A stretch of DNA of 64,000 bases from Maritimibacter fusiformis (lineage in GTDB: Bacteria > Pseudomonadota > Alphaproteobacteria > Rhodobacterales > Rhodobacteraceae). Below, one piece after another: positions 1-64,000 of this stretch (its first letter is position 1; every line of letters starts with the position of its first letter). A program made the translations under genes and the position numbers. The DNA is taken from assembly GCF_008086115.1 (NCBI RefSeq), contig NZ_VSIY01000006.1, positions 186,001-250,000 on the forward strand, in the 5' to 3' direction. The notes under the pieces were generated by a model that did not search any database, was not told where the DNA came from, and saw nothing but the letters and a program-made list of their open reading frames with translations.

Positions 1-304
1 CAGCAAGCCGCTCGACCGCCTGGGCAAAGGTGGCGGCGGAGACGTTGAACGCAAGGTGGTGCAGATTGCCCGCCCCGCGCGGCGTGGGCGACGGATCGGG
101 CTTGCGCGCCTCGTGGGTGAACACCGTGATCAGCCGCCCGTCGCCGGGGTCGAAATAGAGGTGATTCTCGCCCGGCGTGTCGAGGTTGGGTTGTTCGAAC
201 ACGAACGGCATCCCCAGCGTGCCCTGCCAGAAGTCGATCGAGGTCTGCCGGTCGGCCCCGGTCAGCGTGATGTGGTGCACGCCCTGAACTTGCAGCTTCT
301 GCAT
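1..304 (-). CDS. VOC (glyoxalase/dioxygenase superfamily) protein, partial at the window edge
   Basis: The minus strand reads an ATG at 304 preceded by a GGGAG ribosome site, then a VOC-fold start (GVHHITLTGADR) and a strand with FDPGDGRLITVF. A second paired-fold segment with NLHHLAFNV follows, and the frame runs off the left edge of the window. Metal-binding His residues typical of VOC proteins are visible at HHIT and LHHLAF. The family includes ring-cleaving dioxygenases and glyoxalases; the substrate cannot be told from about 100 residues. It follows typA by 66 bases on the same strand. Confidence 0.8.
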   Translation of the reverse strand, partial: MQKLQVQGVHHITLTGADRQTSIDFWQGTLGMPFVFEQPNLDTPGENHLYFDPGDGRLITVFTHEARKPDPSPTPRGAGNLHHLAFNVSAATFAQAVERLA

Positions 305-370
305 GGCTCGCTCCCATCTTCGTGACAGGGTTCGACCCTATCATCCCGGCGACGCGGCTGGCAGCCCCGG

Positions 371-2191
371 CTATACGGCGGCCCGGGCCGCGCGCTTGCG
401 TTCATGCGGGTCGAGGTGGCGTTTGCGCAGGCGGATCGCGTTCGGTGTCACTTCGACCAGTTCGTCGTCGTTGATATAGGCGATGGCCTGTTCCAGCGAA
501 AAGATCGTGGCCGGTGTCAGCCGCACCGCCTCGTCGGTGCCCGAGGCGCGCACGTTGGTCAGCTTCTTGCCCTTGAGCGGGTTGACCTCGAGATCGTTTT
601 CCCGCGCATGTTCGCCGATGATCATGCCCTGGTAGACCTTTTCCTGCGGCCCGATGAACATCTTGCCGCGCTCTTCGAGGTTCCACAGCGCATAGGCCAC
701 CGCTTCGCCCGCCTCCATCGAGATCAGCACGCCCGCGCGCCGGCCCTCGATGGCGCCCTTGTGCGGCGCCCAGTCGTGAAACACCCGGTTCAGAACGCCG
801 GTGCCGCGGGTGTCGGTCAGGAACTCGCCGTGATAGCCGATCAGCCCGCGCGACGGCACATGCGCGATGATCCGGGTCTTGCCGGTGCCCGCGGGCTTCA
901 TCTCGACCAGCTCGCCCTTGCGCGCGCCGGTGATCTTTTCGATCACCGCGCCGGAATACTCGTCGTCGACGTCGATGGTGACTTCCTCGATCGGCTCCAG
1001 CGTCACGCCGTCCTGTTCGCGCAACAGAACCTGCGGGCGCGAGATCGACAGTTCGAACCCTTCGCGGCGCATGTTCTCGATCAGCACACCCATCTGCAAT
1101 TCGCCGCGGCCCGCAACCTCGAAGGCGTCGCCGCCCGGCGTGTCGGTGACCTTGATGGCGACGTTGCTTTCGGCCTCTTTCATCAGGCGCTCACGGATCA
1201 CGCGGCTTTGCACCTTCTTGCCGTCGCGGCCTGCGAGCGGGCTGTCGTTGATCCCGAAGGTGACCGAGATGGTCGGCGGGTCGATCGGCTGGGCGGGCAG
1301 GGGGGTGTCGACCGCGAGTGCGGCGATCGTGTCCGACACGGTGGCCTTGGACATGCCGGCAAGCGTGACGATGTCGCCCGCAATCGCCTCGGGAATCTCC
1401 TGCTGGCCGAGGCCGCGGAAGGCGAGGATCTTGGACACCCGGAATTGTTCGATCTTCTGGCCGATGCGGCTGATCGCCTGCACCGTCGCGCCGGTCTTGA
1501 GACGGCCCGATTCCACGCGGCCGGTCAGGATGCGGCCGATGAACGGATCGGCGCCCAGCGTGGTGGCGAGCATGCGAAAATCCTCGCCCTGGCGCTTGAT
1601 CTGGCGCGGCGCGGGCACATGGTTCACCACCAGCTTGAACAGCGCATCCAGGCCCTTGCGCGGCCCATCCAGCGTGGCATCGGCCCAGCCGGAGCGGCCC
1701 GAAGCGTAGAGATGCGGAAAATCAAGCTGGTCGTCGTCGGCGCCGAGGTTGGCGAACAGGTCGAACACCTCGTTCAGCGCCCGGTCTGGCTCGGCGTCGG
1801 GCTTGTCGACCTTGTTGAGCACCACGATCGGGCGCAGCCCCAGCGCCAGCGCCTTGGCGGTGACGAACTTGGTCTGCGGCATCGGCCCTTCGGCGGCGTC
1901 GACCAGCAGCACCACGCCATCGACCATCGACAGGATGCGCTCGACCTCGCCGCCGAAATCGGCGTGGCCCGGCGTGTCGACGATGTTGATGCGCGTGCCC
2001 TTCCACTCGACCGACGTGGCCTTGGCCAGGATGGTGATGCCGCGCTCGCGCTCGATGTCGTTACTGTCCATCGCGCGTTCGGCCACCGCCTGGTTCTCGC
2101 GGAACGCCCCCGATTGCTTGAGCAATTCGTCCACCAGAGTGGTCTTGCCGTGGTCAACGTGGGCGATGATCGCAATATTGCGAAGGTCCAT
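371..2191 (-). CDS. typA: Ribosome-associated translational GTPase TypA/BipA
   Basis: This 606-residue protein matches the usual TypA/BipA length. The GTPase motifs are present: P-loop HVDHGKT at about 11-17, DTPGH at 72-76 and NKVD at 126-129. EF-G-like domains II, III and V and the family C-terminal domain follow ([19 protein letters not shown]-like stretch). TypA binds the ribosome and helps assembly and stress or low-temperature growth. The ATG at 2191 is chosen because AAAGGA precedes it and because the protein then begins directly with [17 protein letters not shown]; an upstream in-frame ATG at 2212 adds seven unusual residues. It is probably the last member of a cutA-SMR-YitT-typA string on the minus strand. 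Confidence 0.97.
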
Positions 2192-2267
2192 GAACGCGTC
2201 CTTTGTCTGCATCGCGCGGCATTACAGCGCGGTTGCAGCAATTGCCAGTGCGAAAACGAAAAAGGCT

Positions 2268-2882
2268 CTATTTCGCGATGTAGCGGTCGCGGCGGTGGTT
2301 GAGCGCGATCACGATATTGAGAAGTGCTGCCCCCGCGAAGGACCATACCACAACCGTGAGCGGGAACAAAAACAGCGCCAGCACCAGCACGCCCAGGTCG
2401 AACACCAACTGCACCAGCCCGGCCCGTATCCCGGCCCGGTCCTGCAGGTAAAGCGCCATGATCCCGACCCCGCCCAGCGAGGCGCCGTGGCGAAACAGGA
2501 TCACCAGCCCGGCGCTGGCCAGGATGCCGGCGGCAAGGGCCGCGACCGCGGGGTGCGTGACCTCGAGCGTGGTGAAGCGGCTGAGAAGGTCGGTGATGAC
2601 CGACAAAAGCGCCACGGCAAGGAAGGTCTTGAGCGTGAAGCGCCAGCCCATCCGCGCCAGCGCGAAGGCATAGAACGGCAGGTTCAGCACGAAAAACACC
2701 ATCCCGAACGACCAGCCACCCATGTAGGCGACGATCAGCGACAGCCCTGCGATCTGGCCGGTGATCAGCCCGGCGGCCTGAAGAAACTGCACCGAAACCG
2801 CAACCAGCACGGTGCCGGACAGAAAGCCGATCAGGTCTTCGACCGGCGAATGCCGGTCAGGAGGGGACGAGAGCAGGAGCAT
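2268..2882 (-). CDS. YitT family integral membrane protein
   Basis: This 204-residue protein has five to six hydrophobic segments and the YitT signature features: an early segment with [14 protein letters not shown] and a glycine-rich stretch [17 protein letters not shown] near residue 140. It is an inner-membrane protein of uncertain biochemical role. The gene starts 3 bases after the SMR efflux gene stops, so the two are almost certainly co-transcribed. It is 76 bases upstream of typA. The C-terminal soluble DUF2179 domain found in longer YitT proteins is absent. Confidence 0.85.
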
Positions 2883-2885
2883 GGG

Positions 2886-3215
2886 TCAGGCCGGTCCGGT
2901 GTTCGAGAACAGGTGAATGACGAGGATGCCGCCGAGGATCATCGCCATGCCGAGGATCGCGGGCAGGTCGAGCCGCTGGCCGAACACGATGAACCCGATT
3001 ACCGCGATCATCGCGATGCCCAGCCCGGACCAGATCGCATAGGCGATGCCCACCGGCATGAACTTCAAGGCCCAGGCCAGCAGCGCGAAACTGACCGCAT
3101 AGGCGACGACGACGATCAGCGACGGCACCAGCCGGCTGAATTGCTGGCTGGCTTGCAGCGCGGTTGTGCCGATGGTCTCGGCGACGACGGCGATGAACAG
3201 GATCAGGTAGGGCAT
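2886..3215 (-). CDS. Small multidrug resistance (SMR) efflux protein, EmrE-like
   Basis: The 109-residue protein has four transmembrane helices, the standard SMR length. The essential membrane-embedded glutamate is present at residue 13 ([12 protein letters not shown]), and the conserved YAIWSGLG motif lies in helix 3. Family members work as antiparallel dimers that exchange protons for quaternary ammonium or guanidinium compounds. A TTG at 3221 is in frame, but the ATG at 3215 gives the family-typical start MPYLILF. The cutA stop lies 2 bases upstream. Drug exporter versus guanidinium exporter is not resolved; the helix-1 sequence is closer to EmrE than to SugE. Confidence 0.9.
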
Positions 3216-3217
3216 GG

Positions 3218-3550
3218 TCAATCCGGGGCTTTGCAGGTGGTTTCAACCCAGTCGAGGTAATCGGCGCTGCCCCCGACGATGGCAAGTGCGGTGATCTGCG
3301 GCACCTCGTCCGGGTGATGGGCGCGGATGTCGGCCTCGAGCGCGGTCAGGCAGGCGCGGGTGGTCTTGGCGGTCAGTAGCCATTCCTCGGCGCGTTCGGT
3401 GCGGCCCTGCCAGGTATAGACCGAGGCGATGCGCGCGATCTGCCCGCAGGCGATCAGACCGGCACCGACCAGCCGATCGGCGGCGGCAAGTGCCAGGTCT
3501 TCGCTGGGAAAGGTGATCTGCGCCTCGACGGCGTTATGGCTCTGCATCAT
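3218..3550 (-). CDS. cutA: Divalent-cation tolerance protein CutA
   Basis: At 110 residues this has the normal CutA size. It carries the family core: [27 protein letters not shown] and a C-terminal P-x-I-x-x-L-x-I-V-G-G-S-A-x-Y-L-x-W segment. CutA forms a PII-like trimer and has been linked to copper and other divalent metals, although its exact role is unsettled. Two ATGs are adjacent at the start (3550 and 3547). It is the first gene of the cutA-SMR-YitT run. The icd terminator at 3616-3653 separates it from icd. Confidence 0.93.
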
Positions 3551-3615
3551 GGTCTCTGTGGTCCGCTGTCGGGGCCGACGCTACGCCCGCACGCAGCACC
3601 GCGCCAGTGCGCGCG

Positions 3616-3653
3616 GCGAAAAAAGCGAAAGGCGGCACCGGGATGCCGCCTTT
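3616..3653 (-). terminator. Rho-independent terminator of icd
   Basis: A perfect 10-bp stem (AAAGGCGGCA with TGCCGCCTTT, 3628-3637 and 3644-3653) with a 6-base loop is followed on the minus strand by CGCTTTTTT. It starts 28 bases after the icd stop codon. Confidence 0.92.
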
Positions 3654-3680
3654 GCAGGTGGTTTCGTCAGGCGGCCCGGA

Positions 3681-4892
3681 TCAGGCAAGCGCCTTTTGCA
3701 GGTTCTCGTCGACCGCGTCGAGGAAGCCCTCGGTGGTCAGCCACTTCTGGTCGGGGCCGACCAGCAGCGCCAGGTCCTTGGTCATCTGGCCGCCTTCGAC
3801 GGTGTCGACCACCACCTTTTCGAGCGTTTCCGCGAACTGCATCAGGGCGCTGTTGTCGTCGAGCTTGGCGCGGTGCTTGAGCCCGCCGGTCCAGGCGTAG
3901 ATCGACGCAATCGAGTTGGTCGAGGTCGCCTCGCCCTTCTGGTGCTGGCGATAGTGGCGGGTGACGGTGCCATGCGCCGCCTCGGCCTCGACGATCTTGC
4001 CGTCCGGCGTCATCAGTTGCGAGGTCATCAGCCCGAGCGAGCCATAGCCCTGCGCCACGGTGTCGGACTGCACGTCGCCGTCGTAGTTCTTGCAGGCCCA
4101 GACATAGCCGCCCGACCATTTCAGCGCCGCCGCGACCATGTCGTCGATCAGGCGGTGTTCGTAGTGGATGCCCTTTGCCTTGAACTTGTCGGCGAACTCG
4201 GCCTCGTAGACTTCCTGGAAGATATCCTTGAAGCGGCCGTCATAGGCCTTGAGGATGGTGTTCTTGGTCGACAGATACACCGGCCAGCCAAGGTTGAGGC
4301 CATAGTTGAGCGAGGCGCGGGCGAAGTCGTAGATCGAGGCGTCGAGGTTGTACATGCCCATCGCGATCCCGGCGCCGGGGGCGTCGAACACCTCGTGCTC
4401 GATCACGGCGCCGTCCTCGCCGACGAATTTCATCGTCAGCTTGCCCTTGCCCGGAAAGCGGAAATCGGTGGCGCGATACTGGTCGCCAAAGGCGTGGCGG
4501 CCGACGACGATCGGCTTGGTCCAGCCCGGCACAAGGCGCGGCACGTTCGAGCAGATGATCGGGGCGCGGAACACCACGCCGCCCAGGATGTTACGGATCG
4601 TGCCATTGGGCGAGCGCCACATCTTTTTCAGGCCGAATTCCTCGACGCGCGCCTCATCGGGCGTGATGGTGGCGCATTTCACGCCGACGCCGACTTCCTT
4701 GATCTTCTCGGCGGCGTCGATGGTGATCTGGTCGTCGGTCTCGTCGCGTTTCTGGATCGAAAGGTCGTAGTAGAGCAGGTCGACATCGAGATAGGGCTCG
4801 ATCAGCTTTTTCTTGATGATGTCCCAGATGATCCGGGTCATCTCGTCGCCGTCGATCTCGACGATGGGGTTGTCCACCTTGATCTTCGTCAT
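3681..4892 (-). CDS. icd: NADP-dependent isocitrate dehydrogenase
   Basis: This 403-residue enzyme converts isocitrate to 2-oxoglutarate with NADP in the TCA cycle. The length and motifs fit the homodimeric type II group (eukaryotic-like) usual in alphaproteobacteria rather than the E. coli type. The isocitrate-binding SPNGTIRN segment lies at about 94-101, and the metal-binding aspartate region is in [20 protein letters not shown]. The ATG is preceded by GGAGCG. It is transcribed alone and ends in a strong terminator. Confidence 0.97.
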
Positions 4893-5218
4893 GGGGCGCT
4901 CCTTGACTGTTTGTGAATCGGTTGGCGCCTTCTAGCGCAGATCGGAGCGCGTGGGAAGATGGTATGCGGTTGTATACTGAAAGGCGCACCGAAGCGGCCA
5001 GGATCATTCCGAATGATCTTGGCAAGAGCCTTCGGAAAGCTCTTGCCCGCAGCCTCAGCAGACCACACGCACCATTTCGGTGTTGCAGATGATCACCATC
5101 TGCCCGGCGTTTTCGACCGCGTGAAAGCCGCGCCGCCGCAACTCAACTCCGAACGCCGCCCAGCCGACGATGCGCTCGATATCGCGCCGGCCGCGACGCG
5201 GTCGTGGTCAACAAACCC
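4893..5218. other. Intergenic region icd / outer-membrane protein with two adjacent stem-loops
   Basis: This 326-base gap contains the icd promoter side and two consecutive inverted repeats: GATCATT-CCG-AATGATC at 5002-5018 and GGCAAGAGC-(9 nt)-GCTCTTGCC at 5021-5047. Neither has a following T-run. On the minus strand an ATG-less open frame of about 55 codons runs down to a stop at about 5056 and could be a gene remnant. No tRNA or convincing gene is seen. Confidence 0.55.
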
Positions 5219-5941
5219 CTAGTAATACGGCTTGTAGGTGAACATGCGGTCGCTGTCGCCGGCCCCGTCCAGCCGGAACGTCAGCCCCGCCGAAATGACC
5301 GAACCGCGATAGACCGGAGGCTTGCCGAAGTCGTTCCACATCAGAGCATAATCGCCATAGAACGAGATCTGATCGGTGACGGCCACGCTCGCCCCCACCC
5401 CGGCGAGACGGTAATAGCCAAAGCCCGCACCGTAGTCGATGTTGCGCAGATAGCCGCGCAGGCGAAATCGGTCGCTGACGGCATAAGACCCCGAGGCTTC
5501 GAGCAGCCAGGCCGGTTCCACGGACGAGAAATAATGCCCGCCGCGCGCCTCGAGGCGCCAGGGGCCACTGACATAGGTCGCCTCGGCCCCGAGGAACCAG
5601 TCGCCGCCGTTGAAGGTGTCATAGGCCACAAGCGCGCCCAGCCGGGTGGTGCCGGACACGTCGTAGAAATTGTGAACCGCCACGCCGCCGATGGTCTGGA
5701 AGGTCAGGAACGGGTCGGAACTGGCTACCTCGGTCATGCCGTTGACACCGACCTGCACGCCGAACCCGCTGGAAAAGCGGAACGCGGCATCGGCGCCGGC
5801 GTTCACCTGCGACAGGGTGAACCCTGCGCCATCGTCGTAGTGCAGAAATTCGAACCGCGCGGTCGCGCCTTCGAAGGTCTGGGCCTGCGCGGTCCCGACC
5901 GTAAACATGACTGCCGCGGCTGCTAGAATGGATTTGATCAT
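5219..5941 (-). CDS. Outer-membrane beta-barrel protein of unknown function
   Basis: The 240-residue protein begins with a clear Sec signal peptide (cleavage after AQA, about residue 20). The rest has the alternating pattern of amphipathic beta strands, many glycines and aromatic residues, and ends in YKPYY, an aromatic terminus like those used for outer-membrane insertion. An 8- to 12-strand porin-like barrel is likely. No catalytic motif was recognised. It is monocistronic, with a GGGG-rich leader just before the ATG. Confidence 0.7.
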   Translation of the reverse strand: MIKSILAAAAVMFTVGTAQAQTFEGATARFEFLHYDDGAGFTLSQVNAGADAAFRFSSGFGVQVGVNGMTEVASSDPFLTFQTIGGVAVHNFYDVSGTTRLGALVAYDTFNGGDWFLGAEATYVSGPWRLEARGGHYFSSVEPAWLLEASGSYAVSDRFRLRGYLRNIDYGAGFGYYRLAGVGASVAVTDQISFYGDYALMWNDFGKPPVYRGSVISAGLTFRLDGAGDSDRMFTYKPYY

Positions 5942-6012
5942 GGAAACTCCCCCTCAGGGGGGGGAAAGTTACAAATCAGAGTCGGGATTGGAAGCTTTTT
6001 TGCCCAACCGCC

Positions 6013-6237
6013 TCAGGTTTTTCCCCCGGCGTGATACCTGAGCACATAGACCCGGATCGCCGAGGCCAGCCCCGCCGAGACCCCGCGCGCCGCGTCGATC
6101 TCGGCGGCCAGTTCGTTGATGCCCTTGCCTTCGGCGGCGGCGATGTCGCGGAAGGCCTGCCAGAACTCGGGCTCCAGCGACACCGAGGTGCGGTGGCCCT
6201 TGAGCGTCAGCGAATGCTTGGCCGGACGCGCGCTCAT
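6013..6237 (-). CDS. Ribbon-helix-helix domain protein
   Basis: The 74-residue protein has a beta strand with LKGHRTSVSLEPEFW followed by two helices, the pattern of the RHH_4 family found next to fumC in Rhodobacterales. RHH proteins are usually DNA-binding dimers, but no target is known for this one. Its start overlaps the stop of the upstream DUF4169 gene by ATGA, so translation is probably coupled. Confidence 0.82.
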   Translation of the reverse strand: MSARPAKHSLTLKGHRTSVSLEPEFWQAFRDIAAAEGKGINELAAEIDAARGVSAGLASAIRVYVLRYHAGGKT

Positions 6238-6406
6238 TCGCGCTTTTTCCCGTCGAGATCGCGCGCGGCCTTGTAGGCCCGCGCCTTGTCCGCCGCCTTC
6301 TCGGCCCCGGTGCGCCCGTATTTCACCGCGTTCGCGTCCGCAGCCGCGCGCTTTTCGTCGCGCGCGCGCGTCTTGCGGGCCTTGGACAGGGACGCGACCT
6401 TGGCCA

Positions 6407-6407
<1 letters not shown>
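6234..6407 (-). CDS. DUF4169 family small basic protein
   Basis: A 57-residue, very Lys/Arg/Ala-rich protein. The start MAKVASLSKARKTRARDEK and the VKYGRTGAEK motif match DUF4169, a short family restricted mainly to Rhodobacterales. It sits between fumC (TGATG overlap upstream) and the RHH gene (ATGA overlap downstream). Its function is unknown; the basic charge hints at nucleic-acid or ribosome contact, which is inference only. Confidence 0.82.
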
Positions 6408-7801
<1,394 letters not shown>

Positions 7802-7827
7802 CGGGCAGCCCTCTTGATGCGATTGGT

Positions 7828-7850
7828 CGCGGCTTACATACCAAGCCGCG
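7828..7850 (-). promoter_or_regulatory. Stem-loop in the fumC leader
   Basis: An 8-bp perfect inverted repeat, CGCGGCTT with AAGCCGCG around a 7-base spacer, lies in the 122-base gap between sspB and fumC. There is no T-run, so it could be a weak sspB terminator, a leader structure or an operator. Its role is not known. Confidence 0.4.
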
Positions 7851-7923
7851 CCGAAAGTGCAATTTCAATATGGTATACGATGGGATGCAAGGGGTCGCAG
7901 GGGCGCCCGTTTGCGAAAGCTGC

Positions 7924-8418
7924 CTACTTGCGGAAACTGTCGAGGCTGACCACCTCGGCGGCGCGCGATGCCTCCTCGGCGCGGTCGGGCGCATCCTCGC
8001 CGTCCTTTCGCGGCTCGCGCAGGGGGCGGGGTTCCTCCGGCGCTTTCTCGATGTTCTCGGCTTCCTGCGATTCAAAGCGCAGCCCGAACTCGACCGAGGG
8101 GTCGACGAAGGTGCGGATCGCGTCGTAGGGCACATACATGCGCTCGGGCTGGTCGTTGAAATTCAGCGTCACCGCAAAACCGTCGTCATCGACCTCGAGA
8201 TCGTCGAACCAGTGCTGCATCACGATGGTCATGTCGGCGGGAAACCGGTCCGACAGCCAGTCCGCGATCTCGACATCCGGGTGCCCGGTGTCGAAGCTGA
8301 TGAAGAAGTGATGCTCACCGGGCAGCCCGGTCTTGGCCACGCGCGCCAGCACGTCGCGGATCAACCCGCGCATGGCGTCGTGCATCATGTTGCCATAGTC
8401 GATCTCGTCGTCCGACAT
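7924..8418 (-). CDS. sspB: SspB family proteolysis adaptor (alphaproteobacterial type)
   Basis: The protein is 164 residues. An N-terminal SspB fold (MSDDEIDYGNMMHDAMRGLIRDVL, HHFFISFDTGHPDVEI, MTIVMQHWFDDLEV) is followed by an acidic, low-complexity tail and a short C-terminal motif EVVSLDSFRK. In Caulobacter the SspB-alpha adaptor captures ssrA-tagged proteins and its tail docks on ClpX. The ATG at 8418 is chosen because the longer open frame (to 8541) has an unrelated Pro/Ser-rich extension. The tmRNA gene lies about 125 bases upstream on the same strand, which puts tag and adaptor side by side. Confidence 0.93.
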   Translation of the reverse strand: MSDDEIDYGNMMHDAMRGLIRDVLARVAKTGLPGEHHFFISFDTGHPDVEIADWLSDRFPADMTIVMQHWFDDLEVDDDGFAVTLNFNDQPERMYVPYDAIRTFVDPSVEFGLRFESQEAENIEKAPEEPRPLREPRKDGEDAPDRAEEASRAAEVVSLDSFRK

Positions 8419-8544
8419 CTTGATCCTCTGGGCCGGTTCGCCCCCACAATAGGGGATTCGGGATCGAAGAAAAGCCGCGAATCCCGATTGCGTCGCCACG
8501 GGCCGCGATGCCGGCGGCGGGGAACTCTGACGTGTTGGCAAAAG

Positions 8545-8861
8545 GGAAAGTGCAGGCTTCTGTTGCCAGGTGCCTGCGAACCCCGCCTTACGCGGCTAGG
8601 CGCAAGGACTTAAGTTTCGGCAACTCGGACTGCTTAAGCAGCCAGAGCCATAGCCGGAGCACGATTGTTGTTGGCAATTATGCTTTACGGACCGATAACG
8701 GTGGTACCTCACCGGGACAAAGCAATCTCCTTTAGACGTTCGTCGATCCTGTTTCGGCCCCATGTCCCCCCAACAAAGGGATTTTGGTGGAGCCGCCGGG
8801 TACCGCCCCCGGGTCCGATCCGCTTATTACGAGCGCGTTTATGTCCATAGTCCCGAAGGAC
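8545..8861 (-). ncRNA. ssrA: Transfer-messenger RNA, circularly permuted two-piece form
   Basis: Read on the minus strand, the acceptor piece comes first. It ends CGGCTCC-A-CCA with the CCA at 8787-8785, then a 23-base spacer (8784-8762) is followed by the coding piece from 8761, which starts GGGGCCGAAACAGG. GGGGCCG pairs with CGGCTCC in a 7-bp acceptor stem that has G-U at the third pair, the alanine identity element. The tag frame at 8675-8634 encodes ANNNRAPAMALAA and a TAA stop. The coding piece ends near a GCAGGC/GCCTGC stem (8552-8577) followed by CTTTCCCTTTT. The permuted order is the alphaproteobacterial form, processed to two RNAs. Exact mature ends are estimated. Confidence 0.96.
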
Positions 8862-8867
8862 AAGACG

Positions 8868-8896
8868 AATATAGGCGCAGGGCGCGGCAATCTCAA
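8868..8896 (-). promoter_or_regulatory. Sigma-70-type promoter of ssrA
   Basis: On the minus strand TTGAGA (8896-8891) is separated by exactly 17 bases from TATATT (8873-8868). Transcription would start near 8861, about 75 bases before the CCA end of the acceptor piece, which is the length expected for that piece. Confidence 0.8.
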
Positions 8897-9302
8897 GGGA
8901 TTGCGTGACGCTTGCCTTAAATGTGGGCCGGGCAGCGATCTGGCGGCATGGCTGGCCCTTGCCGGTGCGTTTTCAGGCAATGTTTTACATGAAACTCGTA
9001 TTGCAAGATATTGGGATTGCAGCTTTTTAGATCATCGCGGGCGCCGCAGGCGCGTAGTCGAACCTGCCGCAATGCGGCAGCTTTCCCATCGAGGCGCAAA
9101 CCGATGATTGCGCCCGTCCGGCGGACGGCCCGAACGGCGGCCTGGTGCGCCTGATCGTCGTCGAGGGGCTGGATAGCCATGTCGGAGACAGCAACAACGG
9201 CGCCACCACCAGCACCCCGGGGCAGCTTTTCGGTGAACTTCATGTTCGCCTGGAATCTGCAATTGCGCCGGGCCGGGGGCGGCGAGATCCCGCGGCCCCG
9301 CC
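8897..9302. other. Intergenic region upstream of ssrA
   Basis: About 400 bases with no recognised gene. Visible structures are a 7-bp stem with a 3-base loop (CTGCCGC-AAT-GCGGCAG, 9064-9080), a GCGCC/GGCGC repeat at 9041-9053 and a CCGTCCG/CGGACGG palindrome around 9115-9129. One of these may end transcription of the barrel gene at 9303. Confidence 0.4.
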
Positions 9303-10034
9303 TCAGAACCGAAAGCGCAGGCCCACCGTGGCGTAGTTCGATCCGCCGTCGGCGTGGTTGAAAATGTCGCTCGCAAAGAAATCGCCGCCGCCCGAACGGT
9401 GGTGGAAGCGGAACACCAGTTCCCGGTCGCGCCGGTCGGGCAGGGCGAAGGTGATCTCGGGCGACAGGTAGTGCAACAGGCGCGACCCCTCGTTGGTGCC
9501 GCTGGTCCCCTTTTCCCAGTCCGATACGCCGCTGGCATAGCTCAGCCCGGTCGAGACCCCGACCGTGGTGTAGAGCAGGCTGTTCCAGGGAAACGCCTTC
9601 CAGCGGAAATAGAGCGCGCCCCAGACCTCGGTTTCGTCCTGATCGCCAAAGCGTTGCGCGATGCCAAGCTCGGCCTCGATGTCGAAAAGGTCGCCCCAGG
9701 GTTCGTAGCCGAACGAGGCCAGCCGCCGCGAATAGGCGCCGCCGACCAGTCCGGTATCCTCCCACGGCCAGTCCCAGACCGGAACCATCGGCACGAAACC
9801 GAAATCGCCGTTGGTGAAATCGGCAATGCCGAAGGCGCTGGTCATCCGAACCGAGGTGTGGCGCCCGCCAAATACCGTCAGCGCGCAATCGCCGTTGCAC
9901 CCGTCCCTGAACGAGCCCCATTCCCAGTAAAGACCGGTGCTTGACGAGGTGTATCGGGTCTGCGCGCCGGCCCCTTCCGGCGGTATCATCCCGGCAAGGA
10001 CGACCAGCGCAAGGATTACGGCTCTCAGATGCAT
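9303..10034 (-). CDS. Outer-membrane beta-barrel protein, possibly PagL-like
   Basis: This 243-residue protein has a signal peptide ending near GAGAQ (about residue 24), then beta-strand-rich sequence and a C-terminal phenylalanine (GLRFRF), typical of Gram-negative barrels. A motif FRFHHRSGG near residue 210 recalls the His-x-Ser catalytic segment of PagL-type lipid A 3-O-deacylases, but the following residues differ, so enzyme activity is only a suggestion. The protein also has a pair of close cysteines (DGCNGDC). It appears monocistronic. Otherwise it is a barrel of unknown function. Confidence 0.62.
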   Translation of the reverse strand: MHLRAVILALVVLAGMIPPEGAGAQTRYTSSSTGLYWEWGSFRDGCNGDCALTVFGGRHTSVRMTSAFGIADFTNGDFGFVPMVPVWDWPWEDTGLVGGAYSRRLASFGYEPWGDLFDIEAELGIAQRFGDQDETEVWGALYFRWKAFPWNSLLYTTVGVSTGLSYASGVSDWEKGTSGTNEGSRLLHYLSPEITFALPDRRDRELVFRFHHRSGGGDFFASDIFNHADGGSNYATVGLRFRF

Positions 10035-10245
10035 GGCTCCCCCGGTCAGTCCAAATCGGTGCCTGCGTCACCTCCACGCCGAAAATGGCCACGCGCAACA
10101 GACCCCCGATCCTGCCTTTATCCTGACCGCCGCCCGGCGACAGTCAACCGGGAGAGGCGAGGACTGGGCTTCTCATTGCCGTTTGTGGCCGGTATCACAC
10201 GGGTGCCGCGCGGGGCGTGCAGGCAAGCGACCGAAAGGAGACACC

Positions 10246-11241
10246 ATGTTCAAGGCACTTCTGTTGCAACAGGGCGAGGACGGGCTGGCCAGCCCCGCGA
10301 TCACCGAGATCGACGAGGGGCAACTGCCCGAAGGCGACGTGACCGTCGCGGTCGAGTATTCCACGGTGAACTACAAGGACGGGCTGTGCCTGTCGCCCAA
10401 GGGCGGCGGGCTGGTGCGCAACTACCCGCATGTCGCGGGCATCGACTTCGCCGGCACGGTCGAAGCGTCGGAGGATTCGCGCTATGCGCCCGGCGACAAG
10501 GTGGTGCTGACCGGCTGGCGGGTGGGCGAGGTGCATTGGGGCGGCTATGCCCAGAAGGCGCGCGTCAAGGCCGACTGGCTGGTGCCCTTGCCCGAAGGCC
10601 TGACCACGCGGCAGGCGATGGCGGTGGGCACCGCCGGGCTGACCGCGATGCTGGCGGTGATGGCGCTCGAGGATCACGGGCTGGTGCCAGGCAAGGGCCC
10701 GGTGCTGGTGACCGGGGCCGCGGGCGGCGTCGGTTCGGTCGCGACCGCGATCCTGGCGCAGCTTGGGCACGAGGTGGCGGCGGTCACCGGCCGGCCGGAA
10801 CAGGCGGATTACCTGCGCGACCTTGGCGCCACCGAGATCGTGGCCCGCGACGAGTTGACCGAGGTGACGCGCAAGCCGCTGGAAAGCGAACGCTGGGCCG
10901 GCTGCGTCGACGCGGTGGCCGGTGCGATGCTTGGCCGGGTGCTCAAGCAGATGAACTACGGCGCATCGGTGGCAGCGATCGGCCTGGCCGGCGGCGCCGC
11001 GATCGAGGGCGCGCTGATCACGCCCTTCATCCTGCGGGGCGTGAACCTGCTGGGCATCGACAGCGTGATGCAGCCCTACGACAACCGCCTGCGCGCCTGG
11101 GCACGGATTGCCCGCGATCTGCCGATGGACAAGCTCGAAGCGATGGTGGAGCCGGCAACACTGGCCGACCTGCCACGCCTTGGGGCCGACATTCTGAAAG
11201 GGCAGGTCAAGGGGCGCGTCGTGGTCGATGTGAACGCCTGA
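10246..11241 (+). CDS. acuI: MDR-family quinone oxidoreductase, acrylyl-CoA reductase AcuI type
   Basis: This 331-residue protein belongs to the YhdH/AcuI branch of zinc-free medium-chain dehydrogenases. It has NYKDGL near residue 42, AGIDFAGTV near 64 and the NADP-binding motif TGAAGGVGS at 156-164. AcuI reduces acrylyl-CoA to propionyl-CoA with NADPH in 3-hydroxypropionate or DMSP breakdown and protects against acrylate. The ATG at 10246 follows AAAGGAG by 5 bases. A stress protein and a BCCT transporter follow on the same strand. The assignment to acrylyl-CoA rather than another enone is by family. Confidence 0.86.
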   Translation: MFKALLLQQGEDGLASPAITEIDEGQLPEGDVTVAVEYSTVNYKDGLCLSPKGGGLVRNYPHVAGIDFAGTVEASEDSRYAPGDKVVLTGWRVGEVHWGGYAQKARVKADWLVPLPEGLTTRQAMAVGTAGLTAMLAVMALEDHGLVPGKGPVLVTGAAGGVGSVATAILAQLGHEVAAVTGRPEQADYLRDLGATEIVARDELTEVTRKPLESERWAGCVDAVAGAMLGRVLKQMNYGASVAAIGLAGGAAIEGALITPFILRGVNLLGIDSVMQPYDNRLRAWARIARDLPMDKLEAMVEPATLADLPRLGADILKGQVKGRVVVDVNA

Positions 11242-11280
11242 ACGGCCTGCCGCAGTCGATCCGAGCCAATCCCGATTCCC

Positions 11281-11304
11281 GCCCGGCGTCTGCGTGCGCC
11301 GGGC
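11281..11304 (+). terminator. Possible terminator stem after acuI
   Basis: An 8-bp GC stem (GCCCGGCG with CGCCGGGC) and an 8-base loop lie 39 bases after the acuI stop. There is no T-run, so a Rho-dependent or processing role is equally possible. The rest of the 301-base gap to the next gene shows nothing I recognise. Confidence 0.35.
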
Positions 11305-11542
11305 TGGCCGCGTCTGCGGGCACGCGCCGCCGCCCGCCTGCCGCCCGATCCCCGGTGCCGCCGCATGTCGGTTTCGCCCGGAAAACCGCCGCACCTCTTT
11401 GCCATCCGCCCGGGTTTCACGTTAGCCTGACCCCGGGCGGACGTGGTTCGGAGGCGCCGGGCCACCCCCCTGAACGACGACGCGAGGGCATTTGCCCGGA
11501 CGACATCGGGTGGACCTGTCCCGCGCGCGAACGGGAGAGACC

Positions 11543-11959
11543 ATGTTCCAGCATATCATGGCGCCGGTGGACCTGGCGCATCAGGACAGGCTGTCACATG
11601 CCTTGAAGGTGACGGCGGACCTGGCCGCGCACTGGGGCGCGAAGGTGACCTATGTCGGGGTCGGCACCGCGACGCCGGGCAAGCTGGCCCACAACCCCGA
11701 GGAGTTCAAACGGCTTCTGGGCGAGTTCGCCGCCGGTCAGGCCGAACTGCACGGCATAAACGCCGATGCCCATGCCGCCATGGCGCACGATCCGACCACC
11801 GAGGTCGACGACGCGCTCTTGCGTGCGGTCGACGCGACCGGGGCGGACCTGGTGGTGATGCAAAGCCACGTGCCGGGGCTGATGGATTACATCTGGCCTT
11901 CGAACGGCGGCAAGATTGCGGCGCATGCCAGGGCCTCGGTCCTCGTGGTGCGCGGCTGA
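11543..11959 (+). CDS. Universal stress protein (UspA family)
   Basis: The 138-residue protein has the UspA alpha/beta fold: the first strand QHIMAPVDLAHQ, DLVVMQSH in the middle and the C-terminal A-R-A-S-V-L-V-V-R-G. The ATP-binding G-x2-G-x9-G-S/T pattern is not clear, as the region reads GLMDYIWPSNGGKIAAHA. The start follows GGGAGAGACC. It ends 43 bases before the BCCT transporter gene, and the pair is likely an operon. USP proteins next to osmolyte transporters (as in TeaD with TeaABC) can modulate transport. Confidence 0.9.
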   Translation: MFQHIMAPVDLAHQDRLSHALKVTADLAAHWGAKVTYVGVGTATPGKLAHNPEEFKRLLGEFAAGQAELHGINADAHAAMAHDPTTEVDDALLRAVDATGADLVVMQSHVPGLMDYIWPSNGGKIAAHARASVLVVRG

Positions 11960-12002
11960 TGCGCCCCAGCAAGAGAATTTCCAACAGGGAAGGATTTCGA
12001 CA

Positions 12003-13640
12003 ATGAGCGACAGTGATCCGCAAGGCATTCCCGCGCCCGAGGGCCGCGCCGATCTGATCGACACCGATTACGAGATCGGACAGGACAACATCGAAACCTC
12101 GATCGGACCGTTCGGGTTGGACATCCACAACCCGGTCTTCCTGATCTCGGGGCTGACGATCGTCGCCTTCGTGTTCTACACGCTGGCGCTGCCAGAACAG
12201 GCGGGCCGGGCGTTCTCGGCGAGTTTCGATTTCGTGACGCAGCGCTTCGACTGGTTTTTCCTCAGCGCGGGCAACATTTTCGTGCTGTTCTGCCTCATGC
12301 TGATCGTGACGCCGCTGGGCAAGGTGCGCCTGGGCGGCGCCGAGGCGACGCCGGATTATTCCTATGTCGGGTGGTTCGCGATGCTGTTCGCCGCCGGCAT
12401 GGGCATCGGCCTGATGTTCTATGGCGTTGCCGAGCCGATGACGCATTTCTCCTCTGCCATGGGCGGCATCGCCTCCGAAGGCGGCGTGCGCACCGACTGG
12501 GCGCCGCTGGGCGGGGCCGCGGGCAACGAGGCCGACGCGGTCCGGTTGGGCATGGCGGCGACGATCTATCACTGGGGCCTTCACCCCTGGGCGATCTACG
12601 CCATCGTCGCGCTGGCGCTGGCCCTGTTCAGCTACAACAAGGGCCTGCCGCTGACCATCCGCTCGGCCTTCTACCCGCTCCTGGGCGAGCGGGTGTGGGG
12701 CTGGTGGGGCCATGTCATCGACACGCTGGCGGTGTTCGCGACCCTGTTTGGCCTGGCCACCTCGCTGGGCTTCGGTGCGACCCAGGCTAATGCGGGGCTG
12801 AACGAGTTGTTCGGCCTGCCGGTGGGGCCGACAACCGAGGTTCTGCTGATCTCGGGCATCACCGCGATCGCGCTGATTTCGGTGCTGCGCGGGCTGGACG
12901 GGGGCGTCAAGGTGCTGTCGGAGATCAACATGGGGCTGGCGTTCCTGCTGCTGGCCTTCGTGCTGATCGTCGGGCCGACGCTGGCGATCCTGACCGGGTT
13001 TCTCGACTACCTGCTGGCCTATGTGCAATACCTGCCGTCGCTGTCCAATCCGGTCGGGCGCGAGGATGTGAACTTCCTGCAGGGCTGGACAAGCTTCTAC
13101 TGGGCCTGGTGGATTTCCTGGTCGCCCTTCGTCGGAATGTTCATCGCCCGCGTCAGCCGGGGCCGCAGCGTTCGCGAGTTCATCATCGCGGTGCTGCTGG
13201 TGCCGTCGCTGGTCTGTGTGCTGTGGATGAGCGTGTTCGGCGGAACCGCCATCCAGCAGGTGATTCAGGACGGCTATACCGCGGCCCAGGACGCGCCGCT
13301 GGAGCTCAAGCTGTTCAAGATGCTGGACATGCTGCCGTTGACCGCGATCACGTCGCTGGTGGGGATCGTGCTGGTGATCGTGTTTTTCGTCACCTCGTCG
13401 GACTCCGGCTCTCTGGTGATCGACACCATCACCGCGGGCGGCAAGGTCGATGCGCCGGTGCCGCAGCGGGTGTTCTGGTGCATCTTCGAGGGCGCGGTGG
13501 CGATCGTGCTCCTGTTGTCGGCGGGCGGGCTTGCCTCGCTGCAAAGCATGGTGATCTCGACCGGCCTGCCGTTCACGCTGGTGCTTCTGGTGATGTGCTA
13601 TGCGATCTGGAAAGGGCTGAGGGCCGAACGCCGCGCCTGA
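12003..13640 (+). CDS. BCCT family betaine/choline/carnitine-type transporter
   Basis: The 545-residue protein has 12 predicted helices and the BCCT signatures GMGIGLMFYGVAEPMTHF and WWISWSPFVGMFIARVSRGRS. The tryptophan-rich segments of the trimethylammonium-binding box are in place. BCCT carriers import betaine, choline, carnitine or DMSP with Na+ or H+. The substrate is not readable from sequence. Proximity to an AcuI-type enzyme makes DMSP plausible, which is inference. The C-terminal tail is short, so an osmosensing extension like that of BetP is absent. A strong terminator follows 10 bases after the stop. Confidence 0.93.
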   Translation: MSDSDPQGIPAPEGRADLIDTDYEIGQDNIETSIGPFGLDIHNPVFLISGLTIVAFVFYTLALPEQAGRAFSASFDFVTQRFDWFFLSAGNIFVLFCLMLIVTPLGKVRLGGAEATPDYSYVGWFAMLFAAGMGIGLMFYGVAEPMTHFSSAMGGIASEGGVRTDWAPLGGAAGNEADAVRLGMAATIYHWGLHPWAIYAIVALALALFSYNKGLPLTIRSAFYPLLGERVWGWWGHVIDTLAVFATLFGLATSLGFGATQANAGLNELFGLPVGPTTEVLLISGITAIALISVLRGLDGGVKVLSEINMGLAFLLLAFVLIVGPTLAILTGFLDYLLAYVQYLPSLSNPVGREDVNFLQGWTSFYWAWWISWSPFVGMFIARVSRGRSVREFIIAVLLVPSLVCVLWMSVFGGTAIQQVIQDGYTAAQDAPLELKLFKMLDMLPLTAITSLVGIVLVIVFFVTSSDSGSLVIDTITAGGKVDAPVPQRVFWCIFEGAVAIVLLLSAGGLASLQSMVISTGLPFTLVLLVMCYAIWKGLRAERRA

Positions 13641-13650
13641 TCTTTCTGTC

Positions 13651-13684
13651 GCCCCCGGCGCCCGTGGGCGCCGGGGGCATTTTG
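13651..13684 (+). terminator. Rho-independent terminator of the USP-BCCT unit
   Basis: A 13-bp perfect GC stem (13651-13663 with 13666-13678) and a 2-base central gap are followed by ATTTTG. It directly follows the BCCT stop codon. Confidence 0.9.
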
Positions 13685-13740
13685 TCCGGTGGACAGCGCG
13701 GCCGGTCAGCCCCATAAAACCCTGCAAAACGGAGGTTTTC

Positions 13741-14961
13741 ATGGCGCTCGACATAGACTGGGTGCGGGGGCAGTTTCCCGCGTTTTCCGAACCATCGCTG
13801 CAAGATCAGGCGTTTTTCGAAAACGCCGGCGGCAGCTATACCGCGCGCCCGGTGATCGAGCGGCTGACGCGGTTCTATACTCAGCGCAAGGTGCAGCCCT
13901 ATGGCCCCTACGAGGCCAGCCGGCTGGGCGGCGAGGAGATGAACGAGGCCCGCGCGCGGCTGGCCGCGATGCTGGGGGTCGCCACCGACGAGCTGAGCTT
14001 CGGCCCCTCGACCACCCAGAACACCTATGTGCTGGCACAGGCGTTTCGCCAGTTCATGCAGCCGGGCGAGGCGATCGTGGTGACCAACCAGGACCACGAG
14101 GCCAATTCCGGCCCGTGGCGGCGGCTGGAGGCGGACGGGATCGAGATCCGCGAATGGCGGGTCGATCCCGCGACCGGACACCTCGACCCCGCCGGGCTGG
14201 ATGCGCTGCTTGACGAAAAGGTGCGGCTGGTGGTGTTTCCGCATGTCTCCAACATCGTGGGCGAGATCAACGATGTCGCCGCGATCACTGCGCTGGCCCA
14301 TGCCGCCGGAGCCTTCGTCTGCGTAGACGGGGTCAGCTATGCGCCGCATGGCCTGCCCGATGTCGGGATGATGGGGCCGGATATCTACCTGTTTTCGGCC
14401 TACAAGACCTACGGGCCGCACCAGGGCATCATGGTGATCCGCCGCGCGCTGGGGGATCTGTTGCCCAACCAGGCGCATCATTTCAACGCCGGGCCGCTCT
14501 ACAAACGTTTCACCCCGGCCGGGCCGGACCATGCCCAGGTGGCGGCAAGTGCGGGGATGGCGGATTATCTCGAGGCGCTGTCGGCGCATCATGGCGGCCC
14601 CAAGGCGGGCGCGGGCGCGGCGCGTCATGCCCATGACCTGATGCGCGCGCATGAAAGCACGCAGCTGCAACCCCTGCTCGACTATCTGTCGGCGCGAAAC
14701 TCGGTGCGGCTGATCGGCCCGACCGACGCGGCGGCGCGCGCGCCCACGGTCGCGGTGGAACTGGCCGGGCCCGGTGCGGCGGCGGCAGCCGAACTGGCCG
14801 GGCAGGGGATCATGGCCGAGGGCGGCAATTTCTACGGCCAGCGCCCGCTCGAGGCGATGCGGATCGACCCGGACAAGGGCGTGCTGCGGCTGAGTTTCGT
14901 GCACTACACCGCGGCGGCCGAGGTCGACCGGCTGATCGCGGCGCTAGATCGGGTGCTGTGA
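13741..14961 (+). CDS. Cysteine desulfurase-like PLP enzyme (SufS-related, TIGR01976 type)
   Basis: A 406-residue class V aminotransferase-fold protein. The likely PLP lysine is K222 in SAYKTYGPHQG, and FVCVDGVSYAPHG supplies the PLP-contacting Asp. The sequence fits the TIGR01976 group, which resembles cysteine desulfurases but lacks proof of that activity. It is not beside suf or isc genes, so a role in Fe-S assembly is not supported by context. The start follows a GGAGG site. Convergent trpD ends 12 bases downstream. Confidence 0.85.
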   Translation: MALDIDWVRGQFPAFSEPSLQDQAFFENAGGSYTARPVIERLTRFYTQRKVQPYGPYEASRLGGEEMNEARARLAAMLGVATDELSFGPSTTQNTYVLAQAFRQFMQPGEAIVVTNQDHEANSGPWRRLEADGIEIREWRVDPATGHLDPAGLDALLDEKVRLVVFPHVSNIVGEINDVAAITALAHAAGAFVCVDGVSYAPHGLPDVGMMGPDIYLFSAYKTYGPHQGIMVIRRALGDLLPNQAHHFNAGPLYKRFTPAGPDHAQVAASAGMADYLEALSAHHGGPKAGAGAARHAHDLMRAHESTQLQPLLDYLSARNSVRLIGPTDAAARAPTVAVELAGPGAAAAAELAGQGIMAEGGNFYGQRPLEAMRIDPDKGVLRLSFVHYTAAAEVDRLIAALDRVL

Positions 14962-14973
14962 GCGTGGCGGGGG

Positions 14974-15990
14974 TCAGACCGCCGAGGTGACGCGGGCCAG
15001 CCCCTCGATCTTGGCGCGGGCGGCGCCCGAGTCGATCGAGGCGCTGGCCATCTCGACGCCTTCGGACAGGTTTGCCGCCTTGCCGGATACCACCAGTGCC
15101 GCGGCGGCGTTCAAGCGCACCGCGTCGCGGTAGGCCGAGGCCTCGCCAGCCAGAAGCGCGCGGAAGGCGCGGGCGTTTTCTTCGGGCGTGCCGCCGATGA
15201 TCGCCTCGAACGGATGCTGGGGCAGGCCCGCGTCCTCGGGGTGCAGCTCTCGTTCGGTGACCTCGCCACCTTCCAGCGCCGCGACATGGCTCACGCCCGC
15301 AATCGACAACTCGTCGGTCCCGTCGCTGCCATGCACCAGCCAGGCGCGCTCGCTGCCCAGCGCCTTGAGGGTCTCGGCCATCGGCCGGATCATGTCGCGC
15401 GAGAACGCGCCGGTCAGTTGAAGTTTCACCTGCGCCGGGTTGGTCAAGGGTCCGAGAATGTTGAAGATTGTCCGCGTGCCAAGCTCTTGCCGGCTGGGCA
15501 TGACATGGGCAATGGCCGGGTGGTGCATGGGCGCCATCATGAAGGCGATGCCGACCTCTTTCAGCGCCTCCTCGACCACCTGGGGGCCGACCATGACGTT
15601 GACGCCCATCTGCCCCAGCGCGTCCGCCGCGCCGGATTTCGAACTCAGGTTGCGGTTGCCGTGCTTGGCCACGATCACACCGGCGCCCGCGACCACGAAG
15701 GCGGTGGCGGTCGAGATGTTGAGCGTGCCGCGCCCGTCGCCGCCGGTGCCGACGATGTCGATGGCGCCCTTCGGCGCGCGCACCGGCTTGCATTTCATGC
15801 GCATCACGTGCGCGGCGGCGGCGTATTCCTCGACGGTTTCGCCGCGGGTGCGCAGCGCCATCAGGAAACCGCCGATCTGGCTGGGCGTGGCCTCGCCTTC
15901 GAACAGGATCTCGAACGCCTGTTCGGCCTCGGCGCGGGTCAGGGGGCGTTCGCAGGCCGCCCCGATCAGGGTTTTGATCGTGTCGCTCAT
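14974..15990 (-). CDS. trpD: Anthranilate phosphoribosyltransferase
   Basis: This 338-residue enzyme joins anthranilate to PRPP in tryptophan synthesis. The PRPP-binding [14 protein letters not shown] lies at 81-94, and the [15 protein letters not shown] and DELS motifs are present. Its start overlaps the trpG stop (ATGA), so translation is coupled. trpG and trpD are separate genes here, as in most alphaproteobacteria. trpC would be expected further along the strand, but the next gene is the convergent PLP enzyme, so the unit ends here. Confidence 0.96.
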
Positions 15991-16568
15991 GCCGGGATTT
16001 TCGCCCGGTCGAGGAAGGTTTTCAGCATCTCATGGCCATGCTCCGAGCGGATGGATTCGGGGTGGAACTGCACGCCTTCGATCGGTTTGGTGCGGTGGCG
16101 CAGCCCCATGATGGTGCCGTCCTCGACCCAGGCCGTCACTTCGAGGCAGTCGGGCAGGCTGTCGCGCGCCACCGTCAGCGAGTGGTAGCGGGTGGCCTTG
16201 AGCGGCGAGGGCAGGCCCGCGAACACGCCTTTGCCGTTGTGCTCGATCTCGGCGACCTTGCCGTGCACGATGGCATCGGCCCGCACGATCCTAGCCCCGA
16301 ACGCCTGTCCGATCGCTTGGTGACCCAGGCACACGCCCAGCAACGGCACATCCGCCTCGGCGGCGGCCAACGTCAGGGGCAGGCAGATGCCGGCCTGGTC
16401 AGGCGTGCAGGGGCCGGGCGAGAGCACGATGGCCTCGGGACCGAGCGCCATCGCCTGGTCGACGCCCAGCGCGTCATTGCGCACCACCTTCACCTCGGCA
16501 CCCAGTTCGCCAAGGTAGTGCACGAGGTTGTAGGTGAAGCTGTCGTAATTGTCGATCAAGAGGATCAT
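15987..16568 (-). CDS. trpG: Anthranilate synthase glutamine amidotransferase subunit
   Basis: A class I glutamine amidotransferase of 193 residues. The nucleophile is C80 in [11 protein letters not shown], and the His-Glu pair is in GVQFHPESI near residue 170. It gives ammonia to TrpE for anthranilate formation; the same subunit may serve 4-amino-4-deoxychorismate synthase. The ATG at 16568 gives the usual start [21 protein letters not shown]. trpE is not in the window. Confidence 0.95.
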
Positions 16569-16698
16569 GCGCGGCCTGTCCGGCAAAGGGGGTTTTCTGT
16601 CGAAACACTCGCGCTATACATGTTCAGAGCCATCGCCCGGGGTCAAGGGCCGCGCCGGTGGAAACGAGACAGGCACAGAGCAAGCACAGGGGGCGGAT

Positions 16699-18183
16699 TT
16701 GGCACGCGGGGTATTGTCTGGGATCGTGACCGGCGTCGTCGTCGCGGCGGTGGGGCTGGGCATCGCCTCGCTGGCCACCGGGCCGGTGCGCGCACCCTTG
16801 TCCGAGGTGCCGCCCGAGGCCGAGGCGGTCGAGGCCGCCGACCTGGCCGCGGCCGGCGCCGACACTGCGCCCCGCACGCCGCCTGCGCCCGAAGTGACGC
16901 AGGTGCCTTTGGATGCGCCGGAGATGGCGGCCCCGGCCGACGCCGAGACGGGCGAGCCGGTGGCCGATCCCGCGCCGATGCCCGAGGCCGCAAGCGATGC
17001 GCCCGAGGCCCCGGTGTCGCCGGCGGATGACGGCGGCGCACCCGGCGGTGTGGCCGCGGGCAGCACTGCCCCCTCCGCCGCAGAGCCGGCGCGCCAGACC
17101 CCGCCGCCTTCGCCCGAACAGCCCCTTGCGCCCGAGGTGCCGCCGGCGCCGGTCGTGGCCGACGATGACATGGCGGCGGCGGACGCGATGGACGACCCCG
17201 CGCCGGGCGATGCGCCAAAGGCCGCACCGCAGGAGGAAACGCCGGAGCCGGCCGCGACCGAAACGCCGGACATGGCCGAGGCCGGCACGCCCGACACCGC
17301 CCCCGACACCGGGACCGCGCCGCCGATGGTCGTGGTGCCCGCCGAGCCTCCGAAACCGGCCCCGCGCCTGCCGGCCACGCCCGCCCCCGAGCCCGAGCCG
17401 GAGCCGGAGACACCGGCAAGCGACAGTGCGGCCAGCGTGATTACCGGGCGCCTGCCCTCGATCGGCGCGGCCCCGCCGGAAATCGCCGCCCTGCCGGGCC
17501 GCGAGCCGGCGCTCACCCGCAACGCCATTCCCTTCGATGCGCCTTCGGGCCAGCCGATGATGGCGTTTCTGCTGCTCGATCAGGGGCCTGACCGGGTCGG
17601 GCTGGGTGATCTCGACAAGCTGCCGTTTCCGATCACCGTCGCGGTCGATGCCGCCACGCCCGATGCGGCGAACGCGTTGGGCTACTACCGCGCGCTCGGG
17701 GCCGAAACCGTGCTGAGCGTGCCCCTGCCGGAGGGTGCGACCGCCACCGATGTCGCCGTGACCTTCGAGGCCTATGCGTCGCTTCTGGAGCGCACGGTCG
17801 CCGCGATGGTCGACGAAGCCTCGGGCTTTCAGACCCTGGGCGCGGGGGCGGTGCAGGTCGCCGCCGGATTGGCCGAGAGCGGGCACGGGCTGGTCAGCTT
17901 TCCGCAAGGGCTGAACACCGGCCACAAGGCCGCGATCAAGGAAGGCGTTGCCGCCGGGCTGGTGTTTCGCGACCTCGACGGCGAAGGCCAGGCGCCGGTG
18001 GTGATCCGCCGCTTTCTCGACAACGCCGCCTTCCGGGCGCGTGGCGAGCGGGGCGTGATCGTGGTCGCGCGGGCGCGGCCCGACACGATCCAGGCGCTGC
18101 TGGAATGGAGCCTTGGCAACCGCGCGCAAACGGTCACGCTGGCGCCGCTGTCGGCGGTGCTGATGGCGGGGTCGGATGGATGA
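16699..18183 (+). CDS. Divergent polysaccharide deacetylase family protein with long Pro/Ala-rich linker
   Basis: The ORF ends in a divergent polysaccharide deacetylase domain (about the last 215 residues): AFLLLDQGPDRVGLGDLDKLPFPITVAVDA, then the sugar-deacetylase-like barrel with FPQGLNT and FRDLDGEGQAP. The N-terminus has one membrane helix (GIVTGVVVAAVGLGIASL), then about 230 residues of Pro/Ala/Glu-rich sequence, so it is probably anchored in the inner membrane with the domain in the periplasm. The TTG at 16699 after AGGGGG gives the family-like start LARGVLSG. Upstream ATG codons overlap trpG antisense and are unlikely. Catalytic metal ligands of true deacetylases are not obvious. Confidence 0.78.
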   Translation: MARGVLSGIVTGVVVAAVGLGIASLATGPVRAPLSEVPPEAEAVEAADLAAAGADTAPRTPPAPEVTQVPLDAPEMAAPADAETGEPVADPAPMPEAASDAPEAPVSPADDGGAPGGVAAGSTAPSAAEPARQTPPPSPEQPLAPEVPPAPVVADDDMAAADAMDDPAPGDAPKAAPQEETPEPAATETPDMAEAGTPDTAPDTGTAPPMVVVPAEPPKPAPRLPATPAPEPEPEPETPASDSAASVITGRLPSIGAAPPEIAALPGREPALTRNAIPFDAPSGQPMMAFLLLDQGPDRVGLGDLDKLPFPITVAVDAATPDAANALGYYRALGAETVLSVPLPEGATATDVAVTFEAYASLLERTVAAMVDEASGFQTLGAGAVQVAAGLAESGHGLVSFPQGLNTGHKAAIKEGVAAGLVFRDLDGEGQAPVVIRRFLDNAAFRARGERGVIVVARARPDTIQALLEWSLGNRAQTVTLAPLSAVLMAGSDG

Positions 18184-18210
18184 TCTGACATCCGCAACCT
18201 CATGAATGAA

Positions 18211-18247
18211 AAGGAAAAGCCCCGCGCGCTGCACGGGGCTTTCCTGT
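18211..18247. terminator. Bidirectional terminator between the deacetylase gene and metY
   Basis: The stem GCCCCG/CGGGGC (18219-18224 and 18234-18239) has a 9-base loop. It is followed by CTTTCC on the plus strand and by TTTTCCTTTT on the minus strand, so it can end both convergent genes. Confidence 0.82.
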
Positions 18248-18262
18248 CTCTGCGGCCCGAAA

Positions 18263-19555
18263 TCAGGCTGATGCTTTGGCCAGCGCCTGATCGAGGTCGG
18301 CGATCAGGTCGTCGGCATCCTCGGTGCCGATCGACAGGCGCACGACGTTGTCGGCAGCCCCGGCGGCCGCACGTTGCTCGGCGGACAACTGACGATGCGT
18401 GGTCGAGGCCGGATGGATCACCAGCGAACGGGTGTCCCCCAGGTTGGCGACATGGCTGAACAGATCGAGCGCGCCGACGAACTTGACGCAGCCCTCATAG
18501 CCGCTTTTCAGCGCGACCGTGAACAGCGCGCCCGCGCCCTTGGGCACGATCCGCGCGACCCGGTCGTGATAGGGCGACGAGGCGAGGCCGGGATAGGTCA
18601 CCGCCTCGACGCGCGGGTCGGCTTCCAGCCAGGCCGCGATCTTGCCGGCGTTCTCGACGTGTTTCTGCATTCTCAGAGACAGCGTTTCGATCCCCATCAG
18701 CGAATAATGCGCGCCCTGCGGGTTCATCGTCATGCCAAGGTCACGCAGCCCCACCGCGATGGAATAGAAGGTATAGGCCATCGGCCCCAGCGCCTCGTGG
18801 AACTTCAGCCCGTGATAGGCCGGCTCCGGCTCGGACAGCGACGGGAACTTGCCCGAGGCCGACCAGTCGAACTTGCCCGAGTCGACGATGGCGCCGCCGG
18901 TGACGGTGCCGTTGCCGGTCAGGTATTTGGTGACCGAATGCACCACCAACGTCGCGCCGTGCTCGATCGGGCGGCACAGGTAGGGCGTGGCCGAGGTGTT
19001 GTCGACCACCAGCGGAACGCCCGCCTTGTCGGCAATTGCCGAAATGGCATCGAGGTCCGTGATATAGCCGCCGGGGTTGGCGATGGTCTCGCAAAAGATC
19101 GCGCGGGTGTTGTCGTCGATGGCCGCCTCGACCGCCGCGGTGTCGTCGAAATCGACGAACTTGGTTTCCCAGCCGAAGCGTTTGAAGACCTGCGTGAACT
19201 GCGTGTAGGTGCCGCCGTAAAGCCTTGTCGAAGCGACGATATTCAGCCCCGGCCCCATCAGCGGATAAAGCGCCATGATCTGTGCGGCGTGACCGGACGA
19301 GGTGCAGACGCCGCCCGCGCCACCCTCGAGTGCCGTGATCCGCGCGGCCAGTGCCGAGACCGTCGGGTTGGTCAGGCGCGAATAGATGTTGCCGACCTCC
19401 TGCAGGTTGAACAGCGCCGCCGCGTGGTCGGCATCGCGGAAAACATAGGCCGTGGTCTGGTAGATCGGCACCTGCCGGGCGCCAGTGGCCGGGTCCGGCT
19501 CGGCGCCGGCGTGCACCTGCAGGGTGTCAAAAGCCAGGGTGTTGTCGTCGCTCAT
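18263..19555 (-). CDS. metY: O-acetylhomoserine sulfhydrylase (MetY type)
   Basis: A 430-residue PLP enzyme of the Cys/Met metabolism family. The PLP lysine is K210 in HSVTKYLTGNG, and YSRLTNPT near 58-65 and the 105-120 region (STRLYGGTY) are as in O-acetylhomoserine aminocarboxypropyltransferases. It makes homocysteine from O-acetylhomoserine and sulfide. The length (430 rather than about 390) favours MetY over MetZ/MetB. The ATG at 19555 is preceded by GGAG at a good distance, which the earlier ATG at 19567 lacks. Confidence 0.92.
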   Translation of the reverse strand: MSDDNTLAFDTLQVHAGAEPDPATGARQVPIYQTTAYVFRDADHAAALFNLQEVGNIYSRLTNPTVSALAARITALEGGAGGVCTSSGHAAQIMALYPLMGPGLNIVASTRLYGGTYTQFTQVFKRFGWETKFVDFDDTAAVEAAIDDNTRAIFCETIANPGGYITDLDAISAIADKAGVPLVVDNTSATPYLCRPIEHGATLVVHSVTKYLTGNGTVTGGAIVDSGKFDWSASGKFPSLSEPEPAYHGLKFHEALGPMAYTFYSIAVGLRDLGMTMNPQGAHYSLMGIETLSLRMQKHVENAGKIAAWLEADPRVEAVTYPGLASSPYHDRVARIVPKGAGALFTVALKSGYEGCVKFVGALDLFSHVANLGDTRSLVIHPASTTHRQLSAEQRAAAGAADNVVRLSIGTEDADDLIADLDQALAKASA

Positions 19556-19724
19556 GTGGTTCTCCATTCTTGCGTTGCGCGGACGCTATGGGATTTCCGG
19601 CAGCCGGGCAATCGCATGTGTGTGGAATGGGTGACAAAAGAACTCTGTTTCTTTCGTCGATTTGGCAGTGGAACCCGGTTCCGGACGCGATAGGGTCGGG
19701 ACGAATGACATACCGAGGTTCGCC

Positions 19725-20138
19725 ATGCCCACACCCTTTCATCTTGCCATCAACGTGACCGACCTCGCGGCAGCGCGCGCCTTTTACGGCGGGGTTCTGG
19801 GCTGCACCGAGGGGCGGTCGACCGAAAGCTGGGTGGATTTCGACTTTTTCGGCCATCAGCTCAGCCTGCATCTTGGCACGCCGTTCGCGACCGCCGACAC
19901 CGGCAAGGTGGGCGCGCACATGGTGGCGATGCCGCATTTCGGAGTGGTGCTGGGTTACGACGACTGGCGCGCGCTGGCCGACCGGCTGGAGGCGGCGGGC
20001 ACCGACTGGGTGATTGCGCCGACCGTCCGGTTCGAGGGCGAGCCGGGCGAGCAATGGACCATGTTTTTCCGTGACCCGTCAGGAAACCCCATAGAGATCA
20101 AGGGCTTTCGCGACATGGCTCAGGTGTTCGCGGGGTAG
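19725..20138 (+). CDS. VOC family protein (glyoxalase/dioxygenase superfamily)
   Basis: The 137-residue protein has the paired beta-alpha-beta-beta-beta units of the VOC fold: FHLAINVTDLAAARAFY at the start and MFFRDPSGNPIEIK at the end. His6 and the late Glu are likely metal ligands. It resembles extradiol-dioxygenase-like proteins, but the substrate is unknown. Its 3' end overlaps the 3' end of the convergent DUF2239 gene by 19 bases. Confidence 0.85.
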   Translation: MPTPFHLAINVTDLAAARAFYGGVLGCTEGRSTESWVDFDFFGHQLSLHLGTPFATADTGKVGAHMVAMPHFGVVLGYDDWRALADRLEAAGTDWVIAPTVRFEGEPGEQWTMFFRDPSGNPIEIKGFRDMAQVFAG

Positions 20139-20635
20139 GGGGCCGGATAACCCGCCAGCGTCAGCGCGTGGTCGCGGATGTCGCCGGGCCAACCGTCCAT
20201 CGCCGCCGCGAACCCGTCCGCATCGCCAGCGTAAAGCGCGCGGATCGCGGCTTCGAAGCCGGGCAGATCGCCCGCGATGGCGCTGAGAAAGCGATAGGCG
20301 GCGTCGGGGGTCGGGCCATCCCGGTCGGCGCGCATCGCCTCTTCGACCAGGCGACGCAGCGCCGGTGACGCCCCGCCGCGCTGACGCGCCAGCCAGTCCC
20401 AGTGCCGGGGCAAAAGCGTGACCTCGCGCGCCTTCACCCCCAGCCTGGGCCGCCCGCGCGGGGCAGGGGCGGTGCCGGTCAGGTCGAGGTCGGTCTGGCT
20501 GCCGCTGTCGTCGGAAAAGACCAGCAGACCTTCGGGATGCGGGCCAAGGGGCGAAAGCTCTCGGGCAAGCGCCTCGCGGCTGCCTTGAGCGATGCGTTTG
20601 CTGCCCTGAAAGGCGGTGAACCTGTCGGTTGTCAT
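20120..20635 (-). CDS. DUF2239 family protein
   Basis: This 171-residue soluble protein starts TDRFTAFQGSKRIAQGS, the DUF2239 pattern, followed by a strand with LLVFSDDSGSQTDLDL and GRPRLGVKAREVTLLPRHWDWL. The function of the family is unknown. It is divergent from the GIY-YIG-like gene at 20701 across a 65-base gap that holds two copies of a TTTA-ACCCGG element, so both genes may answer to the same regulator. Confidence 0.8.
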   Translation of the reverse strand: MTTDRFTAFQGSKRIAQGSREALARELSPLGPHPEGLLVFSDDSGSQTDLDLTGTAPAPRGRPRLGVKAREVTLLPRHWDWLARQRGGASPALRRLVEEAMRADRDGPTPDAAYRFLSAIAGDLPGFEAAIRALYAGDADGFAAAMDGWPGDIRDHALTLAGYPAPYPANT

Positions 20636-20684
20636 ATTTACACCCGGATATTAATCAGCTACGCCGCATTTATACCCGGGTTAA
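20636..20684. promoter_or_regulatory. Two direct repeats in a divergent promoter (candidate operators)
   Basis: ATTTACACCCGGATATTAA (20636-20654) and ATTTATACCCGGGTTAA (20668-20684) are near copies spaced 32 bases start to start, close to three helical turns. They fill most of the gap between two divergent genes. No regulator gene is adjacent. Confidence 0.5.
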
Positions 20685-20700
20685 AGCAAGGTCAAGATGT

Positions 20701-21024
20701 ATGGACAAAATGGACCGGCGCGCAGCGAAGGCACAGTGGCGCGAGCGCAAGGAAGACTGGGCCATCGCGTCGGTTCGGATCGGGGCCGGGGTCTGGCTGA
20801 AGCTCACGCCGGACCCTGCATCCTTCGAGAACCGGGTGCGTTTCATGCTGCGTCAGGGGGCAGGGCTGGGTGGTGACATGCAGACGGCCTGGACCGACAC
20901 TAAGGCGATCACCGTCGAGGTTGTCGAACGGCTCGACCCCAAACTGTCGGCGCTTGCCCGTGAGCGAGTGGGCGCGGCGCGGCTGGCGCATTGGGCCGAG
21001 ACCCTCGGCGCGCGGATCATCTAG
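20701..21024 (+). CDS. GIY-YIG nuclease-related small protein without the catalytic motif
   Basis: The 107-residue protein starts MDKMDRRAAKAQWRERKEDWAIASVRIGAGVWL. This layout (short basic helix, then two strands and a helix with FMLRQG and a DMQTAW segment) matches a small GIY-YIG-annotated family of alphaproteobacteria. The GIY and YIG tripeptides themselves are not present, so nuclease activity is doubtful. It is divergent from the DUF2239 gene. Confidence 0.6.
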   Translation: MDKMDRRAAKAQWRERKEDWAIASVRIGAGVWLKLTPDPASFENRVRFMLRQGAGLGGDMQTAWTDTKAITVEVVERLDPKLSALARERVGAARLAHWAETLGARII

Positions 21025-21027
21025 GCT

Positions 21028-22029
21028 TCACCGCATCCAGTAGCCGGCCCGCTTGATCTGGTTGCGGATGTTCTTTTCCTTGGTGGGCAGGTCGTCCCGG
21101 TCGAACATGTCGCGCACCTTCTGCCCGCGCCCCTGGTAGATCATCCGCAGCATCGGGTCGTAGCCCTTGAGCACCTTCTTGATCCGGTTGGGCGCCGCCG
21201 CCGCCTCCAGCGCCGCGATCACCCGGTCGCTCTCGCGCGCGTAGGCCAGCGGCAGCACGCGCCAGTGGCAGGTCACGTCGCCGTCCAGCCCGTCCAGCTC
21301 CGGCCCGGGCCGCCCGCCGCCAAGCCCGTGAATCACCAGCGGCAGCGCGATCTGGTCAAGCCAGGGATCGAGGCTTTGCAGCGCCAGTTCCTCGGGCGCA
21401 TCGTCGCGAATCGCCAGCGCGGTTTCGAGGTAACGTTGGCCGAACAGGGTCGGATCGGCACCGAAGAACCAGCCGGCGTTGAAATAGAGATAGCGCTCCC
21501 AGTATTCCTCGGGCTGGGCCGGGTCGAGCGAACTGGCGAAATCCAGCCCGAAGCGGTCATAAAGCGCGGCCCAGATGTCGCTGTAGCCGGGGCCGTATAA
21601 TTCAGGCTCGGGCCATGTGCCTTCGCGGTTCATCGAGGCCGATGGGCGATCGAAATCGAACGCCACCTGCGACAGCGGGCCGGTGACGAGGGTGTCGCTG
21701 TCGAAGAACACGAACGGCTCGCCCTCGGGCAGGGTCGCCAGCCCCTCGATCTTGTTGCCCTGCGGATAGGACTGGCCGAAATGCACCGCCTGAAACGGGA
21801 TGATCTCGGCGCCGAGATGCTCAAGCTCGGCGCGCACATCGGGCGCGATGCGGGTCTCGCGCTCCCAGGCGCCGCCGGGTTGGGGTTCGGCCACGATCAG
21901 CCGCCCGGAAAAGCCGGGATCGGCCAGCCGCAGCGACGAGGCGAACAACAGGGCTTCGTATTGCAGCCGCCCGGCCTGGCCCACCACCATCACGTTGAAC
22001 GCCGGAGGGTTTTCCGCTGATCCACTCAT
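21028..22029 (-). CDS. Glycosyltransferase-like protein with DSD motif
   Basis: The protein is 333 residues. After a first strand FNVMVVGQAGRL it has FVFFDSDTLVTGP, an Asp-x-Asp motif at 110-112 that in GT-A enzymes holds the metal and nucleotide sugar. A YFNAGWFFGAD segment near 195 and a late His region fit a hexosyltransferase fold. The last 60 residues are basic. The donor and acceptor are unknown. ATG 22029 is used because the longer frame adds an unrelated 31-residue extension. Confidence 0.6.
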   Translation of the reverse strand: MSGSAENPPAFNVMVVGQAGRLQYEALLFASSLRLADPGFSGRLIVAEPQPGGAWERETRIAPDVRAELEHLGAEIIPFQAVHFGQSYPQGNKIEGLATLPEGEPFVFFDSDTLVTGPLSQVAFDFDRPSASMNREGTWPEPELYGPGYSDIWAALYDRFGLDFASSLDPAQPEEYWERYLYFNAGWFFGADPTLFGQRYLETALAIRDDAPEELALQSLDPWLDQIALPLVIHGLGGGRPGPELDGLDGDVTCHWRVLPLAYARESDRVIAALEAAAAPNRIKKVLKGYDPMLRMIYQGRGQKVRDMFDRDDLPTKEKNIRNQIKRAGYWMR

Positions 22030-22121
22030 CCGTGTTTTGCCTGCCCCTGAAACTTCTGTCACTATAGGCGCACGCGGCGCGAGGGAAAGCCGCGTGACGA
22101 CGAAATGAGGCGAGAGCGACA

Positions 22122-22544
22122 ATGAATCTCAAGACCCTGACCACTGCCGCGCTCATGCTGGCGCTGCCGGCGCTTGCGCCGGCTTATGCGCAGCAGTTCA
22201 CCACCGCCGAAGAGATCAGGCCGATCCTCGACGCGACCCGCGCCAACTGGGTTTCGGTGCGTGAGTTCGATGGCAACGATCTGCTCGATTTCACGCATTT
22301 GATGGACTGGCGCTGCGGTCTCGATTCGATCCGCTACTCGGTCAATGGCGAACCGTCGAAGACCTGGCAGGGCGAACCGTGTCATGCGGACGAAGCCAAG
22401 CCCAACGCGATCAAGTCCCCCGAGCAACCGCTGCATGCCGTTTATCCGCTGGGCTCGATCGAGACCGTGAAGATCGATCTGGACTACGACGACGGCACCA
22501 CCGACAGCGCCAGCTACGATCGCCGCTCGATCCTGATGCCCTGA
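22122..22544 (+). CDS. Secreted protein of unknown function
   Basis: A 140-residue protein with a clear signal peptide (MNLKTLTTAALMLALPALA, cleavage after AYA near 23). The mature part is rich in Asp and Trp and has two cysteines (WRCGLDS and GEPCHAD) that may form a disulfide. I do not recognise a family. It overlaps nothing and is convergent with the flavin reductase gene 8 bases downstream. Confidence 0.6.
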   Translation: MNLKTLTTAALMLALPALAPAYAQQFTTAEEIRPILDATRANWVSVREFDGNDLLDFTHLMDWRCGLDSIRYSVNGEPSKTWQGEPCHADEAKPNAIKSPEQPLHAVYPLGSIETVKIDLDYDDGTTDSASYDRRSILMP

Positions 22545-22552
22545 GGTGCGAT

Positions 22553-23050
22553 TCAGTTCAGCGGCGTGAACCCGCCGTAGATACCCGCATGAAACAGCCG
22601 GGGCCGGGTCGGCTCGGTCGTCACGCGGGTCACGCGCGCGATGATCACGGCGTGGTCGCCGGCGTCGATCCGGTCGCGGGTGGTGCATTCGAACCGCGCC
22701 GGGCAGCCCGCGATCAGCGGCACCTGGTGCTCTGACGGCGTCCAGTCGCAGGTGTCGAAAGCCGTCCCCGAGCGCGAGAACCCGACCGTCTGAGCGTCCT
22801 GGTGTTCGCCCATCACGTGGATGGCGAAATGCTCGGCGGTGACGAAAGCCTCAAAGCGGCGCGACGCCTTGGCCGGGCACCACAGCACCAGCGGCGGATC
22901 GAGCGAGACGCTGGCGAAACTGTTGGCGGTAATGCCCAGCGGCCCATGCTGCGAGGCCACCGTGACCACCGTCACGCCGGTCGCAAAGGTTCCAAGCGCA
23001 TCGCGCAGATCGCGGCTCTTGCCGGGCCCCGGGGTGAAGGTCTCTGTCAT
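22553..23050 (-). CDS. Flavin reductase domain protein (HpaC/NADH:FMN oxidoreductase-like)
   Basis: At 165 residues it has the flavin reductase-like split-barrel fold: ALGTFATGVTVVTVA, GITANSFASVSLDPPLVLW and the C-terminal HAGIYGGF. Such proteins supply FMNH2 or FADH2 to two-component monooxygenases. No monooxygenase gene is adjacent, so the partner is unknown. The ATG at 23050 removes a 28-residue extension with no family match. Confidence 0.87.
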   Translation of the reverse strand: MTETFTPGPGKSRDLRDALGTFATGVTVVTVASQHGPLGITANSFASVSLDPPLVLWCPAKASRRFEAFVTAEHFAIHVMGEHQDAQTVGFSRSGTAFDTCDWTPSEHQVPLIAGCPARFECTTRDRIDAGDHAVIIARVTRVTTEPTRPRLFHAGIYGGFTPLN

Positions 23051-23117
23051 GTGCTGCCTGTCCTGCCGCCTTTCGGCGACCCTAGCCGGTGACGCGCGGA
23101 TGCGAAAGGCACCCGGG

Positions 23118-24185
23118 TTATTCGGCGGGCGCAAAGCCGGAGATCAGGTGTCTGAGGCCCAGCGCCGCGCCCGCGAAGATGGCGAGGAATGTCACCGGCG
23201 CACCGTAATAGAGCACCGAGAACGCCGACAGCCCCTGGCCGATCGAGCAGCCGAAGGCCACCACCGCGCCAAGCCCCATCAATGCCGCGCCGGCCAGTTG
23301 ACGACGCAATTCGCGCGGGTCTTCGCAGGCTTCCCAGCGGAAATGCCGCCGGATCGACGAGCCGATGAAGGCCCCGAGCAGCACCCCCGCGACCGAGCCG
23401 ACCCCGAAGTTGAGCGCGCCGCCGGACGAGGTCATCAGGTAGATGATGCTGTCGCCCAGCGGGGCGGAAAAGGTGTGGCTCTCGACCGGCACCGGCTCGA
23501 ACCCGGTGGCCGCGATCCATTGCGTCGCGGCCCAGCCCGACACCACCGCCAGCCCCGCCACCGCGCCCCAGAGCGCCTGTCGCAGCGCCTTGCGATTGCG
23601 CATCTCGGGGCTGGCCAGCGTCACCGCGATCAGGACCGCGCCCAGCGCGATGCCGATCAGCGGCGCCGAAACCCCGGTCAGCCGTTCGGCCAGATGCGCC
23701 AGCCCGGGCAAGTCCTCGCCCGGGGCCAGCGCGCGTTCGGGAAACAGCGCGACCCGCAGCCGCGCCAACGGACCGGACAGCGCGACATAGGCCGACAACC
23801 CCATCACCAGCACCACCAGAAGCCCGCGCAGATCGCCGCCGCCCAGACGTGCCAGCGCGCCAAATCCGCAATTGCCCGCCAGCGCCATGCCATAGCCGAA
23901 CACCAGCCCGCCCGCGACCGAGGCCCAGGGCACCCAGGCAAAGCGCAGATAGACCGCCTCGGCGGGCACCAGCAGGCCGGTGGCGATCAGCGTGAAGCTT
24001 CCGATCAGCGCTGTGCCGATGGCGATGCCCCACATCCGCATCCGGACGGTGGACCCGGCATAAAGCATGTCCTCGATCGCGCCCAGGGTGCAGAATCGGC
24101 CCAGCCGGGCCGCAAGACCCAGCATCACGCCACCAACCAGCCCGGCGAGGGCCGCCAGGTTGGCATCGCTGATGATGTCGAACAT
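23118..24185 (-). CDS. YeeE/YedE family sulfur-compound permease (TsuA-like, full length)
   Basis: The protein is 355 residues with about nine membrane segments and the cysteine motifs of the YeeE/YedE group: GRFCTLGA, GNCGFGAL and FGCSIGQGLSAF. In TsuA such cysteines pass thiosulfate across the inner membrane. GGAGGAGGG precedes the ATG at 24185. It is separate from the two half-size homologues in the sox region (36583 and 37021), making three YeeE/YedE genes in the window. Confidence 0.87.
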   Translation of the reverse strand: MFDIISDANLAALAGLVGGVMLGLAARLGRFCTLGAIEDMLYAGSTVRMRMWGIAIGTALIGSFTLIATGLLVPAEAVYLRFAWVPWASVAGGLVFGYGMALAGNCGFGALARLGGGDLRGLLVVLVMGLSAYVALSGPLARLRVALFPERALAPGEDLPGLAHLAERLTGVSAPLIGIALGAVLIAVTLASPEMRNRKALRQALWGAVAGLAVVSGWAATQWIAATGFEPVPVESHTFSAPLGDSIIYLMTSSGGALNFGVGSVAGVLLGAFIGSSIRRHFRWEACEDPRELRRQLAGAALMGLGAVVAFGCSIGQGLSAFSVLYYGAPVTFLAIFAGAALGLRHLISGFAPAE

Positions 24186-24528
24186 CGTGCCCTCCTCCCC
24201 TCGGACGCGGTGTCGGCTGCGCGCCGCTTTGGCGCGCGTCACGGATCATTCTGCGCAGAGGTCGGGGGTTGTGATCAAGGAAAATCGCGCCGGGCGGGCG
24301 GTGATGCGCCGGGGCCGGGGCTGGATCAGGGCAATATCGGTCGTTTGCGGCGGCCGCCTCGCGGACCAACACGCCTTTCTGGCAGGTGTCGGGGTCGCCG
24401 TCGTGGTCACGCGATCCGCAACAGACCTATACATCCCTCTCCCAAGGGCGTACACGCGCGCCCTTGTCGGTTGGCAAATGATTGCGGGCCGCCCGGACAC
24501 CAAGCAACTCAACGAACGTGGAACGGCT
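24186..24528. other. Leader and promoter region of the DEAD-box helicase gene
   Basis: A 343-base gap. A weak promoter (TGGTCA at 24404-24409, 18 bases, TATACA at 24428-24433) is followed by an 8-bp stem-loop (CAAGGGCG with CGCCCTTG, 24443-24466) 62 bases before the GTG start. A structured leader would suit the cold-induced regulation known for RNA helicases, but that is inference. Confidence 0.4.
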
Positions 24529-26526
24529 GTGAAGAAGACCTTGGCAGATGCGCTGCAAACGCGCGGATATACGTCGCTGACCGCTGTTCAGGAGGCGGTG
24601 ACGAACCCCGATATCGTCGGCCAGGACCTGCTGGTTTCGGCCCAGACGGGGTCCGGCAAAACCCTTGGGTTCGGCCTCGCGATTGCGCCGGGGCTGCTGG
24701 GGGACGGCGATGTCTTCGATCCCGCCGGTGCCCCTCTGGCGCTGGTGATCGCACCGACGCGCGAACTGGCGATGCAGGTCAAGCGCGAACTGGCGTGGCT
24801 GTTTGCCAATACCGGGGCCGTTGTCACCTCGACCGTCGGCGGCATGGACATGCGCGACGAACGCCGTGCGCTGGAACGCGGTGCGCATATCGTGGTGGCG
24901 ACCCCCGGACGGCTGCGCGACCACATCATGCGCGGCTCCATCGACCTGAGCGCCCTGAAGGCGGTTGTCCTCGATGAAGCCGACGAGATGCTCGACCTGG
25001 GCTTTCGCGAGGATCTCGAGTTCATCCTGGAAAACGCTCCGGCCGAACGCCAGACCCTGATGTTCTCGGCCACGGTGCCCGCCGCCATCGCCAGGCTCGC
25101 CCAGAGCTATCAGAAGGACGCGGTGCGCATCGCCACGACCAGCGGCGCGAGCCAGCACGCCGATATCGACTATCGCGCCTACAGGGTTTCGGCGCGCGAC
25201 GGCGAGAACGCGATCATCAACGTCTTGCGGTTCTACGAGGCCCCCAACGCCATCGTATTCTGCAACACGCGCGCGATGGTCAACCGGCTGACGACGCGCC
25301 TGTCCAACCGCGGCTTTTCCGTCGTCGCCCTGTCGGGAGAACTGTCGCAGAGCGAACGCACCCATGCCTTGCAGGCGATGCGCGACGGACGCGCGCGGGT
25401 GTGCGTCGCCACCGATGTGGCGGCGCGCGGGATCGACCTGCCGAACCTCGATCTGGTGATCCACGCCGAATTGCCGACCAACCAGGACACGTTTTTGCAC
25501 CGCTCCGGGCGCACCGGCCGGGCCGGTCGCAAGGGCGTGAGCGCCCTGATCGTGCCGCCCGCCGCGCGCAAGAAGGCCGAGCGGCTGCTTGGCTGGGCCA
25601 AGCTGACGGCGCAATGGTCCGAGGCGCCCTCGGCCGAAGCGGTCTCGGCAAAGGATGAGCAGCGCATGCTCGCCAGTCCTGACTGGCATGAGCCGGCGGA
25701 GGAATCCGACCGCGCCATCGTGACGACGTTGTGCGAAACCTTCACCGCCGAACAGATCGCCACCGCCTATCTCCGGCTCTACCGCGAGCGTCATTCGGCC
25801 CCCGAAGACCTGTCCGACGCGAACGAGGCGCCCAAACCGCGCGCCCCGTTCGGCCCCAGCGTGTGGTTCTCGCTGGAAGGCGGCGCGGCGGTCGGCGCCG
25901 AACCAAGGCGCGTGCTGCCCATGCTGTGCAAGTTGGGGAACGTGTCGCGCGACGATATCGGGGCGATCCGCATTCAGCCGGATGTCTCGCTGATCGAACT
26001 GCGCGAAGGTGCGGTCGCCGGGTTTCTCGCGGCAATCGGCCCGGCGATGACGCTGGAAGGCGGGGCTGCGCTGACCCGTCTGGACTCGCCCCCGAGTTTC
26101 GACCGTGCGCCGAGGCCCGAAAGGCCCGCCCGCCCGAAGGAACAGGCGCCGCGGGCCGCCGAGCCGCACAGCGCGGCCCCTGCGCCCAAGGCCAGAACAC
26201 TCGGAACGACAACGCCGGTCGATTGGAACGATGCGCCCGAACCTCGGGCGAAAAAACCCAAGGGCGGCGCAAAACCGGCCCACAAGACCAAGCCGCGGCA
26301 CGGCAAGCCCAAGCCGGGCGCGGCGGGCGAGGGCAAAGGCTGGAAACCCTACAAGTCCGGCGCGGCAAAGCCGAAGCGCGCGGCAAGCCCGGAAGGCCGC
26401 CCCAAGGGACCGAAACCGCCGGTCGGCAAGCCGTCGAGCAAGAAGAACCGGGCGCGCCTGTCGTTGGCCGGCAAACCCGCCGGATCGGGCGCGACGCCGC
26501 GCAAACCCCGAAAGCCCAAGGGCTAG
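24529..26526 (+). CDS. DEAD-box RNA helicase with RNA-binding domain and basic C-terminal tail
   Basis: The protein is 665 residues from the GTG at 24529. Helicase motifs run in order: Q motif (YTSLTAVQEAV), I AQTGSGKT at 38-45, Ia PTREL, DEAD at 149-152, SAT in FSATV, and VI HRSGRTGRAGR near 324-334. A DbpA/CsdA-type RNA-binding domain (VWFSLEGGA to SLIELREGAV) follows at about 445-500. The last 140 residues are Lys/Pro/Ala-rich and strongly basic, as in CsdA/DeaD. It likely remodels rRNA or mRNA structure. Longer ATG-initiated frames upstream cover the promoter region and are not preferred. Confidence 0.93.
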   Translation: MKKTLADALQTRGYTSLTAVQEAVTNPDIVGQDLLVSAQTGSGKTLGFGLAIAPGLLGDGDVFDPAGAPLALVIAPTRELAMQVKRELAWLFANTGAVVTSTVGGMDMRDERRALERGAHIVVATPGRLRDHIMRGSIDLSALKAVVLDEADEMLDLGFREDLEFILENAPAERQTLMFSATVPAAIARLAQSYQKDAVRIATTSGASQHADIDYRAYRVSARDGENAIINVLRFYEAPNAIVFCNTRAMVNRLTTRLSNRGFSVVALSGELSQSERTHALQAMRDGRARVCVATDVAARGIDLPNLDLVIHAELPTNQDTFLHRSGRTGRAGRKGVSALIVPPAARKKAERLLGWAKLTAQWSEAPSAEAVSAKDEQRMLASPDWHEPAEESDRAIVTTLCETFTAEQIATAYLRLYRERHSAPEDLSDANEAPKPRAPFGPSVWFSLEGGAAVGAEPRRVLPMLCKLGNVSRDDIGAIRIQPDVSLIELREGAVAGFLAAIGPAMTLEGGAALTRLDSPPSFDRAPRPERPARPKEQAPRAAEPHSAAPAPKARTLGTTTPVDWNDAPEPRAKKPKGGAKPAHKTKPRHGKPKPGAAGEGKGWKPYKSGAAKPKRAASPEGRPKGPKPPVGKPSSKKNRARLSLAGKPAGSGATPRKPRKPKG

Positions 26527-26663
26527 GCGCAGCCAGGCTCGGTCAGGGTTTTCATATCTTTGCGCCGGGGCGGGGTGCTGAACCGCCGCCCCCCTTGCAT
26601 CCGTGGCAAACGCGCAGAGAAAACGCTCACGACTGGTCCGGCCCGCGCGACGAGGCCGAAACG

Positions 26664-27026
26664 CTAGTCGATCTCGCCCGCAGGCGCCTGTTTCGGAACC
26701 GAACAGAACATTTCGTAGATCACTTCGAGGATGCGCCGGGGCCGGTCGTCGGCGAGCGAATAATAGATCGCCTTGCCGTCGCGCCGGGGCGTCACCAGCC
26801 CTTCCAGCCGGAGCCGGGCCAACTGCTGCGACACTGCCGCCTGGCGGGCGTGAAGCAATTCTTCCAGTTCGGTCACCGATTTCTCGCCGGTGACGAGATG
26901 GCACAGGATCATCAGCCGCCCTTCGTGGCTGATCGCCTTCAAGAGCGCCGAAGCGTCGCAGGCGCTGGCCATCATCTTGTCCATGTCATCTTCCGACATG
27001 TCTTCCCGTATCACGGGCAGGGTCAT
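26664..27026 (-). CDS. soxR: ArsR-family persulfide-responsive repressor (SoxR/SqrR/BigR type)
   Basis: At 120 residues it is a winged-helix ArsR protein. The recognition helix is in ARQAAVSQQLARLRLEGLV, and the wing is RRDGKAIYYSL. Cys42 (MILCHL) and Cys108 (EMFCSV) correspond to the pair that forms a polysulfide bridge in SqrR and BigR; a third cysteine, Cys23, is near the N-terminus. It is expected to repress sox genes until persulfide appears. The soxS gene lies 58 bases upstream on the same strand, and soxV-F genes diverge. Confidence 0.93.
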   Translation of the reverse strand: MTLPVIREDMSEDDMDKMMASACDASALLKAISHEGRLMILCHLVTGEKSVTELEELLHARQAAVSQQLARLRLEGLVTPRRDGKAIYYSLADDRPRRILEVIYEMFCSVPKQAPAGEID

Positions 27027-27056
27027 CCGGTTTCTCCCAACAATTCACTTGTTCGG

Positions 27057-27082
27057 GTCCGTTTCCCTTAGCGGGAACGGAC
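27057..27082 (-). promoter_or_regulatory. Stem-loop between soxS and soxR
   Basis: An inverted repeat, GTCCGTT-T-CCC paired with GGG-AACGGAC and a 5-base loop, fills half of the 58-base gap. There is no T-run. It could reduce or set the soxR level or act as a binding site. Confidence 0.4.
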
Positions 27083-27084
27083 GG

Positions 27085-27522
27085 TCAATTCAATTCGTCG
27101 CCACCGGCCCCGCGGTCGGGGTCATAGTCGGTCTTGGCGGCCAGCATGAGCCCGAGCATGGCCCAGAAGAAATCTTCGCCCGGATAGCCCTCGATCCGGC
27201 CGATCTCGGCGCCATCCTCGACCAGCACGAAGGTCGGAGTATAGACGACCGGTCTGGCGAAGGCGATACCTGACTCGTTCAGTGCGGCTTTTTGCACGCG
27301 CTGCAAGGGCGCAAAGGCGCCCTCCGGGGTCTTGGGGTAAATCGGGCCGAGCGTGGCATTCCACTCGGCGCAATACACGCAGCCGGGTTGTTCGACCATC
27401 ACCAGATCCGCAGCCTGCGCGGTCGCGGCGACAAGCGCAAATGCCCCAGAATGTAGGAGCCGGCGGAGCGAAAAAACATCCAATGGGGTCGAGTCCCTTG
27501 ACCGGTCGCTTGCACGGATCAT
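27085..27522 (-). CDS. soxS: SoxS thioredoxin-like protein
   Basis: The protein is 145 residues from the ATG at 27522. A hydrophobic stretch (LLHSGAFALVAATAQAAD) serves as a signal peptide. The mature part is a thioredoxin fold with the redox motif CVYC in VEQPGCVYCAEW. SoxS in Paracoccus is a periplasmic thioredoxin that keeps Sox components reduced and active. A TTG at 27546 would add eight residues, but no good ribosome site precedes either start. It shares an 82-base divergent promoter region with soxV. Confidence 0.88.
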   Translation of the reverse strand: MIRASDRSRDSTPLDVFSLRRLLHSGAFALVAATAQAADLVMVEQPGCVYCAEWNATLGPIYPKTPEGAFAPLQRVQKAALNESGIAFARPVVYTPTFVLVEDGAEIGRIEGYPGEDFFWAMLGLMLAAKTDYDPDRGAGGDELN

Positions 27523-27525
27523 AAT

Positions 27526-27554
27526 TTGACAATGCGTCAGGATCAAGAATGTTG
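27526..27554 (+). promoter_or_regulatory. Possible soxV promoter with TGAC-N5-GTCA inverted repeat
   Basis: TTGACA at 27526-27531 overlaps an inverted repeat TGAC-AATGC-GTCA (27527-27539). A weak -10 (AATGTT or ATGTTG, 27548-27554) lies 16-17 bases downstream. It is 50 bases before soxV and only 4 bases from the soxS ATG on the other strand. Confidence 0.45.
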
Positions 27555-27604
27555 CGTGAACGCCGGCCGAAACGGCGGAAAAGACAGGGCGCCCGGGAGG
27601 ACGG

Positions 27605-28345
27605 ATGTTCGGTGAAATCTCTTATGGCGGCGCTGCGCTGGCCGGGTTCGTTGCGTTTTTCACGCCCTGCATCCTGCCGATGGTGCCCTTCTACCTGAGC
27701 TACATGGCCGGCATCTCGATGTCCGAACTGCAGGGCGAGGACGAGATCGCGCCCGGGGCGCAGCGCCGGCTGGTCGTGTCAGCGGCGCTCTTCGCGCTCG
27801 GCGTGACCACGATCTTCGCGCTGCTCGGGCTGGGCGCGACGGCGCTGGGGCAGGTCTTTGCCCAGTGGCGCGAGGTGCTGAGTTACGCCGCCGCCGCGAT
27901 CATCTTCGTCTTCGGCCTGCATTTTCTCGGGATCATCCGCATCCCGTTTCTGATGCGCGAGGCGCGGGTGCAGTCGAAAATGGACCCCTCGACCGTGGTC
28001 GGCGCCTACGTGATGGGGCTGGCCTTCGGGTTCGGCTGGACCGCCTGTGTCGGGCCGGTGCTGGCCTCGATCCTGTTCGTCGCCTCGATGAAGGATACGT
28101 TGTGGCAGGGCGGCACGCTGCTGGTCGTGTTCGGGCTGGGCATGACCGCGCCGTTCGTGATCGCGGCGGTGTTCGCCAAGCCGTTCCTGCGCTTCATGGC
28201 GAAGAACCGCAGATACATGCCGGTGGTCGAAAAGGTGCTCGGCGTGATGCTGATCGTCTTTGCCGCCCTGATCGCGACCGGATCGGTCAACGCGATCTCG
28301 AACTGGATGATCGAAACTTTCCCCGTGTTCTCGAACATGGGTTGA
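27605..28345 (+). CDS. soxV: SoxV, CcdA/DsbD-like membrane electron transfer protein
   Basis: The 246-residue protein has six membrane segments. Conserved cysteine motifs TPCILPMVPFY (near residue 22) and GWTACVGPVLAS (near 145) are those of CcdA/DsbD transporters that carry electrons from cytoplasmic thioredoxin to the periplasm. SoxV feeds SoxW and SoxS. It is the first gene of the sox operon, 17 bases before soxW. Confidence 0.95.
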   Translation: MFGEISYGGAALAGFVAFFTPCILPMVPFYLSYMAGISMSELQGEDEIAPGAQRRLVVSAALFALGVTTIFALLGLGATALGQVFAQWREVLSYAAAAIIFVFGLHFLGIIRIPFLMREARVQSKMDPSTVVGAYVMGLAFGFGWTACVGPVLASILFVASMKDTLWQGGTLLVVFGLGMTAPFVIAAVFAKPFLRFMAKNRRYMPVVEKVLGVMLIVFAALIATGSVNAISNWMIETFPVFSNMG

Positions 28346-28362
28346 AACCGGGAGGACGACAG

Positions 28363-28947
28363 ATGCGACATTTCCTTGGCTTCGTGACCGCTTTTCTCAT
28401 GGCGCTGCCCGCAATCGGGGCGACGATGGGCGATGACGGTCTGCACAAGACCGACTACATGCGCGACACTTTCAAGGACATGGCAGAAGACCTTGCCGAG
28501 GCGCGGGCCGAGGGCAAGCGGCTGCTCGTCATGTGGGAGCAGCGCGGCTGCATCTATTGCCGCAAGATGCACGAGGATGTGCTGAGCCGACCGGACATCG
28601 ACGCCTATGTGCGCGACAACTACTTCGTGGTGCAGATGAACCTGTTCGGCGATGTCGAGGTCACCGATTTCGACGGCGAGGCGTTGGCCGAAAAGGACAT
28701 GGCGATGAAATGGGGTGTGATGTTCACGCCGACCCTGATGTTCTTTCCGCCCGAGGTTGACGACGGGGTCAGCGCGCCCGAGGCGGCGGCGGTCACCCTG
28801 CCGGGCGCGTTCGGGGCCGAGACGATGTGGGATCTGCTGGTCTGGGTCAACGAGGAGGGCTACCTGAGCGGCGAGAATTTCCAGAAATACCACGCCCGCA
28901 TGTTCAACGCGCGCCAGGAGGCCAAGGGGGCGGGCACAGGGGACTGA
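28363..28947 (+). CDS. soxW: SoxW periplasmic thioredoxin
   Basis: The protein is 194 residues with a signal peptide (MRHFLGFVTAFLMALPAIGA) and a thioredoxin-like fold with CIYC at 63-66. A shared core, VGDDGLHK-like start, DMAEDLAEA and EVTDFDG, links it to a second paralogue at 33142. SoxW receives electrons from SoxV and may reduce SoxY or other cysteines. The start is preceded by GGGAGGA. Confidence 0.93.
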   Translation: MRHFLGFVTAFLMALPAIGATMGDDGLHKTDYMRDTFKDMAEDLAEARAEGKRLLVMWEQRGCIYCRKMHEDVLSRPDIDAYVRDNYFVVQMNLFGDVEVTDFDGEALAEKDMAMKWGVMFTPTLMFFPPEVDDGVSAPEAAAVTLPGAFGAETMWDLLVWVNEEGYLSGENFQKYHARMFNARQEAKGAGTGD

Positions 28948-29023
28948 CGCGCGCCATGTCTCGGAGAACACTGGTCTTTTCAGATCCGGCGCCAGCGGAA
29001 CTTCGTTTCGATTCACAGTGGTT

Positions 29024-29052
29024 TTGAGAAATATTAATTCAAGTTTCAGAAT
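29024..29052 (+). promoter_or_regulatory. Promoter and operator of soxX
   Basis: TTGAGA (29024-29029), 17 bases and CAGAAT (29047-29052) form a sigma-70-like promoter 73 bases before soxX. A perfect palindrome ATTC-N8-GAAT at 29037-29052 covers the -10. The same palindrome is present at 36492, and it fits the half-site pattern I recall for SqrR/BigR regulators (not verified here). Confidence 0.7.
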
Positions 29053-29124
29053 TTGTTGTTGTCAAAATGTCGCAGCCCCGCTAGCGTCCATGACCACCAA
29101 AAAGAAAAAATTCAGGGAGGAGAC

Positions 29125-29595
29125 ATGAAGCGCAGAGTATTCACGCTCGTGCTGTGGGTTGCGGGGCTGGGGGTCGCGCACGCCGACACCGTTGCCCCGG
29201 GCGATGTCGTCTGGCAGGACGGCACCATCCCGCAATCGCTGACCGGGGTGGCCGGTGATCCGGCCGAGGGCGCCAAGGTGTTGTCGTCGAAATCCATCGG
29301 CAATTGCATCGCCTGCCACGAGGTCACCGCGCTGGCCGACGTGCCGTTTCACGGCGAGGTCGGGCCGTTGCTCGACGGGGCCGGCGACCGCTGGACCGAG
29401 GCCGAGCTGCGCGCCATCCTGGTCAACTCGAAAGAGGTCTTTCCGGACAGCGTGATGCCGTCGTTCTACCGTGTCGACGGCTTCATCCGCCCGGGCAAGG
29501 CCTATACCGGCAAGGCCGCCGACGACACCTTCGGCCCGCTCTTGACCGCCCAGCAGATCGAGGACGCGGTGGCGTTCCTGATGACGCTCGACTGA
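29125..29595 (+). CDS. soxX: SoxX, monoheme c-type cytochrome subunit of SoxAX
   Basis: A 156-residue protein with a signal peptide ending AHA (about 20), a single heme motif CIACH at 61-65 and a later methionine in SVMPSFY that can serve as axial ligand. With SoxA it starts thiosulfate oxidation by linking it to the SoxY cysteine. GGGAGGAG precedes the ATG. Its own promoter lies in the 177-base gap after soxW. Confidence 0.95.
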   Translation: MKRRVFTLVLWVAGLGVAHADTVAPGDVVWQDGTIPQSLTGVAGDPAEGAKVLSSKSIGNCIACHEVTALADVPFHGEVGPLLDGAGDRWTEAELRAILVNSKEVFPDSVMPSFYRVDGFIRPGKAYTGKAADDTFGPLLTAQQIEDAVAFLMTLD

Positions 29596-29630
29596 CGCGC
29601 CTGACACCACCTGAACAACGGGAGACCTAC

Positions 29631-30047
29631 ATGAAACTCACTCGACGTGACGCGCTGGCCATCGGGCTGGGGGCAACCGCGGTGGCGATGCTGCCGCTGC
29701 GCGCGACTGCCGCGGCGGAAGAAAAGATCGCGGAATTCACCGGCGGGGCCGAGATCGGGACCGGCGACATCACGCTGGAGGCGCCCGAGATCGCCGAGAA
29801 CGGCAACACCGTGCCGATCGGCGTCTCCGCCCCGGGCGCCGAGGCGATCCTGATCCTGGCCACCGGCAACCCGTCGCCGCCGGTCGCGACCTTCAATTTC
29901 GGTCCCGCCGCCGGGTCGCAGACCGCCGCGACCCGCATTCGCCTGGCCGGCACCCAGGATGTGCTGGCCATCGCGCGCATGGCCGATGGCAGCTTCATCC
30001 AGACCAGCGCCACCATCAAAGTCACCATCGGCGGCTGCGGCGGCTGA
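29631..30047 (+). CDS. soxY: SoxY, sulfur-carrier subunit of SoxYZ
   Basis: The protein is 138 residues and carries a Tat signal (MKLTRRDALAIGLGATAVAM). It ends with the flexible carrier motif GGCGG, whose cysteine (C136) holds the sulfur intermediates. The body is the SoxY immunoglobulin-like domain. It lies 35 bases after soxX and 28 bases before soxZ. Confidence 0.97.
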   Translation: MKLTRRDALAIGLGATAVAMLPLRATAAAEEKIAEFTGGAEIGTGDITLEAPEIAENGNTVPIGVSAPGAEAILILATGNPSPPVATFNFGPAAGSQTAATRIRLAGTQDVLAIARMADGSFIQTSATIKVTIGGCGG

Positions 30048-30075
30048 GCGGCACCCGGAAAAAGGAGAAGAAAAC

Positions 30076-30405
30076 ATGGCATCTGGTGTGAAACCCCGGG
30101 TCAAGGCCCCGAAATCCGCCGCCGCTGGCGAGGTCGTCACGCTCAAGACCCTGATCAGTCACCCGATGGAGTCGGGCCTGCGCAAGGACGGCGACGGCAA
30201 CGTGATCCCGCGTTCGATCATCAACCGCTTCGTCTGCGCGTTGAACGGCGAAACCGTGGTCGACGTGAAGATGGAGCCGGCGATCTCGACGAACCCGTAT
30301 TTCGAATTCGAAGCCAGGGTCGATGCGAGCGGCGAGTTCAGCTTCACCTGGTATGACGACGACGGCTCGGTCTACGAGGCGTCAAGCCCGATCACCGTCG
30401 GGTGA
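30076..30405 (+). CDS. soxZ: SoxZ, partner subunit of SoxYZ
   Basis: A 109-residue protein without signal peptide, co-exported with SoxY through the Tat pathway. It contains VVTLKTLISHPMESGLRKDGDGN and FSFTWYDDDGSVYEA, which are family hallmarks. An AAAGGAG site lies 9 bases ahead of the ATG. Confidence 0.97.
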   Translation: MASGVKPRVKAPKSAAAGEVVTLKTLISHPMESGLRKDGDGNVIPRSIINRFVCALNGETVVDVKMEPAISTNPYFEFEARVDASGEFSFTWYDDDGSVYEASSPITVG

Positions 30406-30430
30406 TCCGGGCACAGGGAGGAAAAACAAC

Positions 30431-31285
30431 ATGAAAGCGAACACGCTTCACTTCGCGGCGCTCGGATTCGCCGCTGCGCTCGCGGCTGCGCCGGCGCTGG
30501 CGGACGAGAACGCCGAACTGATCATCAACGGCGAGATCGAGATCGTCACCCGCACCGCCGCCCCGGCGCATCTTGACGGGGCCTTCGACGAGATCCTGTC
30601 GGGCTGGCGCTTTCGCAGCGACGAGACCCAATCGATGGAAATGGACGATTTCGACAACCCCGGGATGATCTGGGTCGACGCGGCCCGCGAGGTCTGGGCG
30701 ACGCCCGACGGCAGCGAGGGCAAGGCCTGCGCCGATTGCCACGGCGCGCCCGAGGACATGGCCGGGGTCCGGCCGGTCTATCCGAAATGGAACGAGACCG
30801 CGGGCGAAGTCTTCACCCTCCAGATGATGATGAACGACTGCCGGGTGAACCGGATGGGCGCCGAGCCCTGGGGCACCGACAAGGGCCAGTCGATCCCGAT
30901 GGAGGCGCTTCTGGCCTCGGTGTCGCGCGGGATGCCGATGGACGTGGCGATCGACGGACCCGCCGCCGAAACCTGGGAAATGGGGCGCGAGCTTTACTAC
31001 ACCCGGTTCGGCCAGCTCGAATTGAGCTGCGCGTCCTGTCACGAGGACAATTACGGCAACATGATCCGCGCCGACCACCTCAGCCAGGGCCAGACCAACG
31101 GCTTTCCGACCTACCGGCTGAAGAACACCAAGCTGAACGGGGTCCACAGCCGCTTCAAGGGCTGCGTGCGCGACACCAGGGCCGAGACCTTCAACCCGGG
31201 CAGCCCGGAATTCGTGGCGCTCGAGCTTTATGTCGCGAGCCGGGGCAACGGGCTGTCGGTCGAAGGACCGTCGGTGCGCAACTGA
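30431..31285 (+). CDS. soxA: SoxA, diheme c-type cytochrome subunit of SoxAX
   Basis: At 284 residues it has a signal peptide ending ALA (about 24) and two heme motifs, CADCH at 100-104 and CASCH at 200-204, so it is the diheme form found in Rhodobacterales. The catalytic cysteine that carries a cysteine persulfide axial ligand is C245 in FKGCVRDTRAE. It catalyses formation of the SoxY-thiosulfonate. Confidence 0.96.
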   Translation: MKANTLHFAALGFAAALAAAPALADENAELIINGEIEIVTRTAAPAHLDGAFDEILSGWRFRSDETQSMEMDDFDNPGMIWVDAAREVWATPDGSEGKACADCHGAPEDMAGVRPVYPKWNETAGEVFTLQMMMNDCRVNRMGAEPWGTDKGQSIPMEALLASVSRGMPMDVAIDGPAAETWEMGRELYYTRFGQLELSCASCHEDNYGNMIRADHLSQGQTNGFPTYRLKNTKLNGVHSRFKGCVRDTRAETFNPGSPEFVALELYVASRGNGLSVEGPSVRN

Positions 31286-31381
31286 CGGGGATCGGGCCGG
31301 CGCTGCCGGCCCGACCGGAGCGGGGGCCAGCCCCCCGGCCCCCCCGGAGTATTTTCACCAAGATGAAGGGCACGGGCTGCG
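31286..31381 (+). other. Short intergenic element between soxA and soxB
   Basis: A GGCCGG-CGCTG-CCGGCC hairpin is followed by the GC-rich stretch GGCCCCCCCGGAGTATTTTC. The final GGAGTATTTTCACCAAGATGAAGG stretch resembles a short sequence I have often seen between genes of Rhodobacterales. It may act as a partial terminator. soxB has only a weak ribosome site (GGGC). Confidence 0.4.
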
Positions 31382-33079
31382 ATGATCTCACGGCGTGATT
31401 TTCTGCAGGTTTCGATGGCGGCCTCGGCGCTGGTCGGGGCTTCGGGTTTCGGCAACTGGGCGCGGCTGGCGGCGCAACAGCGGCTGACCCAGGACGATCT
31501 GCTCGGGTTCGACACCTTCGGCAACGTCTCGCTGATCCATGTCACCGACATCCATGCCCAGATGGTGCCGATCCATTTCCGCGAGCCTTCGATCAACATC
31601 GGGGTCGGCGCCGCGAAGGGCAAGGTGCCGCATCTGACCGGCGCGGATTTCCGGGCGCGGTATGGCATCGAGGACGGCTCGGCCTCGGCCTATGCGCTGA
31701 CGCATGACGATTTTTCGGCGCTGGCGCAAAGCTATGGCCGGGTCGGGGGGCTCGACCGGGTGGCCACCGTGGTCAAGGCGATCCGGGCCGAGCGGCCCGA
31801 TGCGCTCCTGCTCGATGGCGGCGACACCTGGCATGGCTCCTACACCTGTCACCACACGGCGGGGCAGGACATGGTCAACGTGATGAACGCGTTGAAACCC
31901 GACGCCATGACCTTTCACTGGGAATTCACGCTGGGCAGCGCGCGGGTGGCCGAGATCGTCGAGGGTCTGCCCTTCGCCGCCCTGGGCCAGAACATTTTCG
32001 ATGCCGAGTGGGACGAGCCGGCGGAGCTGTTCAAGCCTTACGAATTCTATGAGCGGGGCGGCGTGAACATCGCGGTGATCGGGCAGGCGTTCCCCTATAT
32101 GCCGATTGCCAACCCGGGCTGGATGTTCCCCGAATACTCGTTCGGCATCCGCGATGCGCATATGCAGCAGATGGTCGACGAGGTGCGCGCCAAGGGGGCC
32201 GACCTGGTGGTCTGCCTCAGCCACAACGGCTTTGACGTGGATCGCAAGATGGCCGGGCAGGTCAAGGGCATCGACGTGATCCTGTCGGGCCATACCCATG
32301 ACGCGCTGCCCGAGCCGGTGCTGGTGGGCGAGACGCTGATCGTCGCCTCGGGGTCGAACGGCAAGTTCGTCGCCCGCGTCGACCTGGATGTGCGCGACGG
32401 GCGGATGATGGGCTTTCGCCACAAGCTGATCCCGGTATTTTCCGACGTGATCGCGCCCGACCCGGAGGTCGCGGCGGCGATCGAGGCGGAACGCGCGCCC
32501 TATCTGGATGATCTGACCGAGGTGATCGGCCGGACCGACAGCCTGCTGTTCCGGCGCGGCAATTTCAACGGCTCCTGGGACGACCTGATCTGCGACGCGC
32601 TGATCTCGGAGCGCGATGCCGAGATCGCGCTGAGCCCGGGCGTGCGCTGGGGGCCGTCGCTTCTGCCGGGGGCGGACATCACCCGCGAGGATATCTGGAA
32701 CGTCACCTCGATGAGCTACGGACAGGCTTACCGCACGGAAATGACGGGGGAATTCCTCAAGGTGGTGCTGGAGGACGTGGCCGACAACCTGTTCAATCCC
32801 GACCCCTACTACCAGCAGGGCGGCGACATGGTGCGGGTCGGCGGCCTTGGCTACCGGATCGACATCGCAAAGCCGCAGGGCGAGCGGATTTCCGAAATGG
32901 TGCTGTTGTCGAGCGGCGAGGCGATCGACCCGGGCCAGAGCTATGTCGTTGCCGGCTGGGCCAGCGTCAACGAGGGCACCGAGGGCCCGCCGATCTGGGA
33001 CGTGGTCGAGGACCATGTGCGCCGGCTGGGCACCGTCACGGTGGCGCCGAACACCTCGGTCGAGGTGGCGGGCGCCTGA
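31382..33079 (+). CDS. soxB: SoxB, dimanganese thiosulfohydrolase
   Basis: The protein is 565 residues. A Tat motif SRRDFL opens the signal peptide. The 5'-nucleotidase-like metallophosphoesterase domain has VTDIHAQ near 57, LDGGDTWHG near 144, LSHNGFD near 279 and LSGHTHDA near 302, then the C-terminal nucleotidase domain. SoxB hydrolyses sulfate from the SoxY-bound intermediate. It is preceded by the soxA element and followed 62 bases later by a second SoxW-like gene rather than soxC. Confidence 0.97.
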   Translation: MISRRDFLQVSMAASALVGASGFGNWARLAAQQRLTQDDLLGFDTFGNVSLIHVTDIHAQMVPIHFREPSINIGVGAAKGKVPHLTGADFRARYGIEDGSASAYALTHDDFSALAQSYGRVGGLDRVATVVKAIRAERPDALLLDGGDTWHGSYTCHHTAGQDMVNVMNALKPDAMTFHWEFTLGSARVAEIVEGLPFAALGQNIFDAEWDEPAELFKPYEFYERGGVNIAVIGQAFPYMPIANPGWMFPEYSFGIRDAHMQQMVDEVRAKGADLVVCLSHNGFDVDRKMAGQVKGIDVILSGHTHDALPEPVLVGETLIVASGSNGKFVARVDLDVRDGRMMGFRHKLIPVFSDVIAPDPEVAAAIEAERAPYLDDLTEVIGRTDSLLFRRGNFNGSWDDLICDALISERDAEIALSPGVRWGPSLLPGADITREDIWNVTSMSYGQAYRTEMTGEFLKVVLEDVADNLFNPDPYYQQGGDMVRVGGLGYRIDIAKPQGERISEMVLLSSGEAIDPGQSYVVAGWASVNEGTEGPPIWDVVEDHVRRLGTVTVAPNTSVEVAGA

Positions 33080-33141
33080 GCCTCGCCCGGATGTGAAGCG
33101 GTGCAGGGCGCGACTGTGCTATCCTGCGCCAAAGGGAGGAC

Positions 33142-33741
33142 ATGATGACCGCAATCGTTCGCATCGCGCTGGCGCTGGCGTTGTTCGCCGCGCCCGGTTT
33201 CGCCGCCGAGGTCGGTGATGACGGGCTGCACAAACAACCCTTCCTCGCCGACACATTCCTCGACATGGCCGAGGATCTGGCCGAGGCCAACGCGGCGGGC
33301 AAGGATCTGCTGGTGCTGGTCGAACAACGCGGCTGTCCCTATTGCGCCGAGATGCACAACGTCAATTTCGCCCGCGAGGACATCGTGACGGCGATCGAGG
33401 ACAATTACCTCGTGGTGCAGCTCGATATGTGGGGGTCGCGCGAGGTGACCGATTTCGACGGGCGCGTCATGCCGGAAAAGGACTTCGTGCGCAGCCTCGG
33501 GGCCAGTTTCACCCCGACCACGCTGTTTTTCACCATGGGCGACGGCGAGGCGCCGCCGACGGATGCGCTCGACGCGCTGGTGTTCGTGCTGCCGGGCTAT
33601 TTCAAGCCGTTCCACCACCTTGCCGCGCTCGACTACGTGTCCAGCGACGGCTACCGCGACGAGCCGAATTTCCAGCGCTGGTTGCAGGCCCGCGCCGACC
33701 GGATGCGCGAGGAGGGTCAGGAGGTCGAGATATGGCAATGA
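33142..33741 (+). CDS. Second SoxW-like periplasmic thioredoxin
   Basis: This 199-residue protein has a signal peptide (ending GFA) and a redox motif CPYC at 65-68. It shares with SoxW (28363) the VGDDGLHK start, DMAEDLAEA and EVTDFDG, so it arose by duplication or is a close paralogue. It sits in the position where soxC and soxD occur in complete clusters. It could reduce SoxY or mature another component. The CxxC differs (CPYC against CIYC), which can change redox potential. Confidence 0.85.
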   Translation: MMTAIVRIALALALFAAPGFAAEVGDDGLHKQPFLADTFLDMAEDLAEANAAGKDLLVLVEQRGCPYCAEMHNVNFAREDIVTAIEDNYLVVQLDMWGSREVTDFDGRVMPEKDFVRSLGASFTPTTLFFTMGDGEAPPTDALDALVFVLPGYFKPFHHLAALDYVSSDGYRDEPNFQRWLQARADRMREEGQEVEIWQ

Positions 33742-33861
33742 TGCAGGCGCCGCAATAATGTTGCACCTGCAGCAAAAGATGAATGTCATTTGTGACAAAT
33801 TCCGAAACCAATACGTATGAATATTATTGTCGGAACGATCCCATTCGGCTAGTCTTGAGCC
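33742..33861 (+). promoter_or_regulatory. AT-rich promoter region before soxE
   Basis: A 120-base, notably AT-rich gap. A -35-like TGACAA (33794-33799) and a TATGAA/TATTAT block (33817-33829) precede soxE by about 35 bases. An inverted repeat TTGC-N7-GCAA around a CTGCAG core lies near 33761-33775. A separate soxE promoter is plausible. Confidence 0.4.
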
Positions 33862-34572
33862 ATGACAAGACCCGGACCCGTTGTTTTCGCCGCCTTTTAT
33901 CTCGCGCTGGTCGCCCCCGCCGCCGGGCAGAGCGGCTTTGGTGACGCCGAAGCGGGCGCCAAGGTGTTCCGCAAATGCTTTTCCTGCCACATGGTCGGCC
34001 CGGACGCGTTCAACCGGGTCGGGCCGCATCTCAATGGCATCTTCGGGCGGCGTGCCGGTTCGCTCGAGGGGTTCAAGCGGTATTCCGACGGCTTGAAACG
34101 GATGGGCGCCGATGGCTTGTTCTGGGATTTCGACGCGCTCGGGGCCTATATCGAGAACCCCAAGGCGTTCGCGTCGGACACGCGGATGAACTTCGACGGG
34201 CTCGACGACCCCCAAGAGCGGGCCGATGTGCTGGCCTATCTGCGGCAATTCTCGGCCAGCCCGGCCAACATCCCCGAGGCGGCGCCGACCGCGATGCCGC
34301 GCGAAGTCGAACTCAGCGAAGACATCCTCGCTTTGCAGGGCGACAAGGATTATGGTGAATATCTGTCAAGCGAGTGCACGACCTGTCACCAGTTGGACGG
34401 CGACGACCAGGGCATTCCGGCGATCATCGGCTGGCCGAGCGAGGATTTCGTCGTCGCAATGCACGCCTACAAGGAAAAAGTGCGACCGCACCCCGTCATG
34501 CAGATGATGGCAGGGCGGCTGTCGAACGAGGAGATCGCGGCGCTGGCCGCGTATTTCGAGGGCCTCGAGTGA
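33862..34572 (+). CDS. soxE: SoxE, diheme cytochrome c
   Basis: The 236-residue protein has a signal peptide and two c-type heme sites, CFSCH at 39-43 and CTTCH at 172-176, each in a class I cytochrome domain. It is the electron acceptor partner of the SoxF flavoprotein, together equivalent to flavocytochrome c sulfide dehydrogenase. It lies 40 bases before soxF, and the pair form one unit. SoxD also has two hemes but carries them differently; the direct link to soxF supports SoxE. Confidence 0.9.
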   Translation: MTRPGPVVFAAFYLALVAPAAGQSGFGDAEAGAKVFRKCFSCHMVGPDAFNRVGPHLNGIFGRRAGSLEGFKRYSDGLKRMGADGLFWDFDALGAYIENPKAFASDTRMNFDGLDDPQERADVLAYLRQFSASPANIPEAAPTAMPREVELSEDILALQGDKDYGEYLSSECTTCHQLDGDDQGIPAIIGWPSEDFVVAMHAYKEKVRPHPVMQMMAGRLSNEEIAALAAYFEGLE

Positions 34573-34612
34573 GGCGAAGCCCGGTCCGAGAAACCACGGG
34601 AGGAATAACAAC

Positions 34613-35887
34613 ATGAAACTGAACAGACGCCATTTCATGGCCGCGTCCGCGGGGGTTGCCGCGACGACGCTGGCCGCACCACACGTCTATGCCGCCAGCC
34701 ACGGCGGCAAGCCCAAGGTGGTGGTCATCGGCGGCGGCGCCGGCGGTGCCACGGCGGCGCGCTATATCGCCAAGGATGCGGATGGCGCGATCGACGTCAC
34801 CCTGGTCGAACCGACGCGCACCTACTACACCTGCTTTTTCTCGAACCTCTACATCGGCGGATTCCGCACGATCGAAAGCCTGGCGCATTCCTACGGCACC
34901 CTGGCCTCGGAATACGGCATCAACGTGATCCACGACTATGCCGTCGGGGTCGACCGCGATGCCAAGACCGTGACACTGGCCGGCGGTGACACGCTGCCCT
35001 ATGACCGGCTGATCCTGTCGCCCGGCATCGACTTTGTCGACGGATCGGTGCCCGGCTGGGACGTGACCAAGCAGAACGCCATGCCGCACGCCTACAAGGC
35101 CGGCTCGCAGACCGAACTGCTCAAGGCCCAGATCGAGGCGATGCCCGAGGGCGGGCTGTTCGCGATGGTGGCGCCGCCCAACCCCTACCGCTGCCCGCCG
35201 GGGCCGTATGAGCGGGTGTCGATGGTGGCGCACCTGCTGCGCGACATCAATCCGACGGCGAAGATCCTGATCATCGACCCGAAAGAGAAGTTCTCCAAGC
35301 AGGGGCTGTTCGAGGAGGGGTGGAACAACAACTATCCCGGCATGGTCGAGCGGATCGGGCCCGACTTCGGCGGCAACAACGTCTCGGTCAATGCCGACGA
35401 AATGACGGTGGATATCGACGGCAGCGTCGAAAAGGTCGATGTCTGCAACGTCATCCCGGCGATGAAGGCGGGGATCATCTGCGAGGCCGCCGGCATCAAC
35501 GACGGCAACTGGGCGCCGGTGTCGCCGCACACGATGCAAAGCCGGGCGGACGAGAACATCTATGTTCTCGGCGATGCCTCGGCGCAGGGCGACATGCCGA
35601 AATCGGGCTTCTCGGCCAACAGCCAGGCCAAGGTTGCGGCGATGTCGGTGCGCGCGGCGCTGACCGATTCCAAGATGTTCCCGGCCAAGTACTCGAACAC
35701 CTGCTGGTCGCTGATCGATACCGACAACGGCGTCAAGGTCGGCGCGTCCTACGAGGCGACCGACGAAAAGATCGCCTCGGTCGAGAGCTTCATCAGCCAG
35801 CCCGGCGAGGATGCGGCGCTGCGCAAGCAGACCTACGAGGAAAGCATCGGCTGGTACGAGGGGATTTCGGCCGACATCTTCGGCTGA
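34613..35887 (+). CDS. soxF: SoxF, flavoprotein of flavocytochrome c sulfide dehydrogenase
   Basis: A 424-residue FAD protein with a Tat signal (MKLNRRHFMAASAG). The dinucleotide fold GGGAGG lies at 40-45. C74 (TYYTCFFSN) fits the covalent FAD attachment residue. C194 (NPYRCPPGP) and C364 (SNTCWSL) are the redox disulfide pair that oxidises sulfide to sulfur. In Paracoccus SoxF raises thiosulfate-oxidising activity. A strong terminator follows. Confidence 0.95.
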   Translation: MKLNRRHFMAASAGVAATTLAAPHVYAASHGGKPKVVVIGGGAGGATAARYIAKDADGAIDVTLVEPTRTYYTCFFSNLYIGGFRTIESLAHSYGTLASEYGINVIHDYAVGVDRDAKTVTLAGGDTLPYDRLILSPGIDFVDGSVPGWDVTKQNAMPHAYKAGSQTELLKAQIEAMPEGGLFAMVAPPNPYRCPPGPYERVSMVAHLLRDINPTAKILIIDPKEKFSKQGLFEEGWNNNYPGMVERIGPDFGGNNVSVNADEMTVDIDGSVEKVDVCNVIPAMKAGIICEAAGINDGNWAPVSPHTMQSRADENIYVLGDASAQGDMPKSGFSANSQAKVAAMSVRAALTDSKMFPAKYSNTCWSLIDTDNGVKVGASYEATDEKIASVESFISQPGEDAALRKQTYEESIGWYEGISADIFG

Positions 35888-35909
35888 ACACCCCATTGAC
35901 CTCGATCAT

Positions 35910-35942
35910 GGCAGGGCCCGCGCGGCCCTGCCATTTTCGTTT
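35910..35942 (+). terminator. Rho-independent terminator after soxF
   Basis: A 9-bp perfect stem (GGCAGGGCC with GGCCCTGCC, 35910-35918 and 35924-35932) and a 5-base loop are followed by ATTTTCGTTT. It lies 22 bases after the soxF stop, and the DUF302 gene starts another 22 bases on, so some read-through is likely. Confidence 0.88.
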
Positions 35943-35963
35943 CGGACCATCACAGGAGGACAG

Positions 35964-36416
35964 ATGATGCGCACCTTGATCCTGGGCACCGCACTGGCGC
36001 TTGCCACCGTGACCGGCGCCCTCGCCAACGGCCCCTCGGGCGGGCAGGCGACCACCTATGCCTACGACGGCAGCTTTGAAGACGCGACCTTCGCCGTGGA
36101 AAACGCCATCATCGGCAAGGGGCTGGTGATCGACTATGTCAGCCACACCGGCGACATGCTCAACCGCACCGGCGTCGATGTCGGCTCGGGCGCGACCATC
36201 TTCGAGGCGGCGGACATCTACCTGTTCTGCTCGGCCGTCCTCAGCCGCAAGGTGATGGAGGCCGACCCGATGAACATCGCCCATTGCCCCTATGGCATCT
36301 TCGTCACCGAGGCCGACGGTGAGGTCGCGGTCGGCTATCGCAATCTGCCCGAAGGCCCGATGCAGGAGGTCGAGGCGCTGCTCGACGAGATCGCGCGCGC
36401 GGCCACGGGCATGTAG
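35964..36416 (+). CDS. Periplasmic DUF302 domain protein
   Basis: This 150-residue protein has a signal peptide (MMRTLILGTALALATVTGALA) and a DUF302 body, including DATFAVENAIIGKGLVIDYVSHTGDML, ADIYLFCSAVLSRKVMEADPMNIAHCPYGIFV and ending in an acidic helix. Two cysteines lie near 90 and 107. DUF302 proteins occur next to sulfur and metal genes, but their role is unknown. AGGAGGA precedes the ATG. Its link with the Sox region is positional. Confidence 0.82.
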   Translation: MMRTLILGTALALATVTGALANGPSGGQATTYAYDGSFEDATFAVENAIIGKGLVIDYVSHTGDMLNRTGVDVGSGATIFEAADIYLFCSAVLSRKVMEADPMNIAHCPYGIFVTEADGEVAVGYRNLPEGPMQEVEALLDEIARAATGM

Positions 36417-36444
36417 CGCGCATCAGGCGACCGCGGCCCATACG

Positions 36445-36471
36445 GCCCCGTCCGGTTGACCCGGGCGGGGC
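36445..36471 (+). terminator. Possible terminator stem after the DUF302 gene
   Basis: An 11-bp stem with one T-G pair (GCCCCGTCCGG with CCGGGCGGGGC) closes a TTGAC loop, 28 bases after the stop codon. No T-run follows, so function as a terminator is uncertain. Confidence 0.4.
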
Positions 36472-36491
36472 GGTGGTGCCGATCACAACAA

Positions 36492-36507
36492 ATTCATTTA
36501 TCTGAAT
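36492..36507 (+). promoter_or_regulatory. Perfect ATTC-N8-GAAT palindrome, candidate SoxR/SqrR operator
   Basis: ATTC-ATTTATCT-GAAT lies 76 bases before the first permease gene. It has the same outer half-sites and spacing as the palindrome at 29037-29052 in the soxX promoter. This suggests that both units answer to the ArsR-type SoxR. Confidence 0.68.
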
Positions 36508-36582
36508 ACACGGTTGCATCCGCCGGCGGGCGTATGCAAGCTGGCCTTGCGAACAGACATATCTTGAGTGAGGCAAGAACAG

Positions 36583-37017
36583 ATGATCGAAACGACGTTC
36601 ACACCGGTGAGCGCCGCAGTTGGTGGCGCTATGATCGGGTTGGGGGCCGTGCTGCTGATGGCGCTGCGCGGCAATGTATTCGGCGCGACCGGCATCCTGG
36701 CCGGCGTCATGTCGCCGTCGTCCTCGGGCGAGTGGGCCTGGCGGGCGGTGCTGATGGCGGGCATGATCTCGGGTCCGGTGGCGGTATTCGCCGTAACCGG
36801 GCAGATGCCGGCGATCGAGGTGCCGGTGTCGACCTGGATGCTGGTGGTCGGCGGGCTGATCGTCGGGGCAGGGGTGACCTACGGGTCAGGCTGCACCTCG
36901 GGCCACGGCATCTGCGGGCTGGCGCGCCTGTCGCCGCGCTCGATCGTGGCGACGGCGACGTTCATGGCATCGACGGCGGCCACGGTCTTCGTGATCCGCC
37001 ACGTGATCGGAGGCTGA
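36583..37017 (+). CDS. YeeE/YedE half-size membrane protein (PmpA-like)
   Basis: The protein is 144 residues with four membrane segments and the signature [20 protein letters not shown]. The cysteine in GSGCTSG is the conserved sulfur-handling residue of the family. It pairs with the next gene, 3 bases away; the two halves together equal one TsuA-type transporter. The upstream GTG at 36568 is a weaker start. Genes of this type occur beside persulfide dioxygenase genes in BigR-type operons. Confidence 0.87.
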
Positions 37018-37020
37018 GCC

Positions 37021-37461
37021 ATGCGACTGTTTCTCATCTATCTCGCCGGACTGGGCTTTGGCGTCGGCATTGCGATCAGCGGCATGATGAACCCGGCCAA
37101 GGTGCTGAACTTTTTCGACTTTGCCGGGATCTGGGACCCGACGCTTCTGGTGGTGATGGTCTCGGCGCTGGTGGTGACCGCCATCGGCTACCGGCTGGTG
37201 TTCCGCCGCGAACGGCCGCTGTTCTCGCCCCGTTTCCAGGTGCCGACCAGCCGCACAATCGACGCCAAGCTCGTCGGCGGCGCGGCGGTGTTCGGCATCG
37301 GTTGGGGCATCTCGGGGTTCTGCCCGGGGGCGGCGTTACCGGCGCTTGGCACCGGCGATCCGGCGGTCCTGATCTTTGTCGGGGCCATGATCCTGGGCAT
37401 CCTGCTGGCCCGTGCCGCGATCCAGCGGTCGTGGTTGGCGCGGGTCTTCGCCACGGCGTGA
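37021..37461 (+). CDS. YeeE/YedE half-size membrane protein (PmpB-like)
   Basis: This 146-residue protein with four membrane segments starts [31 protein letters not shown] and has [15 protein letters not shown], the other conserved cysteine motif of the transporter. The gene follows its partner by 3 bases. The substrate is likely a small sulfur anion or sulfane sulfur, by family. Confidence 0.87.
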
Positions 37462-37642
37462 CGCCGGGGGCAGGGGGAATGGGAAACAAATTCAAAAGAT
37501 GGCATATGACCCTTTACTGACCCCCGCCCGCACCCTAGATAAGGGAAAACCCACCCGGCGCACAGGCGCGCCGGGGTCAATCCACCCCGCGCCGCGCGCG
37601 CGTCAGGCCGGATCATCTGCCCGGCAGAAACGGATGCGAGAC

Positions 37643-38542
37643 ATGGAAGACCTTGCGATGCAACTACCCGTCGACCCTTCGATCAAACCCGAGGTCGAAG
37701 CCTTCTTCGACCCGGCCACCAACACGATTTCCTACGTGGTGAAAGACCCCGACAGCAACGCCTGCGCGGTGATCGACAGCGTGATGGACATCGACTATGC
37801 CGCCGGGCGCATCACCTATGAACACGCCGACAAGATCATCAAGCATATCGAGGACAACGGCCTCAAGCTGGAATGGCTGATCGAAACCCATGTCCACGCC
37901 GACCACCTGTCCGCCGCGCCCTATATCCAGCAAAAGCTGGGCGGCAAGATCGGCATCGGCGAGAAGATCACCGTGGTGCAGGACACCTTCGGCAAGGTCT
38001 TCAACGAAGGCACCGAGTTCCAGCGCGACGGCAGCCAGTTCGATCGGCTGTTCAAGGATGGCGATACCTACCGGATCGGCGGCATGGACGTGGTCGCGCT
38101 GCACACGCCCGGCCATACGCCCGCCTGCATGACCCATGTGGTCGGCGATGCGGCCTTTGTCGGGGACACGCTGTTCATGCCCGATGGCGGCTCGGCGCGG
38201 GCCGATTTCCCCGGCGGCGATGCCGGCACGCTCTACGATTCGATCCAGCGCGTGCTGAGCCTGCCCGAGGACACCCGGCTGTTCATGTGCCACGACTACG
38301 GCCCGAACGGACGCGATATCCAGTGGGAAACCACCGTGCGCGAGGAAAAAGAACACAACATCCACGTCGGACGTGGCAAGACCAAGGAGGATTTCGTCAA
38401 GTTCCGCACCGAACGCGACGCGACGCTGGCGATGCCGCGCTTGATCATCCCGTCGCTTCAGGTCAACATGCGCGCCGGTGAAATGCCGCCGGCGGACAAG
38501 GATGGCAAGACCTTCCTCAAGGTGCCGGTGAACACGCTATGA
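37643..38542 (+). CDS. Persulfide dioxygenase (ETHE1/Blh type, MBL fold)
   Basis: A 299-residue metallo-beta-lactamase-fold protein. The iron ligands are in THVHADHLSAA (near 86-95), HTPGHTPACM (near 157), VGDTLF and CHDY (near 216). ETHE1-type enzymes oxidise glutathione persulfide to sulfite. Of the possible ATGs (37634, 37643, 37658) I chose 37643; 37658 has a GGAAGA site and is also plausible. The gene overlaps the next one by ATGA. It is likely controlled with the PmpAB-like genes. Confidence 0.92.
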   Translation: MEDLAMQLPVDPSIKPEVEAFFDPATNTISYVVKDPDSNACAVIDSVMDIDYAAGRITYEHADKIIKHIEDNGLKLEWLIETHVHADHLSAAPYIQQKLGGKIGIGEKITVVQDTFGKVFNEGTEFQRDGSQFDRLFKDGDTYRIGGMDVVALHTPGHTPACMTHVVGDAAFVGDTLFMPDGGSARADFPGGDAGTLYDSIQRVLSLPEDTRLFMCHDYGPNGRDIQWETTVREEKEHNIHVGRGKTKEDFVKFRTERDATLAMPRLIIPSLQVNMRAGEMPPADKDGKTFLKVPVNTL

Positions 38543-38898
38543 AAGGCGCGGCGGTCATGGACTGGAAGGAACTGGACGATCAGGTCACCGTGGCCTGGCA
38601 GATCGGTCCCGAAGACGTGCCCAGGATCGCCGCTGCCGGCTACAAATGCGTGATGTGCAACCGCCCCGATGGCGAAGAGGCCGGCCAGCCCGACTGGGAC
38701 GAGATCGCGGACACCTGCCGCGCCCACGGGATCGAGCCGCGCTATGTGCCGCAAGCCGACCGCAACCCGACGGAATACGCGATCAACGGGTTTGCCAAGG
38801 CGATGGCCGAGACGCCGGGCAAGGTCTTTGCCTTCTGCCGCACCGGCACGCGGTGCGAGATCCTCTATAACGCCGTGAAGGCCCGCAAGGCGGGCTGA
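38539..38898 (+). CDS. TIGR01244/DUF442 sulfurtransferase-phosphatase-like protein
   Basis: This 119-residue protein has a cysteine phosphatase-type loop, CRTGTR, near residue 100. Such domains are fused to or beside ETHE1-like dioxygenases (as in Blh) and act on persulfide. Its start overlaps the dioxygenase stop (ATGA). A second ATG at 38557 (MDWKELDDQV) is a possible start. It is a rhodanese-like partner by inference. Confidence 0.87.
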   Translation: MKGAAVMDWKELDDQVTVAWQIGPEDVPRIAAAGYKCVMCNRPDGEEAGQPDWDEIADTCRAHGIEPRYVPQADRNPTEYAINGFAKAMAETPGKVFAFCRTGTRCEILYNAVKARKAG

Positions 38899-38987
38899 GC
38901 ACACCCGACGCACTCCACCAGACGTTCCGGCGCACCGCCGCGCCGGGGCGCGATCCCGAGACCCGTTCAAACACCGAGGACGCCGCC

Positions 38988-40757
38988 ATGGCCCGTTCCG
39001 TTCACCGCCCCGCGACGGGGGCGCTGCGCCGCTATTTGCCCATTCTCGACTGGGGGCGGCAGTATGACCGCAGCGCGCTGACATCCGACAGCGTTGCCGC
39101 GCTGATCGTCACCATCATGCTGATCCCGCAATCGCTGGCCTATGCGCTGCTGGCCGGGTTGCCGCCGGAAATGGGGCTTTACGCCTCGATCCTGCCGCTC
39201 ATCGCCTATGCGATCTTCGGCACGTCGCGGGCCTTGGCCGTGGGGCCGGTGGCGGTGGTGTCGCTCCTGACCGCGGCGGCGGTGGGCAACCTCGCGCTGC
39301 CGGGCACCTCTGACTACATCGTGGCCGCCATCGCGCTGGCGTTCCTGTCCGGGCTGATGCTGTTGGTGATGGGCCTGTTTCGGCTGGGCTTCATCGCGAA
39401 CTTCCTGTCGCACCCGGTGATCGCGGGGTTCATCACAGCCTCGGGCATCATCATCGCGGTGTCGCAGCTCAAACACATCCTCGGGATCGATGCGGGCGGA
39501 CATTCGCTGTTCGCGCTGGCAGGCTCGTTGATCGCCCATCTGGGCGAGACCAACATGATCACCCTGGCAATCGGCGCCAGCGCCACGGCGTTCCTATTCT
39601 GGGTGCGCAAGGGGTTGAAGCCCGCGGTGATCCGGCTGGGCCTTCCTGCGCGCCTCGCCGATCTTCTGGCCAAGGCCGGCCCGGTGATGGCGGTGGTGGC
39701 GACGACGCTGGTGACATGGGGCCTTGGCCTGGCCGAGCGGGGCGTGGCCATCGTCGGCGACGTGCCGTCGGGCCTGCCGCCCCTGACCGTTCCCAGTTTC
39801 GATCTGTCGCTGTGGTCGTCGCTGGCCGGGTCGGCCTTCATCATCTCGATCATCGGCTTCGTCGAGTCGATCTCGGTCGCCCAGACGCTGGCCGCCAAGC
39901 GCCGCCAGCGCATCCAGCCCGATCAGGAGCTTGTGGGCCTTGGCGCCTCCAACATCGCCTCGGCGCTGTCGGGCGGCTTTCCGGTGACCGGCGGCTTCTC
40001 GCGCTCGGTGGTGAACTTCGACGCGGGCGCCGAGACCCCGGCCGCCGGCGCCTTCACCGCCATCGGCATCACGCTCGCGGCCCTGTTCCTGACGCCGCTG
40101 ATCTTCTTTCTGCCCAAGGCGACGCTGGCCGCCACCATCATCGTTGCGGTGCTGAGCCTGGTCGACTTCTCGATCCTCAAGCGCACCTGGGCCTATTCCA
40201 AGGCCGATTTCATCGCCGTCGCCGCCACCATCGCCCTGACGCTGGGGCTGGGGGTCGAGGCCGGGGTGTCGGCGGGCGTGGTCCTGTCGATCCTGCTCTA
40301 TCTCTACAAGACCTCGCGGCCCCACATCGCCGAGGTCGGGTTGGTGCCGGGCACCGAGCATTTCCGCAACATCAACCGCCACGACGTGCTGACCCACCCC
40401 GAGCTGGTGACGCTCCGGCTGGACGAAAACCTCTATTTCGCCAATGCGCGCTATATCGAGGACTATCTGCTCGACCGGATCGGGCGCGGCCAGCCGGTGA
40501 AACACGTGGTGCTGATGTGTTCGGCGGTGAACGTGATCGACCTGTCGGCGCTGGAAAGCCTCGAAGACATCGACCGGCGGCTGGCCGACATGGGCATCAC
40601 CCTGCACCTGTCCGAGGTCAAGGGGCCGGTGATGGACCGCCTCGCGCGCACGCATTTCCTCGGGTCGCTGTCGGGCCAGGTCTTTCTCAGCCAATACCAG
40701 GCGATGCGCGCCCTTGCCCCGGTCGATGACGCGCCCCAGGGGATCGCCGCGCAATAG
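38988..40757 (+). CDS. SulP family inorganic anion transporter with STAS domain
   Basis: The 589-residue protein has about 12 membrane segments (the early SVAALIVTIMLIPQSLAYALLAGLPPEMGLYASILP stretch is the SulP motif), then a C-terminal STAS domain from about 440 (NLYFANARYIEDYLLD, VVLMCSAVNVIDLSALESLEDI). SulP proteins carry sulfate, bicarbonate or other anions. At the end of a sulfur-oxidation region, sulfate or sulfite export is suggested, but not proved. It follows the small sulfurtransferase gene by 89 bases. Confidence 0.93.
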   Translation: MARSVHRPATGALRRYLPILDWGRQYDRSALTSDSVAALIVTIMLIPQSLAYALLAGLPPEMGLYASILPLIAYAIFGTSRALAVGPVAVVSLLTAAAVGNLALPGTSDYIVAAIALAFLSGLMLLVMGLFRLGFIANFLSHPVIAGFITASGIIIAVSQLKHILGIDAGGHSLFALAGSLIAHLGETNMITLAIGASATAFLFWVRKGLKPAVIRLGLPARLADLLAKAGPVMAVVATTLVTWGLGLAERGVAIVGDVPSGLPPLTVPSFDLSLWSSLAGSAFIISIIGFVESISVAQTLAAKRRQRIQPDQELVGLGASNIASALSGGFPVTGGFSRSVVNFDAGAETPAAGAFTAIGITLAALFLTPLIFFLPKATLAATIIVAVLSLVDFSILKRTWAYSKADFIAVAATIALTLGLGVEAGVSAGVVLSILLYLYKTSRPHIAEVGLVPGTEHFRNINRHDVLTHPELVTLRLDENLYFANARYIEDYLLDRIGRGQPVKHVVLMCSAVNVIDLSALESLEDIDRRLADMGITLHLSEVKGPVMDRLARTHFLGSLSGQVFLSQYQAMRALAPVDDAPQGIAAQ

Positions 40758-40831
40758 ACGCTGCGTCCCCGATTGCGCCGCGCCCGGGCGGCTGCTACCC
40801 CGGCCCGCGAACCTAATCGGGAGGACCGGAC

Positions 40832-41599
40832 ATGCAGATTTCAAAAGACACCCCCATCGTCGTCTCCGGCGGCGCATCGGGCCTGGGCGCGGCAGTCGCC
40901 CGCGCCTTTGCCGAGGCCGGCGCGCCGGTCGGCATCTTCGACCTCAACGAAGAGGCGGGCGCGGCCATCGCCAAGGAACTGGGCGGGGTCTTTGCCCGCG
41001 TCGATGTCGCCGACCCCGAGAGCGTGCGCGCGGGATTTGCCACCACCCGCGCCGCGATCGGGCAGGAGCGCGTGATGATGAACTGCGCCGGCATCGCGCC
41101 CGCGTCCAAGACCGTGGCCAAGGGCGTGGCCCACGATCCGGCCCTGTTCGCCAAGGTCATCGGCGTCAACCTGATCGGCAGCTTCAACTGCGCCTCGCAA
41201 GCCGCCGAAGGCATGGTCGCCGCCGAGCCGCTGACCGCCTCGGGCGAGCGCGGCGTGATCCTCTCGACCGCCTCGGTCGCGGCCTTCGAGGGCCAGATCG
41301 GCCAGCTTGCCTATGCCGCCTCCAAGGCCGGCATCGCGGGCATGACGCTTCCGATGGCCCGCGACCTCAGCCGTGACGGTGTGCGCGTGGCCACCATCGC
41401 GCCCGGCATCTTCCTGACGCCGCTGCTCGAAAGCCTTCCGCAAGAGGTGCAGGACAGCCTCGCCGCGCAGGTGCCGTTCCCCTCGCGCCTGGGCGATCCG
41501 GCGGAGTTTGCCGCCCTTGCCCGCCACATCGCCGAAAACGAGATGCTGAACGGCGAGGTCATCCGCCTCGACGGCGCGATCCGCATGGCGCCGCGTTGA
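40832..41599 (+). CDS. Short-chain dehydrogenase/reductase (3-hydroxyacyl-CoA dehydrogenase type 2-like)
   Basis: A 255-residue SDR. The NAD-binding GGASGLG lies at 13-19, and the catalytic YAASK has Y161 and K165 with the Ser in STASVAA ahead of it. The sequence resembles human HSD17B10 and bacterial 3-hydroxyacyl-CoA dehydrogenases (VARVDVADPESV, VLSTASVAAFEGQIGQLAYAASK). It likely oxidises 3-hydroxyacyl-CoA. A GGGAGGA site precedes the ATG. Confidence 0.9.
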   Translation: MQISKDTPIVVSGGASGLGAAVARAFAEAGAPVGIFDLNEEAGAAIAKELGGVFARVDVADPESVRAGFATTRAAIGQERVMMNCAGIAPASKTVAKGVAHDPALFAKVIGVNLIGSFNCASQAAEGMVAAEPLTASGERGVILSTASVAAFEGQIGQLAYAASKAGIAGMTLPMARDLSRDGVRVATIAPGIFLTPLLESLPQEVQDSLAAQVPFPSRLGDPAEFAALARHIAENEMLNGEVIRLDGAIRMAPR

Positions 41600-41614
41600 T
41601 CCGGACAGATTGCG

Positions 41615-41640
41615 CGCCCCGGTCGGATCTGGCCGGGGCG
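41615..41640 (+). terminator. Possible terminator of the SDR gene
   Basis: An 8-bp GC-rich stem (CGCCCCGG with CCGGGGCG) and a 10-base loop lie 16 bases after the SDR stop; the sequence beyond is TAACCGTTCCTTAA, only mildly T-rich. Confidence 0.55.
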
Positions 41641-41702
41641 TAACCGTTCCTTAATGCCTGTGGTGTTTAGTTCCTCCGAATGACCATCTGGAGGGACTCG
41701 TC

Positions 41703-42005
41703 ATGGCAAATGGAAAACTCGTCGCAATCGTCACCGCACTGATGCTCACCGTGGGCGGGCAGGGGGCACAGGCGGCCTTTTCGCTCAGCCAACTGGTGCA
41801 GATCGAACAACTGATCGCGACCGGACAATGGCAGAGGCTGCGCGCCTTCCTGACCGCCAACCCGGCGCTGCTGGAGGGCGACGATCCGCTGGCCACGGAA
41901 CTGCGCCGGTTCCTGGCCGAAGTCGCCAGCGGCACCATCGCGTCGATCACCCCGGCCTCGCGGCCCAGTCTCGATGCGCTCGCGGCGGCCAGGGATTCCT
42001 ATTGA
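41703..42005 (+). CDS. Small secreted protein of unknown function
   Basis: This 100-residue protein has a signal peptide (LVAIVTALMLTVGGQGAQA). The mature part is helical and acidic (LSQLVQIEQLIATGQWQRLRAFLTANPALL), without cysteines. I do not recognise a family. It starts the accessory block that contains two glycosyltransferase-like genes, the first of which begins 11 bases after its stop, so it may be part of the same transcript. Confidence 0.65.
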   Translation: MANGKLVAIVTALMLTVGGQGAQAAFSLSQLVQIEQLIATGQWQRLRAFLTANPALLEGDDPLATELRRFLAEVASGTIASITPASRPSLDALAAARDSY

Positions 42006-42015
42006 GGCGGCGGCG

Positions 42016-43080
42016 ATGATTTCCGCCGCAGCGTTGCCGGACATCGCCTATATCCTCGACCCCCGCTTTCCCGGCGGCACCTCTTCGGCGGTGGCGCGGG
42101 AGTTGCGGGTGGTCTGCGGGCTTGGCTACCGGGTGTCGGTCTACGGTATCACCTCGGCCATGTTCCGGGGTGCGGACCCGGCCCCGGTCCTGGCCGAGGC
42201 GCTGGAGGATCTGGGCCTCGATCTGGTCTGGGACCCGCCCGCGATCTCTGCCGACCGGGTGATCCTGCACAACCCGGCCTTTCTCAAGTTCGACCGGACC
42301 CTCGCGCCGCGCATCCTGGCCCGCAGCCTGATCGTGGTGACCCACGAAAACCTGATCCGCCCGGGCGGGGCAGAGGGGTTCGACATGGACAATTGCCTCG
42401 ACCTTATCGACCGGGCGTCACTGGCCGCACAGAAAACCCTCGCCCCGATCTCGCCGTCCAACCGGGCCGGCGTCATGTCCTGGCTGGCAGATCGCCCGGC
42501 CTGGTCCCACTGGGGTGTATTGCCGGAGGACTGGTTCAACATCTGCGATTTCGACCTCATCGCCCCCAGCACCGCGCCGCGCGACCGACGCGGCCGCCAT
42601 TCGCGCCCCGGCTACGAGAAATTCCCCGACCTCGCGGCGATGGAGGCCTGTTTCCCGGCGCATGCCGAGACCAACCTGATCCTGGGCGCCGACACCTTCA
42701 TCGCCGAGGGCACGACACGCCCGCATTGGCGGCTTGAGCCGTTCCGCGCCATGCCGGTGGATGCCTTCCTCGCCGGCATCGACATCTTCGTCTACTTCAC
42801 CGCACCCACCTGGCGCGAAAGTTTCGGGCGGGTCATCGCCGAAGCCATCGCCGCGGGCAAACTGGTGATCACCGACCGCGACACGGCGCAGAGCTTCGGC
42901 AAAGGCGTGATCGGCGCGCGGCCCGCGGACGTGGACCAGGTCGTGTCACACCACCTCGCCGCCCCGTCGCGATACCGCGACCGGGTCTGCCGCGCCCAGG
43001 CTGACCTTGCGGCCTATTCGGCAAAGCGCTTCGGCACCATGTTTGCGGCCAGAATGGCCGAAAGGGAAAGAGCTGCATGA
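42016..43080 (+). CDS. Glycosyltransferase-like protein
   Basis: At 354 residues it has a GT-B-like layout: an N-terminal Rossmann-like strand with PGGTSSAVARELRVVCGLGYRVSVYG and a C-terminal region with TWRESFGRVIAEAIAAGKLVITDRD, the E-x7-E-like motif used by GT4 enzymes to hold nucleotide sugar. Substrates are unknown. The 4-base overlap with the next gene (ATGA) couples the two. Confidence 0.68.
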   Translation: MISAAALPDIAYILDPRFPGGTSSAVARELRVVCGLGYRVSVYGITSAMFRGADPAPVLAEALEDLGLDLVWDPPAISADRVILHNPAFLKFDRTLAPRILARSLIVVTHENLIRPGGAEGFDMDNCLDLIDRASLAAQKTLAPISPSNRAGVMSWLADRPAWSHWGVLPEDWFNICDFDLIAPSTAPRDRRGRHSRPGYEKFPDLAAMEACFPAHAETNLILGADTFIAEGTTRPHWRLEPFRAMPVDAFLAGIDIFVYFTAPTWRESFGRVIAEAIAAGKLVITDRDTAQSFGKGVIGARPADVDQVVSHHLAAPSRYRDRVCRAQADLAAYSAKRFGTMFAARMAERERAA

Positions 43081-45188
43081 TCATCATCGACGCCGGTCAG
43101 CGAACCGACCAGAGTTTCGAAGCGCGCCTGATCTTCGCCCAAAGCCTCCGGCGGGCCGGCTACCCGGCGGTGCTCGACGACCGGACCTTGCCCGAACCCC
43201 TGCACCGCACCCAAAAATACGACCTTGCGTCGCTGGCGGTGCGGCCCGATCGCGGCGCACCCGACGGCGTCATCGTGCTGGCCGCCAACTCCGTCTCCGA
43301 CGCAACGCTCGCAAGCCTGCGCAGCTATGCGCTTGAGCCGGACCGCCCGGTCGTCGCCCTGGGCCGCTTTGCATCCCGCCAGGAACGCTTTGGGGCCGGT
43401 GGACGTATCGCTTTTGCCATCGGACGAGAACCCGAGGTGATCGACCTTACCGAGTTACAACCCGCGCCCCTGATCTCCGGCTGCATCGCACCTCTCCTCG
43501 GCGCTCTCCATCCGTCGGACGCGCCGGTCGCCACCAATCTCCCGCGTCTACTCCTCTACCTGCCGGGCGACCTCGCTGAACACCCCGACAATGCCGGCGG
43601 CCTCGCCCAACTCGACGCCAGCCGCTCGATCTTGGCGGCAACCATCACATCGGCCAGCGGCAAGGCGGCGCTCGAAGCGCGCGGCGGACCGGGCGGGTTG
43701 CGCCGCGTCTACGCCTATGCCGAGCTTGCGCCCGATACGCTGGGTTCACAAACCGATATCGCCGTGATCATGGGAGCGGGCTCCCCCGGTGTGCGCATAG
43801 GTCAGATCTGTGCCGAGGTGCTCGCGCGCGGCGGCGTGGTGATCGACGGCACCGAGGTCGGGTCTCTCGCAGCCTCAGGCGCGCCCGTGGTGCGCGGCCC
43901 CCAGACGCTTGCGCTCATTCCCGGCTTCGTCGAACACGAGATCCTGCCACGGCTGCCAGAGATCAAGGCCGAAGTCCGCGCCAGCGAATGGACACGGCGA
44001 AACCGGCTTGAAAACCTAGCCTCCTGCCTGCCATTCGGGCGCGATCCCGGCGCGACGTGCGCCATGCTCACGTCGAAGGGTGCCCCCGAACGGGCGCCAC
44101 GCACGATGTTCCTGCCGACCAACGGTGTCGGGCTTGGGCACGCGCAGCGATGTGCGCTGATCGCGCGCGAAATGCCCGCCGGCAACGCTGTTTCCTTCAC
44201 CGCATTTCCCAGCTGCGTCGAACTGATCGAGCGTCGCGGATTCCCCTGTCGTCCGCTGGTGCAGAAAAGCGCGGCACATGTTGATCCCTTCGCCAACGAC
44301 ATGGTGAATCACCGCAGGCTCGGACGTTGGCTTTCACCGGGTGACCGGCTGATCTTCGACGGCGTATTCGTGTTCGATTCGATCTATCGGACGATCCAGG
44401 AACGCGGGCTCGACGCGACCTGGATCCGGCGCGGGCTGTGGCGGACGCACCAGACCAACACCGCCGCACTATCGCGCGAACACGTCTTCAACCAGGTGAT
44501 CGTGCCGGAGGAGGCGTTCGATGAACTCAATCAGCACTACTCGTTCGGGGCGCATATCCGCCATGTCGGCCCGATCGTCCAGGCGGCCTCAACCAACGCC
44601 GCACGAAACAGGTCCACGCGCGCGGCGATTGCGCGCCACCTGGGCCGCGACTTCGACCGGATGGTCGTGTCGATGCTCGGCGGTGGTCAGGCCGCAGATC
44701 GGGGTCCCCAACTTCAGACGATAGCCGCCGCATTGGAAGCCCGGCCTGACACCCTGCACCTCGTGGTGGTCTGGCCGAACGCCCAGGTCGCCCCCGGACT
44801 GATGCTGTGGAACAACACCCGCGTCGTGCGCTCGCTCGATGCGTTGCGGCTGGCGCAGGCCGCAGATCTGGTGGTCACCGCGGTCGGCTACAATTCGTTT
44901 CACGAAATGCTCTACAACCGGATACCCGCGCTTTTCGTGCCGCAGACCGCGCCCTTCATGGACGACCAGGAACGCCGGGCTCGTTCCGCCGTCGACCGCG
45001 GGCTGGCCGAAATGGTGTTGCCGGAGGATTTGCTGCTGCTGGAACGCCGCCTCGGGGCGCTGATTGCGGACGGCGGCACCGACGAATTGCGACGCCGCCT
45101 GAACGACGCAACACTGCGCCGCCCGGGCAATGCAGAGGCCGCGGCATACATATCGGGAGGACAGGATGACGCGAGAAGACTGGCTTGA
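43077..45188 (+). CDS. Large two-domain glycosyltransferase-like protein
   Basis: The protein is 703 residues. The first 330 residues are unrecognised, with a mid-part GSQTDIAVIMGAGSPGVRIGQICAEV. From about 345 (MFLPTNGVGLGHAQRCALIA) a MurG/GT28-like domain appears, with GLGHAQR as a glycine-rich nucleotide-sugar motif, VVSMLGGGQAADRG in the middle and VTAVGYNSFHEMLYNRIPALFVPQ at the acceptor end, as in UDP-GlcNAc transferases. The enzyme seems a fusion. It overlaps the preceding gene by 4 bases and the following one by 23. Confidence 0.65.
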   Translation: MIIIDAGQRTDQSFEARLIFAQSLRRAGYPAVLDDRTLPEPLHRTQKYDLASLAVRPDRGAPDGVIVLAANSVSDATLASLRSYALEPDRPVVALGRFASRQERFGAGGRIAFAIGREPEVIDLTELQPAPLISGCIAPLLGALHPSDAPVATNLPRLLLYLPGDLAEHPDNAGGLAQLDASRSILAATITSASGKAALEARGGPGGLRRVYAYAELAPDTLGSQTDIAVIMGAGSPGVRIGQICAEVLARGGVVIDGTEVGSLAASGAPVVRGPQTLALIPGFVEHEILPRLPEIKAEVRASEWTRRNRLENLASCLPFGRDPGATCAMLTSKGAPERAPRTMFLPTNGVGLGHAQRCALIAREMPAGNAVSFTAFPSCVELIERRGFPCRPLVQKSAAHVDPFANDMVNHRRLGRWLSPGDRLIFDGVFVFDSIYRTIQERGLDATWIRRGLWRTHQTNTAALSREHVFNQVIVPEEAFDELNQHYSFGAHIRHVGPIVQAASTNAARNRSTRAAIARHLGRDFDRMVVSMLGGGQAADRGPQLQTIAAALEARPDTLHLVVVWPNAQVAPGLMLWNNTRVVRSLDALRLAQAADLVVTAVGYNSFHEMLYNRIPALFVPQTAPFMDDQERRARSAVDRGLAEMVLPEDLLLLERRLGALIADGGTDELRRRLNDATLRRPGNAEAAAYISGGQDDARRLA

Positions 45189-45624
45189 GATGACGTCCAG
45201 GTTGGCGGTGGGGGCGATACCCGAGATTGGCACCAGTGCCGCCGGCACCGTGCCGGAGCCCGCGGCAAGCGGCCCACGGCTGCAGGATGACAGCGCCGAC
45301 AGTAGGGGGCAGGTCGCGCGACCCACCACTCTTCTATGGCCGCTGGCTGACTGCTCGGCTGCACGCTTCGGCGTGCGCGTGCGCGCGGCGCCACCCGATG
45401 TTCGTCCCATTGCCGCGCGCCTCGTCGCGGCCGCGATGGAACGAAACACGTTCCCCGTCATCCTGAGCCACGTTCACCGATCCGGGTTCGAACATCTGGG
45501 ATTTCGGGTCGAACGCATCCACGCAGGGTCGAAAGAAGAGGCCCAAGCCCAGGAGGATGAGCTTGTCGCCCTATGGAATCTCGCCATCGTCGTCGAGCTC
45601 GGCGACGTCGATGCGTTTGCCTAG
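45166..45624 (+). CDS. Unknown protein following the glycosyltransferase genes
   Basis: A 152-residue protein that starts inside the end of the 703-residue gene with a good GGGAGGA site. Residues 20-60 are low-complexity, then ARFGVRVRAAPPDVRPIAARLVAAAMERNTFPVILSHVHRSGFEHLGFRVERI and an acidic helix. No family was recognised. Position implies a role with the glycosyltransferases. Confidence 0.55.
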   Translation: MTREDWLEMTSRLAVGAIPEIGTSAAGTVPEPAASGPRLQDDSADSRGQVARPTTLLWPLADCSAARFGVRVRAAPPDVRPIAARLVAAAMERNTFPVILSHVHRSGFEHLGFRVERIHAGSKEEAQAQEDELVALWNLAIVVELGDVDAFA

Positions 45625-45867
45625 ACCCCGTCGCCGTTCCACGGCGGTCCGGCACGGCCGCATTGTGGCGGCGCGAAAGCCTTGGCGTCTATGGTTGTGT
45701 TGCTGCGGTTGGTCACGTCTTCGGCCGAAGACCAAATTCCGCGCCTTGCGTTCGCCGAACCGCGTGTAGCGAACCCCCGGCGGCTTTCCTGAAGCGGCCC
45801 GGGTTGGATTTCGTTTGGGCGACGCTGCCAAAACGCGACCGGGGCGCATCTCGGCGCAGGCCGGCTG
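45625..45867. other. Intergenic gap between the glycosyltransferase block and glk
   Basis: 243 bases where two convergent units meet. I see no terminator with a T-run, no tRNA and no gene. Confidence 0.4.
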
Positions 45868-46863
45868 TCAACGTCGCGCGGTCGGCACAATCGAACGCAG
45901 GTTCGCGAGGTGGTGCGCGCATCCGGTCAAGGCCGCGTAGTCGTCCTCGATCACGGTCACGGCGAAGTTCTTCATGAACCCGGCAAACCGGCCCTTGTCA
46001 CGCATGGCATCGCCATATCCCATCCGCCCCAGCCAAGGCGTGACGGCGCGTGCCACGCCGCCGACCAGAAAGACGCCGCCGAACGGCAGGTGGATCAGTG
46101 ACAGGTTCCCGGTGACGGTGCCGAGGATACGCACGAAAAACCGGATCGTGTCGGTGGCGATCGGGTCTTGGCCCGCCTCCGCCGCCTGCATGATCTGGGC
46201 TCCCGACAATTCGGCCGGCGCACCCGCGCGCCGGGCGCGCCAGGCGTAGACATGGCTCAGCCCGCGCCCGGACAAGACGTCCTCGATGGCCGGAAACCCG
46301 TGCGCAGTCTCAAGCTCGCGGCACAGTTCCAGTTCTTCCTCGGTGCGGATGGGCAGGTTGGCGTGGCCCGCTTCGGCCGGCGGCACGAACCGCCCCGCCG
46401 CAGTCTCGTAGACCGGTGCGCAGTTGAAGCCGGTGCCGACCCCGATCACCAGGCGGGTGGCATCGGGGCGCGGCGCGGGTCCCTCGACGATCGGGCGCAG
46501 CGATGCCGCGGGCAAATGGCCCAGCGCGTAACCTTGTGCCTGCAAGTCATTGAGGATCGAAACCTTTTCCGCCCGCGCGGCCCGCGCAACGGTGGCCAGG
46601 TCGATCGTCCAGTCGAGGTTGGTCAGCGTTGCGGCCCCGTCGCGCACCGGCCCGGCCACGGCGACACAGGCCCCGGCGCAATCGGGGTTGCCCTCGTCGG
46701 CGAGATAGGTGCCGAGCACCGTCTCGAGCCCCGGGTAGTCGGCGTTGCAGTAGCGCCGGATGGTATCGGGCAACAGCCGCGTGCCCTCGGCCAGCGCCAC
46801 GCGGGTGTTGGTGCCGCCGATATCGGCGAGCAGCGAATAGAGGTTGGCGGGGCGCGGGGGCAT
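45868..46863 (-). CDS. glk: Glucokinase
   Basis: This 331-residue ASKHA-fold kinase has the ATP/phosphate motif LLADIGGTNTRVALA (about 11-25) and VIGVGTGFNCAPV. It phosphorylates glucose released by the glucosidases of this region. It belongs to the Glk family (COG0837) and lacks the ROK cysteine cluster. It lies 2 bases after the beta-glucosidase stop on the minus strand, last in aglR-bgl-glk. Confidence 0.93.
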   Translation of the reverse strand: MPPRPANLYSLLADIGGTNTRVALAEGTRLLPDTIRRYCNADYPGLETVLGTYLADEGNPDCAGACVAVAGPVRDGAATLTNLDWTIDLATVARAARAEKVSILNDLQAQGYALGHLPAASLRPIVEGPAPRPDATRLVIGVGTGFNCAPVYETAAGRFVPPAEAGHANLPIRTEEELELCRELETAHGFPAIEDVLSGRGLSHVYAWRARRAGAPAELSGAQIMQAAEAGQDPIATDTIRFFVRILGTVTGNLSLIHLPFGGVFLVGGVARAVTPWLGRMGYGDAMRDKGRFAGFMKNFAVTVIEDDYAALTGCAHHLANLRSIVPTARR

Positions 46864-46865
46864 GG

Positions 46866-48191
46866 TCAGCTCCGGGTCAGGGCCTTGGCAAGCGCGTGAT
46901 ACGAAGCCTTGGGGGTGCGTTCAAGCGTGTCGAAATCCACATGCACGAGGCCGAAACGCTTGTCATAGCCCAGCGCCCATTCGTAGTTGTCCATCAGCGA
47001 CCAGACGAAATAGCCCTTGACCGGCACGCCCTCGGCAATCGCCTGTCGGACCTTGGCGACGTGGGCGTCGATGTAGGCGATGCGGTCGTCGTCCTGCACC
47101 TTGCCGTTTGCGATCCGGTCCGGTGCCGCCATGCCGTTTTCGGTGACGAACAAGGGCGTGTCGCCGGTGAAATCGCGCGCGGCCATGGCCAGGAAATGGT
47201 GCAGCCCGTCCGGGTAGATCTCCCATCCCATCTCGGTTTTCGGCAGCGGCCCGTCGACCTCGGCGAGGCCCGGCCAGGGGCCGGGGGCGGCGGCGATCAG
47301 CTTGCGGGTGTAGTAGTTCAGCCCGCACCAGTCGACGGGTTGCGAGATCAGGGCCATGTCGTCCTGCCAGCGGTCGGGCATATGCGCCTCCAGCCCCGCC
47401 AGCACCGCCTCGGGGTAGGTGCCGCGAAAGATGCCGGAGAGGAAGAACTGGTTATAGATCGCGTCGTAAGTCTCTGTTGCGGCGCGTGTTTCCGCGCTGT
47501 CGTCAGCGGGCGCAGCATATTCGAAATTGCACACGGCGCCGAGGTTGGTCATGCCAAGCCCGCGCATCGCGGCGGTCGCGGTGCCATGCGCCAAAAGCAC
47601 GTGGTGCATGGCGCGCGCGGTGGCGCGGATGTCGCGCAGGCCGGGGGCGTGGTGGCCGAGGAAGTGGCTGAGCCAGGACACGCACCAAGGCTCGTTGATC
47701 GGGGCCGCCGACCATAGGCGGTCACCGATCCGGCCCATGATCACTTCGGTGAAGTCCCCGAACCACCCGGCGACATCGCGGTTGCGCCAGCCGCCCAGAT
47801 CGGCAAGGGGCGAGGGCAGTTCCCAGTGATAGAGCGTCGCGGCGGGCTTCAGCCCCCGTTCCAGCATCCCGTCGATCAGGCGGTCGTAGAAATCCAGCCC
47901 CTCGGGGTTGGGCGCGCCGCGCCCCTCGGGCATCACCCGCGCCCAGCTTGTCGAAAATCGGTAGACGTCGAACCCGGCCGCTGCGACCAGGTCGAGGTCG
48001 GCCTCCCAGCGGTGGTAGTGGTCGCAGGCGGTGGCGCCGGTCTCGGCCTTGGCGACGTTGCCCGGTGTGGCGGCGAAGCTGTCCCAATGGGTTTGCCCCG
48101 CGCCGCCAAAGGAATGACCCTCGATCTGGTAGGCCGAGGTGGCGGTGCCGAACAGGAAGTCGTCGGGGAAGTCTGAGCGTGAAAACTGCAT
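46866..48191 (-). CDS. GH1 family beta-glucosidase
   Basis: The protein is 441 residues, the normal GH1 length. Catalytic acid/base is E167 in APINEPWCVSW, and the nucleophile is in FVTENGMAAPD near residue 351. The N-terminal FLFGTATSAYQIEG is typical. No signal peptide is present, so it acts in the cytoplasm on imported beta-glucosides. It lies in the alpha-glucoside regulon between aglR and glk, so the locus may process both anomers. Confidence 0.93.
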   Translation of the reverse strand: MQFSRSDFPDDFLFGTATSAYQIEGHSFGGAGQTHWDSFAATPGNVAKAETGATACDHYHRWEADLDLVAAAGFDVYRFSTSWARVMPEGRGAPNPEGLDFYDRLIDGMLERGLKPAATLYHWELPSPLADLGGWRNRDVAGWFGDFTEVIMGRIGDRLWSAAPINEPWCVSWLSHFLGHHAPGLRDIRATARAMHHVLLAHGTATAAMRGLGMTNLGAVCNFEYAAPADDSAETRAATETYDAIYNQFFLSGIFRGTYPEAVLAGLEAHMPDRWQDDMALISQPVDWCGLNYYTRKLIAAAPGPWPGLAEVDGPLPKTEMGWEIYPDGLHHFLAMAARDFTGDTPLFVTENGMAAPDRIANGKVQDDDRIAYIDAHVAKVRQAIAEGVPVKGYFVWSLMDNYEWALGYDKRFGLVHVDFDTLERTPKASYHALAKALTRS

Positions 48192-48210
48192 GGCAATCCT
48201 TGAAGAGGGG

Positions 48211-49236
48211 TCAGGCGCGGGCCGGGCCGGTGGACTGGCCGAGGATCAGCTCGGCCTCGAGCAGGTCCTGGCGCGCGCCGCTGTCGGGGTCTTCGATGAT
48301 CTCGAGCAGCATCCGCGCGGCGCGCCGTCCCGCTTCGCGCACCGAGGATCGTGTGGCCGTGAAAACAGGCACATCCGCGCCGTTCTTGAGGTAACTCAAC
48401 TCGTCGTCATGGGTGATGACCGAGATGTCGCGGCCCATGTGCAGCCCCAATTCCTCGATCGCCCGGCGCACCCCGATGGACGGGATGATCGACGAGACCA
48501 GGAAGGCGGTGGGCGCATCCGGGCGGGCCAGAAGCGCGCGGGCGGTGTCGTGGCCGTAGCTTTCGGTCATCTCGTCGGCGAACATCAGGTCGGGATCGGG
48601 GGCAAGGCCGCGCGCGTCCAGCGCCTCCTGAAACCCGGCGCGGCGACGGATCGCGAAGTCCATGTTCTCCAGCCCGTTGATCAGCGCGATTCGCCGGTGC
48701 CCGAGGTCGAGCAGGAAGTCGGTGGCACGCCGGAAGGCACGGGTGTTGTTCATGTCGACCCAGCTGTAGGGCTCGTTGGCGTCCGATGCGCGGCCATGGA
48801 CAACAAAGGGCATCTCGATCTCGTTCAGCAGGTGGATGCGCCGGTCGCCGACCTTGGGGGCGTGGACGATGATGCCGTCGACCGAACCGCGGGTGCGAAA
48901 CTCGCGGTAGGCGCGGGCCTGTTCCTCGTCCGGCACGATCGAGATCAGCATGTCGTAGCCCTTGGCGGAATAGACCTCGCCGGCGCCTGCGATGAAGTCG
49001 GCGAAGACCGGGTTGACCATCTCGTGCTTGGAGGCCAGCGGGATCACGTGGCCGATCGCCATCGCGCGCCCGGTGGCGAGGCTGCGGGCGCGCATGTTGG
49101 GCCTGTAACCATGCGCCTCGGCCGCCGCCATCACGCGTTTGCGGGTCGCCTCGGACACCTCCGGATAGCCGTTCAGCGCCCGGCTGACGGTGGTCTGCGA
49201 CAGTTGCAGCAGGTCCGAGAGGTCTTTCAGTTTCAT
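48211..49236 (-). CDS. aglR: LacI-family transcriptional regulator (AglR-like)
   Basis: The 341-residue protein has a LacI helix-turn-helix (MKLKDLSDLLQLSQTTVSRALNG) and a sugar-binding domain (YDMLISIVPDEE, GHRRIALINGL, DISVITHDDE). It is divergent from aglE and probably represses the agl genes and the minus-strand bgl-glk genes until alpha-glucosides appear. Two palindromes in the shared gap fit a LacI-type operator. Confidence 0.9.
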   Translation of the reverse strand: MKLKDLSDLLQLSQTTVSRALNGYPEVSEATRKRVMAAAEAHGYRPNMRARSLATGRAMAIGHVIPLASKHEMVNPVFADFIAGAGEVYSAKGYDMLISIVPDEEQARAYREFRTRGSVDGIIVHAPKVGDRRIHLLNEIEMPFVVHGRASDANEPYSWVDMNNTRAFRRATDFLLDLGHRRIALINGLENMDFAIRRRAGFQEALDARGLAPDPDLMFADEMTESYGHDTARALLARPDAPTAFLVSSIIPSIGVRRAIEELGLHMGRDISVITHDDELSYLKNGADVPVFTATRSSVREAGRRAARMLLEIIEDPDSGARQDLLEAELILGQSTGPARA

Positions 49237-49253
49237 GGGCGGCGCAAGCACTT

Positions 49254-49265
49254 CAAAGCGGTTTG
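49254..49265. promoter_or_regulatory. Second AglR-like site near aglR (imperfect palindrome)
   Basis: CAAAGCGGTTTG lies 18 bases before the aglR start, with the CAAA/TTTG half-sites of the main operator but a less symmetric centre. It may serve autoregulation. Confidence 0.5.
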
Positions 49266-49410
49266 GGTAACTTCGGACGGTAATCCGGCTTGCCGGAAAG
49301 GTCAAAAGAAACCGGTGGAAAGCGATTTTGCTGCGATAACATAGCTTTTTTCGGCCCGGTCTGATCTGGATCGTTGACAGGGACGAGCCCATCGGCGACG
49401 GTTGCGCCAT

Positions 49411-49424
49411 CCAAAGCGCTTTGG
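49411..49424. promoter_or_regulatory. Perfect 14-bp palindrome, AglR operator
   Basis: CCAAAGCGCTTTGG is fully symmetric with a central CG, the usual shape for LacI-family operators. It lies 77 bases before aglE and about 175 bases before aglR in the divergent gap. Confidence 0.85.
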
Positions 49425-49500
49425 GGTGAGTCGATGACCGTCCCGAGCCATGGTGGATTATTTCTGGCGCCGATGTTCGGCGCGCATCTGGGAGGATCAC

Positions 49501-50760
49501 ATGAGACATGCACTTCTTGCCGGCGCAGCAACGCTGGCGCTTTCGGCCGGCTCTGCCACCGCCGAGAAAATCACCATCGCCGGGCCGTGGATCGGCGCGG
49601 ACGAGGAGCACGTGCAAGTCGTGCTCGACGCCTTCGAAAAAGCCTCGGGCCACGACGTCAGCTATGTCGGCTCCGACAGCTTCGAACAGCAGATCGTGAT
49701 CGACGCCGAGGCGGGGTCCGCCCCCAACGTCGCCGTGTTCCCGCAGCCCGCGCTGGCCGCCAGCCTGGCCGCCAAGGGGTTCCTGACGCCGCTGGCCGAT
49801 GGCACCGACGACTGGATTCGCGAAAACTACGCCGCCGGCCAATCCTGGGTCGATCTGGGCACGTTCCCGGATGCTGACGGCAACGATCAGCTGTTCGGCT
49901 TCTTCTACAAGGTCGATCTGAAATCGCTGGTCTGGTATCTGCCCGAGAACTTCGAGGACGCGGGCTATGAGGTGCCCGAGACCATGGAAGACCTGAAGGC
50001 GCTGACCGAGCAGATCGTCGCCGATGGCGGCACGCCGTGGTGCATCGGGCTGGGCTCGGGCGCCGCGACCGGCTGGCCGGCGACCGACTGGGTCGAAGAC
50101 CTGATGCTGCGCACCCAGCCGCCGGAGGTCTATGACGACTGGGTCTCCAACGCGATGCCATTCGACGACCCGCGCGTTGTGGCCGCGATCGAGGAGTTCG
50201 GCTGGTTCGCCCGCAATGACGATTTCGTCGCCGGCGGTGCCGGTGCGGTGGCCACCACCGACTTCCGCGACAGCCCCAAGGGCCTGTTCTCGTCGCCGCC
50301 GCAGTGCTACATGCACCGCCAGGCGTCGTTCATCCCGTCCTTCTTCCCCGAAGGCACCGTGGTGGGCGAGGATGCCGATTTCTTCTACTTCCCGTCCTAC
50401 GCCGACAAGGACCTGGGCAACCCGGTCCTGGGGGCCGGCACGCTCTGGGCGATCACCAACGACAGCCCTGCGGCGCATGACCTGATCACCTTCCTCGAGA
50501 CGGTCGAGGCGAACGAGCTGTGGATGGCGCGCAAGGGCTTCCTCACGCCGCACAAGGGCGTCGACCTCAGCGTGTTCTCGGACAACACGCTGCGCGGCAT
50601 GAACGAGATCCTGCTGGGCGCGACCACCTTCCGCTTTGACGGCTCCGACCTGATGCCGCCCGCCGTCGGGCAGGGATCGTTCTGGACCGGCATGGTCGAC
50701 TATGTCGGCGGCAAGTCGGCCGAAGAGGTCGCCAGCGACATCCAGGCAAGCTGGCCGTAG
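49501..50760 (+). CDS. aglE: Alpha-glucoside ABC transporter, substrate-binding protein
   Basis: The 419-residue protein has a signal peptide (cleavage after SATA near 21) and an extracellular solute-binding fold for sugars, with SYVGSDSFEQQIVIDAEAGSAPNVAVFPQP early and DFFYFPSYADKDLGNPVLGAG late. It matches AglE of rhizobia, which binds maltose, sucrose and trehalose-type alpha-glucosides. A stem-loop after it may stabilise its message over the permease genes. Confidence 0.92.
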   Translation: MRHALLAGAATLALSAGSATAEKITIAGPWIGADEEHVQVVLDAFEKASGHDVSYVGSDSFEQQIVIDAEAGSAPNVAVFPQPALAASLAAKGFLTPLADGTDDWIRENYAAGQSWVDLGTFPDADGNDQLFGFFYKVDLKSLVWYLPENFEDAGYEVPETMEDLKALTEQIVADGGTPWCIGLGSGAATGWPATDWVEDLMLRTQPPEVYDDWVSNAMPFDDPRVVAAIEEFGWFARNDDFVAGGAGAVATTDFRDSPKGLFSSPPQCYMHRQASFIPSFFPEGTVVGEDADFFYFPSYADKDLGNPVLGAGTLWAITNDSPAAHDLITFLETVEANELWMARKGFLTPHKGVDLSVFSDNTLRGMNEILLGATTFRFDGSDLMPPAVGQGSFWTGMVDYVGGKSAEEVASDIQASWP

Positions 50761-50782
50761 GGCGCACGCGCCGAAACAAGAT

Positions 50783-50808
50783 GGGTCCGGGCCGTGTGGC
50801 CCGGACCC
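50783..50808 (+). repeat. Stem-loop between aglE and aglF
   Basis: An 11-bp perfect stem (GGGTCCGGGCC with GGCCCGGACCC) and a GTGT loop lie 22 bases after aglE, without a T-run. Such structures after binding-protein genes often protect the upstream message and partly stop transcription. Confidence 0.65.
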
Positions 50809-50904
50809 GACCAGCAGGTTCCCCGGGAAAGAATTGCCATGCGCGCGTCAAGACGCGTAGGCTGATACCCGGACCACAGTTCAGGGACTATGGGGGAGGA
50901 CGCG

Positions 50905-51927
50905 ATGAATCCGGCACTTCAAGGCTTGATGACCATCGTTCTGGGTGTCGGCGGCTGCCTTGCCTATTTCTGGTTGTCCAACCAGGTGCTCGACAAGGTG
51001 ATCTTTCCGGCCCGCGGCAAGAATATCGGCAAGAACATCAACCGCGCCAACCTGATCCGCCCCTGGCTTTTCCTGTTCCCGGCGCTGTTCGCGCTCGGCC
51101 TCTACCTTGCCTACCCGGTGGTCGAGACGCTGCGCCTGTCCGTCACCGAGCGGGTGCCGGTGCCCGGCGGCGGCGGGGCATTCACCTATGAATTCGTGGG
51201 CGTCGACAACTACGCCAAGATGATGGACGAGCCCAAGTTCTGGGAGGCGGTGCGCAACAACTTCCTGTGGCTTCTGGTGGTGCCGGCGATGTCGACGGTG
51301 TTCGGCCTTCTGGTCGCGCAGCTTACCGACCGGCTGAAATGGGGCAGCGTCGCCAAGTCGATGATCTTCATGCCGATGGCGATCAGCTTTGTCGGTGCCG
51401 CGGTGATCTGGAAACTGGTCTATGACTTCCGCCCGATCGACCAGGAACAGATCGGCATCCTGAACGCGATTGTCGTGAGCCTTGGCGGTGAGCCGCACAC
51501 CTGGCTGACCACGCCGTTCTGGAACAACTTTTTCCTGATGATCGTGCTGGTCTGGATTCAGACCGGCTTTGCCATGGTGATCCTGTCGGCCGCACTGCGC
51601 GGCATTCCCGAGGAAACCATCGAGGCGGCGATCGTCGACGGGGCCAATCCGTTCCAGATTTTCTTCAAGATCAAGATCCCGCAGATCGCCGGGACCATCG
51701 TGGTGGTCTGGACGACGATCACGCTGACCGTGCTCAAGATTTTCGACATCGTGTTCGCCATGACCAACGGCCAGTGGGAGACGCAGGTGCTGGCCAACTA
51801 CATGTATGACAAGCTGTTTCGCGCCGGCGACTGGGGCATCGGATCGGCCTCGGCGATGGTGATCATGCTGCTGGTCCTGCCGATCCTGGTCTGGAACGTG
51901 CGCACCGCGCGCCGCGAAATGCGCTGA
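50905..51927 (+). CDS. aglF: Alpha-glucoside ABC transporter, permease AglF
   Basis: A 340-residue inner-membrane protein with about eight membrane segments. The EAA loop (EETIEAAIVDGANPFQIFFKI), where the ATPase docks, is near 240. The first part has an extra N-terminal helix, as in MalF-type subunits. ATG 50905 follows GGGGGAGGA. It is 12 bases from aglG. Confidence 0.92.
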   Translation: MNPALQGLMTIVLGVGGCLAYFWLSNQVLDKVIFPARGKNIGKNINRANLIRPWLFLFPALFALGLYLAYPVVETLRLSVTERVPVPGGGGAFTYEFVGVDNYAKMMDEPKFWEAVRNNFLWLLVVPAMSTVFGLLVAQLTDRLKWGSVAKSMIFMPMAISFVGAAVIWKLVYDFRPIDQEQIGILNAIVVSLGGEPHTWLTTPFWNNFFLMIVLVWIQTGFAMVILSAALRGIPEETIEAAIVDGANPFQIFFKIKIPQIAGTIVVVWTTITLTVLKIFDIVFAMTNGQWETQVLANYMYDKLFRAGDWGIGSASAMVIMLLVLPILVWNVRTARREMR

Positions 51928-51939
51928 GGGGGCAGAGAC

Positions 51940-53091
51940 ATGGACAATATCGCAGGCACCAAGTCGAGCCTGACCTGGGCGGTCAACATCTCGGTCGTGG
52001 TTCTGGTCGTGCTGTGGCTGTTCCCGACGCTGGGGCTCTTGATTTCATCTTTCCGCACCGCCGACCAGATCGCCACCTCGGGCTGGTGGAAGGCGATGTT
52101 CCCGTCCGAGCAGAACCTCGTTCTGCGCACCGGCGACCCGGATGACGAGCGCGTCGAGAGGGACGGTGTCTTCGTCGTCGAGGGCAACCTGTTCGCCACC
52201 GGCTCCGAGGCGGAAATCAGCGTCTGGGGCACCTCGTCGCGCGAGATTTCGGCCTATGAGGCGGGCGAGACCGCCGATCTTGGCGACGGCGAGACGATGA
52301 CGGTCGAGAGCAATGGCGACTACGTCTGGACCGGCGACGCCGAGCAGTTGACCGGGCGCGGCCAGCGCATCTTTGCCACCGCCGTGACGCCGCCCGAGTT
52401 CACGCTCGACAACTACAAGACGGTGCTGTTTTCCGGCTCGCCCACCGACAACATGGCCCGGGCGTTCTTCAATACGCTGACCGTGACGATCCCGGCGACG
52501 ATCATCCCGATCGTGGTCGCGGCCTTTGCCGCCTATGCGCTGGCGTGGATGGATTTCCGGGGCCGTGCGCTTCTGATCGCCGTCATCGTCGGGCTTTTGG
52601 TGGTGCCGCTGCAACTGGCGCTGATCCCGCTGTTGAAGCTGCACCTGGGGATCGGCATAGGCAAGGGCTACCTCGGGGTCTGGCTGGCCCATACCGGGTT
52701 CGGGCTGCCGCTGGCGATCTATCTGCTTCGAAACTACATGGTCGGATTGCCGCGCGACATCATCGAGAATGCCAAGGTCGACGGGGCCACGGATTTCCAG
52801 ATCTTCACCAAGATCATCCTGCCGCTCAGTTTCCCGGCGCTCGCGTCCTTCGCGATCTTCCAGTTCCTCTGGACCTGGAACGACCTGCTGGTCGCCAAGG
52901 TGTTCCTGATCGACGCCTCCGGCGAAACCACCGTGATGACCAACCAGATCGTCGAGCTTCTGGGCACCCGGGGCGGCAACTGGGAAATCCTGGCCACCGC
53001 GGCCTTCGTGTCGATCTCGGTGCCGCTGATCGTGTTCTTTGCAATGCAGAAATACCTTGTGCGCGGCCTTCTGGCCGGCTCGGTGAAGTGA
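51940..53091 (+). CDS. aglG: Alpha-glucoside ABC transporter, permease AglG
   Basis: The 383-residue protein is a MalG-type permease with the EAA loop (DIIENAKVDGATDFQIFTKI) near 275. It is longer than MalG because of a roughly 115-residue acidic periplasmic insert between the first and second membrane segments (about 40-160), as in other AglG proteins. It follows a GAGGGGG site and is coupled with aglF. Confidence 0.92.
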   Translation: MDNIAGTKSSLTWAVNISVVVLVVLWLFPTLGLLISSFRTADQIATSGWWKAMFPSEQNLVLRTGDPDDERVERDGVFVVEGNLFATGSEAEISVWGTSSREISAYEAGETADLGDGETMTVESNGDYVWTGDAEQLTGRGQRIFATAVTPPEFTLDNYKTVLFSGSPTDNMARAFFNTLTVTIPATIIPIVVAAFAAYALAWMDFRGRALLIAVIVGLLVVPLQLALIPLLKLHLGIGIGKGYLGVWLAHTGFGLPLAIYLLRNYMVGLPRDIIENAKVDGATDFQIFTKIILPLSFPALASFAIFQFLWTWNDLLVAKVFLIDASGETTVMTNQIVELLGTRGGNWEILATAAFVSISVPLIVFFAMQKYLVRGLLAGSVK

Positions 53092-53099
53092 GGGGTTGA

Positions 53100-54767
53100 A
53101 TGACGGCACAGGATGAGGCGCCCAGGATGACACATCTGGCAAAAGACCCGGACTGGTGGCGCGGCGCGGTGATCTACCAGATCTATCCGCGCTCGTATCA
53201 GGATTCGAATGGCGACGGGGTCGGCGACCTACTGGGCATCGTCCGGCGGTTGCCCTACATCGCCTCGCTTGGGGTCGATGCGGTGTGGATCTCGCCGTTC
53301 TTCACCTCGCCGATGAAGGATTTCGGCTATGACGTGGCCGATTACTGCGATGTCGACCCGATGTTCGGCACGCTGGCCGATTTCGACGCGGTGATCGAGA
53401 CCGCCCATGCCCTTGGCATCAAGGTGATGATCGACCTGGTGCTCAGCCACACCTCGGACCAGCACCCGTGGTTCAAGGAAAGCCGCGCCTCGCGCGACAA
53501 TGCCAAGGCCGATTGGTATGTCTGGGCCGAGGCCAACCCGGACGGCACGCCGCCCAACAACTGGCTGTCGATCTTCGGCGGCTCGGCCTGGCAGTGGGAT
53601 GGCGGGCGGATGCAGTATTACCTGCACAACTTCCTGACCTCGCAGCCGGACCTGAACTTCCATGAGCCCGAGGTTCACGACGCGCTGCTGGATGTCGCCC
53701 GCTTCTGGCTCGAGCGTGGCGTGGACGGGTTCCGCCTCGATACGATCAACTTCTACACCCACGACAAGGAACTCAGGAACAACCCGCCGCTCGACCCGGC
53801 GCTGCGCACCTCGCGCACCGCGCCCGCGGTGAACCCCTACAACTGGCAGGAACATCTCTACGACAAGTCGCGACCGGAAAACCTGATCTTCCTGAAAAAG
53901 CTGCGCGCGGTGATGAAGCCGTTCAATGCCGCCGCCGTGGGCGAGGTGGGCGACGAACAGCGCGGGCTGGAGATTCTTGGCGAATACACCGCCGGCGATG
54001 ACCTGATGCAGATGTGCTATGCCTTCGAGCTTCTGTCGGGCGATCAACCCACGGCGGGTTATGTCGCCGAGGTGATGGCCAAGGTCGAAGAGGTGGCCGC
54101 CGATGGCTGGGCCTGCTGGGCCTATTCCAACCACGATGTCACCCGCCACGCGACCCGCTGGCAGTTGACGCCGCCGGCGCTGCGCGGCTTCACCACGCTG
54201 ATGATGTGCCTCAAGGGCTCGGCCTGCATCTACCAGGGCGAGGAACTGGGGCTGCCGGAGGCCGAAGTGGGGTTCGACGACCTGCAAGACCCCTACGGCA
54301 TCGAATTCTGGCCCGAGTTCAAGGGCCGCGACGGGTGCCGCACGCCGATGGTCTGGGAACGCTCCAACGCCTCGGGCGGGTTTTCCACAGCACCACGCAC
54401 ATGGCTGCCGGTGCCGGGCGAGCACCTGGCCCTGTCGGTCGAGGCTGCCGAGGCCGACCCAGGCGCGCTGATTCACCACTACCGCCGCGCCATTGCGCTG
54501 CGCCATGCCCATCCGGCCCTGATGAAGGGCACGCTGGAGGCGCTCGCGGTCGAGGGCAACGTGCTGAGCTTCACCCGCCGCCACGCGGGCGAAGAGATCT
54601 TTTTCGCGCTCAACATGGGCGAAGCGCCGGTCACGATCACGCCGCCCGCGGGCGACTGGACCTGGCTTGGCGCGGAGTTGAACAGCGCACATCCGGGCGC
54701 GGACGGAAAGGTGCACCTGGGCCACTGGCAGCCCTGCATCATGTTGCGGGCCAAGGCGCGCGCGTAG
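53100..54767 (+). CDS. aglA: GH13 alpha-glucosidase
   Basis: A 555-residue enzyme with the four GH13 regions: DLVLSHTSDQHPW, GFRLDTINF with nucleophile D214, AVGEVGD with acid/base E282, and SNHDVTRHATRW with D346. It has no signal peptide and hydrolyses imported alpha-glucosides in the cytoplasm. A second ATG at 53127 is possible. It starts 8 bases after aglG. Confidence 0.93.
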   Translation: MTAQDEAPRMTHLAKDPDWWRGAVIYQIYPRSYQDSNGDGVGDLLGIVRRLPYIASLGVDAVWISPFFTSPMKDFGYDVADYCDVDPMFGTLADFDAVIETAHALGIKVMIDLVLSHTSDQHPWFKESRASRDNAKADWYVWAEANPDGTPPNNWLSIFGGSAWQWDGGRMQYYLHNFLTSQPDLNFHEPEVHDALLDVARFWLERGVDGFRLDTINFYTHDKELRNNPPLDPALRTSRTAPAVNPYNWQEHLYDKSRPENLIFLKKLRAVMKPFNAAAVGEVGDEQRGLEILGEYTAGDDLMQMCYAFELLSGDQPTAGYVAEVMAKVEEVAADGWACWAYSNHDVTRHATRWQLTPPALRGFTTLMMCLKGSACIYQGEELGLPEAEVGFDDLQDPYGIEFWPEFKGRDGCRTPMVWERSNASGGFSTAPRTWLPVPGEHLALSVEAAEADPGALIHHYRRAIALRHAHPALMKGTLEALAVEGNVLSFTRRHAGEEIFFALNMGEAPVTITPPAGDWTWLGAELNSAHPGADGKVHLGHWQPCIMLRAKARA

Positions 54768-54779
54768 GAGAGGAAAACC

Positions 54780-55874
54780 ATGGCCGAGTTGAAACTCACC
54801 AATGTCGGGAAGGTCTACGGCGGCAAGGTCGAAGTCCTCAAGGACATCAACATGCACATCGCCACCGGCGAGCTGATCGTGTTCGTCGGCCCCTCGGGCT
54901 GCGGCAAGTCCACGCTCCTACGAATGGTCGCGGGGCTGGAAAAGATCACCTCCGGCACGCTCGAGATCGACGGGGTGGTGATGAACGACGTGCCGCCCAG
55001 CCAGCGCGGCATCGCCATGGTGTTCCAGTCCTACGCGCTGTATCCGCACATGACGGTCTATGACAACATGGCCTTCGCGCTGAAGATCGCCAAGAAATCG
55101 AAGTCCGAGATCGACGCGGCGGTGCGCAAGGCGGCGGGGCTGTTGCAGTTGACCGACTATCTCGACCGCCTGCCCAAGGCACTGTCGGGCGGGCAGCGGC
55201 AGCGCGTGGCAATCGGCCGTTCGATCGTGCGCGACCCCAAGGTCTATTTGTTCGACGAACCGCTCTCGAACCTCGACGCGGCGCTGCGCGTGGCCACCCG
55301 CATCCAGATTGCCGAACTCAAGGAATCGATGCCCGACTCGACCATGATCTACGTCACCCACGACCAGGTCGAGGCGATGACGCTGGCCGACAAGATCGTG
55401 GTGCTGGCCGACAAGGGCATCGCCCAGATGGGCAGCCCGCTCGACCTCTACGAGCGCCCGGAAAACGAGTTCGTGGCGCAATTCATCGGCTCGCCCGCGA
55501 TGAACCTGCTGCACGGCACGATCAAGGGCACCGGCAAGCAGACCGAGATCGACCTGACCCATGGCCACATCGCCATCGCCGATATCGAGACCCAGGCCGC
55601 CGAGAAGGGCCAGGAGGTCAATGTCGGCGTGCGGCCCGAGGATTTCCGCATCGCCGAGGAAGGCGAGCACGTGTTCTTCGAAGGCGCGGTGGACTATGTC
55701 GAGGCGCTTGGCGAGGTGACGTTGCTCTACTTCAAGGCTGAAGGCGACGCCGATCCGATGATCGCCAAGCTGCCGGGCACCCACAGCGATCTGCGCGGCC
55801 AGACCGTCAAGCTGACAGCCGATCCGGCCCGCGTGCAGGTGTTCCACCAGGGGCTGTCGCTGCGCACCCGTTGA
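54780..55874 (+). CDS. aglK: Alpha-glucoside ABC transporter ATP-binding protein (MalK/UgpC type)
   Basis: The protein is 364 residues. Walker [10 protein letters not shown] is at 37-45, the signature LSGGQRQR near 136-143, Walker [12 protein letters not shown] near 155-165, and the switch histidine is in [11 protein letters not shown]-terminal TOBE regulatory domain follows from about 240. It powers AglFG. It is the last gene of aglEFGAK. Confidence 0.94.
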
Positions 55875-55947
55875 CCGGCGGCGCTTGAACCGCCGGGCCG
55901 GGAACGATACATCCCTGCCGAACGGACTGAACCCGAGAGGCAGCATC
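55875..55947 (+). terminator. Possible terminator stem after aglK
   Basis: A 7-bp GC stem (CCGGCGG with CCGCCGG, 55875-55881 and 55890-55896) and an 8-base loop follow the aglK stop directly. It lacks a T-run. The remaining gap leads into prfB. Confidence 0.35.
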
Positions 55948-57075
55948 ATGCGCGCAGAGGCGCAGAACAACGTCGAGGCGATCGAGAAGTCGCTTGCGCT
56001 GCTCAGGCAACGGATCGGCTGGGAGACTGCCGAGCACCGGCTTGAGGAATTCAACGCGATGACCGAAGATCCCACCCTGTGGGACGACCCGGCGCGCGCG
56101 CAAAAGCTGATGCGCGAACGCCAGGCGCTGGCCGATGCGATCGACGGTTACACCGCGATGGCGCAGGACCTGTCGGACTCGGTCGAGTTGATCGAACTGG
56201 GCGAGATGGAGGACGACGCCGAGGTGGTGGCCGACGCCGAGGCCGCGTTGAAGACCCTGCGCGACAAGGCCGCCGCCGCCGAGCTCGAGGCGCTTCTGAA
56301 CGGCGAGGCGGATGCAAACGACGCCTTTCTCGAGGTGCATTCCGGCGCCGGCGGCACCGAAAGCTGCGACTGGGCCGCGATGCTGGCGCGGATGTATGTC
56401 CGCTGGGCCGAAGGGCAGGGCTATGACGTGGAGTTGCAGTCGGAAACGCCCGGCGAAGAGGCGGGGATCAAATCCGCGACCTACAAGATCACCGGCCACA
56501 ACGCCTATGGCTGGCTGAAATCGGAATCCGGCGTGCACCGGCTGGTGCGGATTTCGCCCTACGATTCCGCGGCCCGGCGGCACACCTCGTTCTCGTCGGT
56601 CTGGGTCTATCCGGTGGTCGACGACAATATCGAGATCGAGGTGAATCCCGCCGATATCCGGCTCGATACCTACCGCTCGTCCGGGGCGGGCGGACAGCAC
56701 GTCAACACCACCGATTCCGCCGTGCGCATCACCCACATCCCGACCGGGATCGTGGTGACAAGCTCGGAAAAATCGCAGCACCAGAACCGCGACATTGCCA
56801 TGAAGGCCCTGAAATCAAGGCTTTACCAGTTGGAGCTTGACCGGCGCAACGCCGAGATCAACGCCCAGCACGAGGCCAAGGGCGAGGCCGGATGGGGCAA
56901 CCAGATCCGCAGCTACGTGCTGCAGCCCTACCAGATGGTCAAGGATCTGCGCACCGGGTATGAGACCTCGGATACCCAGGGGGTGCTCGATGGTGATCTG
57001 GGCGGGCTGATGGCGGCGACGCTGGCGATGGACGTGCACGGCAAGTCGCGCGCCGAGGCGCAGGCCGACGACTGA
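55948..57075 (+). CDS. prfB: Peptide chain release factor 2
   Basis: The protein is 375 residues. The catalytic GGQ is at 248-250 ([17 protein letters not shown]). In place of the classical SPF anticodon-like tripeptide the protein has SPY ([15 protein letters not shown]), which I believe is usual in alphaproteobacteria. It ends translation at UGA and UAA. The frame is continuous, so the programmed +1 frameshift of E. coli prfB is not present. The ATG at 55948 follows AGAGG. Confidence 0.95.
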
Positions 57076-57077
57076 AC

Positions 57078-57965
57078 CTAGTCCAACGGCAGCGCCTTGA
57101 CGTAAGCTGCAATGGCGGCGCGGTCGGCCTCGGGCAGGTGCGCCAGGTTTTCGACCACCAGCGCCATGTGGCCGCCGGCGGTGTCGAAATCCGGCGTGAA
57201 GCCCGAGGTGAAGTATTCCACCAGGTCGCTCTCGCTCCAGCTCATCTCGGGCGGGGTGAGGTCGGGAAAACTGCCGCGCCCGGCGGGGTTGGGCGCGCCG
57301 CTCATCCAGTCGGCCCCGGTCTTGAGCCCGCCCAGCAGGTTGCGCGGGCTGTGGCATTCGGCGCAATGCCCCATCGCCTCGACAAGGTAGCGGCCACGTT
57401 CAAGCTGTGGCGAAAGATCGCCCTGCATCACCCAGTCATCATTGAGAAAAAGCAGCTTCCAGCCGCCGAGGGCGGTGCGCATCGAGAACGGGAACGGAAC
57501 GTCGTGGGCGGCATTCGGCGTGGGGTCGGCGGGCAGGGTTTCGAGAAAGGCGTGCAGATCGACCACATCCTGCGGCGCCATCCGCGTGTAGCTGCCGTAG
57601 GGAAACACCGGGTAGTAATGGCGTCCCTCGGGCGAAGTGCCGTGGTGCAACGCGTTCCACAGGTCCAGCGCCGACCACCCGCCGATCCCGGCCTCGGGGT
57701 CGGACGAGATGTTGGGCGCGGCGAAGGTGCCGAAGGGCGAGGGGAAGCGCTGGCCGCCCGACAGCACCAGCCTGGTCTCGTCGGTGGCCTTCTCGGGCTG
57801 GTGGCAGGACGCGCAGCCGGCGGCGTGAAACACCTGTTCGCCGTTGTCCGCATCGGGCACCAGCCCGGCCAACAGGTCGGGCGCGTCGGTTCTCGGGCGC
57901 GTGAGCCAAAGGCCGACCGCCACCACGATCAGCGCCAGAATGGCAAGGCGAACCAGCCAGCGCAT
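57078..57965 (-). CDS. Diheme c-type cytochrome
   Basis: A 295-residue protein with an N-terminal membrane helix or uncleaved signal (MRWLVRLAILALIVVAVGLWL), then two cytochrome domains with CASCH at 51-55 and CAECH at 201-205. The layout resembles the small diheme cytochromes beside dehydrogenases or oxidases (FixP-like and GDH-linked). It follows the cytochrome c-prime gene by 5 bases on the minus strand. The partner enzyme is not known. Its 3' end nearly touches prfB. Confidence 0.9.
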   Translation of the reverse strand: MRWLVRLAILALIVVAVGLWLTRPRTDAPDLLAGLVPDADNGEQVFHAAGCASCHQPEKATDETRLVLSGGQRFPSPFGTFAAPNISSDPEAGIGGWSALDLWNALHHGTSPEGRHYYPVFPYGSYTRMAPQDVVDLHAFLETLPADPTPNAAHDVPFPFSMRTALGGWKLLFLNDDWVMQGDLSPQLERGRYLVEAMGHCAECHSPRNLLGGLKTGADWMSGAPNPAGRGSFPDLTPPEMSWSESDLVEYFTSGFTPDFDTAGGHMALVVENLAHLPEADRAAIAAYVKALPLD

Positions 57966-57970
57966 CGCCG

Positions 57971-58441
57971 TCACTCGGGCTGGCGGAAGTCCTTGTGGCA
58001 ACCGCCGCAAGCCCCGCCAAGCGGCTGCATCGCCTGCTTGAGTGCATCGAGATCGGTGCCGGCGGCGGTGACCATCGCCTCGGCGGCGGCGGTCAGATCG
58101 CTGAGGTGCGCGCTGAATCCGGCCATGTCGTCCCAGATCTCGGGCAGGGCGCGGGTGTCGTCGCGGCTGAAACTGTCGCTGCCCTCGGGAAACATCGGTC
58201 CGACGCTGACCCGGCTGAGCGTCAGGAGGTTGCCGGCGGCCGTGCTGGCGGTCTCGGCATCATAGGGCATCTCGTCCTTGGCCATGGCGCCGATGGGGGC
58301 GAGGTTGAAGGCCATGAGCTGCATCAGCGATTTTCGCGCCTCGACGGCCGGGTTCTTTTCGGCATGGCTGGCGGCGAACAAGGCACCGGCGACAAGGGCG
58401 GCCCCGGAAAGACCGAGGACGAGGGAGCGGGAAAACGACAT
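57971..58441 (-). CDS. Cytochrome c-prime (class II c-type cytochrome)
   Basis: A 156-residue protein with a signal peptide and a four-helix bundle, with the heme motif CGGCH at 145-149 near the C-terminus, as in class II cytochromes. These bind NO or act as electron carriers. It precedes the diheme cytochrome in one operon. TCAGGAGG is an excellent ribosome site. The LysR regulator is divergent from it across 108 bases. Confidence 0.92.
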   Translation of the reverse strand: MSFSRSLVLGLSGAALVAGALFAASHAEKNPAVEARKSLMQLMAFNLAPIGAMAKDEMPYDAETASTAAGNLLTLSRVSVGPMFPEGSDSFSRDDTRALPEIWDDMAGFSAHLSDLTAAAEAMVTAAGTDLDALKQAMQPLGGACGGCHKDFRQPE

Positions 58442-58549
58442 GAAAACCTCCTGAACATGGGATGAACATGGGATTACTTGGCCCATCCCTACTCTATCTG
58501 TTAGAAAATCCCTGTGAACTCGGGAATTTTGCAGGGGGTCTGTGCAAAA

Positions 58550-59422
58550 ATGCGTCACATGAACTGGGATGACCTGCGCTTTGTCCTGGCGGTGGCGCGC
58601 GCGGGGTCGCTGGCCGGGGCATCGCGGGCGTTGGGGGTCAACCATGCGACGGTGTTGCGCCGCATCACCGGGTTCGAACGCGACCTGGATGTGACGATCT
58701 TCGACCGCACCGCGCGCGGCTACCGCGTTGCGCCGCGGCGCGCGCAGGTGATCGCGGCGATGGAGCAGGCCGAATCCGCCGTTCTCGGGGTCGAGCGGGT
58801 GATGTCGGCGGCGCGGTCGCCGCTTGCGGGGGTGGTGCGGGTGACCTCGACCGACACGCTGTGCCTGGCGGTGATGCCCGGCATCGTCGAGACGCTGCAG
58901 GCGGGCGAGGGCGACCTGACCATCGAGTTGAATTCGCAGAACCTGCATCTCGACCTTGGCCGGCTCGATGCCGATATCGCGGTGCGCCCGGCGCGCAGCC
59001 TGCCGGACGGGTTGACCGGGGTGCGGGCCTGCCAGATGGGCTTTGCGGTCTATGCCACCGGCCCGGCGATCGGCAACTGGCTGGGAATGACGGGCAGCCT
59101 CGCGCCGCTGCCGGCGTCGGAATGGCTGCGCGCCAACGTGGCGGCGGAACGGATCACCGGTCGGGCCGACAGTTTCGTTGTCCTGCGGGAAATGGCGGCA
59201 GCGGGGCAGGGCCGGGCGATCCTGCCCTGCGTGCTGGGCGACGAGGATCAGAGGCTGATACGGCTGGCCGACGCCATGCCGCCGATGGTCACCGACATCT
59301 GGGTCGCAAGCCATCCCGACATGGCCGATGTGCCACGCATCCGCGCGGTGTGCGACATGCTGGTGCGGGCCCTGGAGCGCGAGGCCGCGCGGCTGCTGGG
59401 TGCTGCCGCGACTATCGGTTGA
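58550..59422 (+). CDS. LysR-family transcriptional regulator
   Basis: The 290-residue protein has the LysR N-terminal helix-turn-helix (DDLRFVLAVARAGSLAGASRALGVNHATVLRRI) and a C-terminal effector domain. It is divergent from the cytochrome operon and is likely its regulator. The start is ambiguous between 58550 and 58559. The protein ends with an 11-base overlap with the convergent small gene at 59412. Confidence 0.9.
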   Translation: MRHMNWDDLRFVLAVARAGSLAGASRALGVNHATVLRRITGFERDLDVTIFDRTARGYRVAPRRAQVIAAMEQAESAVLGVERVMSAARSPLAGVVRVTSTDTLCLAVMPGIVETLQAGEGDLTIELNSQNLHLDLGRLDADIAVRPARSLPDGLTGVRACQMGFAVYATGPAIGNWLGMTGSLAPLPASEWLRANVAAERITGRADSFVVLREMAAAGQGRAILPCVLGDEDQRLIRLADAMPPMVTDIWVASHPDMADVPRIRAVCDMLVRALEREAARLLGAAATIG

Positions 59423-59600
59423 TCCGTCCACCGCGCGGCATGTCGTTCAGGATCATCCAGTCGGGCGTTCCGAACAGCCGTTCCAGCCCGAAGATGACCA
59501 GCGCCACGACGATGATCCCGAGCACCAGCTTGACCTGTTTCGACGAGGGCGGCCTGCGCGCCCATTTGGCCATGCGGAAAAAGTGGCGCGGGTTCATCAT
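59412..59600 (-). CDS. Small single-pass membrane protein of unknown function
   Basis: A 62-residue protein with one hydrophobic helix (VKLVLGIIVVALVIFGLERLF) between a basic start and a short tail (PDWMILNDMPRGGR). The pattern is conserved in many Rhodobacterales next to hpt, from memory. Its role is not known. It starts 9 bases after the hpt stop codon. Confidence 0.7.
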   Translation of the reverse strand: MMNPRHFFRMAKWARRPPSSKQVKLVLGIIVVALVIFGLERLFGTPDWMILNDMPRGGRINR

Positions 59601-59609
59601 TGCGGGGTG

Positions 59610-60149
59610 TTACCCGGTGAACCGGACCGCACCGATATGCGGCAGGTTGCGGTTGCGCTGCGCGTAGTCGATGCCATAGCCGACCACGAAACGGTCGGGA
59701 ATCTCGAACCCGGTCCAGTCGGCCTTCACGTCGACCTCGCGCCGTGTGGGCTTGTCGAGAAGCGCGATGGTGCGCAGCCGCTTCGGCCCCTTGGCCCCGA
59801 GATAGCCGACCACGTGTTTCAGCGTATGGCCGGTGTCGACGATATCCTCGACCACCAGCACGTCACGCCCCGCGATCTCGCCGCGCAGGTCCTTGAGGAT
59901 GCGCACTTCGCGGCTCGACTCGGTGGCGTCGCCGTAGGAACTGACCTCGATGAAGTCGACCTCGACCGGCAGATCCAACTCGCGCACGAGGTCCGCGATG
60001 AACACGAACGAGCCGCGCAAAAGCCCCACCACCACCAGCTTGTCGGTGTCGCCAAACGCCTCGGTGATCTCGCGGGCGAGCGCTTCGATCCGGGCGGCGA
60101 TCGCCTTGGCCGAGATCATTTCGTCGATGACATATGGCCGCGCCGACAT
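59610..60149 (-). CDS. hpt: Hypoxanthine phosphoribosyltransferase
   Basis: This 179-residue enzyme has the PRPP-binding [12 protein letters not shown] near 96-107 and the flexible-loop region SYGDATESS. It converts hypoxanthine or guanine and PRPP to IMP or GMP. The [19 protein letters not shown] segment at the end is typical for Hpt. It is divergent from the COQ10-like gene with a 69-base gap. Confidence 0.95.
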
Positions 60150-60218
60150 GGCACCCCCCTTGAAGTTTCGGCCCATCCTATGACATCTGCGGCCAAGGTC
60201 ACGCAAGGAAAGGGCGAC

Positions 60219-60674
60219 ATGCCGACACATGCGGAAAAACGGATCGTGCCCTATACGGCACAGCAGATGTTCGATCTGGTTGCCGATGTCGGGCACTACC
60301 CCGCCTTTCTGCCCTGGATATCCGCCGCCCGCGTCAGGATGCGCACCGAGCGCGAGGATGGGACCGTGGCGATGGAGGCCGACCTTGTGGTCAGCTTCAA
60401 GGTGTTCCGGGAAACCTTCGGCAGCCGTGTCGTGCTCGACCCCGGCAAGATGCGCATCGACACCAGCTATCTCGACGGGCCGTTCAAGTATCTCAAGAGC
60501 TACTGGGTCTTTCGCGATCTCGGCGAGAAAAGCGAGATCGAGTTCTTCGTGGATTTCGAGTTCAAGAGCGCGGTCTTGCAAAAGCTGATCGGGGTGGTGT
60601 TCAACGAGGCGATGCGCCGCTCGGTAAAGGCGTTCGAGGACCGCGCGGCGGCGCTCTATGGCGGCGGCGGGTAG
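60219..60674 (+). CDS. COQ10/RatA-type ubiquinone-binding START-domain protein
   Basis: A 151-residue START-domain protein ([16 protein letters not shown], with FRETFGSRV and [19 protein letters not shown] in the body) similar to yeast Coq10, which delivers ubiquinone to the respiratory chain. The RatA name is given to related proteins that bind 50S subunits, but the alphaproteobacterial ones are better regarded as Coq10 homologues. GGAAAGGG precedes the ATG. Confidence 0.88.
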
Positions 60675-60680
60675 GGCGCG

Positions 60681-61619
60681 TCAGGTCTTTTTCGCCAGCG
60701 GGTGACGCGTCAGCACCAGTTCGCGCAGCCTTTCTTCCAGCACATGGGTGTAGATCTCGGTGGTCGACACGTCGGCATGGCCCAACAGTGTCTGGATCGC
60801 CCGCAGATCGGCGCCGTGCGCCAGAAGATGCGTGGCGAAAGCGTGGCGCAGCCGGTGCGGCGTGACCGTTTCGGGTGAGACCCCGGCGGCCACCGCGATC
60901 TCCTTGATCAGCCCGTGGAACCGGTGCCGGGTCAGGTGCCCGGCCTTGCCGCGCGACGGGAACAGGTAGGGCGAGGGTTTCTGCGGCGGCGGTTTCGCCG
61001 CTTCGGCGTCGTCGCGGACGGTCAGCCACGCCGCCAGCGCCGCGCGGGCCGGTTCCGACAGCGGCACCAGCCGTTCCTTGCCGCCCTTGCCGCGCACCAA
61101 AAGCATCCGGGGGTCGCCACGGGCCGCGCTGGCGGGCAGGCCGACCAGTTCGCTCACCCGCATCCCGGTGGCATAGAGCAGTTCCATCAGGCAGGTGTTG
61201 CGCAGCCGGTCGGTCGGGCTGCGCCCGTGCCGGGTCGCCGCCGCCAAGAGCGCCTCGACCTCGGCCTCGCTCAGCGTGCCGGGCAGGCGCCGCGCCTTGG
61301 CCGGGCCGGTGATGCGCAGGGCCGGGTTGTCGGCGCGCCAGCCCTCTTCATAGGCAAAACGATAAAGCTGCTTGACCGCCGACAACCTCCGCGCCCGGGT
61401 CGCGGCGGCCAGCCCCTCGGCCTCGCAGCTCACCAGGTAGGCCTCGATATCGGCCCGGCGCGCGGTGGCGAAATCCGACCCGCGCGCCTCAAGAAATCCC
61501 GCGAAGTCCTTGAGATCGCGTCCATAAGCCAGAAGGGTGTTTTGCGCCGCGTCCAGTTCCGCCGCCTGAGCATCGAGAAAGGTCGATATCCAGCGCGCCG
61601 CTTCGCCCGACAGGGTCAT
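60681..61619 (-). CDS. xerD: XerD-like tyrosine recombinase
   Basis: A 312-residue protein with a SAM-like N-terminal domain and the catalytic residues R154, H255, R258, H281 and nucleophile Y290. The length and [15 protein letters not shown] ending fit the chromosome-dimer resolvases XerC/XerD. Its start overlaps the stop of the upstream unknown gene by ATGA. XerD versus XerC is by resemblance only, and no dif site was seen nearby. Confidence 0.88.
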
Positions 61620-63184
61620 CCGTTCCGGTCCAGCACCAGGTATTCAAGCGCCGCGCGCCGCGCGGTTTCCTCAAGCCCCACGGCGCGAAACAGTGCCAGC
61701 GCATCGGTGATCTGGTCCAGATCGCCCGGCGCCCCGTCGCTGAACAGCGCCATGGCGCGCAGGATCGCCTCGCCCAGCCGGTCCCCGTTGATGAGGTCGG
61801 CCAGTCGCGCCGGAGGCCCCTCGGCGGCAAAACCGTCGATCACCGCCTGCGCCCGCGCCTCGGTCGAGGTCAGCCCCTCGACCTGCCCACGCGCCACCCC
61901 GGCCAGCACCCGGTCGAGCGGCCCAGCCGCCTCGGGCAGCCCGGCCATGGCCACCGCCTCGTAGTCCGGCGACAGAAGCCCCATGCGAAAGGCGATGCGC
62001 CCGGCCTCACCCGGCAGGCCCAGCCCGGCCAGGTCCGCGCCCAGAACATGTGCGATCTGCACCTCCACCCGCGCCGCCGACAGGCTGTTCCATAACGGCG
62101 GCAGGGCCGCTGCAATCGCCTCGCGGTCCTCGGCTTCCAGCGCCGCTTCGAGCGTTTGCAGCGCCTCGACCCGGGTCCAGACTCCGCCGGATGCCGCCGC
62201 GCGGCGCTCGGTGTAAAGCCCGACCAACTGGTTGTCGCTGACAGCGCCGGTGCGCGCCAGCCGTTCGCCCGCCTCGACACGGGCCTTCCAGCCGATATTG
62301 GCGCGAAGGTCGGCCTGGGCGAAGGCCACCGGAAGCGAATTGGTCGGAATCGCCTGCCCGATCGCCTCGAACATGCGGAAGGTCAGGGGGGTGGGCTGGT
62401 CGGGCAGGGGCAGGGGCGGTTCTTCCTCAAAGAGGTCCGGGTCGAGAAAGCGCGCGAACAGGTCGGCGTCGTCCTCGGGGATCAGCCCCAGCACGCTGCC
62501 GGTGCCCAAAAGCAAGGCCGCCCCGTCCCAATCGCCCATCCGCGCAAGGCAGAAGATCCGCGCCTGGTAGGTCGGCGACAACTCCGGCGTGTCTGACAGC
62601 ACTTCGCACAGCTTGTCCTCCTCGCCGATCAGCAGCGTCACGTCGAACCAGCGCCGGAACACCTCCGGGCTTTGCGGCCCGGCACGCTCCAGCAGCGCCT
62701 CGGCCTGATCCAGCGCGCCTAACTCCAGCAGCTTGTCGACGCGGGCCAGGAAGATCGCGGCGCCGTTCTCGGCGGTTTCCATCACCGGCGGGTCAAGCTC
62801 GGCCAGCAGCAGGCGATAGGCCAGCGCGCTGATCGCGGGCAGGGTTTCGTCGGGCAGTTCGCGAAAACGTCGGGCGATGTCCTCGGGCCGCGACTGGCCC
62901 CACAGATCGCCCGGCAGGCCGGTGACGCTCGGGGGCAGGATGCCGATCGCGTCGGGGCGGGTGCCGCCCAAGGTGGTGACGGTGACGGTGGCGATCGGGG
63001 CGCCGGGGGTGACCGCGGGTTCGTCGACGCGCGGCAGTCCGTCCTCGCCGCCCGGCACGGCCTGCGGCGTGGCAACCGAATCCGACAGCCACGGGATCGC
63101 CGACATCGGCGCGCCGGCGTCCTGCGCCATGGCTGCGCCGGCAAGGCCCGCCAGCGCCAGGACTGCCGCCGCCCTAGTTCGCAT
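61616..63184 (-). CDS. Secreted repeat-helical protein of unknown function
   Basis: The protein is 522 residues with a signal peptide (cleavage after AMA, near 20). The body is acidic and made of many short helices with A/L spacing, like tetratricopeptide-type repeats (LEAALEAEDREAIAAALPPLW, and AREDIARRFRELPDETLPAISALAYRLL). No enzyme motif is apparent. The gene lies between the small membrane protein gene and xerD, and overlaps both. A role at the cell envelope is plausible. Confidence 0.68.
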   Translation of the reverse strand: MRTRAAAVLALAGLAGAAMAQDAGAPMSAIPWLSDSVATPQAVPGGEDGLPRVDEPAVTPGAPIATVTVTTLGGTRPDAIGILPPSVTGLPGDLWGQSRPEDIARRFRELPDETLPAISALAYRLLLAELDPPVMETAENGAAIFLARVDKLLELGALDQAEALLERAGPQSPEVFRRWFDVTLLIGEEDKLCEVLSDTPELSPTYQARIFCLARMGDWDGAALLLGTGSVLGLIPEDDADLFARFLDPDLFEEEPPLPLPDQPTPLTFRMFEAIGQAIPTNSLPVAFAQADLRANIGWKARVEAGERLARTGAVSDNQLVGLYTERRAAASGGVWTRVEALQTLEAALEAEDREAIAAALPPLWNSLSAARVEVQIAHVLGADLAGLGLPGEAGRIAFRMGLLSPDYEAVAMAGLPEAAGPLDRVLAGVARGQVEGLTSTEARAQAVIDGFAAEGPPARLADLINGDRLGEAILRAMALFSDGAPGDLDQITDALALFRAVGLEETARRAALEYLVLDRNG

Positions 63185-63311
63185 CCAGCGTCACCGACAG
63201 GCTTTGCTCGCGCGGCGTGGGCGACAGGTCGCCCAGGTAGGCGAACACCGACAATCCGATCCCGACCAGGACCACGACCAGCAACAGAAACTTGACCAGG
63301 CGCCACAACAT
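63174..63311 (-). CDS. Small membrane protein of unknown function
   Basis: A 45-residue peptide with one hydrophobic helix (FLLLVVVLVGIGLSVFAYL). AGAGGGGGCGGG lies just before the ATG at 63311. Its 3' end overlaps the 522-residue gene by 11 bases, which suggests translational coupling. A longer frame (to 63383) adds 24 unlikely residues. Confidence 0.68.
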   Translation of the reverse strand: MLWRLVKFLLLVVVLVGIGLSVFAYLGDLSPTPREQSLSVTLDAN

Positions 63312-63426
63312 CTTCCCGCCCCCTCTTTTTTCACAGGTTTTTTCCCGCGGGCGATTCATATATGGCATTTCCGACGCGTTCACACCATTGAGGCGCGAGG
63401 GAAAGTTTCGGCAAGGTGCTGCCAGT

Positions 63427-63975
63427 TTGGGCTATGGTCTGAAAAAACCGGTCGTCATGGTCGGCATGATGGGCGCGGGAAAGACCGCGGTCGGGCAGGC
63501 GCTGGCCCGCCGGCTGGGGGTGGCCTTCGTCGATTCGGACGACGAGATCGTCAGGGCGGCGGCCATGAGCATCCCCGAGATCTTCGAACGTGACGGCGAG
63601 GCGTTCTTTCGTGACCGCGAAGGCGAGGTGCTGGCGCGCCTGCTGCAAGGTGGCCCGCGCATCCTGTCGACCGGCGGCGGCGCCTATCTCGCGCCCGCCA
63701 ACCGCGAGGCGATTTCAGCCGCCGGGGTGGCGGTCTGGCTGCGCGCCGACCCGGATCTGTTGTGGGAGCGCGTGCGGCGCAAGAACACACGACCCCTCCT
63801 GCGCACCCCCGACCCGCGCGCCACGCTGAACACGCTTTGTGCGGCGCGCGAGCCGGACTATGCCAAGGCCGATCTGGTGGTCGATGCCAAGGCGCGCTAT
63901 TCCATCGCCGACATGACCGGCCGGGTGATCGAGGTGCTGCTGACCCGGCCCGACGTGCTTGAGGAGACAGGCTGA
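63427..63975 (+). CDS. aroK: Shikimate kinase
   Basis: This 182-residue kinase has Walker A GMMGAGKT at 13-20 and DSDDEI for shikimate and Mg binding. STGGGAYL and the lid region RRKNTRPLL are also present. It phosphorylates shikimate in aromatic amino-acid synthesis. The start is uncertain: TTG 63427 gives the usual LKKPVVMVGMMG spacing, ATG 63457 would cut off strand 1, and ATG 63292 overlaps an opposite-strand gene. aroB follows with a TGATG overlap. Confidence 0.88.
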   Translation: MGYGLKKPVVMVGMMGAGKTAVGQALARRLGVAFVDSDDEIVRAAAMSIPEIFERDGEAFFRDREGEVLARLLQGGPRILSTGGGAYLAPANREAISAAGVAVWLRADPDLLWERVRRKNTRPLLRTPDPRATLNTLCAAREPDYAKADLVVDAKARYSIADMTGRVIEVLLTRPDVLEETG

Positions 63976-64000
63976 TGGATGTGGTCGAGGTCAAGCTTGG
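63975..64000 (+). CDS. aroB: 3-dehydroquinate synthase, first codons only
   Basis: A TGATG overlap with aroK leads into MDVVEVKLG before the window ends. The aroK-aroB order is standard, and the first residues fit AroB. Nothing else is visible. Confidence 0.7.

Follow-up and report, generated by a model that had tools for sequence, protein, structure and literature searches.

The sox cluster of Maritimibacter fusiformis has cleanly lost soxCD, and this is very probably explained best by a truncated Sox system coupled to a reverse dissimilatory sulfite reductase (rDsr). The gap is real but of a known type with an established explanation, since rDsr is known to finish the job of SoxCD. The combination of truncated Sox and rDsr is an established solution for which a correlation was reported in 2009 (PMC2702494), and published support for truncated Sox with cytoplasmic end oxidation is also given in PMC10451225. 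A gap of this kind has to be read against the whole genome: here a known pathway, encoded on a different contig, makes up for the absent enzyme.

The sox cluster and the site of soxCD

Within the analyzed window, a stretch of 64,000 nucleotides, the sox cluster is intact in the order soxRS-VWXYZAB-W2-E-F, with the genes at the coordinates given in the initial annotation (Table 1). SoxX, SoxY, SoxZ, SoxA and SoxB all exceeded their NCBIfam cut-offs, so soxXYZAB is present and intact. The names SoxV, SoxW, SoxW2 and SoxS were assigned by position and CxxC motifs, as the matching profiles describe general thiol-redox families only. In a tree the soxW2 paralogues formed a family separate from soxW (support of the W/W2 split 100/100). 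Beyond the genes listed in the initial annotation we observed soxR (ArsR-type) and soxS, which lie divergently at the left end, as well as a DUF302 gene and a YeeE/SoxT-like gene of full length. Of the 72 named loci showing both soxR and the YeeE/SoxT-like gene, 70 have less than 300 bp between the two; here the distance is 2.5 kb.

Table 1. Features of the sox cluster and its surroundings in the window
Feature	Position	Strand	Evidence
Full-length YeeE/YedE-family transporter, SoxT1-like by position	23118..24185	-	NF041049/NF052577 TsuA matches under cut-off; Cys32, 106, 287, 313
soxR, ArsR-type repressor	26664..27026	-	NF033788 82.5 bits (cut-off 55); NF040642 BigR 93.2, under cut-off 155; Cys23, 42, 108; position conserved in relatives
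soxS, periplasmic thioredoxin-like protein (CVYC)	27085..27522	-	PF13098 20.9 bits, under cut-off; CxxC; synteny
soxV, CcdA/DsbD-type membrane protein	27605..28345	+	DsbD-family matches under cut-off; synteny
soxW, periplasmic thioredoxin (CIYC)	28363..28947	+	PF13098 55.8 bits; CxxC
soxX, monoheme cytochrome c	29125..29595	+	TIGR04485 86.2 bits (cut-off 61); one CxxCH
soxY, sulfur carrier, GGCGG tail	29631..30047	+	TIGR04488 142.2 bits (cut-off 125)
soxZ	30076..30405	+	TIGR04490 104.3 bits (cut-off 76)
soxA, diheme cytochrome c	30431..31285	+	TIGR04484 232.7 bits (cut-off 110); two CxxCH
soxB, thiosulfohydrolase	31382..33079	+	TIGR04486 830.9 bits (cut-off 550)
Gap of 62 bp, soxB-soxW2; site of soxC (76/80) and soxD (75/80) in named SoxB loci	33080..33141	+	Gene coordinates, locus comparison
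soxW2, second periplasmic thioredoxin (CPYC)	33142..33741	+	PF13098 54.4 bits; CxxC
soxE, diheme cytochrome c	33862..34572	+	PF00034, PF13442; two CxxCH
soxF, flavocytochrome c sulfide dehydrogenase flavoprotein (FCSD domains)	34613..35887	+	PF21706 153.2 bits, PF09242 77.6 bits
DUF302 protein, probably exported	35967..36416	+	PF03625 26.8 bits (cut-off 23)
PmpA/YedE1-type half permease	36583..37017	+	PF04143 33.6 bits (cut-off 27); Cys104
PmpB/YedE2-type half permease	37021..37461	+	PF20398 133.1 bits, PF04143 28.8 bits; Cys101
Persulfide dioxygenase (PDO; ETHE1/Blh C-terminal type)	37634..38542	+	NF040641 391.6 bits over profile 138-423; HVHADH, HTPGHT, GDTLF motifs
TIGR01244 sulfurtransferase (Blh N-terminal type)	38557..38898	+	TIGR01244 90.4 bits (cut-off 85.85); CRTGTR
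SulP-family anion transporter	38988..40757	+	TIGR00815 458.5 bits (cut-off 380.45)

The gene order on either side of the gap is identical to that of the complete Rhodobacteraceae cluster (soxRS-VWXYZABCDEF), and SoxB is 75-85% identical to the SoxB of 80 named relatives. In contrast to the complete cluster, M. fusiformis lacks soxC and soxD and has soxW2 in their place, whereas in 76 of the 80 named SoxB loci the first matched gene to follow soxB is soxC. NCBIfam and Pfam matches and the 62-bp gap thus agree with the initial annotation, which had described soxVWXYZAB-SoxW2-soxE-soxF as complete except for soxCD. The initial annotation had also raised the question of a soxCD pair elsewhere in the genome; a profile search with TIGR04555 found no SoxC above the cut-off in the M. 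fusiformis genome (G000, 94.8% complete). This genome-wide call rests on the SoxC profile, and the absence of SoxD was read at the sox locus. The sole TIGR04555 match in the genome (27.7 bits, cut-off 420) was rejected as SoxC; the gene was read by eye as MsrP. Two other genomes carry soxB followed by W2, DUF302, PDO and sulfurtransferase genes, one with soxE and soxF in between (L036) and one without them (L122, genome G069), and this similar order makes an assembly accident unlikely in M. fusiformis.

The reverse Dsr cluster and the proposed route

Contig C7 of the same genome contains an rDsr cluster, dsrABEFHCMKLJOPN, accompanied by tusA and dsrE2 and by genes for a Soe-like molybdoenzyme and a YeeE transporter of full length. 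DsrA and DsrB scored 561.2 and 508.6 bits (cut-offs 392.85 and 341.5); DsrE, F, H, C and K exceeded their own cut-offs and DsrM fell under its cut-off. DsrL, which scored above the threshold for a general NAD(P)-binding subfamily, was named by this general domain and its position, as were DsrP and DsrN, whose domain types were found by Pfam along with TusA and DsrE2. Pfam also revealed a molybdopterin/FeS/DmsC-type anchor gene set beside dsr; no Soe-specific model matched the Soe-like molybdoenzyme. DsrJ, with three CxxCH motifs, and the DsrO frame were both read by eye. DsrC has 110 residues and two C-terminal cysteines, Cys98 and Cys109. Judged from the presence of DsrEFH and DsrL, the DsrAB of M. 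fusiformis is probably of the oxidative type. An HdrB-like gene pair was not seen in this genome, where the PF02754 hits were a two-domain frame of 437 aa, one frame of 467 aa and DsrK.

From gene content, position and recurrence in relatives we infer the direction of flux, the transporter used and the order of gain and loss as follows. In the periplasm SoxXA would join thiosulfate to SoxYZ, and SoxB would split off the sulfone as sulfate. In the absence of SoxCD the sulfane sulfur would remain on SoxY, and the initial annotation was right that organisms lacking soxCD need a way to handle or store it. Its import would most likely use a YeeE/SoxT transporter of full length, be it the one linked to sox, the one linked to dsr or both. 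In the cytoplasm TusA and DsrE2 would relay the sulfur to DsrEFH and DsrC, rDsrAB would oxidize it together with DsrMKJOP and DsrL, and oxidation of the resulting sulfite would fall to the Soe-like complex. Surplus sulfur may go into globules. The PmpAB-PDO-sulfurtransferase-SulP set next to sox would serve as a second, smaller route or as a persulfide safety valve and not as a stand-in for SoxCD. Among the members of the family that carry rDsr, similar losses of soxCD have taken place repeatedly.

Allochromatium vinosum combines a truncated Sox system (SoxXYZAB without SoxCD) with dsrABEFHCMKLJOPN, TusA-DsrE2 and a Soe-type molybdoenzyme. M. fusiformis resembles this organism and other sulfur-globule formers in SoxXYZAB without SoxCD, the dsr cluster, TusA-DsrE2 and the Soe-like molybdoenzyme, all known here from the genes. 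In contrast to A. vinosum, it belongs to a family in which sox is mostly complete, it has retained soxRSVW and soxEF, and the PDO and PmpAB set is adjacent. The role of rDsr in A. vinosum is cited in PMC9959259. With Hyphomicrobium denitrificans, which uses truncated Sox with sHdr and SoxT1A, M. fusiformis shares the truncated Sox system, SoxR, SoxS, a SoxT-type transporter and, on the proposed route, cytoplasmic end oxidation, as described in PMC11582611 and PMC10451225; the cytoplasmic oxidation in M. fusiformis would differ in being carried out by rDsr.

Loss of soxCD and presence of dsr in the family

The survey covered 198 Rhodobacteraceae genomes, of which 127 had SoxB, 122 SoxC and 16 DsrA above the cut-off. 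SoxC was present in 121 of the 127 genomes with SoxB, so most sox clusters in the family are complete. Five of the six genomes with a readable loss of soxCD carry dsrA (G000, G064, G069, G087 and G110; G054 does not), compared with 9 of the 121 genomes keeping soxC. A Fisher test (5/9 versus 1/112), which ignores kinship, gave a p of about 4e-5. The kinship-aware independent-pairs test yielded 5 pairs on supported branches, of which on average 2.7 pointed the same way, 0.1 the opposite way and 2.2 showed no difference; with a median p of 0.25 these are too few pairs for significance.

In the DsrA tree G000, L036 and G069 stood apart from a group with support 98/99 in which genomes with and without soxCD are mixed. 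This means at least two losses, provided that soxCD was never regained and that dsr followed the descent of the genome. On the SoxB tree the label soxCD-minus dsr-plus needed four changes, three of them forced by supported branches. All five soxCD-less dsr carriers possess a full-length YeeE of the dsr-linked type; in four of them (G000, G064, G087 and G110) it adjoins dsr genes, while in G069 it adjoins mrp, the gene next to it in the M. fusiformis cluster. The nine dsr carriers that keep soxC indicate that rDsr does not force the loss of soxCD. Loss is also possible without rDsr: behind soxB the loci L043 and L046 have no soxCD, soxE or soxF and gave no dsrA match, and G054 likewise lacks both soxCD and dsrA. 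The family offers a natural series of soxCD only, soxCD with rDsr (for example Seohaeicola saemankumensis) and rDsr only (for example Jhaorihella thermophila), which is useful for the question of which was gained or lost first and for the flux share of rDsr versus PDO.

The PDO block and other explanations

The two half permeases, the ETHE1-type dioxygenase and the small sulfurtransferase that the initial annotation placed downstream were recovered with PF04143/PF20398, NF040641 and TIGR01244, and PDO and both half permeases have intact motifs. A fused bifunctional Blh above the cut-off was not found, as NF040641 (cut-off 625) matched two genes separately, one with 391.6 bits and the other with 63.1 bits. 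Like the bigR/blh operon and Serratia PmpA-PmpB, M. fusiformis has the sulfurtransferase and dioxygenase parts of Blh and half permeases; unlike in bigR/blh, the parts lie on separate genes, and the regulator falls under the BigR cut-off and is placed with soxS. PDO and half permeases are not consistently kept across the soxCD-less relatives: of the five dsr carriers without soxCD, one (G064) gave no match to PDO at E 1e-40, and for three (G064, G087 and G069) the matches listed include no short half permease (PF04143).

The initial annotation had suggested that sulfane sulfur enters the cytoplasm through the permeases and is oxidized by the dioxygenase, with SulP exporting the product. Spelled out as a replacement of SoxCD, PmpAB would import SoxY-derived sulfane sulfur as glutathione persulfide, PDO would convert it to sulfite, the sulfurtransferase would recycle it and SulP would export the product. 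The chemistry is possible: the genes are adjacent, Cys104 and Cys101 occupy positions named essential in YedE1/YedE2, and import of zero-valent sulfur by YedE1E2 together with PDO is reported for recombinant E. coli (PMC10812762). According to PMC9959259, PDO consumes sulfane sulfur in a soxCD deletion strain of Cupriavidus pinatubonensis, and Cupriavidus without soxCD has higher pdo, yedE and yeeE transcripts. M. fusiformis likewise has PDO and YedE/YeeE at hand, but the Cupriavidus state is laboratory-made and without rDsr, whereas that of M. fusiformis is natural and includes rDsr. In G069 W2-DUF302-PDO-sulfurtransferase was kept behind soxB despite the absence of soxE, soxF, pmpAB and sulP there. 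As the main replacement this route is nevertheless unlikely in view of the rDsr cluster in the same genome, the inconsistent retention described above, and a PDO that is equally common with and without soxCD (115/121 soxC-bearing versus 5/6 soxCD-less genomes). In addition, the module lies, whole or in part, near intact soxCD in seven examined loci (L044, L039, L059 and L130-L133, the last four from G168, G060, G197 and G191). This latter position fits a Blh-type set for sulfide and persulfide detoxification that lies beside sox because both answer to sulfur stress and that takes no part in thiosulfate oxidation, and we regard this as quite possible, though somewhat short of probable. PDO and sulfurtransferase each correspond to one part of Blh, the bigR operon is reported to oxidize sulfide in plant bacteria (PMC5823870), and PDO is widespread in the family (180/198 genomes at E 1e-40). 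The block stands behind a soxCD-less sox cluster in three genomes (M. fusiformis, L036 and G069), however, and this repeated adjacency suggests a shared supply of sulfane sulfur. The detoxification reading covers the PDO block only and is compatible with truncated Sox and rDsr.

Discharge in the periplasm, in which oxidation would stop at half of the thiosulfate and the thioredoxins SoxV, SoxW and SoxW2 would release the sulfane sulfur as sulfide or elemental sulfur for recapture by SoxF, is very unlikely. It could draw on the second thioredoxin at the site of soxCD, on the intact SoxV and SoxF and on the sulfide release reported after deletion of soxCD and pdo in Cupriavidus (PMC9959259), but W2-type genes also occur beside intact soxCD (L074, G070, G109), so the presence of W2 does not depend on the loss of soxCD, and rDsr would render such release unnecessary. 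Returning to truncated Sox with rDsr, a more specific version appears improbable to us: soxCD would have become dispensable after the gain of rDsr and been deleted repeatedly, and in the arrangement of M. fusiformis SoxW2, at the very site of soxCD, would be a dedicated SoxY unloader that delivers sulfane sulfur to two sinks, to rDsr for energy and to DUF302-PDO-sulfurtransferase when there is overflow. The W2-DUF302-PDO-sulfurtransferase block that is the sole remainder behind soxB in G069 would be a trace of this state. Relatives of the DUF302 gene are present in 38 of the 80 named sox loci, soxCD-bearing and soxCD-less alike.

Absence of soxCD from the sox cluster

All genes named in the initial annotation were found in the window and are in frame. 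SoxX, SoxY, SoxZ, SoxA and SoxB scored above the curated cut-offs of their family models, SoxE contains two haem motifs and SoxF shows the FCSD domains. Divergent soxR and soxS genes are located at the left end of the cluster, soxW2 (W2, a second periplasmic thioredoxin) follows soxB at a spacing of 62 bp, and a DUF302 gene, absent from the list of the initial annotation, lies between soxF and the half permeases. Between soxR and a SoxT-like yeeE gene we observed a gene for a DEAD-box RNA helicase (best match DbpA with 336.5 bits, below the cut-off of 524); soxR and this yeeE are 2.5 kb apart in the window, and of 72 named loci showing both genes, 70 have them less than 300 bp apart.

The nearest named relatives of the SoxB are from Rhodobacteraceae. 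The best 80 of a longer list of these relatives were searched by tblastn with the genes of the window and with SoxC and SoxD from locus L072. Of these 80 loci, 76 have soxC, in every case directly after soxB among the matched genes, and 75 have soxD; the loci without soxC were L036, L043, L046 and L057. Searching the whole genome of M. fusiformis (3.51 Mb in 17 contigs, 94.8% complete, with the window as part of contig C14) with the SoxC model yielded one match only, scoring 27.7 bits where the cut-off is 420, and this protein reads by eye as MsrP, which rejects it as a hidden SoxC. Although some 5% of the genome could be absent from the assembly, the site where soxCD normally lies is covered and empty. 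The reported lack of soxCD in this cluster was thus confirmed.

A reverse Dsr cluster in the same genome

Searches for cytoplasmic sulfur-handling families led to contig C7, where the YeeE and TusA searches pointed to a dsr cluster. Over positions 146000-185999 of C7, completed by a short overlapping segment, the order is cysG, dsrA, B, E, F, H, C, M, K, L, J, O, P, N, followed by tusA and dsrE2, which are encoded on the opposite strand, and an ArsR-type regulator. Then come a molybdoenzyme set (molybdenum subunit, FeS subunit and DmsC-type anchor), a Mrp-type ATPase and a YeeE of full length. Scores over the family-model cut-offs were obtained for DsrA, B, E, F, H, C and K; DsrM matched below its cut-off, and the cut-off exceeded by DsrL was that of a broad NAD(P)-binding subfamily. 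DsrP, DsrN, TusA and DsrE2 show the expected Pfam domains, DsrJ with three CxxCH motifs and DsrO were read by eye, and both C-terminal cysteines of DsrC are in place. By position and subunits the molybdoenzyme appears Soe-like; none of the Soe-specific models matched it. An sHdr system as the cytoplasmic sink was set aside on the result of a CCG-domain search of the genome, which gave four matches, the weakest being DsrK, and no HdrB pair.

A second TusA-like gene of this genome (31% identity to the dsr-linked TusA) adjoins a transporter of the YeeE family whose coding sequence falls into two frames. In another family genome, G169, the dsr cluster leads into a sox cluster in the order dsrN, tusA, dsrE2, arsR, yeeE, soxT-like, soxR, soxS, soxV, soxW and contig end; SoxC is kept in this genome.

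Coordinates of the features in the window and in other loci
Feature	Location	Coordinates	Strand
DEAD-box RNA helicase gene	window	24067-26526	+
Short-chain dehydrogenase-like gene behind sulP	window	40832-41599	
Stretch read for the dsr cluster	own genome G000, C7	146000-185999	
Stretch with the second TusA-like gene (L139)	own genome G000, C12	238000-254000	
Stretch with the dsr-sox junction (L187-L188)	G169, C6	66000-93673	
Minimal soxB-W2 cluster (L122)	G069, C62	1-4066	
Pair of short frames	G110, C66		

Reverse Dsr and the persulfide dioxygenase module as probable partners of truncated Sox

In the literature, the joining of truncated Sox to a cytoplasmic system is standard, while Rhodobacteraceae more often have the complete form of Sox (PMC10451225), and a correlation of soxCD absence with dsrAB presence was stated in 2009, data not shown (PMC2702494). 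Truncated Sox and soe occur in all 75 Thioalkalivibrio strains, with dsr in six (PMC6382920), and five biofloc MAGs contain both sox and rdsrAB, Arenicellales being named among the rdsr carriers (PMC11494986). M. fusiformis adds a member to an already-known kind, truncated Sox with rDsr, in a family in which complete Sox is the rule. The parts of the literature covered by our search contained no report of repeated soxCD loss among rDsr-carrying Rhodobacteraceae.

Among 198 Rhodobacteraceae genomes, the sole one of its genus being that of M. fusiformis (G000), SoxB was over the cut-off in 127, SoxC in 122 and DsrA in 16. SoxB without SoxC was found in G000, G054, G064, G087, G110 and G156, and in G069 and G160 soxB is cut and SoxC is lacking. 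G156 and G160 are uninformative because a contig end borders or cuts their soxB; they were left out of the comparison, as were G012 and G019, which have DsrA but no SoxB over the cut-off, and G077 (SoxC without SoxB). G069 was counted although a contig end cuts its soxB, since its right flank is readable. Of the readable soxCD-less genomes, five (G000, G064, G069, G087 and G110) have dsrA and one, G054, lacks it; in the part of G054 that was read, soxY, soxZ and soxB were the only matches. The dsrA gene is present in 9 of the 121 genomes having both SoxB and SoxC. Jhaorihella thermophila, a cultured species, is one of the soxCD-less rDsr carriers, and Seohaeicola saemankumensis has both soxCD and rDsr. 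The resulting table (soxCD-less to soxCD-bearing 5/9 with dsrA versus 1/112 without) gives a p of about 4e-5 with kinship ignored, or about 3e-4 with G156 and G160 counted as soxCD-less; in size, the genome sets compared match the totals from the SoxB, SoxC and DsrA searches. A kinship-aware test with five independent pairs on supported branches gave a mean of 2.7 pairs in the same direction, 0.1 opposite and 2.2 without difference (median p 0.25, not significant). For the named loci, dsrA was searched in the genomes of 61 of the 80 (12 + 49; L006 is among those outside) and was over the cut-off in three, L036, L057 and L029, that is in 2 of 4 soxCD-less genomes versus 1 of 57 others. By dsrA coordinates G110 is L057 and G005 is L029, so both samples overlap. 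L043 and L046, which come from MAGs of Lentibacter and Roseobacter, respectively, and have SoxBs 96% identical to each other, had no dsrA match; they contain soxVWXYZAB, and no soxCD, soxE or soxF matched behind soxB. The presence of rDsr thus goes along with soxCD loss without being necessary or sufficient for it.

The initial annotation had proposed that soxCD is replaced by the half permeases PmpAB (YedE1E2) and persulfide dioxygenase (PDO), with SulP exporting the product. The motifs of this module are intact, and published accounts of YedE1E2 import (PMC10812762) and of a Cupriavidus soxCD deletion (PMC9959259) show that such a route is chemically possible; the latter source also gives incomplete Sox in 62 of 5013 type-strain species, 21 of the 62 with PDO but no DsrAB. 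PMC11582611, which discusses SoxT and PmpAB, reports finding no evidence that PmpAB takes part in the oxidative sulfur metabolism of Hyphomicrobium. As a marker of soxCD loss PDO had to be rejected, since it was found at E 1e-40 in 180 of the 198 genomes, equally common with and without soxC. A complete module lies near the soxCD-bearing cluster of L044, and all or part of it near those of L039, L059, G168, G060, G197 and G191 (the last four examined because PDO lay nearby), so the module is not a mark of soxCD loss. Within the stretches examined for the best 80 named loci a PDO gene was present in four, the soxCD-less L036 and L039, L044 and L059. Nor are the half permeases tied to the soxCD state, because among the matches listed for G069, G064 and G087 there was no short PF04143 (half-permease) match; two short frames form a pair on contig C66 of G110. 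All five soxCD-less dsr carriers have the dsr-linked kind of full-length YeeE, adjoining dsr genes in four and a mrp gene in G069. The minimal cluster of G069 consists of soxB-W2-DUF302-PDO-sulfurtransferase, has no soxE, soxF, pmpAB or sulP, and is followed by a short-chain dehydrogenase-like gene resembling by eye the one in the window. The position of PDO and sulfurtransferase in G069 leaves room for a supporting role. Taken together, the observation of the initial annotation stands and its explanation changes, with rDsr instead of permeases and PDO as the most likely replacement of soxCD; the PDO and PmpAB set is probably a side route.

Recurrence of soxCD loss and the position of soxW2

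The soxCD-less dsr carriers show three cluster forms, namely soxB-W2-E-F (window and L036), soxB-W2 without soxE and soxF (G069), and soxB-E-F with W2 not in the cluster (G064, G087 and G110). In the DsrA tree G064, G087 and G110 belong to a supported group (98/99) that includes soxCD-bearing genomes, and the window, L036 and G069 lie outside it. Because this tree separates the two sets, soxCD would have been lost at least twice, provided that it was never regained and that dsr follows the descent of the genome. On the tree of SoxB four changes are required, three of them forced by supported branches, with the reservation that sox genes are transferable and some branches weak.

W2 and SoxW form distinct paralogue families (100/100) in a tree whose row L129_W is a second entry of the G109 W2 gene and which has no SoxW row from L044. 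Since W2 is located behind soxD in the soxCD-bearing clusters L074, G070 and G109, it is not a product of soxCD loss. The trees give mixed signals on a possible single shared origin of the soxB-W2 arrangement: W2 groups the window with L036 (90/77, branch not starred) and G069 nearby, SoxW groups the window with G069 (98/95), and in the SoxB tree the window stands apart from both.
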